Part shown: in pieces, positions 1 through 42,630 of the stretch | Layout of the letters: the number at the start of each line of letters is the position of its first letter | How positions within the stretch are numbered: the first letter of the stretch is position 1 | DNA from: a virus | IMG/VR virus record: IMGVR_UViG_3300050029_000153 | Coordinates: 1 to 42,630 of that record | Length of the DNA: 42,630 nucleotides | Direction: 5' to 3' (one strand) | Translations under genes and position numbers: made by a program | The notes under the pieces: generated by a model | The model's database searches: none | What the model was told of the DNA's origin: nothing | Seen by the model: only the letters and a program-made list of their open reading frames with translations

Positions 1-228
1 CGGCGTCGCCGCCCGGGGTGCGGCCACCAGCACGACAACCACGAGATCCTGGCGGACATCCTTGGCGCCGAGGACTATGATGGCGCCGCCGAGTCGCTCG
101 AGATCATCCAGTCCATCGTCGAGGCCGGCCTCGTCCTCAACCAGGAGGTGGAAGGTGGCGTTGGCATCATGGTTCTGGAACGTCGGAAGGAGGACCCGGA
201 TGAAGCACGAGACGCGCGCACCAACTGA
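1..228 (+). CDS. C-terminal part of an unrecognised protein
   Basis: Frame 1 is open from the window edge to a TGA at 226-228 and encodes 75 residues. The start lies outside the window. Codons are strongly G/C-ended, like the confirmed genes downstream. The visible part begins with an Arg-rich stretch and a CGHQHDNHE segment, then an acidic helical region. Its end overlaps the next gene by 29 bases. I do not recognise the family. Confidence 0.6.
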   Translation, partial: RRRRPGCGHQHDNHEILADILGAEDYDGAAESLEIIQSIVEAGLVLNQEVEGGVGIMVLERRKEDPDEARDARTN

Positions 229-544
229 CTTCCGCGTCCTCGGCCAGCGCTACACCGTGACCTTCGTCAAGGGCCTGAAGGACAAGAAGCACGGGAAGCT
301 TCTCGGGCGGACGCACCTTGACCGTGGGCGGATCGAACTCGACCCGGAAGCAGCGGATGACAAGCGGGTGGAGACCTACCTCCACGAGGTCCTCCATGTC
401 GTGTTCCACACGGCCCGGGTCCTGCGACCCAAGGGTACGACGGAGGAGGACATGATCACGGCTCTCGCGCCTGCGCTTGTCCACACGCTGCGCGACAATC
501 CCGACATGGTCGGGTACCTCATGAATGGAGACGCGGATGACTAG
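200..544 (+). CDS. small HExxH putative zinc metallopeptidase-like protein
   Basis: This 114-residue protein carries HEVLHVVFH at about residues 66-74, an HExxH zinc-binding motif with a third His nearby. Such motifs occur in small phage SprT- or ImmA-like proteins. The ATG at 200 was chosen because AAGGAGGA lies just upstream and codon use becomes phage-like there; longer in-frame extensions overlap the preceding gene heavily. A peptidase role is inferred from the motif only. The substrate is unknown. Confidence 0.6.
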   Translation: MKHETRAPTDFRVLGQRYTVTFVKGLKDKKHGKLLGRTHLDRGRIELDPEAADDKRVETYLHEVLHVVFHTARVLRPKGTTEEDMITALAPALVHTLRDNPDMVGYLMNGDADD

Positions 545-734
545 GAAGAAGGTAGCGCCGAAGGTCATGAAGTGCCTCATCAAGGGGTGCGACGCTCCGT
601 CTGGTCACGGGCCCATCCCGCCGTTCCGAACGATGGCCAAGGACCACCGCCGGTTGGGCATCCACCTCCTCGTCCTCCGCCACACGCTCGTCGGGCCGAT
701 CTTCCTGCCGGCAACGCCGCCCGAGACCTCGTGA
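537..734 (+). CDS. small hypothetical protein with a Cys pair
   Basis: Sixty-five residues, starting at an ATG that overlaps the end of the HExxH gene. The N-terminus is basic and followed by CLIKGCD, a possible half of a metal knuckle. The gene ends with a TGATG-type junction into the next one, which supports translational coupling. The family is not recognised. Confidence 0.5.
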   Translation: MTRKKVAPKVMKCLIKGCDAPSGHGPIPPFRTMAKDHRRLGIHLLVLRHTLVGPIFLPATPPETS

Positions 735-916
735 TGCACACGAACTACCCCGACGCCGACCCGCAGCGGGCCTGCACCCGGAAGAAGGCCTACCCCGACG
801 AGAAGCTCGCTAAGCGTGTCGCGCGGTCGATCAACGAACGCGACACAACAGCGAATGTTCGGGCCTACGGCTGCACACTCTGTGGGTCCTTCCACATCGG
901 GAGCGCGCCCCGGTGA
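734..916 (+). CDS. small zinc-ribbon-like phage protein
   Basis: Sixty residues with an N-terminal Cys (RACTRKKAY), an Ala/Arg-rich helix, and a C-terminal YGCTLCGSFHIG segment. The CxxC followed by FHIG recalls small zinc-binding proteins common in actinophages. It starts on the last base of the upstream stop codon and is followed by an overlapping GTG start. Function unknown. Confidence 0.6.
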   Translation: MHTNYPDADPQRACTRKKAYPDEKLAKRVARSINERDTTANVRAYGCTLCGSFHIGSAPR

Positions 917-1110
917 CGCGGGACGAGCGACAATGGTTCTACGTTCAGGAGACACCCGTCGATCCGTGGCACGTAGAGTCGCGGGACAACTGCGAAGTGA
1001 TGCTTTGCGGCAAGTTCATCAGCGTCGACTCCGGCGCACGGCCGCAGACCCGGTGGGGCCAGCGACGTTGCCCGAACTGCTGGTTCATCTGGAAGCCCCT
1101 CCAGAAGTGA
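913..1110 (+). CDS. small hypothetical protein with Cys pairs
   Basis: Sixty-five residues from a GTG start that overlaps the upstream TGA. Cys residues occur in NCEVMLCG and RRCPNCW, so a four-Cys zinc site is plausible. Trp and Arg are frequent. It sits in a run of tiny, translationally coupled genes, several with zinc-binding features. No family recognised. Confidence 0.5.
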   Translation: MTRDERQWFYVQETPVDPWHVESRDNCEVMLCGKFISVDSGARPQTRWGQRRCPNCWFIWKPLQK

Positions 1111-1325
1111 GCGACCCGAAAGTAGCTTGGTTCCCGACCCCCATCCGTGCGATAATCTACGTCGAGGACGAACCCGAGATCGGGCCCGCACTTGACCGCA
1201 ACACGGCCCGCCTTGATGACGCCTTCTGGGCGACGCAGGTGCGGCTCCCGTATACGCCGCAACGGTTCCTCAACTGGTGGATCGCCCGCCGTTGGGTCCG
1301 TCCGCGGGACATCAGAAAGGAGTAG
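1107..1325 (+). CDS. hypothetical protein
   Basis: Seventy-two residues starting at a GTG that overlaps the preceding TGA. The N-terminal part contains a strand-like IRAIIYVEDEPE segment; the C-terminal part is rich in Trp and Arg (FLNWWIARRWVRPRD). Codon use is phage-like. An AAAGGAG ribosome site for the next gene sits at its end. No function assigned. Confidence 0.5.
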   Translation: MSDPKVAWFPTPIRAIIYVEDEPEIGPALDRNTARLDDAFWATQVRLPYTPQRFLNWWIARRWVRPRDIRKE

Positions 1326-1328
1326 CGG

Positions 1329-1562
1329 ATGCCCTCACCGACCGAACGCCTCGAGGCGCGGAAGACCCTCACTGAATGCCGGGTCTGCTTCTGGCTCAGC
1401 ACCCTCAACGAGAAGGACCGTCGCGGCTGGACGGACGCCATCTCGAACCCGCGCTACGGCTCGGCGCTCGTCGCGGCCGAGATCAACGAAGACACGGACT
1501 ACGTCGGCCCAACCGTCGGGGAGTCCTCGGTCCTCAACCATCGCCAACGGAGGCACCGATGA
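1329..1562 (+). CDS. small hypothetical protein with CxxC
   Basis: Seventy-seven residues, preceded by AAAGGAGTAGCGG, a good ribosome site. It contains ECRVCFWL at residues 16-23 and a Gly/Ala-rich helical segment. This resembles the small Cys-containing phage proteins upstream. It overlaps the phosphoesterase start by an ATGA junction. Function unknown. Confidence 0.55.
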   Translation: MPSPTERLEARKTLTECRVCFWLSTLNEKDRRGWTDAISNPRYGSALVAAEINEDTDYVGPTVGESSVLNHRQRRHR

Positions 1563-2617
1563 ACACTCCATCCGAACGTCTGGACGAGCGCCGCGAGGCC
1601 AACGCCTGGAGCGCCCGGGTCGAACGCGAACTCCGCGCCGACCTCGAGGCCCAGTCGAAGGAGATGGCCGAGCTCAAGGCCCTCGTCGGCTTCTACGACG
1701 CGGCCCGCAAGGAGCCCATCTCTGTCCCCGAGTGGCGCACGGAGCCGCGGATTGGTGTCGGGCACGTCGCTACGGCGATGGCGCAGATGACCGACTGGCA
1801 CCTCGGCGAAGTCGTGAAGCCCGACGAAGTGCTCTGGCTCAACGCCTATGACGAGCGGATCGCCGACCTGCGCATGGCCCGGTGGTTCGAGAAGATCGTC
1901 ACGCTCCCGCGGTCCTACGTCGCGGGTGTCTACATCGAGGGCCTCATCGTCCCCGCGACGGGCGACCTCTTCACGGGTGAGATCCACCACGAGCTCAAGG
2001 AGTCGAACTACGAGCGGATCCTGCAGACCGTCCTGAACGCGCAGGAGCCGATCATGGCCGGCTTCGAGATGCTCGAGCGGGAGTACGGCGGGAACGTCGA
2101 GGTGGACGCCGTCGTCGGCAACCACGGCCGCCAGGCCATCAAGTCCGTCTTCAAGGGGCGGGTCTACGACAACTTCGAGTGGCTCTTCTGGTCGATCATC
2201 CGCGACCGCCTGAAGGACCGCGGCTCGAACGTGGTGGTCAACGTGTCGACCTCCATGGACATGAACATCGAGGTCTACGAGCGGAACTACCTGCTCACCC
2301 ACGGTGACCAGTTCCACGGAGGCACGGGCATCTCGGGCGCGTTCGCCCCGCTGGCCCTCGGGTCGCACCGGAAGGGCAAGCGCCAGTCGGCCGCCGGCCT
2401 CCCGATGGAGACCATGATCCTCGGCCACCTCCACCAGCTCATCAACATCCCCGGGGTGAAGATGGGCGGCACCATGAAGGGCATGGATGAGTTCGCGTTC
2501 GGGATCAACGTCCCGCCTGCGGACGCCGCGCAGGCCTTCTGGATCACGACGCCCGAGCGGGCCGAGACGATCTGGATGCCGATCTATCTCCAGGACCGGG
2601 AGGCCGAGGGATGGTGA
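1559..2617 (+). CDS. calcineurin-like metallophosphoesterase
   Basis: A 352-residue protein with the metal-binding motifs of calcineurin-like phosphoesterases in order: D79-W-H81 (TDWHLGE), GD at 135-136, GNHG at 187-190, HGD at 248-250 and GHLHQ at 289-293. This fold hydrolyses phosphomono- or diesters, and phage members include nucleases and phosphatases; the substrate here cannot be read from sequence. The first 60 residues are a charged helical extension. The ATG overlaps the upstream stop. It lies among early-type small genes upstream of the portal. Confidence 0.85.
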   Translation: MNTPSERLDERREANAWSARVERELRADLEAQSKEMAELKALVGFYDAARKEPISVPEWRTEPRIGVGHVATAMAQMTDWHLGEVVKPDEVLWLNAYDERIADLRMARWFEKIVTLPRSYVAGVYIEGLIVPATGDLFTGEIHHELKESNYERILQTVLNAQEPIMAGFEMLEREYGGNVEVDAVVGNHGRQAIKSVFKGRVYDNFEWLFWSIIRDRLKDRGSNVVVNVSTSMDMNIEVYERNYLLTHGDQFHGGTGISGAFAPLALGSHRKGKRQSAAGLPMETMILGHLHQLINIPGVKMGGTMKGMDEFAFGINVPPADAAQAFWITTPERAETIWMPIYLQDREAEGW

Positions 2618-2790
2618 TGTGGTACGTCCGCACCTTCTTCCGTGAGGGCGGCGAGCTGGTCTACCTGGACGAAGGTCCCTGGGACCGCTACCTCGCCGAG
2701 CTGGTGATCGCCGACATCGGCGTGGACGGGTCGATCCCTCGCGGCCTCGAGCGGGTGCGCGTGGAGCGCGCCATCCTGGTGGCGGCATGA
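2611..2790 (+). CDS. small hypothetical protein
   Basis: Fifty-nine residues. The ATG lies inside the last codons of the phosphoesterase gene, and the gene ends in an ATGA overlap with the next. Codons are phage-like with G/C in third position. It begins MVMWYVRTFF and is acidic in the middle. No conserved motif recognised. Confidence 0.5.
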   Translation: MVMWYVRTFFREGGELVYLDEGPWDRYLAELVIADIGVDGSIPRGLERVRVERAILVAA

Positions 2791-2981
2791 CAAAGGTCGC
2801 GCGGCAGGCCGGGATGGCAGAGGCGGCGCACAAGCGGCGCGGGAATAACCACGCCTGGAAGCACGTCTACGGGGTCGACCGCGGCTACACGGCCAGGGTC
2901 GACAGGCTGAAGGAGCGACAGGATGAGGCCGTACGACTGGGCCTACCGCGAGGGCTACGCGATGTTCCCGACGCGCGATGA
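2787..2981 (+). CDS. small basic hypothetical protein
   Basis: Sixty-four residues, rich in Lys, Arg and His, with an ATGA overlap at its start. Its last 59 bases overlap the next gene, and there codon quality is better in the other frame. The real protein may therefore be ordinary only to about residue 45, with a tail read out of frame. Function unknown. Confidence 0.4.
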   Translation: MTKVARQAGMAEAAHKRRGNNHAWKHVYGVDRGYTARVDRLKERQDEAVRLGLPRGLRDVPDAR

Positions 2982-3315
2982 CCAATGTCCTGCGCGCGAC
3001 CCGGGCCTGTCGCACACGTCGCAACCCGACTCGGTCCTCTGCAAGGACTGCGGGACCCCGTTGATGATCCGCGGGCTCGAGCCGGGTCCCCTGCAGAAGG
3101 CCATCGCGGCGCACGCGATCACGTCCCGGAAGGCGCGGTGCCAGTTCCTCCTCTGTAACAACGTCGCCGAGGTACTCCTCGAGGTTCAGGACCTTCGGGG
3201 CACCATCACTGGTGTCCCCGTCTGCTTCCTGTGCCGCGAGGACTTCCGCCTCGGGCAGCGGGAGGGGCGTTCGTTCGAGGTGTCCATCGAGGGCACACTC
3301 TACGTGATCTCGTGA
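2923..3315 (+). CDS. zinc-ribbon-containing hypothetical protein
   Basis: A 130-residue protein with four Cys pairs or singles: DQCP, LCKDCG, ARCQFLLC and VCFLC. These suggest one or two zinc ribbons. The start at 2923 is supported by AGGAGCGACAGG and by G/C-ended codons immediately after it. An in-frame ATG at 2962 is an alternative. A nucleic-acid-binding role is possible but inferred only from the zinc-site pattern. Confidence 0.6.
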   Translation: MRPYDWAYREGYAMFPTRDDQCPARDPGLSHTSQPDSVLCKDCGTPLMIRGLEPGPLQKAIAAHAITSRKARCQFLLCNNVAEVLLEVQDLRGTITGVPVCFLCREDFRLGQREGRSFEVSIEGTLYVIS

Positions 3316-3566
3316 CGATCTGCGGGATCTGCGGCGCTGAGGTCGGCGCGGGCCGCGCCACTGGGAAGGTCTTCCACCTCGAGGGGTACGACGACACGAT
3401 CCCGGAGCATGAGCCTGTCTCAGTGGACTCAGCCACCTACCAGGCGGCCCAGGCGGCGAAGTCAGACCTGGCTGTCGCGCTGGCGGAGTTGCTCGCGCAC
3501 CACAACGGACTCTGCCCCGGTTCGGACTGCCCCTTCGCTCAGAAAGCTCGCCTCGCCTTGGCGTAG
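3312..3566 (+). CDS. small zinc-binding hypothetical protein
   Basis: Eighty-four residues from a GTG overlapping the upstream stop. CGICG near the N-terminus and CPGSDCP near the C-terminus give four Cys that could bind one zinc. The middle is a Glu/Ala-rich helix. The gene ends just before the portal gene, and its last bases contain the -10-like hexamer of the portal promoter. Function unknown. Confidence 0.55.
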   Translation: MTICGICGAEVGAGRATGKVFHLEGYDDTIPEHEPVSVDSATYQAAQAAKSDLAVALAELLAHHNGLCPGSDCPFAQKARLALA

Positions 3567-3569
3567 GAT
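3564..3569 (+). promoter_or_regulatory. -10 element of a leaderless portal promoter
   Basis: TAGGAT is followed by exactly six bases and the portal ATG, with no Shine-Dalgarno sequence between. This TANNNT-N6-ATG spacing puts transcription start at or beside the A of ATG, as in actinobacterial leaderless mRNAs. The same spacing recurs before 11399, 14111 and 38607. No -35 match is visible. Confidence 0.5.
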
Positions 3570-3575
3570 ACCGCC

Positions 3576-5441
3576 ATGACACTCCCCTCGGGCGACATGC
3601 CCTGGCCGCCTCCGCTCGAAGCCGGAATGTACTCGAAGTTCGCCGAGTGGGCGGCCTGGTACGCCGGCGAGCCGCAGCGCCTCATGGAGATCTACGGCGC
3701 CGTCATCCCGGCCGGCAACGACCGCGCGCCGTGGTGGAGGTTCTGGTCGCGAGCCGGCCAGCTTCCGAGCCAGGCACAACGCGCCCTGCTCCACGTCCCG
3801 CTCGCCTCTGACCTGGCGTCGCTGAGCGGCGCCCTCCTGTTCGGCGAGATGCCGCGCATCCGCCACCCCGAAGCTCGCGCCGAACCGCAGGACACCGCGG
3901 AGGACGCCTTCGTGATCGTTCCGCCGGCACCGGCTCTCGCTGGGCCCGTGAGGACTCCTGGCGCGCCGGCCTCGCCGGTGCCGGGATCGGTCTCGTCCGT
4001 TCCGAACACGGCGCCTGCCCCGAGTGTCGCTGCCAAGCCCTCCCCCTTCGGCGGCACCCCGACCAAGGCCCCGATCCCCACGACTGCTCCGCCAATGATG
4101 GCCGTTGTCGCGAAGCCCAAGGCTCCTCCGCCTCCGCCGTCGCCGGCTCAGAAGGCCGAGACCCGGCTCCTCGAGATCTGTGCTCTCGGCGGAGTCCAGG
4201 GCCGGCTCTCGGAGGCCGCAGAGTCCGCGGCCGCGATGGGCGGCGTGTACATCTACCCCGCGTGGGACAAGAACGTCGCTGACTGGCCGATCCTCGCTGT
4301 CGCGCAGGCCGACGCCGCGATCCCGACCTTCCGCTGGGGTGTCATGACCGAGGTCACCTTCCACCGCATCGTCCTCACCAACGGCAACACGATCACCCGC
4401 CACCTCGAGTGCCACTACGTGAAGGATGGCCAGGCGATGATCGACCACGGCCTCTTCGTCGGCACTGCCACGCAACTCGGGCGTCGCGTGTCCCTCACGC
4501 AGAACCCGCAGACCGCCGGGCTCGAGCCGACCATCACGGTCCCGGGCGTCACCCACCTCGACGTGGAGTACATTCCCAACATCCGCCCGAACCGCATCTG
4601 GCGCAACAGCCCGCTGGGCGTGTCGGACTACCAGGGCAGCGAGGGCCTCCTCGACGCGCTGGATGAGACCTACGCCTCGTGGATGCGCGACGTCCGCCTC
4701 GGGAAGGCCCGCCTCATCGTCCCGCGCGACTTCCTCGATGACTCGGGCACCTTCTCGCTCGACCACGAGATCTACACGCCGATGGACATGGAGCCCGGCA
4801 TGGGCGCGGACTCCCGCGCGATGCTCGCCAACCAGTTCGCCATCCGGTTCAAGGAGCACGAGGCGACGGCCGAGAACCTGGTCGAGCGGATCATCTCCAA
4901 CGCCGGCTACTCGAGCAACACCTTCGGCTTCAATGTCGCGGGCCACGCCGACTCCGGTACCGCTCTCCGGATCCGGGAGCACCGGACCTACCTCACCCTC
5001 CGCCGGAAGGGCGGTTGGTGGGAGCGCGCCGTCGCGTCGGTCCTCGAGTCGATGACCTACATCGACCAGGCCGTGTTCGAGAGCGGCGTCGAGCCGTTCC
5101 GCCCGGCGGTCGCCATCTCTGACTCCATCATCGACCAGCCTATGGAGCTGGCGCAGACGGTCCAGCTCCTGTTCGCCGCGCAGTCGGCCTCGGTCGAGAC
5201 CCGCGTGCGGATCATCCACCCGGAGTGGACGGACTCGGAGGTCATGGCGGAGACGTCGCGGATCAACGACGAGACCGCCCCGAGTGCCACGCCGATCCAG
5301 GTCACGTCGATGGACGCCGAAGGTCAGGGTACCTCCGACGCGCAGAGCGAGGACTTCCCGGGCTACGCGCCCGATGCGCGGGCGAACCCGCCGGTTGTCC
5401 CGCCGCCCTACCCGGTAGCCCCGGTGCAGTCGCAGGTCTAA
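3576..5441 (+). CDS. portal protein
   Basis: A 621-residue protein at the expected place upstream of scaffold and capsid genes. Portals form the dodecameric ring through which DNA enters and leaves the capsid. Support is length, position and the alternating helical/strand character of residues 1-100 and 195-600 typical of siphovirus portals. Residues about 115-192 are an unusual Pro/Ala/Thr-rich segment, probably disordered, and a second Pro-rich tail ends the protein. The ATG is preceded by a leaderless-type promoter rather than a ribosome site. Confidence 0.75.
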   Translation: MTLPSGDMPWPPPLEAGMYSKFAEWAAWYAGEPQRLMEIYGAVIPAGNDRAPWWRFWSRAGQLPSQAQRALLHVPLASDLASLSGALLFGEMPRIRHPEARAEPQDTAEDAFVIVPPAPALAGPVRTPGAPASPVPGSVSSVPNTAPAPSVAAKPSPFGGTPTKAPIPTTAPPMMAVVAKPKAPPPPPSPAQKAETRLLEICALGGVQGRLSEAAESAAAMGGVYIYPAWDKNVADWPILAVAQADAAIPTFRWGVMTEVTFHRIVLTNGNTITRHLECHYVKDGQAMIDHGLFVGTATQLGRRVSLTQNPQTAGLEPTITVPGVTHLDVEYIPNIRPNRIWRNSPLGVSDYQGSEGLLDALDETYASWMRDVRLGKARLIVPRDFLDDSGTFSLDHEIYTPMDMEPGMGADSRAMLANQFAIRFKEHEATAENLVERIISNAGYSSNTFGFNVAGHADSGTALRIREHRTYLTLRRKGGWWERAVASVLESMTYIDQAVFESGVEPFRPAVAISDSIIDQPMELAQTVQLLFAAQSASVETRVRIIHPEWTDSEVMAETSRINDETAPSATPIQVTSMDAEGQGTSDAQSEDFPGYAPDARANPPVVPPPYPVAPVQSQV

Positions 5442-5444
5442 CCG

Positions 5445-5927
5445 ATGCCAGGGATCGTCACGCCCGGCGTCCTCGTCACGCCCGCGCACTCGCAGCAGGT
5501 CACCAACCACTACCACATCGCCTACCCGGACCACCAACCCCGGGCGGACGATCCGCACTATCACGCCTTCAACGCCTTCCACGCGGCCAACCAGGGCAAC
5601 GCGGTCTGCTTCGTCGGGTGTCGCGTCGGCTTCGACGAGTGCGCGACGGCGCAGGGCGGGCCCCTCGTCCAGCCCGCCAACGGTAACGGCCTCGAGCTCC
5701 ACCACCACTTCCTCGAGTTCGCGGTCCTCAACGCGGTGAGCATCGCGGCGCTTGAAGTCGACTTCCCGGATCTCACTGACCCCGAGAAGGTGGCCAACTG
5801 GGCCGAGACCGACGCGAACTTCATGTGGCTGTGCGCGAAGCACCACCGGGGCTACGGCGGGGCGCATCACGCCTCCTACGCCGACTTCAACGGCTCGCTC
5901 TACGTCCAGAACCTCCTGTCGAAGTAA
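5445..5927 (+). CDS. HNH-like protein in the head gene cluster
   Basis: A 160-residue protein starting three bases after the portal stop. It has CFVGC, then LELHHHF, an Asn (NFMWLCAKHHRG) and a final GAHH. The order Cys pair, HH, N, CxxHH and H resembles the beta-beta-alpha metal fold of HNH nucleases. It sits where many siphoviruses encode a capsid protease or MuF-like protein. It may be a nuclease or a structural protein reusing the fold; the sequence does not decide. Confidence 0.6.
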   Translation: MPGIVTPGVLVTPAHSQQVTNHYHIAYPDHQPRADDPHYHAFNAFHAANQGNAVCFVGCRVGFDECATAQGGPLVQPANGNGLELHHHFLEFAVLNAVSIAALEVDFPDLTDPEKVANWAETDANFMWLCAKHHRGYGGAHHASYADFNGSLYVQNLLSK

Positions 5928-5955
5928 TCCGCGCGACAACCTCCGGAGGCAATGG

Positions 5956-5961
5956 TATCCT
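5956..5961 (+). promoter_or_regulatory. extended -10 promoter before the scaffold gene
   Basis: TGG-TATCCT matches an extended -10 (TGN-TANNNT). It follows the perfect palindrome CCTCCGGAGG at 5940-5949. Transcription from it would give a leader of roughly 38 bases before the scaffold start, which does have a ribosome site. Strong separate expression of scaffold and capsid is a reasonable role. Confidence 0.4.
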
Positions 5962-6005
5962 TTCGCCCTAACCGCCAACTAGCGCGGTCGACCGAAAGGA
6001 AGAGA

Positions 6006-6656
6006 ATGCCAGGACAAGATCCAGCCACCGACGGCACAGGTGGCGCACCCGATACGGGTGGAGCAGCGGGCGCTGTGGCCGGGAAGACCTTCACGCAGGA
6101 AGAGCTCAACACCATCGTCGCGGACCGGCTTCGTCGTGAAGCCACCAAGTTCGCTGACTACGATGTTCTGAAAGTCCGTGCCGCGAGGGCCGACGAACTC
6201 GAACTCGGTCAGAAGACCGCCGAGGAGAAAGCACTCGCGAAGGCCACGAAGGCCGAGCAGGAACGAGACGCCGCGCTGGCGACAGCGAAGGGCCTCATCC
6301 GCAAGTCTTCGATCCTGAACGAGGCAACCAGCCAGGGGGCTGCGGACGCCAACATCATCGCTGCTCTGCTCGCGTCGAGCGACCAGATCACGGTGGACGA
6401 GGCGGGCAATGTCGCGGGAGCCAAGGAGGCTGTCGCGGGGCTGCTGAAGGCAAGCCCGTTCCTGAAGAAGGGCGTCACGGCGCCTGCGACATCAGGTTCG
6501 GACGGTTTCTCCGGAGCAGCGGCGGCCACCCTCGCCGAGAAGATCAGGGAGCTGGACGCAACAGCGATGAAGTCGGGCGCGACCCAACAGGAACGCCAGG
6601 TTGCTCGCGCTGAGGCCCGCTCACTTCGGCTTCGACAAGCAGCGCTCACGTCCTAA
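6006..6656 (+). CDS. capsid scaffolding protein
   Basis: A 216-residue protein directly before the major capsid gene. Residues 1-35 are Gly/Thr/Ala-rich. About 38-110 is a highly charged coiled-coil rich in Lys, Glu and Ala (EELNTIVADRLRRE onward), and the rest is Ala-rich and helical. This composition and position fit phage scaffolds that guide HK97-fold capsid assembly. The ATG at 6006 is chosen over an upstream in-frame one because AAAGGAAGAG precedes it. Confidence 0.75.
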   Translation: MPGQDPATDGTGGAPDTGGAAGAVAGKTFTQEELNTIVADRLRREATKFADYDVLKVRAARADELELGQKTAEEKALAKATKAEQERDAALATAKGLIRKSSILNEATSQGAADANIIAALLASSDQITVDEAGNVAGAKEAVAGLLKASPFLKKGVTAPATSGSDGFSGAAAATLAEKIRELDATAMKSGATQQERQVARAEARSLRLRQAALTS

Positions 6657-6704
6657 CCGGCTGGTGACCGGTCAGGCACCTCCACACACCGAATAGGAGG
6701 CCAA

Positions 6705-7703
6705 TTGGCCGGTATCACGGGTCAGGGAACGACCTTCAACCTTCCCAACTTCGTCGGAGATCTCTTCGACATCTCTCCCGAGGACACGCCCCTTCTGTCT
6801 GCCATCGGCGGACTGACGGGCGGCGAGGCCGTCCAGGCCAAGCGCTTCGACTGGGAGTTCTACGACCTGGCCGCGTCCGACGCGACCAAGGGTCGGCTCG
6901 AAGGTGCTGCTGCGCCGTCGGCCGGCAACCGCGTGCGGGCCAACGCCCACAACGTGGTCCAGATCGTGCATGAGGCGCTGAGCATCTCGTACACGAAGCT
7001 CGCCGCGGTCGGCGCGCTGACGACCAATGGTGATGCCGTCATCACCGCGGCCGGCGGCAACCCGGTCCAGAACGAGTACGACTGGCAGGTCACCCAGGCC
7101 CTGAAGCAGATCGCTCGAGACACGAACGACAGCTTCATCAACGGCGTCTTCGCGGAGCCCGCTGACAACGTCACGGCCCGTCAGACCCGGGGTCTTCTCG
7201 AGGCCATCGTGACCAACGTGCAGAACATGCACGACAAGGTCCCGACCGTCGATAATGTCCTCACGCTCATGCAGAGCGTGTACGACAACGGCGGCATCCA
7301 GGAGGGCGAGACTCGGACGCTCATCGTCGGTTCGACGATGCGGCGCCTGATCACCAAGCTCTTCATCACCGACCTGAAGGCTGGCTTCTACAACCAGTCC
7401 CGGACCGTCGGCGGCGTGTCCGTCCAGACGATCCAGACCGACTTCGGCGTCCTCAACGTCATGCTCGACCGGTACGTCCCGAAGGACACCATGATCGTGG
7501 CGTCGCTCGAGGACCTGTCGCCGGCCATCCTGGAGATCCCGGGCAAGGGCTTCCTCTTCCTTGAGCCTCTGGCCAAGGTCGGGTCGAGCCAGGACGCCCA
7601 GATCTACGGGGAGATCGGGCTCAAGTACGGCAACGAGCGCAAGCACGGCAAGCTGATCGCAGCTGACGCCGGGTACGCGATCACCGGCTCCTCGGGTAGC
7701 TAA
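6705..7703 (+). CDS. major capsid protein, SU10/DUF5309-like
   Basis: A 332-residue HK97-fold capsid candidate. The N-terminal region with GDLFDISPEDTPLLSAIGG is characteristic of the SU10-type (DUF5309) capsid family in actinophages. It follows the scaffold gene. The start codon is TTG, placed four bases after ATAGGAGG; no ATG or GTG fits as well. A terminator-like hairpin follows the gene. No separate capsid protease is visible in the window, consistent with the short N-terminus and a separate scaffold. Confidence 0.88.
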   Translation: MAGITGQGTTFNLPNFVGDLFDISPEDTPLLSAIGGLTGGEAVQAKRFDWEFYDLAASDATKGRLEGAAAPSAGNRVRANAHNVVQIVHEALSISYTKLAAVGALTTNGDAVITAAGGNPVQNEYDWQVTQALKQIARDTNDSFINGVFAEPADNVTARQTRGLLEAIVTNVQNMHDKVPTVDNVLTLMQSVYDNGGIQEGETRTLIVGSTMRRLITKLFITDLKAGFYNQSRTVGGVSVQTIQTDFGVLNVMLDRYVPKDTMIVASLEDLSPAILEIPGKGFLFLEPLAKVGSSQDAQIYGEIGLKYGNERKHGKLIAADAGYAITGSSGS

Positions 7704-7722
7704 CCCGAACCACCTCGCGTGG

Positions 7723-7728
7723 TAGAAT
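7723..7728 (+). promoter_or_regulatory. extended -10 promoter before the glycosylation cassette
   Basis: GTGG-TAGAAT is an extended -10 match. The expected transcription start (about 7735) falls inside the left arm of the hairpin at 7729-7755. RNA made from this promoter would lack half the terminator stem and read through into the gene at 7775. Confidence 0.5.
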
Positions 7729-7755
7729 GAGGGCGTCCCAACTCGGGGCGCCCTC
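7729..7755 (+). terminator. intrinsic terminator after the major capsid gene
   Basis: GAGGGCGTCCC and GGGGCGCCCTC form an 11-base-pair stem with one G-T pair around the loop AACTC. The tail is GTTTC. Its place right after the capsid stop fits termination of the abundant capsid transcript. The T tract is short, as is common in G+C-rich genomes. Confidence 0.65.
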
Positions 7756-7774
7756 GTTTCATGAAAGGAACCAG

Positions 7775-8704
7775 ATGCTCGACGTCTTCGCCTCCGAGGC
7801 GCACTTCTCCGACCACCTTCGCCCGGTCCTCGACGCTCTCACCATCCCGTGGACGCTGTACGGTCCGGGCGAGACATCGCGGGCCGTGAAGGGCCCAGGC
7901 CCGGCGCTCGTCGCGGGCTTCGGAGACCTCCAGATCGCAGAGAACCTCGGACGCCGGATCGCCATCATGGAGCACGGCGCGGGCCAGTCCTACGGTGGCC
8001 ACCCCGGCACGCCCTCGTCGTGGCATCCGTCCTACGCCGGTGGCATCCGCCGCACTGCCGAGCTCTTCCTCCACCCCGGCCCTCACCCGGCGTCGCGCGA
8101 CCGCGAGCGCTACCCCGACGCGCGCATCGAGGTGGTCGGGTGCCCGAAGCTTGACACACTCCCGCACCGCATCGGGACGCCCGATGACACGGTCGCCGTG
8201 AGCTTCCACTGGGACTGCCAGATCCTTGCTGAAACTAGAACCGCTTTCGTTGAATATAGGGAGCAGGTGAGCCTCCTTGCGAAACAGCGGCACGTCCTCG
8301 GCCACGCCCACCCGCGCATCTTCGGTCGCGTCAAGGAGTGGTACCGCCAGGTCGGGATCGAACCCGTCGAGTCCCTCACGGAGGTGATGGAGCGCGCCGA
8401 CCTCTACGCCTGTGACAACTCCTCGAGCATCTTCGAGTTCGCCTCCACGGGCCGTCCGGTGCTCCTCCTCAACCCGAGTTTCTACCGCCGTGACGTCAAC
8501 CACGGCCTTCGGTTCTGGGAGGCCTCGACGGTCGGCATCAACGTCGACAAGGCCACGGATCTGAGAACAGCGGTCTCAGATGCACTGAGAGACACGGAAG
8601 CTCAGCAACGTGAACGCGAACATGCCTTGGGCCTTGTCTACGCCTACCGTGGCGGAGCTGGCCCGAGAGCCGCCCGAGTCGTAGAGGATTGGGTCGGTGC
8701 ATAG
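7775..8704 (+). CDS. CDP-glycerol glycerophosphotransferase-like protein (TagB/TagF family)
   Basis: A 309-residue protein with the C-terminal-half motifs of CDP-glycerol glycerophosphotransferases: MEHGAGQS (the HG motif), GHAHPR (the HP motif) and ACDNSSSIFEFASTGRPVLL, comparable to the family's TDYSS...F pattern. Bacterial homologues transfer glycerol phosphate from CDP-glycerol to build teichoic acid. The ATG at 7775 follows AAAGGAACCAG. The next gene encodes the enzyme that would make the donor, so a glycerophosphate decoration of virion or host glycan is likely. Confidence 0.75.
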   Translation: MLDVFASEAHFSDHLRPVLDALTIPWTLYGPGETSRAVKGPGPALVAGFGDLQIAENLGRRIAIMEHGAGQSYGGHPGTPSSWHPSYAGGIRRTAELFLHPGPHPASRDRERYPDARIEVVGCPKLDTLPHRIGTPDDTVAVSFHWDCQILAETRTAFVEYREQVSLLAKQRHVLGHAHPRIFGRVKEWYRQVGIEPVESLTEVMERADLYACDNSSSIFEFASTGRPVLLLNPSFYRRDVNHGLRFWEASTVGINVDKATDLRTAVSDALRDTEAQQREREHALGLVYAYRGGAGPRAARVVEDWVGA

Positions 8705-9125
8705 CCGCACGGTCCTGACTCTCGGGAGCTTCGACACGTTCCACGTCGGCCACATCGAGCTCCTCCAGGCCTGTCGCGAGCTCGCCGGGCCGAAGGGCCG
8801 GGTGGTTGTCGCGCTCAACTCGAGCGACTTCATCCGCGAGTACAAGGGCCATTGGCCGACGCAGACTTACGAGGAGCGTCGCGTGGCGCTTGAACTCCGG
8901 CCCGAGGTGGACGAGGTCTACCAGGGCACGGGCCGTCACAGTTGGGTGGCCATCTACCGGTCGGGCGCGACAGTCATCGCCATCGGCGACGACTGGCTCC
9001 CGCGCGAGCGGTACCTGAAGCAGCTCGACATGACGGACGCCATGCTCGAGAGCTTCTGCATTGAGATTGTCTTCGTCCCGCGCACGACGGGCCAGTCATC
9101 CACCAAGATCCGGGAGGGCTCATGA
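8697..9125 (+). CDS. TagD-like cytidylyltransferase
   Basis: A 142-residue nucleotidyltransferase. It has TLGSFDTFHVGH near the N-terminus (the HxGH nucleotide-binding signature) and TTGQSSTKIR at the C-terminus, matching the second signature of glycerol-3-phosphate cytidylyltransferases. The expected reaction is CTP plus glycerol 3-phosphate to CDP-glycerol. The GTG start overlaps the previous gene by eight bases. Other sugar-phosphate cytidylyltransferase or adenylyltransferase specificities are possible, but the TagF-like neighbour favours CDP-glycerol. Confidence 0.8.
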   Translation: MHSRTVLTLGSFDTFHVGHIELLQACRELAGPKGRVVVALNSSDFIREYKGHWPTQTYEERRVALELRPEVDEVYQGTGRHSWVAIYRSGATVIAIGDDWLPRERYLKQLDMTDAMLESFCIEIVFVPRTTGQSSTKIREGS

Positions 9126-9769
9126 TCACCATCCTCGTCCCGTCGCGCGGTCGACCCGCGCGCATGCGCGACATGGCGCAGAGCGCGCTCGACACGGCGG
9201 CGCGTCCAGACCAGGTGCGCGTCCTCGCGCTGACCGACCCCGACGACTCGGGCTACGGGCGGGACGCCATCGTGCTCCCGCAACGTGTGGGCTACTCGGC
9301 GTCGCTGAACTGGGCTGCCGCCTTCCACGCCGACGACATCCTCGGCGCCTACGGGGACGACGTGCTCTTCCGGACGCAGGGGTGGGACGAGCGTACCCGC
9401 GACACTCTGAACCGCCCGGGCATCGCGTTCGGTGAAGACCTCATCCACAACGATCAGCACCCGACCGCCATCTTCATGTCGCCCGAGGTCCGTCGCGCGC
9501 TCGGGTGGCTCGCGCTCCCGTGTTGCCGGCACCAGTACGTGGACGATGGGTGGAAGGCCCTCGGCAAGGCGGCCGGCATCCTCCGCTACATGCCCGGCGT
9601 GGTCTTCGAGCACATGCACCCGACGGTCGAGAAGGCCGAGTGGGACGCGACCTACCACGAGGTCTACTCCTACGACTCGGCGCACGCCGATGACTTGGCC
9701 TTCCAGGACTGGCGCGACCACGGTGGCCTGAAGGCGGACGCCGCCGCGCTGAAGGCGGCCGGCCTGTGA
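9122..9769 (+). CDS. GT-A type glycosyltransferase
   Basis: A 215-residue protein that begins ITILVPSRGRPARM, the typical first strand and nucleotide-binding loop of family 2-like glycosyltransferases. GAYGDDVLFR at about residues 77-86 supplies the DD metal-binding pair. Later CRHQYVDDGW and EHMHP resemble the acceptor-side region. ATGA overlap with the cytidylyltransferase shows coupled translation. Donor and acceptor are unknown; neighbouring capsid genes suggest a virion target. Confidence 0.7.
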   Translation: MITILVPSRGRPARMRDMAQSALDTAARPDQVRVLALTDPDDSGYGRDAIVLPQRVGYSASLNWAAAFHADDILGAYGDDVLFRTQGWDERTRDTLNRPGIAFGEDLIHNDQHPTAIFMSPEVRRALGWLALPCCRHQYVDDGWKALGKAAGILRYMPGVVFEHMHPTVEKAEWDATYHEVYSYDSAHADDLAFQDWRDHGGLKADAAALKAAGL

Positions 9770-11319
9770 GGGTCGTGCTGCTCGTCCCGCGTCGCGCGGG
9801 CGAGCCGACCCGCGACCGGATCTGGGCCTTCTGCAAACTGCGCTGGGAGACGGTCCACCCGGAGTGGCCGATCTACGAGGGCAACCACGACGTGGGGAGC
9901 TTCAACCGCTCCGCCGCCATGAACACTGCCGCGCGCCTCGCCGACGCAGACGCGCCGTGGGACATCGCCGTTGTGATCGACGCCGACATCTTCATCGAGC
10001 CCTCGCACGTGCGCGAGGCCGTTCGCATCGCGGCCGAGACCGGGCACGTCACGTGGGCGCATCGGAAGTGGCGCGGCCTGACGAAGGAAGCGACGATGAA
10101 GCTCATCGAGCCGGACCTCGGCTTCGAGCTCGACGTGTTCGGCCGGCCGCTCAACGAGTGGGACGGCGAGGAGTCCGACGTGGACATCATCGTCGGGAAG
10201 ACGACGGCGCTCTCCTGGTCGTGCTGCTTCGCCATCCCTCGTGCCGCGTGGGAGGCCATCGGCGGCTTCGACGAGCGGTTCCGTGGCTGGGGCTTCGAGG
10301 ACATGGCCTTCCAGTCCGCCGCGGTGGCTTACGGGCACGAGCGGGTCGAGGGCAACGTCTACCACTTCTGGCACCCGCGGACGTCGGGCGTCGGCACCAG
10401 CTCGAAGGGGCTCGACGGGAACTACTCGGCGGAGGCAATCTACAACGCCCGGCTCGGGCGCCGCTACATGGTCGCGCTCCGCCGGGACTACGGGAAGACG
10501 GACCGCCTGAAGCCGAGCGATGAGGCCGAGCTCAAGCGCGACATCGCCAACCTGGTCTACGACGACACCCAGCTTGCAGAGCACGCCCGGCGCCTCGGCC
10601 TCGAGGACTGGGACGGGTGGTGGCCGACGCTCAACGAGCTGCGGGATGGGTCGGGCGTGGCCAACCAGTCCGTCACGGTCGTGGTCCACACGGACGGCCG
10701 TCGCGAGTACATCGAGCAGTCGATCCCCTCGCTGCTCGCCAACGTGAAGGGCAACATCACGAAGCGGGTGATCTACGACGACTCGGGGGACTACGACTAC
10801 AAGCAGTGGCTGCGCCATACCTTCCCCGACTTCTACGTAGTCGGGCCCGAGGCGCGGCTCGGCTACACCGGCTCGATGCGGGCGATGTGGACCTACCTCA
10901 GCCGGCGCTGCGACTCCCGCTGGGTGTTCCTCGCCGAGGACGACTTCACCTACGACCAGCCCGTCGAGCTCGAGAAGATGGCGCAGATCCTGACGGCCAA
11001 CCCGCACCTCCGGCAGCTCGCGCTCCTGCGCCACCCGTTCTACCCGCGGGAGTTCGAGGCGGGGTCGATCCTGAAAGAGCACCCCGAGGCCTACACCCAG
11101 CGGGACGGCTTCATCGAGCACCGCGAGTACTTCACCGCCAACCCGAGCCTCTTCGCGCGGGACCTGGTGAAGGCCGAGATGTGGCCCGCAGGACCGTCGA
11201 GCGAGCGGCTCTACACCGACCAGTTGAACCACGACCCGGCCTCCCGGATGGCCTACTTGGGGTCGGGAGAGGAGCTCGTGACTCACATCGGTGCGGTCCG
11301 AGCGGGCGGAAACTACTAG
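9766..11319 (+). CDS. two-domain glycosyltransferase
   Basis: A 517-residue protein with two glycosyltransferase-like halves. Residues 1-300 contain VVIDADIF near 69-76 (a DxD motif) and GGFDERFRGWGFEDMAF, the acceptor-side signature of galactosyltransferase/chondroitin-polymerase-like GT-A domains. Residues about 302-517 start again with SVTVVVHTDGRREYIEQS and include FLAEDDF near 391. Bifunctional polymerising or sequential transferases have this layout. It ends the sugar cassette and is followed by a hairpin and a new promoter. Confidence 0.75.
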   Translation: MRVVLLVPRRAGEPTRDRIWAFCKLRWETVHPEWPIYEGNHDVGSFNRSAAMNTAARLADADAPWDIAVVIDADIFIEPSHVREAVRIAAETGHVTWAHRKWRGLTKEATMKLIEPDLGFELDVFGRPLNEWDGEESDVDIIVGKTTALSWSCCFAIPRAAWEAIGGFDERFRGWGFEDMAFQSAAVAYGHERVEGNVYHFWHPRTSGVGTSSKGLDGNYSAEAIYNARLGRRYMVALRRDYGKTDRLKPSDEAELKRDIANLVYDDTQLAEHARRLGLEDWDGWWPTLNELRDGSGVANQSVTVVVHTDGRREYIEQSIPSLLANVKGNITKRVIYDDSGDYDYKQWLRHTFPDFYVVGPEARLGYTGSMRAMWTYLSRRCDSRWVFLAEDDFTYDQPVELEKMAQILTANPHLRQLALLRHPFYPREFEAGSILKEHPEAYTQRDGFIEHREYFTANPSLFARDLVKAEMWPAGPSSERLYTDQLNHDPASRMAYLGSGEELVTHIGAVRAGGNY

Positions 11320-11339
11320 CCAGATCGGGGTGCCTACGT

Positions 11340-11375
11340 GGAGACAGGCCTTCTAGGGCCTCTCAGAGTGTCTCC
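11340..11375 (+). terminator. hairpin ending the glycosylation cassette
   Basis: GGAGACA (11340-11346) pairs perfectly with TGTCTCC (11369-11375). Inside, AGGCC and GGCCT can pair around TTCTAG, and CTCT and AGAG are also complementary, so a branched fold is possible. No T tract follows. It could be a terminator or a protein-bound operator; its inner part belongs to a 24-base element repeated at 34479. Confidence 0.4.
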
Positions 11376-11386
11376 CGCGCATGGTG

Positions 11387-11392
11387 TAAGAT
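11387..11392 (+). promoter_or_regulatory. -10 element of a leaderless connector promoter
   Basis: TAAGAT, then six bases, then the ATG at 11399, with no ribosome site. This is the same geometry as the sites before the portal, tape measure and packaging genes. Confidence 0.5.
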
Positions 11393-11398
11393 GCTCTC

Positions 11399-11857
11399 AT
11401 GACTAGCGCCATCGGCCTTCCGATCACCCAGTACGCGACCGCCGCGGACCTCCTCGCGTACCTCGGACCCGAGTACGCGACCCCTGTAGACCCCGACGCA
11501 AGCCGCCTCCTGATGCGAGCTTCGGAGCTCCTCTATGAGGTCACCAACCGTCGGTCGCAACTGGCCTGGGATGGCACCATCTACCAGTACGCCTACTCGG
11601 GCTACATCCCGCCGAGCCCCTACGCCGTGCCGCCCTACACCACCGCGAACTACCAGCAGGCACTGACTCTGGCCTGCGTCGCGCAGGTGGAGTTCTGGCT
11701 CGAGACCGGCGAGGAGCACGACATCGAAGGCCTCCGCGGGTCGATCACGGTCGGGAAGATGCTGAACATCTCGCAACTCCCGGACCGCCTCGCACCGCGG
11801 GCCAAGCGCGCCCTGCGCCAGGTCAACCTGCTGTCGGCAACGACCTTCGCACGCTAA
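11399..11857 (+). CDS. head-tail connector (adaptor) protein
   Basis: A 152-residue protein in the first position of the connector block. It starts with a segment typical of adaptor proteins (ATAADLLAYLG), followed by a helical ASELLYEVT and a long central helix that includes CVAQVEFWLETGEE. These resemble gp6/gp15-type adaptors that bind the portal ring. Position and pattern support the call; sequence similarity in this family is always weak. Confidence 0.65.
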   Translation: MTSAIGLPITQYATAADLLAYLGPEYATPVDPDASRLLMRASELLYEVTNRRSQLAWDGTIYQYAYSGYIPPSPYAVPPYTTANYQQALTLACVAQVEFWLETGEEHDIEGLRGSITVGKMLNISQLPDRLAPRAKRALRQVNLLSATTFAR

Positions 11858-12213
11858 TGAAGATCCCGAGCCAAGTCCTTCGGGATCGCCTCATCGTCGA
11901 GGAGTTCGAGGCGGCCGGAGCCCTCGGTCCCCTGTTCCGCGTCCCCAAGACTATCCGCGCGTTCGTCCAGCCGGACAACTCCCTGGGCTTCGACTCCTAT
12001 GGCCGGTCGGTCAACATCACGGCGAAGGGCGCGATCCGCCCCGAGTCCGGCCCGCTGGCCCTTGAGTCGAAGGTCACCATGAAGTCGACCGGGAAGGTCT
12101 TCCGGGTGATCGCCTGTGCCGCCATGCCGGACGCCGTGCGCCCGACCCACTGGGAGATCACACTCGGGAACTGGGACGCGAAGGGCGCCGTCGGCTCCGG
12201 AGGCGGGTCCTGA
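11857..12213 (+). CDS. head closure (stopper) protein
   Basis: A 118-residue beta-rich protein in the second connector position. Its start shares one base with the stop of the adaptor gene. Residues 40-110 alternate strands (FRVIACAAMPDAV, WEITLGNW) as in head-closure proteins that seal DNA after packaging. It ends in a Gly/Ser-rich tail. The assignment rests mainly on order and size. Confidence 0.55.
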   Translation: MKIPSQVLRDRLIVEEFEAAGALGPLFRVPKTIRAFVQPDNSLGFDSYGRSVNITAKGAIRPESGPLALESKVTMKSTGKVFRVIACAAMPDAVRPTHWEITLGNWDAKGAVGSGGGS

Positions 12214-12560
12214 TGGGCGCGCTCGTGAAGATCAAGTGGGAGGGCGAGAAGGCCAAGAACATGGCGGTCGACGCCGCTACCGCCGCGACGTTCGCCGGCG
12301 CGACCTACGCGCTCGACCAGGCGAACCTCACGGTGCCCACGGACACGGGTGCTCTGAAGGAGAGCGGCAAGGTCACGTCGCGCCCGAAGTCCGGCACCGC
12401 CACGATCCGGTACTCGTCGCCCTACGCGCACTACATCCACGAGAACCCCGAGTTCAACTTCACCAACGGCCGGCCGAAGTGGCTCGAGGCCACGCTGGTT
12501 GAGGACAATGCCGCTATCGGCGCCGTGATGGGCGACATGCTCAAGGAGAACTTCCGATGA
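12213..12560 (+). CDS. HK97 gp10-like neck protein
   Basis: A 115-residue protein with the layout of HK97 gp10-like proteins: an N-terminal helix, then PTDTGALKESGKV, the strongly conserved 'vDTGaLr.S' signature, then strands and YSSPYAHYIHENPEF. Proteins of this family act at the head-tail interface. It overlaps both neighbours by one to four bases. Confidence 0.75.
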   Translation: MGALVKIKWEGEKAKNMAVDAATAATFAGATYALDQANLTVPTDTGALKESGKVTSRPKSGTATIRYSSPYAHYIHENPEFNFTNGRPKWLEATLVEDNAAIGAVMGDMLKENFR

Positions 12561-12988
12561 CGACGCCGGCCTACATCGACCTCGCGCAGTACATGGGCTC
12601 CGCTGTCGCGGGCCTGGTCTACACCGAGGGCCCGGGCGGGAACATCTTCATTGACGACCTGCCCGACGCGCCGAACGAAGCCGTGGGTGTCTACACGCAG
12701 GGCGGCCCGGAGGCGGACTCCAAGAACTACTTCGACGAGCCTCACGTACAGATCATCGTCCGTGGGGACTCAGGCGCGGTGTGGGCTCCCGCGATGTGCG
12801 CGACGCTCTACTCGGCGCTCCACGGCCTCAACGGCATCGTCCTCCCGTCCGGCGCCTACCTGGTGTCTTGCGTCGGTGTACAATCCTCGCCTACGAGGCT
12901 CGGTCCCGACTCATCCGGCCGGTACCGCTATAGCATGAACTTCCGGCTGGAAGTGGAGAACGCCACGGCCTTCAGGCCGACGGCATAG
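12557..12988 (+). CDS. tail terminator / minor capsid-like protein
   Basis: A 143-residue protein in the usual tail-terminator position, before the tail tube gene. It contains EAVGVYTQGG, VQIIVRG and a C-terminal YRYSMNFRLEVEN strand, as in phage minor capsid/tail terminator proteins that cap the tail tube. ATGA overlap with the neck gene supports a single operon. Confidence 0.65.
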   Translation: MTTPAYIDLAQYMGSAVAGLVYTEGPGGNIFIDDLPDAPNEAVGVYTQGGPEADSKNYFDEPHVQIIVRGDSGAVWAPAMCATLYSALHGLNGIVLPSGAYLVSCVGVQSSPTRLGPDSSGRYRYSMNFRLEVENATAFRPTA

Positions 12989-12996
12989 GAGAGAAG

Positions 12997-13449
12997 ATGA
13001 CCGCGCACATCAGCAAGTTCCTCGCCAGGGACATCACCGTCAGCATCGACAACGGGCTCGGTTCGGGCGCGGGTGGAAGCTACACCCAGATCCTCGGGCT
13101 CAACACCATCTCGCACGCGCCGTCCAGCGTGACGACCGACGTGACGGACTTCCAGTCCGCGGGTCACGCCGAGCACATCATGGCCCAGCGCGGCGACGAG
13201 TGGACCCTGTCGGGCCACGTCCTCATGGACATCGTCGCCGGCACGCGCGATCCCGGCCAGGCTCTAGTCGAGACCCTCGCCCAGGCCGTCGGCGTCCACG
13301 CCCAGGAGACCTTCCAGATCGCCAACCCGGGTGGCCACACGATCACCTTCAAGGCGAGCGCGGAAGTCACCCTGCAGTCGGGCGGCCACAACGACGCCTC
13401 GACCTGGCAGGTCAAGCTCATGGTCACGGGCGCCGTCACCTACGCCTAA
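12997..13449 (+). CDS. major tail tube protein
   Basis: A 150-residue beta-rich protein following the tail terminator and preceding the chaperone frameshift pair, the usual place for the tail tube subunit. Strands such as DITVSIDNG and ITFKASAEVTLQ fit the fold. AGGAGAGAAG precedes the ATG. It is short compared with tube proteins carrying extra Ig-like domains, and no such domain is visible here. Confidence 0.75.
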   Translation: MTAHISKFLARDITVSIDNGLGSGAGGSYTQILGLNTISHAPSSVTTDVTDFQSAGHAEHIMAQRGDEWTLSGHVLMDIVAGTRDPGQALVETLAQAVGVHAQETFQIANPGGHTITFKASAEVTLQSGGHNDASTWQVKLMVTGAVTYA

Positions 13450-13474
13450 CCGCTGACGCGGAGAAAGGGGCACC

Positions 13475-13855
13475 GTGCCCGATCTCATCGACTTCGACGC
13501 TTTCCGCGCCGAACAGAAGAAGGAGCCGCTTCACCTTCGGGTGGGCGGCACCATCTTCGACCTTCCGCCTTCGTTGCCGGCGTCGCTGGCGTTCGAGCTC
13601 CTCGCCGTCCAGAAGCGCATCGGCGCTGATGGGGAGATGGACTCGGACACCATCAGCCGCCTCGGTGCCGACCTGTTCGGCGGCGAAGAGCAGTTCATGG
13701 CGATCCTCAACGCCGGCCGCATCACGATGGCCGAGCTTCCTGACCTCCTCGAGCTCGTCCTGACCACCTACCAAGGTGGCCCGAACCAGGGAAACCGAGC
13801 GACCCGCCGGCGAGCGGGGACAACTTCTCGGTCCTCGAAGACTGGGCCCTCGTAG
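13475..13855 (+). CDS. tail assembly chaperone, short form
   Basis: A 126-residue zero-frame product from a GTG after AGAAAGGGG. Residues 20-100 contain strand-helix features (LRVGGTIFDLPPSLPASLAFELL) seen in actinophage tail assembly chaperones. The last 20 or so residues past the slippery site are Arg/Ser/Thr-rich. It lies directly before the tape measure gene, as these chaperones do. Confidence 0.8.
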   Translation: MPDLIDFDAFRAEQKKEPLHLRVGGTIFDLPPSLPASLAFELLAVQKRIGADGEMDSDTISRLGADLFGGEEQFMAILNAGRITMAELPDLLELVLTTYQGGPNQGNRATRRRAGTTSRSSKTGPS

Positions 13856-14085
13856 AGTCCGACTTTCTCCGGGAGTACGCGCTCGACCTCTCCGCCGTCG
13901 CCCCGACCTTGTCGTGGCGGCGGTTCCTCGTCCTCCTGCGAGGCCTCTCGCCCGGGAGCGCGACCGTCGCGGCGATCCACAACCGAGTGGAGCTCGGGGC
14001 GCGACCCGAGAGCGACGTTGGCGCGATCCAGGACCCGAAGGAAGCCGAGCTGGTCTTCGACAGGCTCTTCGCCTCCAGAAAGTGA
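13475..14085 (+). CDS. tail assembly chaperone, -1 frameshift long form
   Basis: If ribosomes slip -1 at 13789-13795, translation continues at base 13795 in the other frame to the TGA at 14083-14085, giving about 203 residues. The second part has good codon use, no credible start of its own, and the pattern LSWRRFLVLLRGLSPGS, as in chaperone C-terminal domains. In other siphoviruses the long form binds the tape measure protein during tail assembly. Confidence 0.8.
13789..13795 (+). other. -1 programmed frameshift slippery site GGGAAAC
   Basis: The heptamer sits in exact X_XXY_YYZ phase (cag gga aac in the zero frame), so both tRNAs can re-pair after slipping to GGG AAA. The -1 frame is open from 13744 to 14085 and its codons look coding after this point. 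It is the canonical mechanism for tail chaperone pairs. Confidence 0.85.
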
Positions 14086-14098
14086 GAGAGCACCCGGG

Positions 14099-14104
14099 TA
14101 GAAT
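14099..14104 (+). promoter_or_regulatory. -10 element of a leaderless tape measure promoter
   Basis: TAGAAT is followed by six bases and the tape measure ATG at 14111, with no ribosome site. Same geometry as at 3564, 11387 and 38595. It would uncouple tape measure and tail tip expression from the chaperones. Confidence 0.5.
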
Positions 14105-14110
14105 AGTCTC

Positions 14111-16000
14111 ATGAATGTAGGCACCCTCACCGCCCTCCTCTCCATCGACCACGCGAAGTTCGACCGTGGCCTGGATAAGGCGCACGCCAACGCCGAGGGC
14201 TTCGCCACGAAGACCGGTGGGAGCTTCCGCAAGTTCGCCATGGTGGGCGCCGCGGCTTTCGCGGCCGTCGCCGGCGCGGCCATCGGCTTCTTCGGGGACG
14301 CGACGAAGCAGGCCGAGGACAACATCAAGGCCGCGGACTACTTCACCCGCATCTACGGCAAGGCCGGCGACGCTGTTGAGTCCTGGAACAAGCAGCAGGC
14401 CGCCGCCTACGGCGTGAGCGACACCGAAGCACTGAAGGCCGAGGCCAGCATCGGCATGATCGCCAAGGCCATGGGCTTCACGCAGGCGCAGGCCTCGGGC
14501 ATGTCCGAGCAGCTCCTGAAGACTGCGGCGAACCTCGCGGCGATGAAGAACATCCCTGTCAGCGACGCCTTGTCGGCGATCACTCGAGGCCTCGCCGGGC
14601 AGACCCGCGGGCTCAAGCAGATGGGCATCGTCATCACCCCGATCATGATCAAGCAGGAGGCGATGACGCTCGGCCTCTACAAGGGTAAGGGCGCACTCAC
14701 GGACCACGCCAAGGCCGCCGCCTCCTACGCCCTCATCCTCCAGCGCGGCGCCGTGGCCAACGGTGAGTTCGCCAAGGGCCAGAACGACCTGTCGAACCAG
14801 CTCAAGGTGGCGGGCGCCGAGTGGTCTAACTTGATGGACACGGCGGGACGCGCGATCATGCCGCTCGTCACCGCCGTCCTCCCGTCACTGCTCGGCGCGC
14901 TCCAGACCTTCAGTGACTGGGTGGACGCCAATGGCCCGCTCCTCCGGACCATCGTCTCGACAGCGATGGACGGCGTTCGGACGGCCTTCAAGTTGGCGGG
15001 CATCGCCATCGACTGGATCTCCAAGAACGTGGTCCCGGTCCTGGTCACTGTCTTCCAGTTCGTGGTCAACAAGGTCATCCCGCAGCTCGTCGGCGCCATC
15101 AACTGGGTGTCGGACAACGTGGTCCCGGCCCTCGGCACTGCGTTCCAGTGGATTAGCGACAACGTCCTTCCGGCGCTGGCCACTGCCTTCGACTTCGTCG
15201 CCAACCTGTTCGGCGGGCAGGGTCAGATGATCGCCATCGTGGTCGGCACGGTCCTGGTCGCGGCGTTCGGCGCGTGGGCCATCTCCGCCGCGGCCGCAGC
15301 CGCCGCGACGCTCATTGCTCTCGCCCCGGTGATCGCCGTCATCGCCGTGGTCGCGCTCGTGTTCAAGGCCCTCCAGTTGACCTGGCAGGTCTATGGCGAC
15401 AAGATCAAGCTCGGGATCGGTGTCGTGGCCAAGTTCATCGGGACGGCCTTCGACAACCTGAAGCTCGGGATCAAGACCGCATGGGACTTCATTGTCAACA
15501 TCGTCACCACGGCCATCAACATCATCACCGCTCCCATCAAGCTCTTCGCGTCACTAGTGTCGGGCCTCTTCAACGTGGTCCCTCAAGCCATCAAGACAGC
15601 CATCAACGCCGTCATCGGTATCGTCAACGGCGTGATCGACGCCGTGGACTCAGTGAAGCTCTCTGTGCACGTAGGACCGGTCAACTGGGACTGGAGCGGC
15701 GTCGGCGTCCCGAAGTTCCGGTACCTTGCGTCGGGCACCCCATCCTTCGCGGGCGGGTGGGCCGTTGTGGGCGAGAAGGGGCCTGAGCTCGCGAAGCTTC
15801 CCGGTGGCACCGCGGTGTACCCGCACGGTCGCTCGCAGCAGATGCTCGACGGTGCCGGCGGGAGCGCCCAGAGCGCTCCGCGCCCGATCCAGATCTACCA
15901 GACCATCAACGGAGGCGACCCTGAGGAGGTCACGACCGCGACGAAGCGCGCGCTCCGCCAGGCCTCGCTCGAGACGCAACTGGCAGGAGGCCTGGGATGA
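14111..16000 (+). CDS. tail tape measure protein
   Basis: A 629-residue protein after the chaperone pair. The start (LSIDHAKFDRGLDKAHANAE) is typical of tape measure proteins. A hydrophobic stretch at about 39-59 and a long one at about 373-422 could help membrane passage of DNA. Between them lie near-repeats of WISDNVLPAL-type segments (around 15000-15190). By the usual 0.15 nm per residue rule the tail would be about 90-95 nm, short for a siphovirus. Confidence 0.88.
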   Translation: MNVGTLTALLSIDHAKFDRGLDKAHANAEGFATKTGGSFRKFAMVGAAAFAAVAGAAIGFFGDATKQAEDNIKAADYFTRIYGKAGDAVESWNKQQAAAYGVSDTEALKAEASIGMIAKAMGFTQAQASGMSEQLLKTAANLAAMKNIPVSDALSAITRGLAGQTRGLKQMGIVITPIMIKQEAMTLGLYKGKGALTDHAKAAASYALILQRGAVANGEFAKGQNDLSNQLKVAGAEWSNLMDTAGRAIMPLVTAVLPSLLGALQTFSDWVDANGPLLRTIVSTAMDGVRTAFKLAGIAIDWISKNVVPVLVTVFQFVVNKVIPQLVGAINWVSDNVVPALGTAFQWISDNVLPALATAFDFVANLFGGQGQMIAIVVGTVLVAAFGAWAISAAAAAAATLIALAPVIAVIAVVALVFKALQLTWQVYGDKIKLGIGVVAKFIGTAFDNLKLGIKTAWDFIVNIVTTAINIITAPIKLFASLVSGLFNVVPQAIKTAINAVIGIVNGVIDAVDSVKLSVHVGPVNWDWSGVGVPKFRYLASGTPSFAGGWAVVGEKGPELAKLPGGTAVYPHGRSQQMLDGAGGSAQSAPRPIQIYQTINGGDPEEVTTATKRALRQASLETQLAGGLG

Positions 16001-16845
16001 CCTGGGACACGACACAACTGATCTGGACGCCCGTGGGGCAGCCGGCCATCACCCTGGCGACGGGATCGCACCTTGCGAACGGGACGCTCAACCCGTACCG
16101 CCTCACAGGTCTCGACGGCCTCGGCCCCTCGTCGGCCAAGTACGTCTCGGTCAAGACCCCAGGCAAGCGGGGCGTCACCCACCTGGATGTCAAGGTTGAC
16201 CACCGTGTCATCTCGGCGACGTTCCTCATCCAGGGCACCGACGGCAATGACCTGTGGGTCAAGCGTGCTGCCTTCGCGACGAGCATGGCGCAGGTTCCGC
16301 TCGAGGCGTTGGCGTCGCTGGTGGAAGGGACTATCAAGCTCGTTCGTGGTGGCGGCCTCGCCGACCTTCAGCTCTCGGGTGGCGTCACACACCTGAGCAT
16401 GCCGATGACGGCGCGGCAGTCGGCTGGCGTGATCGCCTGCGACATCGAGTGGGAGTGCGGCGACCCGTGGTGGACGCCGACCTCGGACACGACGACTTCG
16501 GTTCCGACGGCCTCTACCCCGGTCAACTGCCAGAACACGGGCGACGGCGTGGCCTACGTCAAGTACGTCATCGGCCCGATGACTAACCCGATCATCACCA
16601 ACGTGACGACGGGCGCGGTGTTCAAGATCAACAACACCATCGCCGTCGGCCACACCCTGACCGTCTACGCCGGCCCAACCATCACCATCCTCCTCGACGG
16701 TGTGACCAACTGGGCGAAGTACCTCGACCACACCTCGCGGTACGTCACGCACCTGGCGGTCGGCGCCAACAACATCCAGTGGTCGGGTAGCTCGGCGACC
16801 GGCGCCCTGTCCGTCGTCTACCGCCCGGCGGTCCGCGGGGCATGA
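15997..16845 (+). CDS. distal tail protein
   Basis: A 282-residue protein overlapping the end of the tape measure gene. Residues 35-200 show the distal-tail pattern: a ring-forming beta domain with GVTHLDVKVDHRVIS and GDPWW near the domain boundary, followed by a beta-sandwich C-terminus. Dit proteins form the hub ring that joins tube and tail tip. Order and length fit. Confidence 0.75.
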   Translation: MTWDTTQLIWTPVGQPAITLATGSHLANGTLNPYRLTGLDGLGPSSAKYVSVKTPGKRGVTHLDVKVDHRVISATFLIQGTDGNDLWVKRAAFATSMAQVPLEALASLVEGTIKLVRGGGLADLQLSGGVTHLSMPMTARQSAGVIACDIEWECGDPWWTPTSDTTTSVPTASTPVNCQNTGDGVAYVKYVIGPMTNPIITNVTTGAVFKINNTIAVGHTLTVYAGPTITILLDGVTNWAKYLDHTSRYVTHLAVGANNIQWSGSSATGALSVVYRPAVRGA

Positions 16846-19800
16846 GCCAGTCGCGTGTAGTCGTCCTCCAGACCACAGACCTCGGGGCGGCGATGACCGA
16901 GCCCGAGTCCTACACGATGCCGAGCTACGTCAGCGTCGACATCACGCCTCAGTTCTGGGGCGGCGACATGCTGAAGCTGGTCTGCAACACCGGCGACCCG
17001 GGGACGAACACCCTGGCGGAGGGCATGTTCATCTGGCTGCCCGACGAAGGCAACAAGATCTTCTGGATCGAACACGTCGTGACCTCTAGGAACACGGCTG
17101 CGCGGGTCGGCTCTACCATCACAGCGTCGGGCCGGAGCCTGGACGGCTTCATCGACACCGAGCGGATCATCGTCCCCGCTGGAGCCTACGACTCGGTCGC
17201 TACGGTCGCCGCTGAGACGGCCATCAAGCACTACGTGAATGCCTGCGCCGGGACAACCGCCGTGGCGTCGCGCCAGATCCCCAACTTCGCCACCGTCACG
17301 GACGCCGCCCAAGGTTCTACGGTCACGCTCGACGCGCGGTACCGCACGCTCGGCGAGACCCTCCGGCACATCGGCTTCCTGGCCGGCATCGGGTGGTACA
17401 CCTACCTTGACATCACCACGGGCCTGATCATGTTCGACGTGATCGTGCCGACGGACCGGTCGACCTCGGTCATTCTTGACTTCGACCTCGGGACCATCAA
17501 CGAATGGGACGACGAGCAGAACCTGCTCCAGTCGCACTCCGTGGCCTACGTCGGCGGCCAGGGCTACCTCGCGCAGCGGACCGTCCAGATCCGCTTCCAG
17601 GCGGGCGAACCGACGGGCCTGGGTCGCCGCGAGAGCTTCGTTTCGGCCGGCGACATCGCGAGCACGGACGCTGCCGGTCTGAACGCTCGAGGCGACGCCT
17701 TCCTCGCCGCCAACGCGCCGACCCGCGTGACGAAGGCCCAGATCACCCCGAACGGCGCCTTCCAGCCGAACGTCGACTTCTTCCTCGGCGACCTGGTGGA
17801 GATGACGGACACGGAGGCCGGGACCACGATCCTGGACCGGATCACGTCATGGACCAAACACATCGAGAATTCCGCCGCCGCGCCAACCTATGAGGTGTCG
17901 GTCGGGAAGCCCTTCCCGAAGGCCGACCCGGACGAAGTCGTGCCGGGTGTCGCCGTCTCGGACACCACCGTCGTGGCCTCTCTCGTCGCTGGCCTGATCA
18001 CGGCGGGGTCGATCACGTCGAACACCATCACGGCGGACAAGTTCGCCGCGACGCTCGCGCTCGTCTCGAAGATCATTGCGGGCAACGCCATCGCCTCGCG
18101 CATCGAGCTCGACCAGTATGGCTTCCGGGCCTACGACGCGAGCGGCAACCAGACCATCAACATCCCGACGGACGGGACGGCCTCGACGTTCACGGGCGCG
18201 ATTATCGCCGCGACCCTCGAGGCCACCGGCTTGGCCGCGTTCGACGGGACGATCTCCAACAACAAACTGTCAGTCGAGACGCTGCAAGCTGGCGTGCAGG
18301 CGCCGACCTCCGCGCCAATCCTCAGCATCGGCTGGCCCACGGCCCTGACACTCGCCGCCCCACCGGACGCCTCCTCGCAGGGCTGCACGTTGCAGGCTTA
18401 CTCCAATGCCTACTACGACGCCGTGGGTGGCGGCGGTACGGACCCCTGCGTGGTGGCTGTCGGCGTCTTCGAGAACGGCGCGATCTTTAGCTTGCAGGTC
18501 GTCGAGTGGAAGATCAGCGATGGCTCAATCGCCCGGCAGACGGTCCTCACTGGCCTCACCTACGGGGCGGCCCAGACGCAAGACGTGCAGGGCATCACCC
18601 GCATCGGCACCAGTTGGTACATCGCCTACATCGACGGGGACTTCACCAACCGCGTCTGGAAGGTCACGCGCTCGACTGGCGCCCAGTCCGCCGTCGCCAC
18701 GCGCTCCGCCGCCTCGGCCTTCTACGTGGACATCAAGACGGACGGGACCAACCTCTACCTGCTCGACAGCGTGAGTCATCCGACTGGGTCCGTGGACACG
18801 TGGGCGACGACGCCCGCCTACTCGTCCAGCAAGACCCTCTCCGGCGTGACCTACGACTCGGGCGTGCTCTACTCGATGGAGGACGACGGCACCAACTGGT
18901 GGATCAGGGGTGCGGTCAGCGGATCGTCCACCAACTACATGTACGTGCGCTCCACCGGGGCGAACACGGCGCTCCACGACTTCCCAAGCCCGGCGTCGGC
19001 CACCCCGAAGGGCGTCGTGTGGGACTCCACCTCCTCGATCTTCCGCACCTTCGGGTGGGACGGCGTCACGACGCAACTCGTGCCGCACACCTCGTGGGAC
19101 TGGACGACCGACAACACGATCCGCGTGGCCTACTCGTGGCTCGCCGACCTGACCGGCAAGACGGGCACGGCTGCGGCCAGCACGGACCTGATCGCGTGGA
19201 CGGGCCATGGGCTGGTGGCGGGCGACATCGTGCGCTTCTCGGTCCTGACCAGCGGTACCGGGCTGGCGCTAGCCACCAACTACTACGTCATTGCGGCCGG
19301 GCTCGACACTAACCACTTCTCGGTCAGCGCCACCCTCGGCGGCTCGGCCATTGACATCACGGTCAACTACACCGTCGTCACCGGTGCCTCGTGGGAGACG
19401 GCCATCGGGCTGCGAGCCACCAAGAGCACCCCGTCTACGACCTTCGGGCGGCGCAAGCAACTGACCGTCACCACGTCCACGATCCCCGTGGGCGGGGCCG
19501 CTGACCCGAACAAGGTCCGCATCTACATGCTGCAGTCGTCTAGCGACACGGGGGCTGGGACCTACTGGCTGCAAGTCACTGATGCGCTGACGGTGCGCAC
19601 CCTGACCGGCAACACCGCCAGCGGCACGCACGACGGGGCGGGCACCGCGTTTCCTGGTGGCGCGGGGGCGACCTTGCAGTCCAGCAGCACCTCGCAGGGC
19701 TTCACGTTGAAGGGCAACGGCGCGATCAACTACACGGGCACCACGTTCCCGACCGGCCCGGCGACCAACGACCACTACTACCGCTCCGACCTCCAGATGG

Positions 19801-20222
19801 AGTTCTACTACGACGGCACCCTCTGGTTATCCGACCAATTATTCGTCCTGCCCCTCCAGCAGAACAGCGCGGCAACCCCGCCCTACGCAGCGGCCGACGC
19901 ACTCGTCTCGGCCATTCCTACGAACACGCTCGGCACCCGCCGGGATGTCTGGGTCGTCGGCTGGGCGTGCACGACGTTCGTCAATACCCCCAACGACGGA
20001 ACACACTACTGGACTATCTCGCTCTCCGTCGGCAACGCGGGCGACTCGTTTACTACTGCCGGTGATACCGTCGCCATCCAGACCCTGCACCGCCGGGCTA
20101 TCGGCGCACTAACTGGCACCGCCTCCGGGAACACCCGCGCCATCGTGTCGTGGGCTAAGACCTCGACCCCGGGGACGATCTATCTCCCGACCTATATCGA
20201 ATACCGCCAGGTCGCGACATGA
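16842..20222 (+). CDS. large tail tip protein, ReqiPepy6 gp37-like N-terminus
   Basis: An 1126-residue protein following the distal tail gene. About residues 1-370 resemble the siphovirus ReqiPepy6 gp37-like domain (SGRSLDGFIDTERIIVP, DARYRTLGETLRHIGF), a Tal/hub-type tail component. A helical connector (about 370-480) follows. Residues 490-800 are beta-rich and may be propeller-like. About 780-870 look like a small fibre module (HGLVAGDIVRF), and the end resembles a receptor-binding fibre tip. It probably combines hub and adsorption functions. Confidence 0.75.
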   Translation: MSQSRVVVLQTTDLGAAMTEPESYTMPSYVSVDITPQFWGGDMLKLVCNTGDPGTNTLAEGMFIWLPDEGNKIFWIEHVVTSRNTAARVGSTITASGRSLDGFIDTERIIVPAGAYDSVATVAAETAIKHYVNACAGTTAVASRQIPNFATVTDAAQGSTVTLDARYRTLGETLRHIGFLAGIGWYTYLDITTGLIMFDVIVPTDRSTSVILDFDLGTINEWDDEQNLLQSHSVAYVGGQGYLAQRTVQIRFQAGEPTGLGRRESFVSAGDIASTDAAGLNARGDAFLAANAPTRVTKAQITPNGAFQPNVDFFLGDLVEMTDTEAGTTILDRITSWTKHIENSAAAPTYEVSVGKPFPKADPDEVVPGVAVSDTTVVASLVAGLITAGSITSNTITADKFAATLALVSKIIAGNAIASRIELDQYGFRAYDASGNQTINIPTDGTASTFTGAIIAATLEATGLAAFDGTISNNKLSVETLQAGVQAPTSAPILSIGWPTALTLAAPPDASSQGCTLQAYSNAYYDAVGGGGTDPCVVAVGVFENGAIFSLQVVEWKISDGSIARQTVLTGLTYGAAQTQDVQGITRIGTSWYIAYIDGDFTNRVWKVTRSTGAQSAVATRSAASAFYVDIKTDGTNLYLLDSVSHPTGSVDTWATTPAYSSSKTLSGVTYDSGVLYSMEDDGTNWWIRGAVSGSSTNYMYVRSTGANTALHDFPSPASATPKGVVWDSTSSIFRTFGWDGVTTQLVPHTSWDWTTDNTIRVAYSWLADLTGKTGTAAASTDLIAWTGHGLVAGDIVRFSVLTSGTGLALATNYYVIAAGLDTNHFSVSATLGGSAIDITVNYTVVTGASWETAIGLRATKSTPSTTFGRRKQLTVTTSTIPVGGAADPNKVRIYMLQSSSDTGAGTYWLQVTDALTVRTLTGNTASGTHDGAGTAFPGGAGATLQSSSTSQGFTLKGNGAINYTGTTFPTGPATNDHYYRSDLQMEFYYDGTLWLSDQLFVLPLQQNSAATPPYAAADALVSAIPTNTLGTRRDVWVVGWACTTFVNTPNDGTHYWTISLSVGNAGDSFTTAGDTVAIQTLHRRAIGALTGTASGNTRAIVSWAKTSTPGTIYLPTYIEYRQVAT

Positions 20223-20497
20223 GCGAAGACGACAGCTCCGTCGGCATGACCGTCAAGGCCATGGTCCAGGAACTCTACGGCGACATGAAGGTTGTCCGCC
20301 CGATTGTCGAGGCCCTTGACTCTGCTAAGCTCGACCATCGCCTGACAACCTTAGAGCTCCGCTCCGCTACCGAAGCGGCTACAGCCGTCGCGATGCGCAG
20401 TACCGCTGTGGAGTTCTTCCGGCTCGGCCGGTGGGTCATCCTGACCGCTATTGGCTTGGCTACCGTCATCTCATCCTTCCTTCTCCTCCACCATTAG
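20219..20497 (+). CDS. XhlA-like membrane protein, probable lysis accessory
   Basis: A 92-residue protein with a charged helical N-terminus and one C-terminal membrane segment (about residues 70-90, VILTAIGLATVISSFLLL). This layout matches haemolysin XhlA-like phage proteins, which work with holins. It lies directly upstream of the lysin candidate and overlaps the tail gene by ATGA. Confidence 0.6.
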   Translation: MSEDDSSVGMTVKAMVQELYGDMKVVRPIVEALDSAKLDHRLTTLELRSATEAATAVAMRSTAVEFFRLGRWVILTAIGLATVISSFLLLHH

Positions 20498-20508
20498 GAG
20501 TACATGAT

Positions 20509-21408
20509 ATGGGCTTCGTAGGTGAACTTCGTGATCTCCCAGCGCACAAAGTCGTGGAGTGCGTCACTGCCTCTGCGCTGAACGCCGCTATCCGGGCCCA
20601 AGTCGGCGCTGGCGATACCGATGTCGAGCGCGAGCGGCTCCGCGTCGCGGAGGGTGCGCCCGCCAACGCCGGCACCGACATGCAGCACGCGCAGGCCGGG
20701 CTCCTGAAGCTCTACAAGATGCGCACCACCATCGTGAACGACTTCGCCTCCATCAAGACCGCGGTTGACGCCGGGAAGAGCGTCCTCATCCGAGGAGAGT
20801 ACTGCTCCCTCCCCGCGCCCTACCGGTTCCAGACCTCGTGCGCCTTCTCGCACTGCATCCTGGTCATCCCGTCGAACGTCCCAGGCAACGGCCGGATCAT
20901 CGACCCGCTCGACGCGCGCGGCGCCGATGGGCGACCGATCGGGAAGGACGTGCCGTGGGCCTTCATCAAGACCTACTGCGACTCGGACCGCGACAATGCT
21001 CTCATCGTCCAGGGGCCTCCGGCCGCGACGCCACCGCCTCCACCACCGCCACCCACACCAGTAGGAGTCACCATGATCGCCACTCGCGGCGGCCTCCAGA
21101 CCGGAGCCGTCATGCCCAAGACCCCATACACCCACGAGGTCGGCGGGGCCACCGTCGGAACCACACCTCCGGTGGCGACGCGCTACCTGATCCGCGCCTA
21201 CTCTACCGACGGCAAGTTCGTCGCTCTCGATGGCCTCTACGCCGGTCCGGTGACCGGCGTGTACACGCCCTGTGGTTGGGTGCCGACCTCGGCCGTCACG
21301 CTCCTCCAGGACGCGATCCCGCCCGCGGTGAAACCCACCGTGCAGAGGACCGTCACATCGGTTACCGTAGCCCTGAGTGACGGGACCACCGTCGCCGCCA
21401 AGCCCTGA
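20509..21408 (+). CDS. endolysin candidate with papain/C39-like peptidase domain
   Basis: A 299-residue protein. Cys18 (VVECVTAS), His115 (FSHCILVIP) and Asp132 (IIDPLD) are spaced like the triad of C39/papain-like cysteine peptidases. A poly-Pro linker (PPPPPPPPTP, about residues 174-183) separates it from a beta-rich C-terminal domain that may bind the cell wall. It sits between an XhlA-like and a holin-like gene. Peptidoglycan cleavage is inferred. GGAG at 20497-20500 supports the ATG at 20509. Confidence 0.6.
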   Translation: MGFVGELRDLPAHKVVECVTASALNAAIRAQVGAGDTDVERERLRVAEGAPANAGTDMQHAQAGLLKLYKMRTTIVNDFASIKTAVDAGKSVLIRGEYCSLPAPYRFQTSCAFSHCILVIPSNVPGNGRIIDPLDARGADGRPIGKDVPWAFIKTYCDSDRDNALIVQGPPAATPPPPPPPPTPVGVTMIATRGGLQTGAVMPKTPYTHEVGGATVGTTPPVATRYLIRAYSTDGKFVALDGLYAGPVTGVYTPCGWVPTSAVTLLQDAIPPAVKPTVQRTVTSVTVALSDGTTVAAKP

Positions 21409-21419
21409 AAGGGAAGCCA

Positions 21420-21659
21420 ATGCAGAAGTTCAAGGACCTCCTCACGCAGGTCCAGTCGCTACTCCAGGGTGAGCCCGCCCTCGTCATCGGCAACGGCGCC
21501 GCCGTCGTCATCTACCTCGTCGCCAAGGCCTTCGGCTTCCAGGACGGCGAGACCTTCCAGGCCGCACTCGGCCAGGCTGCCGCCGCGCTCGTCATCGTGA
21601 ACAGCGCGCTTGTCGCCATCCGCCAGTTCGTCTCACCCGCCACGAAGGTCGGGAGCTAA
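21420..21659 (+). CDS. holin-like membrane protein
   Basis: A 79-residue protein with two hydrophobic segments (about 20-38 and 48-67) and a short polar N-terminus, fitting a small class II holin. AAAGGGAAGCC precedes the ATG. It is last in the lysis group and is followed by a hairpin and a strong promoter for the next unit. Confidence 0.7.
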   Translation: MQKFKDLLTQVQSLLQGEPALVIGNGAAVVIYLVAKAFGFQDGETFQAALGQAAAALVIVNSALVAIRQFVSPATKVGS

Positions 21660-21700
21660 CACCGGCGCTTTCGCGGTCCTAGGCCGATCAGCACCGGGGC

Positions 21701-21724
21701 ACGGGCTCGCTACGGCGGGCCCGT
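21701..21724 (+). terminator. probable terminator of the late operon
   Basis: ACGGGC pairs with GCCCGT, and inside CGC-TACG-GCG forms a stem closed by a very stable UACG tetraloop, with one unpaired base on each side. It follows the lysis genes. There is no long T tract, so efficiency is uncertain. Confidence 0.5.
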
Positions 21725-21731
21725 TGCCATG

Positions 21732-21813
21732 TAGTACGAAAGTACTATGCGGTGTTGGTACTACAGACGCTGTGGACAACGACCTGGTGGGGCGGTATGG
21801 TTGCCATGGCAAC
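21732..21813 (+). promoter_or_regulatory. regulated promoter of the AAA+ gene (copy 1 of a conserved design)
   Basis: In order: TAGTAC-GAAA-GTACTA (21732-21747), GGTACT (21757-21762), 11 bases, -35 TGGACA (21773-21778), exactly 17 bases, -10 TATGGT (21796-21801), and a perfect palindrome GTTGCCATGGCAAC (21800-21813) over the start point. The same order and nearly the same spacing recur before 23301 and 42576. The upstream GTAC elements look like activator or repressor sites and the palindrome like an operator. Confidence 0.75.
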
Positions 21814-21846
21814 TTCGCCAAGGCACACCGGAAGGAACGAACCTCG

Positions 21847-23193
21847 ATGAACCCCACGACCTCGCAGCGCAACGACGGCACCTTCGCCGCCACCGTCTCG
21901 CCCGCCTTCGGGCAGGAGACCGAGACCTGCGTCCACAGCCACTCGAACGAGGCCGCCGCTGCGGCCTGCGGGAACTGGGAAGCCCGCGCAGTCTCCAAGG
22001 GCGAGACCCGATGGCACGCGCCGAAGACCCCTCGCTCCGCCAAGCGCGTCCTCGACTTCGCACCGCTCGCCGTCGGCGAGACCGTCGGTGACGACGATCT
22101 GGCTCACTCGCACGAGTACATCCCGATGCCCGAACTCGCGAAGCTCTGGCACGCTGTCGTGACCGGCGCGAAGTCGCGGCCCGCCACCAACCTGATGTTC
22201 CTCGGGCCCTCGGGCTCAGGCAAGACCGACGGCGCCCGGTACCTCGCCGCGCTGGTTGGCCTCCCCTTCACGAAGGTCGACTCCGCGAGCATGACCGACC
22301 CCGAGGCGTGGTTCGGGACTCGCGAGATCGTCGTCCAGGACGGCGTGGCGGTCACCGAGTACCGCCCGTCCGAGTTCGTCCAGGCACTAGGGAAGCCAGG
22401 CGTGATGCTCATCGACGAGATCAACCGCGTCCGCGACGAGCACCGCAACGTCCTTCTTCCTCTCCTCGACGCGACCCGCGCCGTCACGAACCCGCTCACG
22501 GGCGATGTCGTCGCTCGTCATCCGCAGTGCTTCGTCATCATGGCGGGCAACGTCGGCCTCCACTTCACGGGGACCAACGCCATCGATCCGGCCTTCATGA
22601 CCCGGGCCCTCACGGTCGAGTTCGAGTACATCGACACGACGAACGAGACCCGCATCGTCCAGGACGCCTCGGGCTGCTCCGTTGATGACGCCACCGTGTT
22701 CGTCCGGTTCGCCGGCGAGACCCGCGCCAAGGCCCTCATCGACCCCGAGTTCCTCCCCATCTCGACCCGCGAGCTCATCGAGGCAGGCCGGCTCGTCAAG
22801 GATGGCCTCAGCCGCGACCTCGCAGTCCAGTTCGTCGTCCTCAACGGCGCATCCGCCGAGGGTGGTGCCTCGTCGCTCCGGCAGGAACTCAAGAACATCT
22901 GGAACGGCGTCCGCCTCCTGAAGGCCGAGGTCGCTACGCCAGCGGCCGCGGCCGGCGCCTCGTGGTTCTGCGTCGGCCACCCGAACACGACCCCGAAGCA
23001 CGTTCCCGCCGGCGTCTCCGCCCTCAGCGGGAAGTCCTACAACGCCTTCGACGCCTGCAGCGTCACGGGATGCCCCGGCACGTCGGATCGTCCCGTCGCC
23101 GCCACCGCTGGCAAGGTCTGCCCGGACTGCCACATGCAGCAGGCCATCGGTCGAACCTCCTACTGCGCCAACTGCGGCGCCACGCTCCGCTGA
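21847..23193 (+). CDS. CobS/MoxR-like AAA+ ATPase with C-terminal zinc ribbons
   Basis: A 448-residue protein. Walker A is GPSGSGKT at 120-127 and Walker B is MLIDEINR around 187-194; AGNVGLHFTG and FMTRALTVEF give sensor and arginine-finger regions of MoxR/CobS-type AAA+ ATPases. The last 80 residues hold several Cys/His clusters, including VCPDCH and YCANCG, likely zinc ribbons. Such ATPases act with a VWA-domain partner, which is the next gene. No cobalamin gene is nearby, so a metal-chelatase role is not supported; remodelling of a protein complex is more general. Confidence 0.8.
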   Translation: MNPTTSQRNDGTFAATVSPAFGQETETCVHSHSNEAAAAACGNWEARAVSKGETRWHAPKTPRSAKRVLDFAPLAVGETVGDDDLAHSHEYIPMPELAKLWHAVVTGAKSRPATNLMFLGPSGSGKTDGARYLAALVGLPFTKVDSASMTDPEAWFGTREIVVQDGVAVTEYRPSEFVQALGKPGVMLIDEINRVRDEHRNVLLPLLDATRAVTNPLTGDVVARHPQCFVIMAGNVGLHFTGTNAIDPAFMTRALTVEFEYIDTTNETRIVQDASGCSVDDATVFVRFAGETRAKALIDPEFLPISTRELIEAGRLVKDGLSRDLAVQFVVLNGASAEGGASSLRQELKNIWNGVRLLKAEVATPAAAAGASWFCVGHPNTTPKHVPAGVSALSGKSYNAFDACSVTGCPGTSDRPVAATAGKVCPDCHMQQAIGRTSYCANCGATLR

Positions 23194-23270
23194 ACGAAAG
23201 TACTACGACCACAGGTACTTCCGGCGCGTTGGACAGCCGACGCGCCGGCGGGTATCGTGGCCTAGCCACG
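23194..23270 (+). promoter_or_regulatory. regulated promoter of the VWA gene (copy 2 of a conserved design)
   Basis: ACGAAAGTACTA (23194-23205), GGTACT (23214-23219), 11 bases, TGGACA (23230-23235), 17 bases, TATCGT (23253-23258), then CGTGGC-CTA-GCCACG (23256-23270). Order and spacing match copies 1 and 3 to within one base. The ATG at 23301 has CCGAAAGGAACC upstream. Confidence 0.75.
23221..23248 (+). terminator. perfect 9-bp hairpin around the -35 element
   Basis: CCGGCGCGT and ACGCGCCGG are perfect inverted repeats separated by ten bases that include the -35 TGGACA. It may terminate the upstream AAA+ transcript while the promoter restarts transcription, or act as an operator. No T tract follows. 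Confidence 0.4.
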
Positions 23271-23300
23271 AAGGCACTCGACCCCGAAAGGAACCTCTCG

Positions 23301-25253
23301 ATGACCGACCTCAACCTCCAGGACCTGGACGACTTCGACTCCCCGGAGCTCGAGACCGTCGCGCCCGCCGACCACGGGTACCTCGCCTCGATGTGGGGCG
23401 GCCACTCGTTCCGCGCCGGGTACCGCACGCAGAGCGACATCGCCAACGACACCGTCGTGGCGCACGGGATGGTCCAGACGTTCGTCAACGCCTTCGCACG
23501 CGACGGCAAGTACATCGTCAACTTCAACGCCGCGACCGAGACCGCTGGCACCGACACGAAGGCGCGCACCGTCGTCATCACGCCCGCTCCGATCGCCGAC
23601 TCGAACCTCACCGCCGAGCAGGCGGGCCTCATCCTCACGGGCCTCGCGGTCCACGAGATCAGCCACCCGCGCTACGGGAAGCGCACCGCGAAGGCCGTCC
23701 AGGACACGTTCCCCGGGAACCGAGTCGCGGACCGCCTCTCGAACGTCCTCGACGACGTGCGCATTGAGCGCCGGTTCATCGCCGACTACCCCGGGTACGC
23801 CGGGGTCTTCGAGCCCGTCCTCGACTACGTCGGCAAGGCCTCGACCGCGAAGCACGGCCACTGGAAGGTCACGCTCGCCGAGCCGACCAACCTGGCCATC
23901 GCCGCGATCCGCTACCCGTCCTGCGCGGTCTGGACCGCCGAGACGATGGTCGAGCGGACCTGGTGGACCGATTGGGCCGAACGCGGCTCGAAGGAAGACG
24001 CTCCCGCCCGCCACGTCGGCTTCATCCGCGAGGCCCTCCAGCATATCGCCGACACCAAGCCGGCGCCCGCTCCGAAGGCCGCCAACCAGGCGAAGATGTC
24101 CGGTTCCGCGGCGGGCGCCGCGAGCGAAGCCGCCTCGCAACCGAACGTGGACGCGGACGACGAGCTCGAGGACGCCGGCGAGGACGCTGAGGTCACTCAG
24201 TCGAACCCCGCTCCCGAAGCCGAAACGGCATCCACCTCCGAGAGCAAGGACGCCTCCGGGTCCGGGATGTCCGACGACGATCTCAACGAGGCCACGCAGG
24301 ACGCCGATCCGTCCGCCCGCCTGTACGCCGACAAGCTCCCCGATTGCTCGGGCAGCGAGGCCGTTGACAAGGCCGCGAAGCAGGAAGGTGTCGACGCCGG
24401 CGACATCCGCGGTCTCAAGCAGGACGCGGACCACATGATCGCCAACTCCCGGAACGTCGAGGACGACGGGCACGGGAACGCGGTCGACGTGGCCCGCTCC
24501 GTCCGCGGCATCTCGCACGGTCGGGCAGGCGCCCCGAGCTCGATGGCGATGCGCTACATCCGCAACGCGATCCTCCGCTCGCGGACCGGGAACACCGACA
24601 CGACGGGCTTCCAGAAGCGCGGACGCCTCGACCAGTCGGGCCTCTCCCGCCTCGCCTCGGGTGACGCGCGCATCTTCGAACGCCGCACCGCCCCGGCGCC
24701 CGGGAAGTACCTGGTCTGGCTGATGATCGACTGCTCATCCTCGATGAGAGGCGGGACCATCGAGGATGCGGCTTCCGTCGCGCACGCCATCGCGGCCGCC
24801 ACGGGCGGTACCCCGTCGGTGCGGATGGCGGTCTGGGGCTGGTCCTACCCGTTCCGCCCGTCGCCCGCCGGCACGGGTGTCGCGAAGGTCTGGGAGAGCG
24901 GCCAGGACGTCAACGAGATCTTCCGGGTAACGGGTCTTCGGATGGGCGGGACGCCCGACGCGACCGCGATGAGTTGGTCCGCTCGGGCGATCCTCAAGGC
25001 CCGCCGACACGACGAGACCCCGGTCATCATCTTCGCCTCGGACGGCGCGGGTGACAACAACATGAACCAGCGCGTGGACGAGGCCCGGAAGCTCGGAGTC
25101 GTCGTCAAGTCCGTCTCCTTCGGGTGGGGCTTCTCGCCCGCCGCGCAGGTCGCTCGGTTCGGCCGCGGGAACACCGTCCCGTGGGCGGGATCGATGACCG
25201 CCACCGCTCGCGGGCTGGCCGACCTCTTCGCGAAGATCACGAGCGGGCGATGA
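23301..25253 (+). CDS. CobT-like protein with HExxH and VWA domains
   Basis: A 650-residue protein. HEISH at 118-122 is an HExxH motif, followed by NVLDDVRIERRF, where acidic residues could supply the third zinc ligand. A long acidic low-complexity region (about 255-380) resembles the middle of CobT. The C-terminal VWA domain has a MIDAS motif DCSSS at 477-481 and FASDGAGDN. VWA proteins pair with MoxR/CobS ATPases, and the ATPase gene is directly upstream. A protease, chaperone or inhibitor-removal role is possible; none is shown. Confidence 0.78.
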   Translation: MTDLNLQDLDDFDSPELETVAPADHGYLASMWGGHSFRAGYRTQSDIANDTVVAHGMVQTFVNAFARDGKYIVNFNAATETAGTDTKARTVVITPAPIADSNLTAEQAGLILTGLAVHEISHPRYGKRTAKAVQDTFPGNRVADRLSNVLDDVRIERRFIADYPGYAGVFEPVLDYVGKASTAKHGHWKVTLAEPTNLAIAAIRYPSCAVWTAETMVERTWWTDWAERGSKEDAPARHVGFIREALQHIADTKPAPAPKAANQAKMSGSAAGAASEAASQPNVDADDELEDAGEDAEVTQSNPAPEAETASTSESKDASGSGMSDDDLNEATQDADPSARLYADKLPDCSGSEAVDKAAKQEGVDAGDIRGLKQDADHMIANSRNVEDDGHGNAVDVARSVRGISHGRAGAPSSMAMRYIRNAILRSRTGNTDTTGFQKRGRLDQSGLSRLASGDARIFERRTAPAPGKYLVWLMIDCSSSMRGGTIEDAASVAHAIAAATGGTPSVRMAVWGWSYPFRPSPAGTGVAKVWESGQDVNEIFRVTGLRMGGTPDATAMSWSARAILKARRHDETPVIIFASDGAGDNNMNQRVDEARKLGVVVKSVSFGWGFSPAAQVARFGRGNTVPWAGSMTATARGLADLFAKITSGR

Positions 25254-25471
25254 CGACGAACCACCGCCACGAACCCCGCGTCAACGAACGCAACGGCCGT
25301 TTCTTCTGCGCTACGTACAAGTTGTACCTCGACGTGCCGGCAACGACGGCCTCAGATCCACTCAGCGCGACGAACCAGGAGGAGCCGATGGAATACACGT
25401 CTTCAGAGGCGACCAACGCCTCGACCGAACCTACCGCCACGCAGGCCAACCTGGAAGGAGACCTCTCATGA
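25250..25471 (+). CDS. hypothetical protein
   Basis: Seventy-three residues from an ATGA overlap with the VWA gene. The N-terminal half is basic; the C-terminal half is Thr/Glu/Ala-rich. A second ATG at 25388 behind AGGAGGAGCCG could start a 27-residue product, so the real start is uncertain. Function unknown. Confidence 0.45.
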   Translation: MTTNHRHEPRVNERNGRFFCATYKLYLDVPATTASDPLSATNQEEPMEYTSSEATNASTEPTATQANLEGDLS

Positions 25472-25959
25472 TCCCCGAACTGACCATTGAAGAGTACCGC
25501 GAGATGCGGGCTGAACGATCCGCCTTGGCGCGTTCGTCCGCCGTCACGGGCCAGATCATCTCCGAGCTCTATGCGCGCTGCCAGATCTGCGGCCACTGCG
25601 AGCTCGCAGGCGGCTTCTGCTCGTGGTGCAAGACCGGCGATTACACGCTCGACCTGCACCTCCACCTCAACCCGAAAGAAGGAGCCGCATGCCCCAAGAC
25701 CCGAGTCATCGAGGCCACGTACCACCACCCGAAGAACCCTGGCGTTGGCTCGCCAGCACCGAAGCCCTCCAGCGCGAAGCCTACGGCGCCGATCCCGACG
25801 CAACTCGCGGATCCGTCCAGGCCCAAGCCGAGTCGCTCAAGTGGAACGCTCTTGCGGCGTTCGTCGAGCTCGGCGAGGCGACCCGCGAGTTCTCGTGGAA
25901 GCACTGGGCCTCGGATGGCCCGTTCGTCAACCGCGACCGCCTCCTCGGCGAGCTCGTAG
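25468..25959 (+). CDS. zinc-ribbon protein with out-of-frame overlap
   Basis: A 163-residue reading frame starting with ATG behind GGAAGGAGACC. The first 75 residues look real: a helix, then CQICGHC and FCSWC, a four-Cys zinc site. From about residue 75 onward it overlaps the dUTPase-like gene by 271 bases and becomes Pro/Ser/Arg-rich, as expected of an out-of-frame read. The functional part is probably the N-terminus. Confidence 0.5.
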   Translation: MIPELTIEEYREMRAERSALARSSAVTGQIISELYARCQICGHCELAGGFCSWCKTGDYTLDLHLHLNPKEGAACPKTRVIEATYHHPKNPGVGSPAPKPSSAKPTAPIPTQLADPSRPKPSRSSGTLLRRSSSSARRPASSRGSTGPRMARSSTATASSASS

Positions 25960-26099
25960 ACATCGCCCACTTCATGGGCAACATGCTCATCGCCGTCGGG
26001 GTGACCGACGACGAGTGGGCCGCCGCCTACCAGGCCAAGCAGGCCGTGAACCGTGCCCGTCAGCACGACGGGTACACCGCTCGAAAGGAGCGCGCATGA
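25689..26099 (+). CDS. all-alpha NTP pyrophosphatase (dUTPase/dCTPase/MazG-like)
   Basis: A 136-residue protein with the metal-binding pattern of all-alpha NTP pyrophosphatases: E60 and E63 (FVELGEA), FSWKHW at 68-73, and E88 and D91 (GELVDIAHF). Members hydrolyse dUTP, dCTP or other NTPs to the monophosphate. T4 uses an enzyme of this type to remove dCTP before making hydroxymethyl-dCMP. AAGAAGGAGCCGC precedes the ATG. It lies upstream of a thymidylate-synthase-fold gene, which suits a supply of dUMP or dCMP. Confidence 0.75.
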   Translation: MPQDPSHRGHVPPPEEPWRWLASTEALQREAYGADPDATRGSVQAQAESLKWNALAAFVELGEATREFSWKHWASDGPFVNRDRLLGELVDIAHFMGNMLIAVGVTDDEWAAAYQAKQAVNRARQHDGYTARKERA

Positions 26100-27004
26100 A
26101 AGCGTACCTCGCCGGCCCGATGTCGGGCATCAAGGCCTTCAACATCCCCGCCTTCGACCACGCCGCCAAGATCCTGCGGGAACTCGACTTCGAGGTGGTC
26201 TCGCCGGCGGAAGTTGACGGGCCCGTCACCCGCGCTCAGCTCCTGACGTCGCTCAACGGCGACCACGCGGATCTGCCGCCTTCGGACGGTGGGTGGAGCG
26301 CGTACCTCGCGCGCGACTTCCGGATCCTGGCCGACGACGGCATCGAGGCCATCATCACGCTCCCCGGGTGGAAGACGTCGCGCGGCGCTCGGTGCGAAGT
26401 CGCCGTGGCCGAGGCACTGGGCCTCATGCACATCGAACTCAGCGAGTTCATCGACCTCTTCCCCGACCACGCCGACCTCTTCCCCGACCACGCCGACATG
26501 TCGGTTGACATCCGCGAGGAAGTCCTCCCCTGGCATACGCCGGTCCCGATGGCCGTCCGCAACGCGCCCGGCTTCCAGTCGCCGCGCGTCCACATCGAGA
26601 ACACCCAGACACCGGACGAGGTCTTCCAGTCCTACGAGGACAACCCCGAGCGACAGCGTCAGGTGACCGGCGGCGTGAAGGACAACGCGAGCAAGCCGCG
26701 GGTCGATCTCATCCCGTCGAAGCCGCTCATCGGCGTCGGTCACGTCCTCGCCTTCGGCGCGAAGAAGTACAAGCCCAACAACTGGCGCCTCGGCCTCCGG
26801 TGGTCGGACACCCTCGGGTCGGCGATGCGCCACCTGCTGGCCTTCGCCGACGGCCAGGACCTCGACCCGGAGACGGGTCTCCCGCACATCGACCAGGCAC
26901 TCGCTCAGGTCCTCTTCCAGTCCGAGTACTACCACACCAACACGGGTATCGATGACCGCTGGTCCTCGACGTCCGAGGCCGACCGGGAGGCGGCGAAAGC
27001 ATGA
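26096..27004 (+). CDS. DUF4406 - MazZ-like dATP/dGTP diphosphohydrolase fusion
   Basis: A 302-residue two-domain protein. Residues 1-112 (YLAGPMSG, VVSPAEVDG, TLPGWKTSRGARCEVAVAEALG) fit DUF4406, a nucleoside 2-deoxyribosyltransferase-like fold. Residues about 192-290 (GGVKDNASKPRVDLIP, GAKKYKPNNW, AMRHLLAFADG, ETGLPHIDQ) match the N-terminal domain of phage dATP/dGTP diphosphohydrolases (MazZ). The linker carries a perfect seven-residue duplication. It probably acts on nucleotides, but no PurZ-like gene is present, so 2-aminoadenine DNA is not supported. Confidence 0.75.
   Translation: MKAYLAGPMSGIKAFNIPAFDHAAKILRELDFEVVSPAEVDGPVTRAQLLTSLNGDHADLPPSDGGWSAYLARDFRILADDGIEAIITLPGWKTSRGARCEVAVAEALGLMHIELSEFIDLFPDHADLFPDHADMSVDIREEVLPWHTPVPMAVRNAPGFQSPRVHIENTQTPDEVFQSYEDNPERQRQVTGGVKDNASKPRVDLIPSKPLIGVGHVLAFGAKKYKPNNWRLGLRWSDTLGSAMRHLLAFADGQDLDPETGLPHIDQALAQVLFQSEYYHTNTGIDDRWSSTSEADREAAKA
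26453..26494 (+). repeat. perfect 21-bp tandem duplication in the fusion linker
   Basis: Two identical 21-base units encode the seven-residue unit DLFPDHA twice. They lie in the linker between the two domains. Perfect nucleotide identity suggests recent slippage; the unit preserves frame. Confidence 0.9.
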
Positions 27005-27195
27005 ACGCGCAAGACGTCAAGGACATTGTTCAACGGATGCTGGACGCAGGCATCTACCCGTCAGACCGAGCCCTCTTCCGCGTTGGCATCACGATGAACA
27101 GTCGTATTCTTAGTCATCGCAACCAAGTTCTCGAGGCCAACGGTTACACCTACCGCCCCGAAGTCACTCATGGCGCGAAGTGGGTGAAGGCATGA
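27001..27195 (+). CDS. small hypothetical protein
   Basis: Sixty-four residues, helical, between the fusion gene and the thymidylate-synthase-fold gene and overlapping both by ATGA. It starts NAQDVKDIVQRMLDAG and contains SRILSHRNQVLEANGY, which could be an HTH-like helix pair. Function unknown. Confidence 0.5.
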   Translation: MNAQDVKDIVQRMLDAGIYPSDRALFRVGITMNSRILSHRNQVLEANGYTYRPEVTHGAKWVKA

Positions 27196-28007
27196 GGTAC
27201 TACGACACCTTCTCCGAGGCCTGGGTGGCCGAGCTCGAGGGCATCCGCCGGTTCGGCGAGGAGGTCTCTCCACGCGGCCAGGCCACCTCCGAGCGCCGGT
27301 GGAGGCAGTTCGCGGTGTGCGATCCACGCTCCTTCCCCGTCGTGGCTGCGGGGCGCACCTTCGCCAACGTGATCGGCGTCCTCGAGGGCTTGTCGCTCGT
27401 CGGCCAGTTCTCGGTCCCGGAGCTGTTCACGTCACGGGTCAAGAAGTTCGTCGAGTTCACCGACGCGGGAGTCTTCCACGGCTCCTACGGCGCGCGTGTC
27501 CACGGCCGCCTCGGCGACCTCGTGGAACTCCTCGAGCGTGATCCCGACACACGCCAGGCGGCGTTGTCGATCTTCGACAGCCGCTCAGACCTCGGTGTCG
27601 CCAAGCGCGACATCCCCTGCACGTTCGTGCTCCACTTCCTTGTCCGCGATGCCAAGCTCGAGATGCGGGCGGTGATGCGCTCGAACGACATCTGGCTCGG
27701 CACGCCCTATGACCTGACCCAGTTCGCCATCCTCCAGTGCAGTGTCGCGCAGGCACTCGGCCTCGAGCCGGGCACCTACGTCCACTCGGCTTCGTCGCTC
27801 CACCTCTACGAGCGGGACCGCGCCAAGGCCCTGCTCGTCGGCGCGCCCGACACCGAGCCCGGCATCACGGGCGACCTGTGGGGCGGCGAGGGCTCCATCG
27901 CGGACATCTCGTCGCGCGCTCGGCGCCTGTGCCTCGATCCCGTTGGCTTCGTGGCGGAGACCGAGTTCGAGGCCTTCTGTCAGGCCGTTCTAGAACCGGG
28001 AGCCTAG
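27192..28007 (+). CDS. thymidylate-synthase-fold dCMP (hydroxy)methylase candidate
   Basis: A 271-residue protein of thymidylate synthase length. The nucleophile is Cys143 in DIPCT; RSNDIWLGTPYDLTQF at 163-178 is the core nucleotide-binding segment and HLY at 204-206 the second. At the position where thymidylate synthase has Asn (E. coli N177), this protein has Asp174. That change is the known hallmark of dCMP hydroxymethylases and methylases. The predicted reaction is methylene-tetrahydrofolate-dependent modification of dCMP at C5. Ordinary dUMP methylation is the alternative. Confidence 0.78.
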   Translation: MRYYDTFSEAWVAELEGIRRFGEEVSPRGQATSERRWRQFAVCDPRSFPVVAAGRTFANVIGVLEGLSLVGQFSVPELFTSRVKKFVEFTDAGVFHGSYGARVHGRLGDLVELLERDPDTRQAALSIFDSRSDLGVAKRDIPCTFVLHFLVRDAKLEMRAVMRSNDIWLGTPYDLTQFAILQCSVAQALGLEPGTYVHSASSLHLYERDRAKALLVGAPDTEPGITGDLWGGEGSIADISSRARRLCLDPVGFVAETEFEAFCQAVLEPGA

Positions 28008-28009
28008 GC

Positions 28010-28459
28010 GTGTCAAGGACCCGGGCGCGTAGTTCTTCGACTTCGCAGGCAAGTGCGCCTAGAGTGACCCTGGCGTCCTCTGAGAGGGCCCTTGCACGCC
28101 GCCTCACGGACGAAGATCGCCGGCTGCGGGCGATCCTCGAGAAGACCTGGCAGTCGCGCGTCGTCCGGTTCGCCCGGAAGCACGGATGGGCCGTTGTGTC
28201 GTTCCACGCCTCGAGCATGGGCTCGAAGCCGGACGGCACGCCGATCTTCGCCACGGCCATCTCGGGCGACGCTCGCGGCTTCCCGGACCTCTCGCTCTAC
28301 AAGGCCGGCTTCGCGCCGATCTACGCCGAGTTGAAGCGGGAGTTGGGGAAGACGTCGCCCGAGCAGGACGTGTGGCTCGAGCGACTGCGGGACTGCGGGT
28401 GCATGGCCTTCGTGTGGCGGCCATCGGACTGGCCAACCATCGAGGCGTGGCTGAAGTGA
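28010..28459 (+). CDS. VRR-NUC-type nuclease
   Basis: A 149-residue protein with the PD-(D/E)XK pattern of VRR-NUC nucleases: a conserved helix near 50-60 (TWQSRVVRFARKHGW), GFPDLSLY near 90-97 and AELKRE near 106-111, then a Gln in SPEQDVWL. These enzymes cut branched or flapped DNA. The GTG at 28010 gives an N-terminus of about 35 residues with atypical codons, so a later start is possible. Confidence 0.75.
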   Translation: MSRTRARSSSTSQASAPRVTLASSERALARRLTDEDRRLRAILEKTWQSRVVRFARKHGWAVVSFHASSMGSKPDGTPIFATAISGDARGFPDLSLYKAGFAPIYAELKRELGKTSPEQDVWLERLRDCGCMAFVWRPSDWPTIEAWLK

Positions 28460-28776
28460 CCACGCAGCAAGACCGCCGCGACACTCTGGCCGCCGAACTC
28501 GCCGCGCGCATCGCCGCTCGCCCGGTGGTGCTCCCGAAGTACGATGGGCGGCTCCCGTTCCCGAACGATGCCCCGCAGGAAGCCGTCCAGCGCGAGGTCA
28601 TGATCCTGCGGCGGTCCATCGCCGCGCTGACCTCGTTGGCCGACGACCTGGAAGCCCTCTCAGGCGGCCCGCCGCCACCGGCATGGACCCCGGGGAAGAA
28701 GATCACCTACGCGCCGAACGCCTCGGCTGGGCCGGGCGAGCGTCGCATCCGCAGAACAAAGAAGGAGACCGAATGA
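28456..28776 (+). CDS. hypothetical protein
   Basis: A 106-residue protein from a GTG overlapping the nuclease stop. Residues 10-75 are helical and Ala/Arg-rich; the C-terminus has a Pro run and a basic tail (RRIRRTKKE). No recognised domain. It lies between two nuclease genes and is likely part of the replication/recombination operon. Confidence 0.55.
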   Translation: MTTQQDRRDTLAAELAARIAARPVVLPKYDGRLPFPNDAPQEAVQREVMILRRSIAALTSLADDLEALSGGPPPPAWTPGKKITYAPNASAGPGERRIRRTKKETE

Positions 28777-29168
28777 AAGAGCTCACGTTGGCCATCGACC
28801 CGGGCATTGCCTCGGCCTGGGCCCTCATCTCGCCCGACGGGGCACTTGCCGGCACCGGGGTCTGGGCCGTGGATGAGATCCCGGGGCGCCTCGACGCGCT
28901 GATCCGCAGGCTCCACCTCAGCGGCTACACGCTCTCGTGCGTGGTCGCCGGAGAGAAGCCGGGCCCGACGCGGGAGATGGTCATCCGCGGTGCGATCCTG
29001 GCGACACTCGAAGAGATCTACGAGTTGCACGTCCAGACCGTGTGGCCGAACGAGTGGCGGCCGCCGACGCGCGCCGTGAAGTGCCCATGGCGCTACGGCG
29101 GGGTGCCGCTCACACTCGACCAGAAGAACGCCTACAAGATGGCGCTCTTCGCGCGAGGCCTCGCGTGA
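28773..29168 (+). CDS. RuvC-like Holliday junction resolvase
   Basis: A 131-residue RNase H-fold protein. LAIDPG with Asp9, Glu61 in VAGEKPG and Asp116 in LDQKNAYKMA give three acidic residues in RuvC order. Phage RuvC-like resolvases cut recombination or packaging intermediates. GAAGGAGACCG precedes the ATG. The final 'DxxDA' helix of RuvC is altered to DQKNAYKM, so activity should be tested. Confidence 0.7.
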   Translation: MKELTLAIDPGIASAWALISPDGALAGTGVWAVDEIPGRLDALIRRLHLSGYTLSCVVAGEKPGPTREMVIRGAILATLEEIYELHVQTVWPNEWRPPTRAVKCPWRYGGVPLTLDQKNAYKMALFARGLA

Positions 29169-30250
29169 AGGCCCCCACCGGCGAGGAGTGGCGGACGCCC
29201 GTCGACATCACGTCCACCTCGGCCACCGAGCGGGCTGGCTTCCGGAAGTGCCGGCGCCAGTGGTTCCTGACCGTCGCGCACCGGCTCGACCGGCAGGAGC
29301 CCAACGTCCACTTCTTCCTCGGGACGATCTACCACAGTGGCCTCGAGGCCTACTACCGGGCACAGAAGATCGCCGACCTCACGCCCGAGGACCGCGACAC
29401 CCTCGCGCTCGACGCCTACCAGGCCGCCTACGACGAGTATATGGCCCGGATCAAGGAGCAGCTCGGGTCGCTCTTCGCGTATGGGGAGCAGATGTTCCGC
29501 GACGCTGGCGAGCTCGGGATGGAGATGCTCCAGAACTACCTCGAGCACGAACGAACCGACCCGCTCCTCGATGAGGTCATCGCCGTCGAGTTCCGGGTCA
29601 ACGTCGACATCGTCCACCCCGACACGGGCGACGCTGTGGGCACCCTGTCCGTCCAGGCCGACGTGGTGGGCATGAAGGACGGCGAGCTCGTCGTGTGCGA
29701 CCACAAGACAGCGTCGCGGGTGATGCCCTCGGCCCACCTCGACCTCGATGACCAGCTCACTGCCGAGGTCTTCGCGTGGTGGCAGGCCACGGGGAACTTC
29801 CCCGAGAAGGCCATCTACAACGTGTCCATGAAGCGCGCGCCGAAGCCACCCGCGCTGCTAAAGTCCGGGAAGCTCTCCAAGGCCAAGGGTATGGTCACGA
29901 CGGCGGCGATGTACCGCGCCGAGATCGCACTGCGCGGCCTCGACATCGCGGACTACGTCGACTTCATCGCGTACCTCGTCCAGCTCGAGGAGAGCGGTGA
30001 GGATCGCCTCTTCCGTCGTGAGGCGGTGTTCCGCACGCCAGGCCAGATGGCCGCGTTCGAGCGCGACCTCTACTGGGAGTTCACGGACATGCAGGCGGTG
30101 GGCGCCGACCCGTCGCGAGCCTACCCGAACCCGACCAGCGACAACTGCTCGCGGTGTCCCGTCCGGGCCATCTGCACCACGATCCAGGATGACGGCGACG
30201 TTGCCGCGATCATCCAGGCCGGGTACGTCATCGCCGATCCAAGGCGATGA
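29165..30250 (+). CDS. RecB/Cas4-family nuclease with Fe-S cluster motif
   Basis: A 361-residue protein. QADVVG with Asp166 and VCDHKTA at 178-184 form the PD-(D/E)XK core, and DDQLTAEVFAWW supplies the family's Q motif. Cys29 together with Cys328, Cys331 and Cys337 (NCSRCPVRAIC) match the four-Cys iron-sulphur arrangement of Cas4/AddB-like nucleases. Such phage exonucleases process ends for recombination. It begins at a GTG overlapping the RuvC-like gene. Confidence 0.82.
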   Translation: MKAPTGEEWRTPVDITSTSATERAGFRKCRRQWFLTVAHRLDRQEPNVHFFLGTIYHSGLEAYYRAQKIADLTPEDRDTLALDAYQAAYDEYMARIKEQLGSLFAYGEQMFRDAGELGMEMLQNYLEHERTDPLLDEVIAVEFRVNVDIVHPDTGDAVGTLSVQADVVGMKDGELVVCDHKTASRVMPSAHLDLDDQLTAEVFAWWQATGNFPEKAIYNVSMKRAPKPPALLKSGKLSKAKGMVTTAAMYRAEIALRGLDIADYVDFIAYLVQLEESGEDRLFRREAVFRTPGQMAAFERDLYWEFTDMQAVGADPSRAYPNPTSDNCSRCPVRAICTTIQDDGDVAAIIQAGYVIADPRR

Positions 30251-30258
30251 TCCCGTGG

Positions 30259-30264
30259 TACGAT
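30259..30264 (+). promoter_or_regulatory. extended -10 promoter with overlapping dyad
   Basis: GTGG-TACGAT matches an extended -10. ATGATC (30247-30252) and GATCAT (30262-30267) form an inverted repeat overlapping it. The predicted leader of about 16 bases contains AAAGGAG for the small membrane protein gene. Confidence 0.4.
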
Positions 30265-30286
30265 CATTCCCCACGAAAGGAGCGCT

Positions 30287-30430
30287 ATGACCCGACCACT
30301 TAGGCCGGTGCCCGCATCGACGCCCGTACAAGGTTGTGGCTGCTTGATGGTCCTGTTGATCCTCGGCGGTTGCGTTGCTATCCTCGGCGCGGCGTTCGGC
30401 ATCGGGCTCCACATCGTCGGCTTCCACTGA
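30287..30430 (+). CDS. 47-residue single-span membrane protein
   Basis: The ATG follows CGAAAGGAGCGCT, an excellent ribosome site. Residues 1-15 are polar; about 17-44 form a membrane segment rich in Gly, Leu, Cys and Ala. The stop overlaps the next start (TGATG). Such tiny membrane proteins can act in superinfection exclusion or host takeover, but nothing here identifies a role. Confidence 0.6.
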   Translation: MTRPLRPVPASTPVQGCGCLMVLLILGGCVAILGAAFGIGLHIVGFH

Positions 30431-31146
30431 TGGCCGTCAAGGCTCGGAAGCCCGAAGACGCGAAGTATCTCAAGGCCCTCATCCACAGCCCCGCAGGCCA
30501 CGGCAAGACCAGGTTCCTCGGCACCGCGCAGGAGGACCCGCGTACCTTCCCGATGGCGTTCCTCTCGTTCGAAGGCGGCGAGATGACTCTTTCTGGCCTG
30601 GATATCGACGTGTTCGACATCCGGGACGGCAAGGACTACGAGGATGTGTACAAGCAGCTCCGACGTGCGGACACCCCGTACAAGTCCGTCGGCGTCGACA
30701 GCATCACCGAGACCCAGATCAGCACCTTGCTGCAGATCCTGGGGACGGACACCGTCAACCGAGCGGACCCGGACCAGCTCGCTCAGCAGGACTGGGGCAT
30801 CGTCCTTGTCCGTATGCGTCGGATCGTGCGTGAGTACGTGAAGATGCTCCCGATGCACGTGTTCATGACCGCCCTGTCGAAGGACGAGATGGTGGCGCGC
30901 GTCGGCTCAGTCAAAGCACCCTCGATGCAGGGCCAGTTCGCCAACGAGCTGCCCGGCATCATGGATGTGGTTGCTTACCTCGCCCTTGAAGACAACCCCG
31001 ACACGGGAGGGGCCCAACGTATCCTGCTCCTGCATGATTACCCAAAGTTCTCGTGCAAGACCAGAACTCCGTGGAACACTACGGTGCCCAGTGAGATCGT
31101 TGACCCAACGATCACAAAGTTGCTCGACGCGTTGGGATACAAGTAG
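30430..31146 (+). CDS. Sak4-like RecA-fold ATPase
   Basis: A 238-residue protein with Walker A HSPAGHGKT at about 20-28 and a Walker B-type strand SVGVDSITE near 84-92. A Sak4/AAA_24 pattern follows, including VFMTALSKDE and a final basic strand. Sak4 proteins are phage single-strand annealing/recombination ATPases that work with an SSB, and the SSB-like gene comes next. Confidence 0.78.
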   Translation: MAVKARKPEDAKYLKALIHSPAGHGKTRFLGTAQEDPRTFPMAFLSFEGGEMTLSGLDIDVFDIRDGKDYEDVYKQLRRADTPYKSVGVDSITETQISTLLQILGTDTVNRADPDQLAQQDWGIVLVRMRRIVREYVKMLPMHVFMTALSKDEMVARVGSVKAPSMQGQFANELPGIMDVVAYLALEDNPDTGGAQRILLLHDYPKFSCKTRTPWNTTVPSEIVDPTITKLLDALGYK

Positions 31147-31238
31147 AATGGGGTGACTACATCCGCCTGTGCTCATCGTGCCACAAGATCTACGACAGCA
31201 TCGTAGACAACCTGAAAGGAGCTACACCATTCCGATAA
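31104..31238 (+). pseudogene. remnant of an HNH endonuclease C-terminus
   Basis: This frame has no start codon, but from about 31149 it reads WGDYIRLCSSCHKIYDS, closely like the last metal-binding part of free-standing phage HNH endonucleases (LCxxCHxxYD). It ends in TAA at 31236-31238. The ribosome site of the SSB-like gene lies inside it. Probably a deleted HNH homing endonuclease; chance similarity is possible because the match is short. Confidence 0.45.
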
Positions 31239-31816
31239 TCGCCGTGAACCTCGGGGCCGTCGAGGCCTTCGAGAACGTGCCCACCGGCACGTACCTCGGC
31301 CAGATCGACAAGATCGGGTACCGGGAAGCCAAGGAGCAGGGCAAGTTCGCGTCGCTGATGGTGACCTACACCGTCATCGAAGAGGGCGACTTCCTGGGCC
31401 GGAAGCAGTCCGAGTTCCTGAGCTTCTCGCCGAAGGCCCTCTACCGCATGAAGCTCTGGTTCGCCAAGTTCGGCCTCGGGGACGTTCCCGAGTTCGACGT
31501 GGACGACACCACGAATGAGCTTCTCGAGCCGGACCTCGTCGGTGTCCAGGTCATCTTCCAGGTGTCGAAGGACGGCACCCGGGATCGCACCGAGCTCGTG
31601 TCCGTCGAGGACGACATGAGCGAACCGGTGGCCGCGGCGCCTGCGCCGGTTCGAGCCACCCGTCCTGCCCCGGTCGCCGTCGCGGCGGTCGAGGAGGAGA
31701 TCGAGGAAGAGGAGGAGGTCGTCGTGGCCGCCCCCGTCGCCGCGGCACCGCGCCGCGTCGTCCGTGCCGCCGAGACGGCCGCTCGTCCCGCTCCGCAGCG
31801 TCGGTCGCTCCGCTAG
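31229..31816 (+). CDS. DUF669-like single-stranded DNA-binding protein
   Basis: Up to 195 residues. The N-terminal 120 residues (VPTGTYLGQIDKIGYREAK, VTYTVIEEGDFLGRK) match the OB-like pattern of DUF669-type phage SSBs. The tail is Pro/Ala-rich with an acidic run (EEEIEEEEE), as in SSB tails that recruit partners. The best-spaced ribosome site, AAAGGAG, lies seven bases before ATT at 31229, a rare start codon. GTG at 31244 is the alternative. It follows the Sak4-like gene. Confidence 0.7.
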   Translation: MPIIAVNLGAVEAFENVPTGTYLGQIDKIGYREAKEQGKFASLMVTYTVIEEGDFLGRKQSEFLSFSPKALYRMKLWFAKFGLGDVPEFDVDDTTNELLEPDLVGVQVIFQVSKDGTRDRTELVSVEDDMSEPVAAAPAPVRATRPAPVAVAAVEEEIEEEEEVVVAAPVAAAPRRVVRAAETAARPAPQRRSLR

Positions 31817-31830
31817 CTTTCACCCTCGGG

Positions 31831-31856
31831 GCCGGCGGTACGGGCACGCCGCCGGC
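31831..31856 (+). terminator. hairpin after the SSB-like gene
   Basis: GCCGGCGG and CCGCCGGC pair perfectly over eight bases with a ten-base loop. It lies between the SSB-like and polymerase genes and is followed by TCC, not a T tract. A G+C-rich terminator or attenuator is plausible. Confidence 0.5.
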
Positions 31857-31889
31857 TCCACCCCCAGTCCCTCATCGTAGGAGACACGA

Positions 31890-34325
31890 ATGAAACTCGC
31901 CCTCATCACGGGCAACGGGCAGAAGAACGCGCACACCGTCGACCGCTACACGCAAGCCACCATCGACGCCTGCGCCGCCGCCATCGGGATTGCGTCGCCA
32001 GAGGTGGTCTACATCGCCGCCCTCCCCGACGCGCCGAAGGGCGCCCTTCCCATCCAGGCTCTGCGCGACGCGCGGCCGGATCTGCTGAACCGCATCTATG
32101 ACGCGGCGCCGGACATGATCGTGTCCCTCGGCCGCGACCCGCTGCACGCCCTCCTCGGTGAGCCCATCGCGCTGAAGAACGAGCACGGCCGCATGCGCTG
32201 GCTCGACGTGTGCGGGGTCGCCGACCACTCCGGCCCCGGTTGCCGCCGCATCCCGTGGGTCCCGACCATCGCACCGTGGCAGGTTGTCGGCCGTGGTTCG
32301 TCGGATCTGCACCGAGACTTCGCAAACGTGCTCTACAAGGCACTCTCGCAGTCTGAGCCACTCCCCGAGATGGACATCGAGCTCCACGTGTGCGAGACCG
32401 CGACCGATCTCGAGGACGCGCTCCAGGTGCTCGAGGGCGCGAGCGTGGTGGGTGTGGACGTGGAGACCACGGGCCTCTCACCCTACCGCGACACAATGAC
32501 GGCCGTAGGCCTCGGCGCCGTGTACGACCGGGACTCGGGCGTGGCGGTCATCGCCACCGACAAGTGCCTCGAGGACCAGGCCTCCTGGGACCTGCTCTGG
32601 GACGCGATCTGGCGTCAGACCCGCCGCTCCGTCGGGCACAACTTCAAGTTCGACATGCAGTTCCTCCAGCGCATCATTGACTGGCCTCCGGAGGCTGCAT
32701 GGCTAGGAGACACTCTACTCGTCGCTCACCTGGCGGACGAACGAAACACCGGCCCGCGGTCGAGGGCGCGAGGGAGTGGCCTCAAGGACCTTGTAGCACA
32801 ACGCTACGACCTGCAGTACGGTTTCGACTTCGGCAAGGACGCCGAAGAGGCCAGCGCTGCGGCGCGCGATGAGCTCCACGTGTACCTCGGCAAGGACGTG
32901 GTCTACACCGCTCGGCTGTTCCTCGACCTGAAGGACGAGGCCGATGCTGAGACGGGCGCGTTGATGTCCGCGCACGACACGCTGCTGATGCCCGCCTCAG
33001 TGGCTCTAGCCCGTGCTGAGTCCGCCGGGGCACCCGTCGACCGCGCGTGGATCGAAGCGCTGCTGGTCAAGATCACCGCGCGGGTTGCTCGGCGTCGCGC
33101 CGCACTCGAGAAGGCGATCATCCCCCTCACGCCCACCGTGGTGGTCGACAACGTGCTGGCGCCGATGCAGGTCGCCGACGCGATGTACGACGAGTGGGGC
33201 ATGACGCCGGACATGCGCCGTAACGGCCGCCTCATCGAGAACGACCGGAGCACGGACAAGGACCACAAGGCCGCGGCCATCGCCAAGTACCGGATCCGCG
33301 GTGGCGCGTGGTACCGGCAAGCCGGGTGGCTGATGTCGCTCGACCGCCTCATGAAGGACGTGAAGCTCATCTCCACGTACCAGAAGGCGATCCTCGACCG
33401 CATGGATGACGACGGCCGCCTGCGCGCCTCGTTCCTGCTCCACGGCACGTCGACCGGCCGGCTCTCCTCGCGCGAGCCTAACCTCCAGAACGTCCCCGCG
33501 GTGGATGACCGGGAGCTCTACAACGGCCAGATGCGCTACAAGCTTCGCTCCGGCGAGTGGGTGCACAACCCGATGCGCCGCGCGTTCCGGACCGAACCGG
33601 GGCGGCAATGGGTGGAGGTCGACTACTCGCAACTCGAGCTCCGTGTGGCGGCCGGTATCTCGTCGGACCCAGCTTTCACGGCGGTCTTCACCGGCGGTCG
33701 TGACGTGCACCGCGAAGTGGCCTCGAGCATCTTCAGCAAGGCTCCCGAGGACATCACGAAGCCCGAGCGCTACCTGGCCAAGGCCGTCGCGTTCGGCATC
33801 CTGTACGGCAGGTCAGCGAAGGCCATCGCCGGTGGAGCGGAGATGGACTACGCCGAGCGGGAGCTCCATATGACCCGCTGGACCGAGGAAGTGGCGGCGG
33901 CCTTCATCACCAAGTTCCTGGCGTCCTACCCCGACCTGGATGCCTGGATCGCGTCGGTGCACCAGACCGCCCCGGTAGCCGGCTTCGTCGCCAGCCCCTT
34001 CGGTCGGCGGCGGCGCTTCCCGTACTTCGACACCAACGAGGCAGCGAGCATCCGGCGCCAGGCCGTGAACACCCCGATCCAGTCCGCGGCCAGCGACATC
34101 TGCCTCCGAGCGTTCGTCGAGCTGCAGCGCCGAGTGCGGGAGGCGGGCATCGACGCGGTGGTGATGTTCCCCGTCCATGACAGCATCTGCGTTGACGTAG
34201 CGGACTCGGCGGTGGCAGCACTCGAGATACTTTGCCGCAGCATCATGGAGGTTGACTTCATGGGTGTGCCGTTGAAAGTGGACTTCGAGTGGGGCCCAAC
34301 TTGGGCGGATACTGAGGCTCATTGA
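31890..34325 (+). CDS. family A DNA polymerase with 3'-5' exonuclease
   Basis: An 811-residue polymerase. Residues about 1-150 (VSLGRDPLHALLG, WVPTIAPWQVV) resemble a uracil-DNA-glycosylase-like fold sometimes fused to phage polymerases. The exonuclease has DVETTGL at 190-196 and HNFKFD. Polymerase motifs are VEVDYSQLELR (Asp578), KAVAFGILYG (Lys631, Phe635, Tyr639) and VHDS (His763, Asp764). It replicates the phage genome. TAGGAGACACGA precedes the ATG. Confidence 0.93.
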   Translation: MKLALITGNGQKNAHTVDRYTQATIDACAAAIGIASPEVVYIAALPDAPKGALPIQALRDARPDLLNRIYDAAPDMIVSLGRDPLHALLGEPIALKNEHGRMRWLDVCGVADHSGPGCRRIPWVPTIAPWQVVGRGSSDLHRDFANVLYKALSQSEPLPEMDIELHVCETATDLEDALQVLEGASVVGVDVETTGLSPYRDTMTAVGLGAVYDRDSGVAVIATDKCLEDQASWDLLWDAIWRQTRRSVGHNFKFDMQFLQRIIDWPPEAAWLGDTLLVAHLADERNTGPRSRARGSGLKDLVAQRYDLQYGFDFGKDAEEASAAARDELHVYLGKDVVYTARLFLDLKDEADAETGALMSAHDTLLMPASVALARAESAGAPVDRAWIEALLVKITARVARRRAALEKAIIPLTPTVVVDNVLAPMQVADAMYDEWGMTPDMRRNGRLIENDRSTDKDHKAAAIAKYRIRGGAWYRQAGWLMSLDRLMKDVKLISTYQKAILDRMDDDGRLRASFLLHGTSTGRLSSREPNLQNVPAVDDRELYNGQMRYKLRSGEWVHNPMRRAFRTEPGRQWVEVDYSQLELRVAAGISSDPAFTAVFTGGRDVHREVASSIFSKAPEDITKPERYLAKAVAFGILYGRSAKAIAGGAEMDYAERELHMTRWTEEVAAAFITKFLASYPDLDAWIASVHQTAPVAGFVASPFGRRRRFPYFDTNEAASIRRQAVNTPIQSAASDICLRAFVELQRRVREAGIDAVVMFPVHDSICVDVADSAVAALEILCRSIMEVDFMGVPLKVDFEWGPTWADTEAH

Positions 34326-34510
34326 TGGCATCTCTCACTGCTTCCGTGACGTCTCTTGCCAACGTCCATCCGGTTGACAGCACATGGGTCCATATCCATG
34401 AATACCGACTGCCAACGCACGAAGATCCGGAAGATGACGGATCGCACACCCGACCGGTTTCTCCACGTGGATGGCCGGTTCTAGGCGCCCTCAGAGGGTC
34501 TCACCGATGA
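34325..34510 (+). CDS. small hypothetical protein between polymerase and primase
   Basis: Sixty-one residues. The ATG overlaps the polymerase TGA and the stop overlaps the primase ATG, so translational coupling at both ends argues for a real gene. Codon use is less G/C-ended than in neighbours. A 28-codon alternative starts at 34399 in another frame with better codons. Function unknown. Confidence 0.4.
   Translation: MASLTASVTSLANVHPVDSTWVHIHEYRLPTHEDPEDDGSHTRPVSPRGWPVLGALRGSHR
34479..34502 (+). repeat. 24-base element shared with 11351-11374
   Basis: TTCTAGGCGCCCTCAGAGGGTCTC lies just before the primase-helicase ATG. It matches 20 of 24 bases, without gaps, to the sequence at 11351-11374 ahead of the connector operon. 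A related inverted core (CCTCTGAGAGG) occurs near 28077. It may be a regulator or RNA-processing site. Confidence 0.5.
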
Positions 34511-36255
34511 CGGTTCAGGACATGGATTGGTTCCTAGAGCGGGTCGAAGTGGCCCGTGAGAACACAACGACTCCTGGAATGAGGGATGTTCACGCGGCGT
34601 GCCCCGTGTGTCGCAGCGCTGATAATCTTCACATCACAGAGCACAACGGCCGAGCGCTACTGAAGTGCTTCGGGTGTTCCGCGAAGTACGACGACATCGT
34701 TGCTGCCCTCACAACGACAGATGACACGGCCGATGAGGAGCCACAACAGGAAGAGGTAACGGCTCCTGTTATCCGCAAGCGGCGAACATCGGCAGTAGTA
34801 CCCGCTAACGTCGAACTCGACCCCGCCGCCTGGTACAGTGAGTACTGCGGCATTCCGTGGGCCGACATCGAGTCGCTCGTTGTCCGAGTAGATGGTGAGT
34901 GGCTGGAGCACGGCTGGCCCGACGGCCGCGTGTGGAAGGGCCGGAAGGCCGGCACCGCGGACAGGCGCTGGACGCCGAAGGGCGCGACACCGCCGAGGCT
35001 CTGGCCGTTGCTCGAACCCGCAGAGGAGATCTGGCTCTGTGAGGGTGAGTCGGACGTCATCGTGATGCGGTTGGGGTACGGGTTGCCGGCATACACCGCC
35101 GGTTCCGCCACCACGCTGCTCACCGTGGATGAGTTCCACGCGCTGAAGCGCAAGGGCGTGGATCGCGTCGTCATCGCGTATGACAACGACAAAGCCGGCC
35201 AGAAGGCTACCGCCGAGGTGTTGGCCAACGCGCGAGAAGCCGGCATCGGTGCTGTCGTAGCCCAACTCGCTGATCCGTTCGTCGGCGGACCAAAGGATTG
35301 GCGTGAACGTTGGTTGTCGGGTGACGACACACTTCCGACCTACGCGAGTGACAACCTCGAGGAAGACTACCCCGTGCTGACCAGCGTGCCCACGGCTCCC
35401 GAGACAGAGCTCTTGCTCGGCTTCCTGCACCCCACTGCCCACACGATCCTGTTCGGTGACGGTGGCACCGGCAAGGGCGTGATCGCTGCGTGGTGGGCAA
35501 CGCAACTCACGCAGCTCGGCAAGCGCGTGCTCGTGCTTGACTGGGAGAAGAACGCCCAGCACGAATGGAAGCCGCGCATCAGCACGTTCGGCGAAGACAC
35601 GGCCACGGACATGGTCCGCTACAACCAGCCCACTCGCGCCATCTGGGATGAGGTCGGTGACATCCGCACGGCCATCCAGGAGTTCCACACGGACTACGTC
35701 ATCGTGGACAGCATCACCTACGCGTGCGTGGGCGAGGAAGTCGAGCGGAGCAGCACGGCGGCGAAGTATTCATTGGCCATCGCTCAACTGCCAGTGCCGG
35801 TGCTTTCACTAGCACATACCACGAAGGTCGAACCGGCACCCAAGCACCCGTTCGGTTCGGTGTTCTGGAGCAACGGCGCGCGCATCACCATCAACGTGGC
35901 GCTGTCCGACCCGAAGAACTACGGCAGCCCACGACGGGTCACGTGCAAGAAGACCAACCAGGTCGCGCCGTTCGCGCCGCAAGATGTGCCATGGGACTGG
36001 GTGACAACGGGACTGCCGCATGAGCTCGAGTTCGATGCCGTCGTTGAGGGCCTCGACACTCGCATTGCGCTCGCCATCGCGTCCATCGGCCACTTCGGCA
36101 CGGCGAGCCAGATCCATGCGGCGATGCTCATCGACGGTGGCCTCGCGGTGGAGCAACAGAGCATCAGCAACCGACTTAGCGCCCAGAAGAAGTCCGACCA
36201 GCCCTACGCTGTGATGCGCGGCGGTAGGGTCTGGCACGACCTCACCCCACACTGA
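34507..36255 (+). CDS. primase-helicase
   Basis: A 582-residue protein. CPVCRSADN and KCFGC (about residues 31-60) form a primase zinc-binding domain. LCEGESD and YDNDKAGQ are TOPRIM motifs. FGDGGTGKG is the Walker A of a RepA/DnaB-like ATPase and VIVDSITY its Walker B. The protein should unwind DNA and make primers, as in gp4-like phage enzymes. It starts by overlap with the small gene upstream; an ATG at 34525 is an alternative. Confidence 0.88.
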   Translation: MTVQDMDWFLERVEVARENTTTPGMRDVHAACPVCRSADNLHITEHNGRALLKCFGCSAKYDDIVAALTTTDDTADEEPQQEEVTAPVIRKRRTSAVVPANVELDPAAWYSEYCGIPWADIESLVVRVDGEWLEHGWPDGRVWKGRKAGTADRRWTPKGATPPRLWPLLEPAEEIWLCEGESDVIVMRLGYGLPAYTAGSATTLLTVDEFHALKRKGVDRVVIAYDNDKAGQKATAEVLANAREAGIGAVVAQLADPFVGGPKDWRERWLSGDDTLPTYASDNLEEDYPVLTSVPTAPETELLLGFLHPTAHTILFGDGGTGKGVIAAWWATQLTQLGKRVLVLDWEKNAQHEWKPRISTFGEDTATDMVRYNQPTRAIWDEVGDIRTAIQEFHTDYVIVDSITYACVGEEVERSSTAAKYSLAIAQLPVPVLSLAHTTKVEPAPKHPFGSVFWSNGARITINVALSDPKNYGSPRRVTCKKTNQVAPFAPQDVPWDWVTTGLPHELEFDAVVEGLDTRIALAIASIGHFGTASQIHAAMLIDGGLAVEQQSISNRLSAQKKSDQPYAVMRGGRVWHDLTPH

Positions 36256-36275
36256 AAGGAGCTTGTGGACAATCT

Positions 36276-37307
36276 ATGAAGATCCTCATGACGGGCATGA
36301 CAGCCCGTGCGGTCGGGTCCACGAAGGTCAAGTACGACTACATCTCGCTACCCGCGATGTATCGTGATGCCCTTCGTGAACTCGGCCATGAGGTTGATAT
36401 GCGAACCACTCGACACGAGGAAGACCTCGATGAGTACGACCGCGCGCTTGTGCTCGTAAACTGGGTGAGTTCGCTGTCATCTGGCCATTCACACGAGACG
36501 GGGCTTGCTTTGGCTAAGCTCGGAGATCGTGCCATTCTCTATGTTGATGATCGCGCGGCCTCGATCATCACGAAAGACATCGACGTAGCTGTGCTGAATG
36601 ATGCAGCTTGGGAGAAGCATACTCGCGGCTTTCGTGGTCGAGAGTACGCGACGATGACTTCAGAACAAGTAGACCTCACTCGTGAAGCTCTCTCTCGGAT
36701 TGCGCTTCCGAATTGCCCATGGCCGATGCTTACGGCGATGTATGACTGGGGTGACCACAGTAAGTTCTTCGGCGCGTCACGTGTAGCTCCTGGCTTTGAA
36801 CTCATCACGGTCGACCCTACCGCAATCCTCCCACCTGCTGAAGTGTGGGACCGTGAACGACAACGAGCTTGGGTCATCGCCATGTTCCAGAACCCTCAGA
36901 AGTGGCTAACAGAAGTCGCTCCTACGTGGCCCGTGACCCAGTATGGCGGAGATCCTAAGCCACGTGGTGGCGGAGCTCACGGAACCGACCATCCAGTCAT
37001 TCCGGAAGCTGAACTTATCCAAGCCTACGCCGATCATCGTGGGATGTTAGTCCCGCCGTCAAAGACAGATGGTTCGGGTTGGTGGCGCGTTCGCTATGCC
37101 TACGCGCTTCTCGCCGGAGCTATTGTCTTCCCGCCGCCGCTGGATGGTGAGGCTATTGGCCCGTCATTCACTAACAGCTTAGAAGACATCGAAGCCGCGA
37201 GTGATGATGAACTCGAAGCACTCGCCCAACGTCAACGCGAGCAAATGGCCGCATGGACGTGGCCGAAAGACAAGTTCATGTTTGAGCTTGAGAAAGCTGT
37301 GCAATAG
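36276..37307 (+). CDS. GT-B-like glycosyltransferase, copy 1
   Basis: A 343-residue protein paralogous to the next gene. It starts KILMTG, has VGSTKVKYD, LGHEVDMR, LVNWVSSLSS and YVDD in the N-terminal half, and QYGGDPKPRGGG and DGSGWWRVRYAYALLAG in the C-terminal half, like the two Rossmann domains of GT-B enzymes. The layout resembles T4 beta-glucosyltransferase, but that is a pattern comparison only. Codons are more A/T-ended than in neighbours, suggesting recent acquisition. A GAAAGGAGC lies 13 bases before the ATG. Confidence 0.55.
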   Translation: MKILMTGMTARAVGSTKVKYDYISLPAMYRDALRELGHEVDMRTTRHEEDLDEYDRALVLVNWVSSLSSGHSHETGLALAKLGDRAILYVDDRAASIITKDIDVAVLNDAAWEKHTRGFRGREYATMTSEQVDLTREALSRIALPNCPWPMLTAMYDWGDHSKFFGASRVAPGFELITVDPTAILPPAEVWDRERQRAWVIAMFQNPQKWLTEVAPTWPVTQYGGDPKPRGGGAHGTDHPVIPEAELIQAYADHRGMLVPPSKTDGSGWWRVRYAYALLAGAIVFPPPLDGEAIGPSFTNSLEDIEAASDDELEALAQRQREQMAAWTWPKDKFMFELEKAVQ

Positions 37308-38356
37308 TGAAGATCCTGATGACGGGTTTCGCCGCACGCGGCATCGGAAGCACCCGCACTCGCTATGACATCACGTCACTCCCGGACGGGCTAGGCCGGG
37401 CTCTGAGGCACTTGGGCCATGAAGTCGATGGACCGCGCAGGGTGCCCTACGACGAGCCTCTCAGTGGATCTGAGGACCTGGTCATGGTGCAGGTTGGTTG
37501 GACCTCTTCGCTATCATCGTCCTACGCGCATGAAGCCGCGCGCGTGATGGCCGACGCGGAGGAGTTGGGCATCCCGGTGCTGCGCTACGTCGATGACTGG
37601 CGTTCACAGTGGCTGGCCGATGACATCATGGGGCACGTGGTGAGCGACAAGGGCTGGCGGCTGCACACGGAGCGGTTCCGCGCGAAGGAATACGCGAGCA
37701 TCTCAGCCCATGACAAGGAGCGCTTGCGCAAGGCACTTGCTGGGCCGATCAACGGCGCACCCGTGATGGTGCCGTTGATGGGCTGGGGCAACCCAACACT
37801 GTTCGATGTGTCTCGGAGTGCTTCGCTGTCGCGCGTTGTGCCGTTCGATCCACAGAGCCTCTTCCCCACGGTGCCCACGAACTTAGCGAGTGACTTTGTG
37901 CGGCAACGGCGTTGGGTGCTGGCCTCACTGCAAGAGCACGACAAATGGGCGAGTTCACTTGGTTTGTCGTGGGATGTCCTGCGATTGGGCGGGGTGAAGA
38001 AGAACCCCGGCGGCACGGTCATCGCTGGCATGTCGCAGCCCGTCCTGCCGGAGGCGGCAGTCCTTCAGCACTATGCGGAGTCTTGGGGCGTGCTGTCCCC
38101 TCCCTACCTGTCTGCTGGGAGTGGCTACTGGCGCACGCGCTTCGCGCAGGCCATTGATGCCGGGTGCTTGATCTGGCCCGGTGAAGTGGATGCTAGTGCA
38201 TTGGGCACTGCGTTCGTTCCTCCGGCGGTTGTCGAACTCATGTCCACGAGCGAGTTGGTTGCGCTCGCGGATGCGCAAGCCGCTACGCTTGACTCGTTTC
38301 GGATGCCGCTAAATGCCACCTATGATGCTCTCGCTAAGCTCGTTTCTAGAGTATGA
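37307..38356 (+). CDS. GT-B-like glycosyltransferase, copy 2
   Basis: A 349-residue paralogue of the preceding gene. KILMTG, GSTRTRYD, SLPDGLGRALRHLGHEVD, SSLSS and YVDD are shared, and VLPEAAVLQHYAESWGVL plus AGSGYWRTRFAQAIDAG match the C-terminal half of copy 1. It begins at a GTG sharing one base with the upstream stop. Codons are closer to the phage average than those of copy 1. A DNA-base sugar transferase is proposed because of the dCMP-modifying enzyme; another acceptor is possible. Confidence 0.55.
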   Translation: MKILMTGFAARGIGSTRTRYDITSLPDGLGRALRHLGHEVDGPRRVPYDEPLSGSEDLVMVQVGWTSSLSSSYAHEAARVMADAEELGIPVLRYVDDWRSQWLADDIMGHVVSDKGWRLHTERFRAKEYASISAHDKERLRKALAGPINGAPVMVPLMGWGNPTLFDVSRSASLSRVVPFDPQSLFPTVPTNLASDFVRQRRWVLASLQEHDKWASSLGLSWDVLRLGGVKKNPGGTVIAGMSQPVLPEAAVLQHYAESWGVLSPPYLSAGSGYWRTRFAQAIDAGCLIWPGEVDASALGTAFVPPAVVELMSTSELVALADAQAATLDSFRMPLNATYDALAKLVSRV

Positions 38357-38466
38357 ACCCGAGTATGAGCCAGTTATGGGTGAGCCCGAAGTTCATACTC
38401 TCGGGGTCCTACTATGGGACCCGAGTATGAACGGTCAGAGGGCACAGTATGAAAGTGAGTATGGAG
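38349..38466 (+). repeat. iteron array (C)GAGTATGAR, six copies
   Basis: Copies lie at 38349, 38361, 38423, 38445 (CAGTATGAAA) and 38457 on the + strand and at 38391 inverted (GTTCATACTC). The region is noncoding and less G+C-rich. Clustered iterons are typical of replication origins or multi-site operators. It lies between the glycosyltransferases and the packaging operon. Confidence 0.7.
38391..38432 (+). terminator. long hairpin built from iterons 3 and 4
   Basis: GTTCATACTC pairs with GAGTATGAAC, then after a three-base bulge (TCG) GGGTCC pairs with GGACCC around the loop TACTATG, sixteen pairs in all. It could end the replication operon transcript or form a cruciform in an origin. Confidence 0.5.
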
Positions 38467-38495
38467 TCTAGATGGCGTCCTTCCGGAGGTGCCGT

Positions 38496-38588
38496 ATGAG
38501 TAGGCTACATGGCGGGTATTCTGAGGGCGGCCCTAGAGTACATGCCCTAGAGACGGCCGCGAGAGAGACGGGGCATGTTGATGAGTGA
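38496..38588 (+). CDS. possible 30-residue small protein
   Basis: CGGAGGTGCCGT precedes an ATG at 38496, and the frame stays open to TGA at 38586-38588. An in-frame ATG at 38472 would add eight residues. The sequence also contains an inverted repeat (ACATGCCC at 38540, GGGCATGT at 38571), so it may be only a regulatory region. Low confidence. Confidence 0.25.
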   Translation: MSRLHGGYSEGGPRVHALETAARETGHVDE

Positions 38589-38594
38589 GTGGAA

Positions 38595-38600
38595 TAGGAT
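38595..38600 (+). promoter_or_regulatory. -10 element of a leaderless packaging promoter
   Basis: TAGGAT, six bases, then the ATG at 38607, with no ribosome site. It is the fourth site with this exact geometry in the window. Confidence 0.5.
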
Positions 38601-38606
38601 GCAAGC

Positions 38607-38807
38607 ATGAGACGAGAACAGATGACGCCGCAGTGTGAGAGGGCCGGTCGCGAGATTGAACCCCACCGTACCCGTCCGTACCACACACGGGAGGCGCTCG
38701 TGAAGGCGGCTCCTGAGGCATTCGGGCGTCACTTCATCACTGCGCGTCGGCCCCTCATCGCGCCCTCGCGCGTAGGCGCGTACACAAGCACCGGAGTCGA
38801 ACGATGA
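38607..38807 (+). CDS. small basic protein opening the packaging operon
   Basis: Sixty-six residues, rich in Arg, His and Ala, from the apparently leaderless ATG. It ends with an ATGA overlap into the small-terminase candidate. No family recognised. A role in DNA binding is possible from its charge only. Confidence 0.5.
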   Translation: MRREQMTPQCERAGREIEPHRTRPYHTREALVKAAPEAFGRHFITARRPLIAPSRVGAYTSTGVER

Positions 38808-39289
38808 CCGGCCCTGCAATTGGTTCCACATGCTCCGTCTGCCTATCGCCTCAGGTGAAGCAGATCGACGCTGAACTCGAGCGTGCTGTCATGTCGCGCC
38901 GGCGGATCGCGCGCCAGTTCTCCCTGCTCCCGGACGCCGTGAACCGTCACTTCCACAACGGCCATGTTGTGCAAGTTGTACAGCCCGCTGGCTCCGGCGA
39001 TCCACTCCCGCTGACCGGCACCATCGAGGAGAAGCTCGAGTGGCTCATCACCAAGCTCGAGGGGGCGATCACCCGCGGCCAAGTAAGATCCGACGTGATC
39101 CGCGAGCTGCGCATGCTCTACCAGGCGCAACTCGAGGCCAAGGGCCCTGTCGCGATCCAGGCCACCACCTATAAGGACGTGGAGGGGTGGCAGGACTACG
39201 AGGCGGCGGTCTACGAGGCGCTCGGCCCGTTCCCCGAAGCAAGAATGGCGCTCGCTAAGGCACTGCGCGCCAGGCTCGGCCACGAATGA
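38804..39289 (+). CDS. terminase small subunit candidate
   Basis: A 161-residue protein two genes upstream of the large terminase. CSVCLSP near the N-terminus may bind metal, and SRRRIARQFSLLPDAVNRHF at about 32-51 is a good HTH, as in terminase small subunits that recognise DNA. Residues 65-130 form helices suited to ring assembly. The EndoVII-like gene lies between it and terL. Confidence 0.6.
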   Translation: MTGPAIGSTCSVCLSPQVKQIDAELERAVMSRRRIARQFSLLPDAVNRHFHNGHVVQVVQPAGSGDPLPLTGTIEEKLEWLITKLEGAITRGQVRSDVIRELRMLYQAQLEAKGPVAIQATTYKDVEGWQDYEAAVYEALGPFPEARMALAKALRARLGHE

Positions 39290-39681
39290 AGCACATTCAC
39301 GTCGTCACGTGCCCGAGGAACTGTCGTGCAGCGGTCCCGCGCCACTACAAGGCGCCGAATGGAGGTCAACGGAAGCAACGACTGGGTGGTGCGCACGGCG
39401 GAGGCCAGGGGCTCAGCGCCGCAGAGGTGGCGTACCAGATCCAGCTCCAGGGCGGTGTCTGCATGATCTGCCAGCGCGTCCCGACTGACCGGTTCGAGAT
39501 CGACCACGACCATGACCGCGCCGTGGCGGAGGGCCATCCACACGACCCGACAAAGGGGTGCAAGGGGTGCTTCCGCGGGATGATCTGTCGCCAATGCAAC
39601 TCGGGCCTCGGCTTCTTCCGCGACGACATTGAGTCCCTCCGCCGCGCCGTGCGGTACCTCGAGCTCGCTCGTGAACGCTGA
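39286..39681 (+). CDS. endonuclease VII-like resolvase
   Basis: A 131-residue protein matching recombination endonuclease VII: Cys59 and Cys62 (VCMIC), IDHDHD at 72-77, then FRGMICRQCN (Cys101, Cys104) followed by LGFFRDD and RRAVRYLE. These enzymes cut branched DNA and T4 gp49 clears branches during packaging. Its place inside the terminase operon fits that role. Confidence 0.85.
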   Translation: MKHIHVVTCPRNCRAAVPRHYKAPNGGQRKQRLGGAHGGGQGLSAAEVAYQIQLQGGVCMICQRVPTDRFEIDHDHDRAVAEGHPHDPTKGCKGCFRGMICRQCNSGLGFFRDDIESLRRAVRYLELARER

Positions 39682-40453
39682 CCAGCTCCTCATCGAGCGG
39701 CATCTCGGGGCAATCGACCCCACCTACACGTTCGAGCAGGCGTTTGGGTACGCGCCGCTCAAGTGGCAGATCCCGTACCTGTGGGAGCACAGGAACTGCG
39801 TCATCTTGAAAGGCCGCCAGGTCGGCGCGTCCACCTGCGCCGCCTGCCTCGCCATACAACTGACCCGGACCACACCTAACAGCCTCGCCGCCATCGTGTC
39901 TCCGTCCATGAAGCAGTCCACGGAGGTCAAGCTGCGGGCGAAGAACGGGCTCCTGCGCCTCGGCGAGAAGCTGGTGCTCGACTCCGCCACGGTGATCGGC
40001 CTCGACAACGGCGCCCGGATCATGTCATTGCCAGGGAGCGCGAAGAGTGTCCGAGGGTGGACCGCGGACCTGCTCGTGATCGATGAAGCAGCGTTCCTCG
40101 ACCCCGACACGTTCTTGGCCGCTCGGGCCACCGTGGCCACCGGCGGTCGGGTCATCGTTCAGAGCACCCCGGCGGCGCCCTACGGGCACTTCTACGACCT
40201 CTTCACGGCCCAAGACCCGCTCTGGGCGAAGTTTCAGGTCTCCTCCGAGGACGTGACGACCATCGACCCCGCCTTCCTGGCCTCCGAGCGCGCGACACTG
40301 GGCCCCGAGGAGTACGCGCAGGAATACCAGGGCAAGTTCACCGCTGCTGGAGTGGGGCTCGTGGACCCCACCAAGCTCAACACGCTCACGAAGCAGGACG
40401 CGCCCGCCGGGGTCTGGGGCAAGATGCGGGGCGGCCCCGTGGCGAGCGCATGA
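39671..40453 (+). CDS. terL: terminase large subunit, ATPase half (split gene)
   Basis: A 260-residue protein with terminase ATPase motifs: Walker A-like LKGRQVGAST at 46-55, Walker B LLVIDEAA with Asp138 and Glu139, and QSTPAAP as the coupling motif. It ends in YAQEYQGKFTAAG plus about 30 residues, exactly where the nuclease domain normally begins. The nuclease is encoded separately at 40566. It powers DNA translocation into the capsid. The GTG start overlaps the EndoVII gene. Confidence 0.85.
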   Translation: MNADQLLIERHLGAIDPTYTFEQAFGYAPLKWQIPYLWEHRNCVILKGRQVGASTCAACLAIQLTRTTPNSLAAIVSPSMKQSTEVKLRAKNGLLRLGEKLVLDSATVIGLDNGARIMSLPGSAKSVRGWTADLLVIDEAAFLDPDTFLAARATVATGGRVIVQSTPAAPYGHFYDLFTAQDPLWAKFQVSSEDVTTIDPAFLASERATLGPEEYAQEYQGKFTAAGVGLVDPTKLNTLTKQDAPAGVWGKMRGGPVASA

Positions 40454-40569
40454 TCGTCCACTTCACCGCGATGTGGCAGGTCTTCGCGGCCTCCGTGGCC
40501 ATCGGGCTGCTGGTCTATGCCATCGCGGGACTCCTGGCGCTGGCCTACCTGGCCTGGCGCGCCCGATGA
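40450..40569 (+). CDS. 39-residue membrane peptide between the terminase halves
   Basis: It starts with an ATGA overlap on the ATPase-half stop and ends with an ATGA overlap on the nuclease-half start. Residues about 10-34 (VFAASVAIGLLVYAIAGLLA...) form one membrane span, with a basic WRAR end. Coupled junctions on both sides argue that the interruption is real, not an assembly error. Its role, perhaps a membrane-associated moron, is unknown. Confidence 0.65.
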   Translation: MIVHFTAMWQVFAASVAIGLLVYAIAGLLALAYLAWRAR

Positions 40570-41120
40570 GGCTCCGGGTCGGCGTGGCCATGGCACCGAA
40601 GGGCGGTCGGACGGGGCTCGTCGTGGCCGAGGTCCTCGAGCGTCGGACGAGCCTCATGAAGCGTGAATATTCTTACATCGTCGGCCACGTGGACCGGATC
40701 ACCCCGCCGACGGTCGAAGAGGCCGCCGACCGGGTGGTCGCGCTGGTGAGGAACATCGCGGACGAGAAGCCCTGCGTCATGGTCGACACCACAAGCCCGC
40801 AGGGCGTGGCCCTCCGCGTCGCTCTCAACGAGCGGATGCCCGCCGGCCTCCACAAGGCCCACGCGATGGAGGGCGCCGGCATCTACAAGGACCTCTTCAG
40901 TGGCTTCCTCCAGACCTACAGCGCGTCGCGCGTCGCGTTCGAGCCGGGGTTGGACTACCGCGGGGAGCTCGACCGCTCGCTGGTGTTCTACATGGGCGGC
41001 GGCGTGGCCAAGCACGGCTTCGAGATCACCTCCGAGGACGAGGCACTCGTCGTGGCGCTCGGGCTGGCGCTCTTCTGGCCCCGCCACGGCGGGAAGGCGC
41101 GCATTCTGGACTATGACTAG
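40566..41120 (+). CDS. terL: terminase large subunit, nuclease half (split gene)
   Basis: A 184-residue RNase H-fold protein. It begins at the first strand of the terminase nuclease domain (LRVGVAMAPKGGRTGLVVAEV). Asp74 (VMVDTTSPQG) and Asp158/Glu159 (SEDEALVVALGLALF) match the second and third acidic positions. At the first position, where terminases have Asp (vGvDpa), this protein has Ala-Met. It should cut concatemers, if active, together with the ATPase half. Confidence 0.75.
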   Translation: MRLRVGVAMAPKGGRTGLVVAEVLERRTSLMKREYSYIVGHVDRITPPTVEEAADRVVALVRNIADEKPCVMVDTTSPQGVALRVALNERMPAGLHKAHAMEGAGIYKDLFSGFLQTYSASRVAFEPGLDYRGELDRSLVFYMGGGVAKHGFEITSEDEALVVALGLALFWPRHGGKARILDYD

Positions 41121-41143
41121 TACTTTCGTTCCCACTGTGGACA
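41118..41143 (+). promoter_or_regulatory. inverted copy of the GTAC element before TGGACA
   Basis: TAGTACTTTCGTT (41118-41130) is the perfect reverse complement of the 13-base element at 23193-23205. TGGACA follows at 41138-41143, as in the conserved promoters, but no good -10 lies 17 bases further on. It may be a weaker or differently regulated promoter for the genes at 41212-42409. Confidence 0.45.
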
Positions 41144-41211
41144 CCATCAGTTCGATGGCGACAATAGGCTTAGGCGCACGTCGCGTCGAGCCAACTCAGG
41201 AAAGGAGCCTC

Positions 41212-41400
41212 ATGGCACAGATCAAAGTCGCAGTTTCGTACGACGATCTCCACGTTGAGATCAATGTTCCGCCTCCACCGTCAGGTGTCTCTGTCGAAGA
41301 GAAGGTCCTGAAGGCGGCGGCAGTCGGCCTCCAGGACCTTCGCAACCAGGCCTACGACCGCGAGAAGGCGGCGCAAGACCTTCGTGAGCGGCTGAAGTGA
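41212..41400 (+). CDS. small hypothetical protein
   Basis: Sixty-two residues, with AGGAAAGGAGCCTC before the ATG. The N-terminal half has strands (KVAVSYDDLHVEINV) and a Pro run; the C-terminal half is a charged helix. It overlaps the HTH gene start and is first in a three-gene operon. Function unknown. Confidence 0.6.
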   Translation: MAQIKVAVSYDDLHVEINVPPPPSGVSVEEKVLKAAAVGLQDLRNQAYDREKAAQDLRERLK

Positions 41401-42008
41401 CACTTCAGATCGAAGTCCTCATGGAAGTCGAGGACGCTCAGCGCTTGTGCGACGAGATCCGTTCGGGTCTCGCGGGCATCGCGCCGAAGATCCTCGCTCT
41501 CCGCAACGGCCAGGGATGGCGTGCCCTCGGGTACGCGACCTGGGAAGACCTCGTTGAAGCCGAGTTTGGCGGCGTGATCAGCCTTCCACGGGCCGACCGC
41601 AGTGCCGAAGCCAAGGAACTCCGAGCAGGAGGGATGACCTACAAGGACATCGCGTCTACATTCGGTGTTTCCGTCCAGACCGCGCACAATGACGCTGCCG
41701 ACTTTCCACTTATTGGAAAGTTGGAAGGTGATGATGGTCGCGCCCGCCCCGCCTCCTACACCCCTCGTCAGGTACCGACGTTCGGTCCTGTCGGGACAGC
41801 TCAAGACGTGGCTCACGCCGATGCCATTGCCGCCGCGGTGATGGAAGAGGAGTGGTTCGCCCCCGTGACCGACGCGCTCGGTTTCATGCGCGACGCGAAG
41901 CACTGGCTCCTGGAGACCAGTTTCGAAGACCGAGACCTCGCCGAGGTCCGGAACCAGATCAACGAGATCGCCGAGATCGCTCGGTACCTCGAGAAAGGGG
42001 TGTCGTGA
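41397..42008 (+). CDS. HTH DNA-binding protein
   Basis: A 203-residue protein from a GTG start. Residues 70-100 (AKELRAGGMTYKDIASTFGVSVQTAHNDA) read as a resolvase/sigma-like helix-turn-helix. Before it lies WRALGYATWEDLVEAEFG, common in actinophage DNA-binding proteins. The C-terminal 70 residues are helical and may oligomerise. It is a candidate regulator for the conserved promoters, but that link is untested. Confidence 0.65.
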   Translation: MTLQIEVLMEVEDAQRLCDEIRSGLAGIAPKILALRNGQGWRALGYATWEDLVEAEFGGVISLPRADRSAEAKELRAGGMTYKDIASTFGVSVQTAHNDAADFPLIGKLEGDDGRARPASYTPRQVPTFGPVGTAQDVAHADAIAAAVMEEEWFAPVTDALGFMRDAKHWLLETSFEDRDLAEVRNQINEIAEIARYLEKGVS

Positions 42009-42409
42009 AGACACAGAAAGCGTTCCTCAACACGGATGTTGGGGACGACATTCTCAGGAAGTACCTCGAAGACCTCGAGGTTGCCAACGAGGTCATGACT
42101 CCGGTCCACCCGGACCTTGACGCGATGTTCGCCATCACGGAGGACATCAACGAAGCACACCATCTGGCGGTGCACCACCGCCTGAAGGCGTTGGCTAGGA
42201 AACTCGATGACGACGGTCTCCCGCGGTGGGTGTACACGGACCCCTCCGCGCAGACCTGGGAGTCGCGGGCGATCTTGTTCCGAGACAACTCCGGCATTGA
42301 CCGCTGGGAGGCTGCGGCGAAGACCCGGGGTGACGTTGGTCGCGTCGAGCTCAAGACCGAACGTCGGATGCTCAACGCCGGGAAGAAGGCTCGCGCCGCC
42401 CTCGTATGA
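42005..42409 (+). CDS. hypothetical protein
   Basis: A 134-residue protein from a GTG that overlaps the HTH stop. It is helical and acidic in the first 60 residues and basic at the end (ERRMLNAGKKARAALV). No domain recognised. It ends the small operon and is followed by a strong hairpin. Confidence 0.55.
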   Translation: MKTQKAFLNTDVGDDILRKYLEDLEVANEVMTPVHPDLDAMFAITEDINEAHHLAVHHRLKALARKLDDDGLPRWVYTDPSAQTWESRAILFRDNSGIDRWEAAAKTRGDVGRVELKTERRMLNAGKKARAALV

Positions 42410-42414
42410 ACTTA

Positions 42415-42452
42415 CTTCGTGCGCCAGGTGGTCCTTCGCTTGGCGCACGAAG
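42415..42452 (+). terminator. strong 12-bp hairpin terminator
   Basis: CTTCGTGCGCCA and TGGCGCACGAAG pair perfectly over twelve bases with a 14-base loop. It begins five bases after the stop at 42409. A second small hairpin (CCCGC-ATG-GCGGG, 42454-42466) follows. There is no T tract. Confidence 0.7.
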
Positions 42453-42472
42453 GCCCGCATGGCGGGGGCTCT

Positions 42473-42547
42473 AAGTACTAGCGGTCCGGGTACCTTAGTA
42501 CCGGTGGACAACCCCGCCTTTCGCCGCTAAGGTTGGCCTTGCCAACC
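42473..42547 (+). promoter_or_regulatory. regulated promoter (copy 3 of a conserved design)
   Basis: AAGTACTA (42473-42480), GGTACC (42489-42494), 11 bases, TGGACA (42505-42510), 17 bases, TAAGGT (42528-42533), then GGTTGGC-CTT-GCCAACC (42531-42547). Spacing equals that of the copy at 23194. The downstream ATG has CCGAAAGGAACC, identical to the site before 23301. Confidence 0.75.
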
Positions 42548-42575
42548 TAGGCAACGCACCGAAAGGAACCTCCAG

Positions 42576-42630
42576 ATGGACGCACACGAGACGACCCCCG
42601 ACCCGACGAACGATCGGGCAGGTCCGACGA
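42576..42630 (+). CDS. N-terminus of an unidentified protein, cut by the window end
   Basis: Eighteen codons are visible, starting with ATG behind GAAAGGAACCTCCAG. Codons are phage-like and the product begins MDAHETTPDPTNDRAG. It is controlled by the third conserved promoter, so it may belong to the same regulon as the AAA+ and VWA genes. Nothing can be said of its function. Confidence 0.6.
   Translation, partial: MDAHETTPDPTNDRAGPT

Follow-up and report, generated by a model that had tools for sequence, protein, structure and literature searches.

Organization of the cobS- and cobT-like gene region

The window, the whole stretch of DNA analyzed here, is a 42,630-base virus record from an environmental phage, and no near match to its 20000-32000 stretch is found among 50,697 phage records. 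The polymerase and portal proteins have their nearest counterparts in actinobacterial phages, and the host is therefore likely to be actinobacterial. No integrase, lysogeny repressor or CI-like repressor is found among the window proteins given to PHROGs or Pfam (about 41 of the 56 called genes), and the phage looks lytic; no tRNAs were found and an Rfam search gave no match. A CobS-like AAA+ gene and a CobT-like (VWA-type) gene are each preceded by a predicted promoter (P1 and P2), with further copies (P3 and the partial P4) elsewhere in the window. The features are as follows, with dyad centres given in nucleotides past the -10.

21698..21728, plus strand: strong hairpin before P1 (fold of 21660-21735 = -44.0), presumed end of the preceding unit
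21732-21737: P1 inverted half TAGTAC, giving TAGTAC-GAAA-GTACTA with box A
21740..21747, plus strand: P1 box A AAGTACTA (GTAC 31 and 39 bases 5' of the -35)
21757..21762, plus strand: P1 box B GGTACT, 10 bases 5' of the -35
21773..21778, plus strand: P1 -35 TGGACA
21796..21801, plus strand: P1 -10 TATGGT, 17-base spacer, predicted start near 21808
21800..21813, no strand: P1 dyad GTTGCCATGGCAAC near +1, run of 7, centre 5.5
21847..23193, plus strand: CobS-like AAA+ gene after P1, ATG at 21847 (Pfam AAA_5 and CbbQ_C)
23198..23205, plus strand: P2 box A AAGTACTA
23214..23219, plus strand: P2 box B GGTACT, 10 bases 5' of the -35
23230..23235, plus strand: P2 -35 TGGACA
23253..23258, plus strand: P2 -10 TATCGT, predicted start near 23265
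23255..23271, no strand: P2 dyad TCGTGGC-CTA-GCCACGA, run of 7, centre 5.0
23301..25253, plus strand: CobT-like (VWA-type) gene after P2 (weak phrog_5298 match; no Pfam match at 0.001)
41118..41143, plus strand: partial copy P4, with minus-strand AAGTACTA (41118-41125) and TGGACA (41138-41143)
41397..42008, plus strand: helix-turn-helix (HTH) protein, candidate regulator (sigma r4_2 and HTH_7 matches below curated cut-offs)
42415..42452, plus strand: strong hairpin before P3 (fold of 42405-42472 = -40.8), presumed end of the preceding unit
42473..42480, plus strand: P3 box A AAGTACTA, a copy missed in the first-pass annotation
42489..42494, plus strand: P3 box B GGTACC (GTAC at 42498-42501 gives GGTAC-CTTA-GTACC)
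42505..42510, plus strand: P3 -35 TGGACA
42528..42533, plus strand: P3 -10 TAAGGT
42530..42548, no strand: P3 dyad AGGTTGGC-CTT-GCCAACCT, run of 8, centre 6.0
from 42576: open frame after P3, running off the record end

Joining the end of the window to its start as one reading frame was also considered and set aside, as a stop is reached after 44 codons. A repeat-rich stretch lies between homologous genes in the window (38349-38464; GAGTATGA) and in one relative, G004 (8734-8871; GGTTATGC), and these stretches could possibly represent a replication origin; the clustering was judged by eye, and over the whole window matches to GAGTATGA that allow one mismatch do not exceed chance.

Architecture of the promoters

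The element sets reported before the AAA+ and VWA genes are both present, at 21740 and 23198, and most of their described geometry is borne out: the gap between AAGTACTA and GGTACT, given as 8-9 bases, is 9 in P1 and 8 in P2, TGGACA is followed after 17 bases by TATGGT (P1) or TATCGT (P2), and the dyad over the start is an unbroken run of 7 pairs with its centre 5.5 nt (P1) or 5.0 nt (P2) past the -10. The gap between GGTACT and TGGACA needs correction, as it was given as 11 bases and measures 10 in both promoters. A motif search of the window shows that the pattern recurs, although only two copies had been counted: a third full copy (42473-42548) reads AAGTACTA-8-GGTACC-10-TGGACA-17-TAAGGT with a dyad run of 8 centred at 6.0, and a partial fourth (41118-41143) has minus-strand AAGTACTA followed after 12 bases by TGGACA, but lacks a convincing -10 at the 17-base distance. 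The single box of this partial copy is inverted and lies 3 bases farther from TGGACA.

In all three full copies -35 and -10 hexamers 17 bases apart (TGGACA-17-TANNGT) lie directly 5' of a gene, and two copies (P1 and P3) are just after strong hairpins. Transcription starts predicted near 21808 and 23265 fit the usual distance from the -10, about 7 bases, and a start near 42540 would be expected for P3; the GTAC-centred boxes lie ~48 and ~64 bases upstream of these predicted starts. The distance from GTAC to the -35 is 15 and 30-31 bases in the three full copies and 18, once, in the partial copy, while the spacing of boxes A and B is not fixed (9, 8 and 8 bases in P1, P2 and P3). The intervening sequences are indeed unrelated, pairs among the three full copies being identical at 6-7 of 17 spacer positions and 4-5 of 10 positions between box B and the -35. 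A reading of TGTGGACAA at P1 as a DnaA box was abandoned, since P2 and P3 do not retain the sequence.

The exact pattern GGTACT-N9..13-TGGACA is found twice in the window against 0.01 expected from shuffles, and the full pattern, which used GGTACY and TANNNT and was written after the third copy had been seen, is matched 3 times where base composition predicts 2e-10. GTAC occurs within 60 bases upstream of all four promoter TGGACA sequences but of none of the 10 other plus-strand TGGACA sequences in the window. The GTAC core of the boxes is palindromic, and all four exact AAGTACTA copies are upstream of TGGACA, with no dispersed stoperator-like copies. A dyad run of 7 at centres 4-7 has a frequency of 0.0023 among 20,000 random places, and runs of 7-8 pairs over the inferred start are present in 3/3 full copies.

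The leaders of the full copies are alike near the ribosome site, with sites of the GAAAGGAAC type. Treated as a shared 5' element, leader hairpins in the first 22 bases, a span picked after the folds had been seen, give a Fisher P of 1.7e-6 against shuffles but 0.019 against genome background, and the signal is weaker in longer spans. Leader hairpins of another kind are seen in two of the relatives described below. In each of three G003 leaders (37587, 36413 and 27952, minus strand) AGTCA lies in the loop of a hairpin whose stem differs from leader to leader, and of the 26 minus-strand AGTCA sequences there no others have a stem of at least 6; at G002 2121 the cobS leader holds the only plus-strand AGTCA hairpin of that genome (1/12), the minus-strand case (1/3) lying elsewhere.

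Promoters in related phages

Four distant relatives (G001-G004) were compared with the window record (G000), three found with the AAA+ protein as query and one more with the polymerase. Many genes are shared between G000, G001 and G004, and few between G000 and either G002 or G003. The AAA+ protein as query found no relatives in the genome collection, and the VWA protein found none in viral contigs or phages, although these empty VWA searches mean little since three of the four relative records found otherwise hold a VWA protein. An alignment search yielding 23 loci at 25-34% identity was swamped by the P-loop pattern and set aside.

It had been anticipated that the elements would be conserved in related phages, and this is the case for the core promoter, found as TGGACA-17-TANNNT at partly shared positions, but not for the boxes, which are absent from all four relatives. 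TGGACA-N16..18-TANNNT occurs on the plus strand 3, 2, 3, 0 and 6 times in G000-G004 (14 in total) and never on the minus strand, with shuffle means for both strands of 0.25, 0.54, 0.12, 0.23 and 0.18; G001 is not strong alone, its 2 occurrences comparing with a shuffle maximum of 3. In G003, which has its genes on the minus strand, three TAGACA-17-TANNNT sequences on that strand replace TGGACA, and the core of all four relatives is thus confined to the sense strand. The canonical TTGACA-17-TANNNT occurs in none of the five records. A CobS-like and CobT-like pair with a promoter before each gene is present in all four phages having those genes (21847-25253 in the window), the G001 cobS (TATACA) and cobT (-10 GAGAAT) promoters being hand readings and P1 being taken from the pattern scan rather than the gene-start promoter listing, as the gene caller had placed the start of the gene at 21772. 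A promoter also follows the terminase genes in G000 (the partial P4), G001 (2903) and G004 (11401). Five entries in which the -35 is not TGGACA were dropped from the counts (G000 27083; G001 16130, 22144 and 22812; G004 21512). Two of these, G001 16130 and G004 21512, are TCGACA-17-TANNNT promoters with a common ACCAC-GGCA-GTGGT leader dyad and similar genes downstream.

Pattern scans find no AAGTACTA/GGTACT boxes in G001-G004, nor was a dyad found in these genomes at the centre, relative to the -10, that it has in the window. Upstream elements in the relatives, often A-rich and adjoining the -35, are mostly genome-specific, being common within some genomes and different between genomes. The G001 pair is 12/14 identical, one of three G002 pairs is 14/14 (the other two 6/14) and one of three G003 pairs is 11/14 (the other two 7-8/14); in G004, 4 of 15 promoter pairs have upstream letters in common at P < 0.05, and the other 11 do not exceed chance. 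Beside the -35, the full copies of G000 are identical at 7-9 of 14 positions, with box B forming part of this segment. In G001 the palindrome GAATATTC occurs just twice, both times before the cobS-like gene and with a distance of 12 bases between the copies, and the pair may loosely parallel the two boxes of the window.

Searches beyond these genomes gave little. The box pattern has 6 matches in 2.9 million viral contigs, none with a 10-base gap and most in AT-rich, coding-like surroundings, and we take these as chance occurrences; a stricter pattern has no match in the same contigs or in 84,980 genomes. Distant blastn of two of the promoters against phages also gave no match.

A candidate regulator

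P4 is located between the terminase genes and a gene group (41212-42409) that includes the HTH gene, downstream of P4. This group has no blastp match in the four relatives, so that both it and the boxes are found only in G000. Given its position and this joint absence, the HTH protein at 41397 is perhaps the best candidate for a phage regulator acting at the boxes, the co-occurrence being a correlation drawn from five genomes, one of which is positive. The HTH protein has no relatives in viral contigs, and its structural model (mean pLDDT 48.7, with residues ~70-100 the most confident) is too poor for a fold search. Other small window proteins without family matches could also bind DNA. WhiB-like proteins (PF02467) were sought in the five phage records with no match, the search covering phage-encoded WhiB only and its control matching in C. 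glutamicum. Small HTH proteins are also encoded in G002 (5909-6091) and G003 (near 33783), in each case directly past the gene following the cobT-like gene.

Proposed control of the promoters

Our favored reading, advanced tentatively, is that the three full promoters and the partial one constitute one phage regulon, with a sigma-70-type core and regulator sites upstream. Host RNA polymerase would read the TGGACA-17-TANNGT core, whose -35 would be weak because TGGACA has G in place of the first-repeated T of TTGACA, at position 2. Polymerase would be recruited by a DNA-binding protein that the phage encodes, the HTH protein being the likeliest one, bound at the GTAC boxes. The dyad near the start may be a second operator or part of a leader structure, and the partial copy 5' of the HTH gene group could provide feedback control of that group. 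The first-pass annotation had invoked selection on protein contacts, with which the recurrent sigma-70-type promoter, the constant spacing with changing filler and the homologous positions are in agreement; for the boxes the evidence comes from one genome, since they are absent from the four relatives. Boxes that precede the -35, here at roughly -48 and -64, are more usual for activation, and these positions, together with the lack of lysogeny genes among the scanned proteins, make the regulator more likely an activator than a repressor.

Activator-dependent phage promoters are familiar from P2 (Ogr) and Mu (Mor and C), where sites for the phage factor lie upstream of a host-type promoter; the predicted sites here have a similar placement, but seem to differ in letters and spacing. 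The Cluster K mycobacteriophages, including Adephagia and TM4, offer what appears to be the closest known kind. Their ESAS/SAS elements are described as SigA-like promoters with inverted repeats, present in several intergenic copies before a subset of genes, and the repeat consensus varies by subcluster (PMC3203893, PMC11373665). The window promoters may work alike, being SigA-like and intergenic with several copies, the repeats here being the GTAC boxes and the +1 dyad. They differ in that the boxes end 10 and ~25 bases 5' of TGGACA, TTGACA-17-TANNNT is absent from the record and the phage looks lytic. We do not file them as ESAS members because two features that define that set are lacking: the 13-base SAS GGGATAGGAGCCC beside the start codon is not seen in the leaders, read by eye, and in place of 17-base imperfect inverted repeats there are boxes of 6-8 bases and dyad arms of 7-8. 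A more distant likeness is to the operators and stoperators of Cluster A mycobacteriophages, which are described as short repeated protein sites with a consensus that changes between related phages (PMC6550527), and which are asymmetric, number 20-30 in a genome and for the most part lie outside promoters; unlike these, the predicted sites in the window are four exact AAGTACTA copies with a palindromic core, all at promoters.

An alternative that we consider less probable is that a phage repressor has the boxes and dyad as its operators and shuts these promoters at some stage, as in Cluster A and as proposed for Cluster K. The dyads of 7-8 pairs over the inferred start in 3/3 full copies and the palindromic GTAC cores would suit such a role, and known phage repressors work at repeated sites of this sort (PMC6550527, PMC11373665). 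Against this, neither an integrase nor a CI-like repressor is seen among the scanned proteins, and 4/4 exact AAGTACTA copies are upstream of TGGACA with none scattered in the manner of stoperators. The location of the boxes upstream of the -35, near -48 and -64, is also commoner for activation.

We regard as unlikely, slightly more so than a repressor, that recognition of the boxes involves no phage factor and falls to a host regulator or, as with an UP-like element, to the alpha subunit of host polymerase. The core is a host-type promoter and the upstream elements of the relatives are often A-rich and beside the -35, but the GTAC boxes are not A-rich, they vary between related phages and the exact architecture is not found in 84,980 genomes. 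That the promoters are cassette copies made by duplication or conversion, with boxes as functionless relics, is very improbable, as recent duplication would not leave spacers identical at only 6-7 of 17 positions, notwithstanding the similarity of the leaders near the ribosome site and the within-genome sharing of upstream elements in some relatives.

Beyond the regulon itself, a broader and rather doubtful proposition is that this phage lineage shuns canonical TTGACA at its main promoters, using a crippled -35 (TGGACA or TAGACA) with an activator and box letters particular to each phage. If so, promoters would keep their positions as the box code turned over between relatives, and every phage would have a transcription address of its own. 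If the regulon interpretation is correct, these promoters would represent a small regulon in an uncultured phage group, in which the promoters hold their places and the DNA code that the regulator reads shifts, and would help in reading gene control from metagenomic phages; the set of boxes would also offer a way to tie an uncharacterized HTH protein to its sites.

Follow-up and report, generated by a model that had tools for sequence, protein, structure and literature searches.

Does this uncultured bacterial virus change the cytosine of its DNA as phage T4 does, and with which genes? T4 converts cytosine to hydroxymethylcytosine and then attaches a sugar to it, by means of gp56, gp42, gp1, AGT and BGT. 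A sequence-only reading of the window, that is, the whole stretch of 42,630 nt analysed here (IMGVR_UViG_3300050029_000153, a record that is not closed), had proposed a comparable pathway made up of a pyrophosphatase, a dCMP (hydroxy)methylase and two GT-B transferases located amid replication genes. We confirmed that the four genes (25689–26099, 27192–28007, 36276–37307 and 37307–38356) are present, all of them on the plus strand, and that the first two are of the families proposed; the E-values of the window gene matches were far beyond the chance level. The location also held, since a family-A DNA polymerase with a 3′-5′ exonuclease (31890–34325, plus strand; PF00476, 2e-71; PF01612, 2e-13), presumed to insert the modified dCTP, and a primase/helicase (34471–36255) lie in the same region. 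Megablast of positions 20000–42630 against a phage collection gave no match. As read from the sequence, it is likely that much or all of the cytosine of this phage is replaced by glycosylated 5-hydroxymethylcytosine. The proposal of cytosine hypermodification is supported by the residues of the hydroxymethylase, by a Pfam family in common with T4 gp56, by the GT-B fold of the transferases and, most strongly, by the genes among which members of the glycosyltransferase family are found.

The product of the pyrophosphatase gene (25689–26099) is one of the all-alpha NTP pyrophosphatases and matched dUTPase_2 (PF08761, 4e-12); it is a candidate dCTPase/dUTPase with a gp56-like role. Its ORF is open from a GTG at 25623, with an in-frame ATG at 25689, and the true start is uncertain because the gene overlaps another ORF at 25468–25959. 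The translation contains the metal-site motifs ELGE and ELVD, in agreement with the ExxE/ExxD pattern of the gp56 type, and T4 gp56 itself matched PF08761 at 2e-5. Judged by sequence, which does not tell dCTPase from dUTPase, the protein is a member of this gp56-type family. The gene is kept beside the hydroxymethylase in two relatives of the window, G001 (63%) and G002 (56%), and in DSL-LC01-like phages a dUTPase_2-type pyrophosphatase gene adjoins the glycosyltransferases. Between the pyrophosphatase and the hydroxymethylase lies a gene that the earlier reading omits (26096–27004, plus strand). It encodes a nucleotide-pool enzyme with a DUF4406 domain (PF14359, 7e-14) followed by a dATP/dGTP-diphosphohydrolase-like domain (PF18909, 2e-27), matched phrog_801 at 4e-36 and is kept in both relatives.

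The gene at 27192–28007 encodes a putative dCMP 5-hydroxymethylase of the thymidylate synthase superfamily, in an ORF that runs from a GTG at 27180 and has an in-frame ATG at 27192. The protein matched Pfam Thymidylat_synt (PF00303, 8e-18) and the PHROG thymidylate synthase (4e-35), and its top PDB match was the CMP 5-hydroxymethylase MilA (2e-21). Using E. coli ThyA numbering, residue-level tests identified E58, Y94, R126, D143, C146, T147, R166, S167, D169, G173, D177, H207 and Y209. Catalytic Cys146, Glu58, Tyr94 and the phosphate Arg residues are those of the thymidylate synthase fold, and C146, E58, D169, G173 and Y209 would indicate folate chemistry. Asp replaces Asn177 in the window, G001, L006 and every aligned actinophage relative, which suggests cytosine, and not uracil, as the substrate base; Asp at this position also marks the thymidylate-synthase homologues of virome contigs with modified cytosine (PMC8670742). 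Likewise, Asp replaces Leu143, as found for hydroxylation and not for hydride transfer, and corresponds to T4 Asp145, which is required for hydroxylation (PMC6400193). The pair S167 and R126 is of the deoxyribose type, according to the comparison with MilA (PMC5175136). Loss of Trp80 was rejected as a hydroxymethylase marker, as T4 gp42 retains Trp there.

The two transferase genes, GT1 (36276–37307) and GT2 (37307–38356), are paralogues with 38% identity, and the G+C content of GT1 (0.56) is below that of the surrounding DNA. GT1 is a candidate DNA hydroxymethylcytosine glycosyltransferase, and GT2 a candidate second DNA glycosyltransferase or an enzyme for a second sugar addition. No Pfam family was matched by either protein, and both matched only phrog_14998, of unknown function (2e-13 and 6e-7, respectively); nobody seems to have given this family a function yet. 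The GT-B label was borne out by AlphaFold models (AF2; pLDDT 82 and pTM 0.83 for GT1, pLDDT 80 for GT2), which matched GT-B glycosyltransferases in Foldseek. The top PDB match of the GT1 model was T4 BGT (1qkj, E 1.3e-6, TM 0.60), a likeness that is suggestive but not specific, because the top matches of the GT2 model were macrolide-type GT-B enzymes, that is, antibiotic glycosyltransferases. A PDB sequence search with GT1 gave chance-level matches only, and comparison of the family with T4 BGT, T4 AGT and RB69 ORF003c, by its profile as well as by hhalign of its alignment, gave nothing significant. Hence, the fold is that of T4 AGT/BGT and of the Tet-associated DNA glycosyltransferases, but the family does not belong to either class by sequence. 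The claim that the sugar is glucose was not supported, given this distance from AGT and BGT and given that relatives of the family adjoin UDP-galactopyranose mutase or arabinose genes.

Relatives of GT1 and GT2 recur beside enzymes that place a hydroxyl-bearing group on cytosine C5, namely dCMP hydroxymethylases of the T4 or actinophage type, TET/JBP oxygenases and an RB69-like arabinosyl-hydroxycytosine cluster. Sixama, GMA2, GodonK, DSL-LC01 and MW202657 each combine them with a D177 enzyme, while FBB1 and phiAS4 combine them with a T4-type gp42 (identity 57–60%); a sequence search with T4 as positive control detected neither AGT nor BGT in the latter two phages. A Tet_JBP gene lies directly upstream of the relative in C48C1, and this oxygenase was present in all 17 related contigs whose upstream sequence was long enough. 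The homologues of Rgz1 and PSTRCR_121 are found within the RB69-like arabinose/hydroxycytosine cluster. Among the IMG/VR loci, 22 had the complete 10 kb of upstream sequence, and all 22 contained the hydroxymethylase; most of them are of one lineage. This company is not background, since a search of 50,697 phage records at E 1e-5 found homologues of the 27192 enzyme in only 1453 (2.9%). The explanation is best supported in two parts, the identity of the hydroxymethylase step and the link between the glycosyltransferase family and C5-hydroxylated cytosine.

A UDP-galactopyranose mutase adjoins the relative in four phage lineages, pointing to a furanose donor there. Its family, PF03275, is present in DSL-LC01 but in neither of the two Gordonia phages searched, nor in the window, G001 or G002, so that the window does not display the phage mutase gene of mutase-linked furanosyl glycosylation. 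We tentatively suggest that GT1, GT2 and their phrog_14998 kin act on DNA and transfer a furanose to cytosine with a hydroxymethyl or hydroxyl group at C5, the donor being supplied by a UDP-galactopyranose mutase of the phage or of its host. The sugar might then be galactofuranose or arabinofuranose, and the same family could perhaps be the absent hydroxymethylcytosine modifier of the Aeromonas T4-like phages, e.g. phage 25. Our search of the literature gave no relevant account of galactofuranose attached to phage DNA. Glycosylated 5-hydroxycytosine is reportedly the subject of two 2025 studies, by Lee et al. and by Mahler et al.

RB69-type enzymes also carry Asp at 177. Together with the homologues inside the RB69-like clusters of Rgz1 and PSTRCR_121, this would suit a pathway in which the 27192 enzyme makes 5-hydroxy-dCMP, not 5-hydroxymethyl-dCMP, and the transferases join arabinose straight to the C5 oxygen. 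Such a pathway is very unlikely in the window. Four RB69-type enzymes share F58, E143, N169 and V173, an unpublished signature that we derived from these four sequences (Glu58, Asp169 and Gly173 lost, Glu at 143), whereas the window enzyme has E58, D143, D169 and G173, as in T4 gp42. Moreover, it falls outside the RB69 clade (support 100/98), and no counterparts of the RB69 arabinose-cluster genes were recognised in the window. The chance is slighter still that no base is changed, 27192 being an ordinary thymidylate synthase whose dUMP the pyrophosphatase merely supplies. Pairs of thymidylate synthase and dUTPase are indeed common in phages, and homologues are named thymidylate synthase in databases, but the enzyme, like T4 gp42, has Asp177, Asp143 and Thr147 where Asn, Leu and His would be expected.

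GT-B enzymes also work on proteins, lipids and small molecules, and the fold by itself does not identify the acceptor. Hydroxymethylcytosine DNA might thus be made while GT1 and GT2 sugar another target (protein, cell surface or virion), which would accord with the resemblance of GT2 to small-molecule glycosyltransferases and with further glycosyltransferase genes of the window (7727, 9766) that sit among virion genes. We consider this unlikely, as GT1 and GT2 are in the replication module and their relatives accompany cytosine-C5-hydroxylating enzymes of three different chemistries. Finally, the PF18909 match of the 26096 gene (2e-27) and the family-A polymerase raised the idea of a 2-aminoadenine (Z) genome, with the diphosphohydrolase-like gene as part of a PurZ pathway. 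This idea, which has a next to negligible probability, was rejected because PurZ was not found: adenylosuccinate synthetase (PF00709) was absent from the window, G001 and G002 but detected in 14 of 14 control genomes.

In the cytosine hypermodification pathway that we favour, the 25689 pyrophosphatase would split dCTP and dUTP, thereby removing normal dCTP and supplying dCMP. The 27192 enzyme would move the one-carbon unit of methylene-tetrahydrofolate to C5 of dCMP, where a water quench would yield hydroxymethyl-dCMP. After conversion to hydroxymethyl-dCTP by a kinase, assumed to be a host nucleotide kinase as the record encodes none, the family-A polymerase would build it into DNA, and GT1, possibly with GT2, would add sugar to the hydroxymethyl group, sequentially or at alternative sites. 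The kinase step and the donor sugar are the weakest parts of this explanation. The sequence-only reading had seen no kinase, and our search for PF02223 and other P-loop kinase candidates likewise found none in the window, whose record is not closed, or in G001 and G002; PF02223 was detected in the controls DSL-LC01 and Sixama. Its suggestion that the gene might lie outside the window fared less well, since the near-complete, syntenic G001 is also without a kinase and the ends of the record alone do not seem to account for the absence. Therefore, unless a kinase lies in the missing part of the record, either a host kinase must act or some step has been misassigned.

The window resembles T4 in having a dCTPase/dUTPase family member, a dCMP hydroxymethylase active site and GT-B glycosyltransferases near replication genes. 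It differs in the lack of a gp1-like kinase, in transferases from another sequence family, in its family-A polymerase and in a hydroxymethylase that the tree places in an actinophage subgroup, distant from gp42. The kind of hydroxymethylase and its active-site pattern, PolA and the glycosyltransferase family are instead shared with the Gordonia phages Sixama, GodonK and GMA2 and the freshwater phage DSL-LC01, for whose DNA chemistry we found nothing in the literature examined. DSL-LC01 also has a MazG/dUTPase_2-type gene, with similar annotations in Sixama and GMA2. Unlike the window, G001 and G002, these four sister phages have a P-loop nucleotide kinase adjoining the hydroxymethylase; DSL-LC01, Sixama and GodonK carry a dCMP deaminase, and in DSL-LC01 the two glycosyltransferase genes flank a gene for UDP-galactopyranose mutase. 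With the TET-type system of C48C1-like cyanophages the window has the glycosyltransferase family in common, but those phages use a Tet_JBP oxygenase in place of a dCMP hydroxymethylase and also have a UDP-galactopyranose mutase. The RB69-type arabinosyl-5-hydroxycytosine system (Mosigvirus, with a homologous cluster in Gualtarvirus) shares an Asp177 enzyme of the thymidylate-synthase superfamily and, in the Gualtarvirus cluster, a member of the glycosyltransferase family; however, the RB69 enzyme is without folate residues and the arabinose genes were not seen in the window. The MetaGPA contigs (PMC8670742) similarly pair an Asp177 thymidylate-synthase homologue with a modifier of the hydroxymethyl group, which is a 5-hydroxymethylcytosine carbamoyltransferase there and would be a sugar transferase here.

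The pathway is a variation on a known type; what is new is the glycosyltransferase family. Sugar-coated DNA, related to that of T4 but distinct from it, probably hides this phage from bacterial defences. If this explanation is true, a phage glycosyltransferase family now catalogued as unknown would acquire a function, and the dCMP hydroxymethylase, TET oxygenase and 5-hydroxy-dCMP synthase routes would be tied to a single transferase family. An earlier study of T4-like Aeromonas phages, phage 25 among them, did not find the modifier and left open what, if anything, is attached to the base (PMC2993671); the explanation would supply a candidate that can be tested.

The window, a 42,630-base IMG/VR virus record, carries its virion genes and replication module on one strand, with the portal (3576-5441), major head protein (6705-7703), tape measure (14111-16000) and terminase (39629-40453) genes all read in the same direction as the replication module. 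The four genes around which the sequence-only reading had built a cytosine hypermodification pathway were all found, namely a pyrophosphatase (25689-26099), a hydroxymethylase (27192-28007) and two GT-B glycosyltransferases, GT1 (36276-37307) and GT2 (37307-38356). A fifth gene, with DUF4406 and dATP/dGTP-diphosphohydrolase-like domains (26096-27004), separates the pyrophosphatase gene from the hydroxymethylase gene. G001, a relative of 45,011 bp, is largely syntenic with the window if treated as circularly permuted: the gene for its PDDEXK exonuclease reaches one end and the gene order resumes at the other. The sequence-only reading had also noted the lack of a hydroxymethyl-dCMP kinase, which it took to be possibly a host enzyme or one encoded outside the window. 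The kinase is indeed missing from the window, and its absence is probably real rather than a matter of missing sequence, because no P-loop kinase was found at ~11.4-16.8 kb of G001, the stretch that bridges the two ends of the window. A second relative, G002 (45,183 bp), stops within its polymerase, and the missing glycosyltransferase there says nothing either way. Also present are genes for a CobS-like AAA ATPase and, next after it, a CobT-like protein (21610-25253; phrog_249, phrog_5298), kept in G002 and missing from G001. Two glycosyltransferase-like genes lie among the virion genes, one with a weak CDP-glycerol glycerophosphotransferase match (7727-8704) and one with two galactosyl-transferase-like regions (9766-11319). 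In a part of G001 missing from the window, an ORF (14932-16800) resembles, by eye, a C5-cytosine DNA methyltransferase.

Alignment of the hydroxymethylase (E. coli ThyA numbering) revealed E58, Y94, R126, D143, C146, T147, R166, S167, D169, G173, D177, H207 and Y209. Asp177 is the predicted cytosine-selecting residue; when viromes were selected for modified cytosine, most modified contigs had Asp at position 177 and most unmodified ones Asn, position 147 being the other top-ranked site (PMC8670742). Asp143 occupies the position of T4 Asp145, whose change to Asn impairs hydroxymethylation, and position 169 is that of T4 Asp171, which contacts the pterin via water (PMC6400193). In the CMP enzyme MilA, Ala176 to Ser together with Lys133 to Arg turned preference to dCMP (PMC5175136), and both dCMP-type residues are present in the window enzyme. 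Directly downstream of the hydroxymethylase of G001 there is a uracil-DNA-glycosylase-superfamily-like ORF (5401-5973 of the G001 stretch L096; weak Pfam match below cut-off).

RB69-type enzymes are related proteins whose product is 5-hydroxy-dCMP, not hydroxymethyl-dCMP (PMC13390438). The four RB69-type sequences on which this signature is based share F58, E143, N169 and V173, a pattern that the window enzyme, its relatives and T4 gp42 all lack; the difference at position 58 depends on the alignment (another gives a different RB69 residue), whereas those at 143, 169 and 173 do not. From these replacements we infer that RB69-type enzymes have lost folate chemistry. The tree likewise placed the window enzyme apart from the RB69 clade, grouped with those of G001 and L006 (support 100/100) and adjoined, with weaker support (87/87), by Gordonia phage enzymes.

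The pyrophosphatase and T4 gp56 both match PF08761, making the former a candidate dCTPase or dUTPase, two activities that sequence cannot tell apart. Its orthologues adjoin the hydroxymethylase in G001 and G002, and follow the glycosyltransferases directly in DSL-LC01-like phages. Its start is uncertain because an ORF with a cysteine-rich, zinc-finger-like beginning (25468-25959) overlaps it in another frame.

Neither GT1 nor GT2 matched a Pfam family. AlphaFold models, built on a 22-row alignment, were good (pLDDT 82 and 80), and the modelled fold of both is GT-B. The top PDB match of GT1 was T4 beta-glucosyltransferase (BGT; E 1.3e-6, TM 0.60) and those of GT2 were antibiotic GT-B enzymes, so the resemblance to BGT is no more than a hint. 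In profile searches the family showed no significant sequence relation to BGT, AGT or RB69 ORF003c. Among 13 diverse members, a strand-end Asp (D92 in GT1) and a GWWR.R motif stand out, which by eye could match two BGT residues, the Asp of catalysis and the Arg that binds UDP. The G+C content of GT1 is 0.56 versus ~0.63-0.67 in neighbouring replication genes, suggesting recent acquisition. In one IMG/VR contig (L042, 7355-8503) the glycosyltransferase frame has one internal stop codon, from sequencing error or decay.

The main evidence that the acceptor of this family is DNA cytosine is its genomic company. Actinophages Sixama, GMA2, GodonK and DSL-LC01 each encode a Cys146/Asp143/Asp177 enzyme, as does MW202657, an unrelated siphophage with a family member. 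In IMG/VR, each of the 22 GT2-type loci whose upstream sequence extends to the full 10 kb, mostly one lineage, carries genes for such an enzyme, a dCMP deaminase and PolA, plus a kinase-like gene. The T4-like Erwinia FBB1 and Aeromonas phiAS4 have a gp42 57-60% identical to that of T4, no detectable AGT or BGT (T4 serving as positive control), and a UDP-galactopyranose mutase gene immediately ahead of that for the glycosyltransferase; in phiAS4 both genes (L103, 4832-7014) are annotated hypothetical. In Morganella Rgz1 and Providencia PSTRCR_121, the family gene is flanked on one side by that of an arabinose-5-phosphate isomerase (75% to RB69 ORF055c) and on the other by a sugar-nucleotide gene (~50% to RB69 ORF53_52c), and an RB69-type enzyme (81%) is encoded nearby; the Rgz1 gene, within this RB69-like arabinose cluster (L119, 6372-9776), possibly encodes the arabinosyltransferase of its genus. 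Several of these lineages (FBB1 and phiAS4; Rgz1 and PSTRCR_121) are T4-like and not fully independent. Phage C48C1 lacks a hydroxymethylase of the gp42/Asp177 kind; there, a Tet_JBP oxygenase gene directly precedes the glycosyltransferase and the mutase directly follows (L102, 4586-8033). In related contigs (L122-L140) the oxygenase was found in 17/17 with upstream sequence, even at up to ~2 kb from the glycosyltransferase, and the mutase in 17/17 with downstream sequence. This trio, conserved in cyanophage-like contigs, suggests that furanosylated hydroxymethylcytosine is made from 5-methylcytosine. Since homologues of the window enzyme of any kind occur in just 2.9% of phage records, the association with the glycosyltransferases is not background.

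In DSL-LC01, FBB1, the Aeromonas phages and C48C1-like phages, the mutase and glycosyltransferase genes are neighbours, which suggests UDP-galactofuranose or UDP-arabinofuranose as their donor. The mutase is absent from the window, G001, G002, Sixama and GMA2. Mycolic-acid actinobacteria make UDP-galactofuranose, and a host making it would render a phage copy of the mutase needless. For the window phage, glucose may be one possible sugar.

Taken together, the hydroxymethylase residues and the company of the glycosyltransferases make cytosine hypermodification by the hydroxymethyl-dCMP route, followed by DNA glycosylation, the best and a quite probable reading, as had been proposed. The route is a variation on a known kind; the new element is the glycosyltransferase family. 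Aeromonas phages 44RR, 31 and 25 have genes 42 and 56 and no known glucosyltransferase, which left the question of another modifier in such phages (PMC2993671). Phage 25 carries, side by side, a mutase and a GT1-family gene (L121, 1396-3577), both annotated hypothetical and not conserved in 44RR. This pair is a direct, testable candidate for such a modifier in phage 25.

Follow-up and report, generated by a model that had tools for sequence, protein, structure and literature searches.

Models of viral DNA translocation have the two domains of the large terminase subunit (TerL), an ATPase and an RNase H-like nuclease, moving against each other while linked. When T4 gp17 is split at the linker, translocation is abolished and the ATPase and nuclease activities are kept, and a nuclease-dead gp17 still packages linear DNA (PMC3012670). 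The catalytic triad of the T4 nuclease consists of D401, E458, and D542 (PMC3012670), and the residues D294, D347, and D429 are essential to G20c TerL (PMC5389553). The C-terminal domain of phi29 gp16 is a vestigial TerL nuclease which has lost the catalytic residues and kept DNA binding (PMC7672431). Other nucleases also act in packaging. T4 endonuclease VII (gp49) binds the portal, where it is placed to repair branched, packaging-arrested DNA (PMC3012670), and the HNH protein gp74 of HK97 stimulates cos cleavage by TerL (PMC9410871).

Here, a metagenomic phage locus is described in which the two TerL domains are encoded by separate, overlapping ORFs. I found no description of a two-gene TerL lacking an intron or intein in the collection of open-access papers searched. 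Some actinophage annotations label a terminase "ATPase domain" and "nuclease domain" separately, and thus other split cases may exist.

The terminase block and its relatives

The window, meaning the whole 42.6 kb virus record analysed in this study, has a GC content of about 0.66 and carries siphophage genes for the portal (3576), major capsid (6705), tape measure (14111), and minor tail (16842) proteins. Between the capsid and head-tail genes, the segment 7727-11319 encodes a cytidylyltransferase, a glycerophosphotransferase-like protein, and a protein with two galactosyltransferase-like parts, which suggests sugar modification of the capsid, DNA, or host wall. Two adjacent genes at 21610-25253, conserved in the relative G001 (see below), match PHROG families labelled as porphyrin and cobalamin biosynthesis and are CobS/CobT-like; the first of them (E=3.5e-28) encodes an AAA ATPase. 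A single ORF at 25487-27004 combines a DUF4406 domain with the N-terminal domain of a dATP/dGTP diphosphohydrolase. The neighbouring genes at 36276-38356, both starting with MKILMTG, look like tandem paralogues, and a similar protein is encoded upstream of the terminase block of the relative G053 (L086:121-1197).

Five genes are tightly packed at the right end of the window, from 38804 to 41120 (Table 1). The ORFs, starts, stops, and coordinates given in the original prediction, which had been made without database searches, are all correct. This includes both ATGA overlaps (40450-40453 and 40566-40569), by which the ATPase half, a short peptide, and the nuclease half are joined in three different frames. 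A codon-usage score trained on the long genes of the window favours the ATPase frame to about 40425; it then favours the peptide frame from 40455 to 40545 and, from about 40575 to 41085, that of the nuclease half. The open nuclease frame reaches back as far as 40254, and the choice of 40566 as its start is therefore based on homology, on codon usage, and on the overlap. The protein of the first gene has no family match in Pfam and PHROG searches; it is conserved in both relatives (33-46% identity) and is a putative small terminase, judging from its position upstream of TerL.

Table 1. Genes of the terminase block of the window phage
Gene product	Position	Strand	Remarks
Putative small terminase-like protein	38804..39289	+	CxxC and helix-turn-helix-like motif; opens the coupled block
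Endonuclease VII family (His-Me finger)	39286..39681	+	Overlaps the ATPase start; Pfam Endonuclease_7 E=7.5e-16
TerL ATPase half	39671..40453	+	Terminase_6N E=5.8e-15; C-terminal end in the interdomain linker
39-aa single-span membrane peptide	40450..40569	+	ATGA overlap at either end; window phage only
TerL nuclease-fold half (RNase H fold)	40566..41120	+	Structure model and alignments; Ala8 replaces the first catalytic Asp

Is this arrangement found in related phages? The search revealed two relatives of the window phage (G000) with the same split, both metagenomic. In G001 (IMG/VR 3300049484_000153), the TGA stop codon of the ATPase gene and the GTG start codon of the nuclease half share one GTGA overlap. 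In G053 (IMG/VR 3300029957_000012), which was located through a major-capsid search, the two halves overlap directly by ATGA. Compared with the window phage, the identities in the two relatives are about 67/57% for the ATPase half and 49/56% for the nuclease half. For both halves, dN is clearly lower than dS, with dS near saturation. Among 91 TerL homologues or loci, these two relatives are split, contig ends interrupt four, and one is a truncated remnant. The other 84, counting those whose frame could be followed and including some near-identical contigs, are continuous. The remnant (L130) was rejected as a split TerL, for it is truncated and has no nuclease ORF behind it. Nuclease-only matches in a viral structure library, from Caulobacter phage Sansa and Nodularia phage kac68v162, are no examples of a split either, since both phages have a separately annotated full-length TerL gene. 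Thus, the predicted break at the domain boundary recurs in two further assemblies. The split at the domain linker, with both halves coding, is real and is a property of this clade.

The two halves and the upstream endonuclease

The ATPase half is a clear TerL homologue. Its Pfam Terminase_6N score is 56 bits, where the cutoff is 22, and it also matches PHROG 7579 "terminase large subunit" (E=4.9e-30), intact TerLs by hhalign (E=5e-36, residues 14-237), and T4 gp17 (E=3e-11). Its Walker B motif, LLVIDEAAF, is intact. The P-loop is deviant, reading KGRQ[VI]GAST in the three split phages (KGRQVGAST in the window), with an Ala for the usual Lys and a Lys at the first place; the closest intact relatives of these ATPases have the canonical P-loop Lys. 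The K.RQ.G.S type of P-loop is also present in two other TerLs of the set (L005 and L093), and lambda gpA is a known P-loop deviant of the same kind. I read the ATPase half as a working ATPase.

The nuclease half has no sequence match in Pfam, PHROGs, NCBIfam, PDB, or GenBank phages and no relatives in a pattern-limited scan of bacterial and archaeal genomes, and its profile comparison with intact TerLs is weak. However, an AlphaFold model built from the three sequences (pLDDT 76.3, pTM 0.79) has the fold of a TerL-type RNase H-like nuclease. In VIA-align, the model matches the HSV-1 terminase complex with a Z score of 15.4 (rmsd 2.8, 153 aligned), followed by E217 (15.3), Sf6 (15.3), and HCMV (15.2) and then by T4 (14.6), G20c (14.2), SPP1 (12.7), and HK97 (10.9). 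All matches down to Z 10.9 are terminase nucleases, and RuvC appears at 10.6 and below. The original prediction would have been refuted had this half lacked a nuclease fold; the modelled fold does not refute it. The match covers approximately residues 1-178 of the model, whose residue 1 pairs with residue 394 of T4, 287 of G20c, 259 of SPP1, and 456 of HCMV.

The active site is altered in this predicted fold. Strand 1 reads GVAM, GVAM, and GAAM in the three phages, at the place where intact TerLs have G-x-D in the alignment. Provided that strand 1 is gapless, Ala8 falls on D401 of T4 and D294 of G20c, and the sequence alignment concurs. The second active-site position is kept as D74, and the third is E159 or A160, with a one-residue ambiguity between models. 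Thus, what had been predicted as a nuclease is a TerL nuclease in its modelled fold, while its first catalytic Asp is an Ala in all three phages. Because of this replacement, the nuclease-fold half is probably a weak or dead nuclease. Conservation is strong in the rest of the domain (KGGR, VFYxGGGV, SEDEALVVALGLA), which is therefore kept for something.

Some residual nuclease activity may persist, given that the other active-site positions are acidic (D74, E157-D158-E159). An alternative is a nuclease-active two-subunit terminase. Here D74, E157, D158, E159, and E22 would replace the missing Asp, and the upstream endonuclease VII would only debranch concatemers, much as T4 gp49 repairs branched, arrested DNA at the portal (PMC3012670). 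The invariance of D74 and the SEDE cluster in the three phages fits such an enzyme. On the other hand, the strand-1 Asp that these phages have lost is indispensable in G20c (PMC5389553), and an active nuclease half is in my judgement a tentative possibility, the less favoured one.

The endonuclease VII gene lies directly upstream of the TerL ATPase gene in all three split phages. Its product belongs to the PF02945 family by sequence, with the zinc cysteines and the D-H-D-H...N motif invariant in the three phages. A narrow three-sequence profile detected this gene at the three split loci and at none of the other TerL loci examined. Since the nuclease-fold half is probably weak or inactive, concatemers are likely cut with or by the upstream endonuclease VII.

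The membrane peptide and the junction

The original prediction also described a 39-codon gene with one membrane span in the gap between the halves, and hydropathy and codon usage agree with this. The best 19-residue hydropathy of the peptide is 2.41, with one predicted span. Its codon score is +0.43 per codon, whereas both remaining forward frames score -0.41. By codon position, its GC content is 0.68/0.47/0.92, a pattern that the neighbouring genes share. Thus, the peptide looks like genuine coding sequence rather than a frameshift by-product. The window contains only 18 hydrophobic ORFs of 25-200 aa, this one among them, and a coding signature is seen in few of the 18. The C-terminus, WRAR, is predicted to be cytoplasmic by the positive-inside rule. 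As for a role as the only holin of the phage, a separate 79-aa candidate exists at 21420-21659. In G053, a gene for a 99-aa multi-span membrane protein (L086:3973-4272), by eye unlike the 39-aa peptide, follows the nuclease half.

The original prediction treated the peptide as the insert in a split TerL. The junctions of G001 and G053 lack it and are equally split, and no copy of it was found elsewhere in G001. The peptide as the cause of the split is therefore not supported, nor is it a property of the clade. Most likely, it arrived at a locus that was already split; the alternative is that the relatives have lost it. The simplest reading, given its absence in the relatives, is that a small membrane-protein gene landed at a permissive start-stop junction. 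Could the peptide instead have a function in the packaging machine or in its regulation, perhaps by anchoring the two halves at the membrane or by setting when the nuclease half is made? In favour of this, it is a coding sequence that lies between the TerL halves and is coupled to each of them. However, the relatives do without it, and no tblastn match was obtained among phages; a packaging role is unlikely.

It is more improbable still that TerL is one protein in the cell, made by programmed frameshifting that bypasses the peptide or by an intron that joins the halves. Group I introns do rejoin split terL genes in the Jug phages (PMC12363816), and introns or homing nucleases had been named as the usual cause of split TerL genes. 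Here, neither a group I or II intron nor an intein was found between the halves. Rfam gave no intron match at a permissive threshold, nor any in the whole window, and the 4-nt overlaps of the relatives leave no room for one. No slippery heptamer was seen by eye at the G001 junction, and the RNA fold of the junction is no stronger than that of shuffled sequences (z=0.64). Finally, although the split in the window rests on a single metagenomic contig, a sequencing or assembly error, already considered unlikely in the original prediction, or a decaying pseudogene is hardly credible, since two diverged assemblies carry the same split, with dN below dS for both halves and codon usage intact.

A proposed two-subunit large terminase

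Based on these results, I propose that the three phages have a natural two-subunit large terminase whose halves reassemble, with DNA cutting performed with or by endonuclease VII and with the membrane peptide as a later guest. I assign this reading a probability of about 0.72. The clade ancestor would already have had its TerL divided over two genes, with the break in the linker that joins the ATPase to the nuclease fold. Since the stop and restart codons overlap (GTGA/ATGA), translational coupling probably yields both halves from a single mRNA. The resulting proteins would most likely reassemble non-covalently on the portal, where the ATPase half would drive translocation and the RNase H-fold half may serve as a coupler, supplying DNA contact and portal docking. 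Endonuclease VII, from the gene next upstream, would cut the concatemers or help to cut them. In the window phage alone, a later insertion probably placed the 39-aa peptide gene at the junction, coupled to its neighbours; its product is likely a small membrane protein of unrelated function. A stronger version holds that the motor works without a covalent ATPase-nuclease link, that the nuclease domain is a separate, dead coupling subunit, and that cutting has been handed over to endonuclease VII; taken in full, it is a speculative proposal that I put forward with some doubt. The T4 result is the strongest argument against a simple two-subunit picture. Because splitting at the linker abolishes translocation by gp17, a split motor would need compensating contacts.

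How does this locus compare with known systems? The TerLs of Thermus phage Riverbug and Meiothermus phage MMP17 (T4 gp17-like, Terminase_6) share 34-38% identity with the ATPase half and have the same domain order. In these TerLs, however, both domains are on a continuous polypeptide, the P-loop Lys is canonical, and the Asp of strand 1 is present. The C-terminal domain of phi29 gp16 resembles the nuclease half of the window phage in having a TerL nuclease fold without the catalytic residues. However, it is fused to the ATPase and has a reduced fold, and phi29 packages unit-length genomes and uses a pRNA. HK97 gp74 and T4 gp49 are likewise His-Me finger nucleases tied to packaging, but TerL is single and nuclease-competent in HK97 and T4, whereas the association of endonuclease VII with the split terminase is one of gene linkage. 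The TerL coding sequence is also interrupted in intron-split terL genes (PMC12363816) and by TerL inteins (PMC7156551). These are spliced back to one protein, in contrast to the start-stop overlap at the domain linker found here. The artificially split T4 gp17 (PMC3012670) is broken at the linker, as is the terminase described here; the artificial halves lose translocation, while the natural split is conserved across three phages, all known from metagenomes and without isolates. The natural split is of interest precisely because gp17 does not translocate when cut at this place. With motor, coupling, and cutting functions on different proteins that could be purified apart, the conserved split would allow the need for a covalent link between the two TerL domains to be tested directly.
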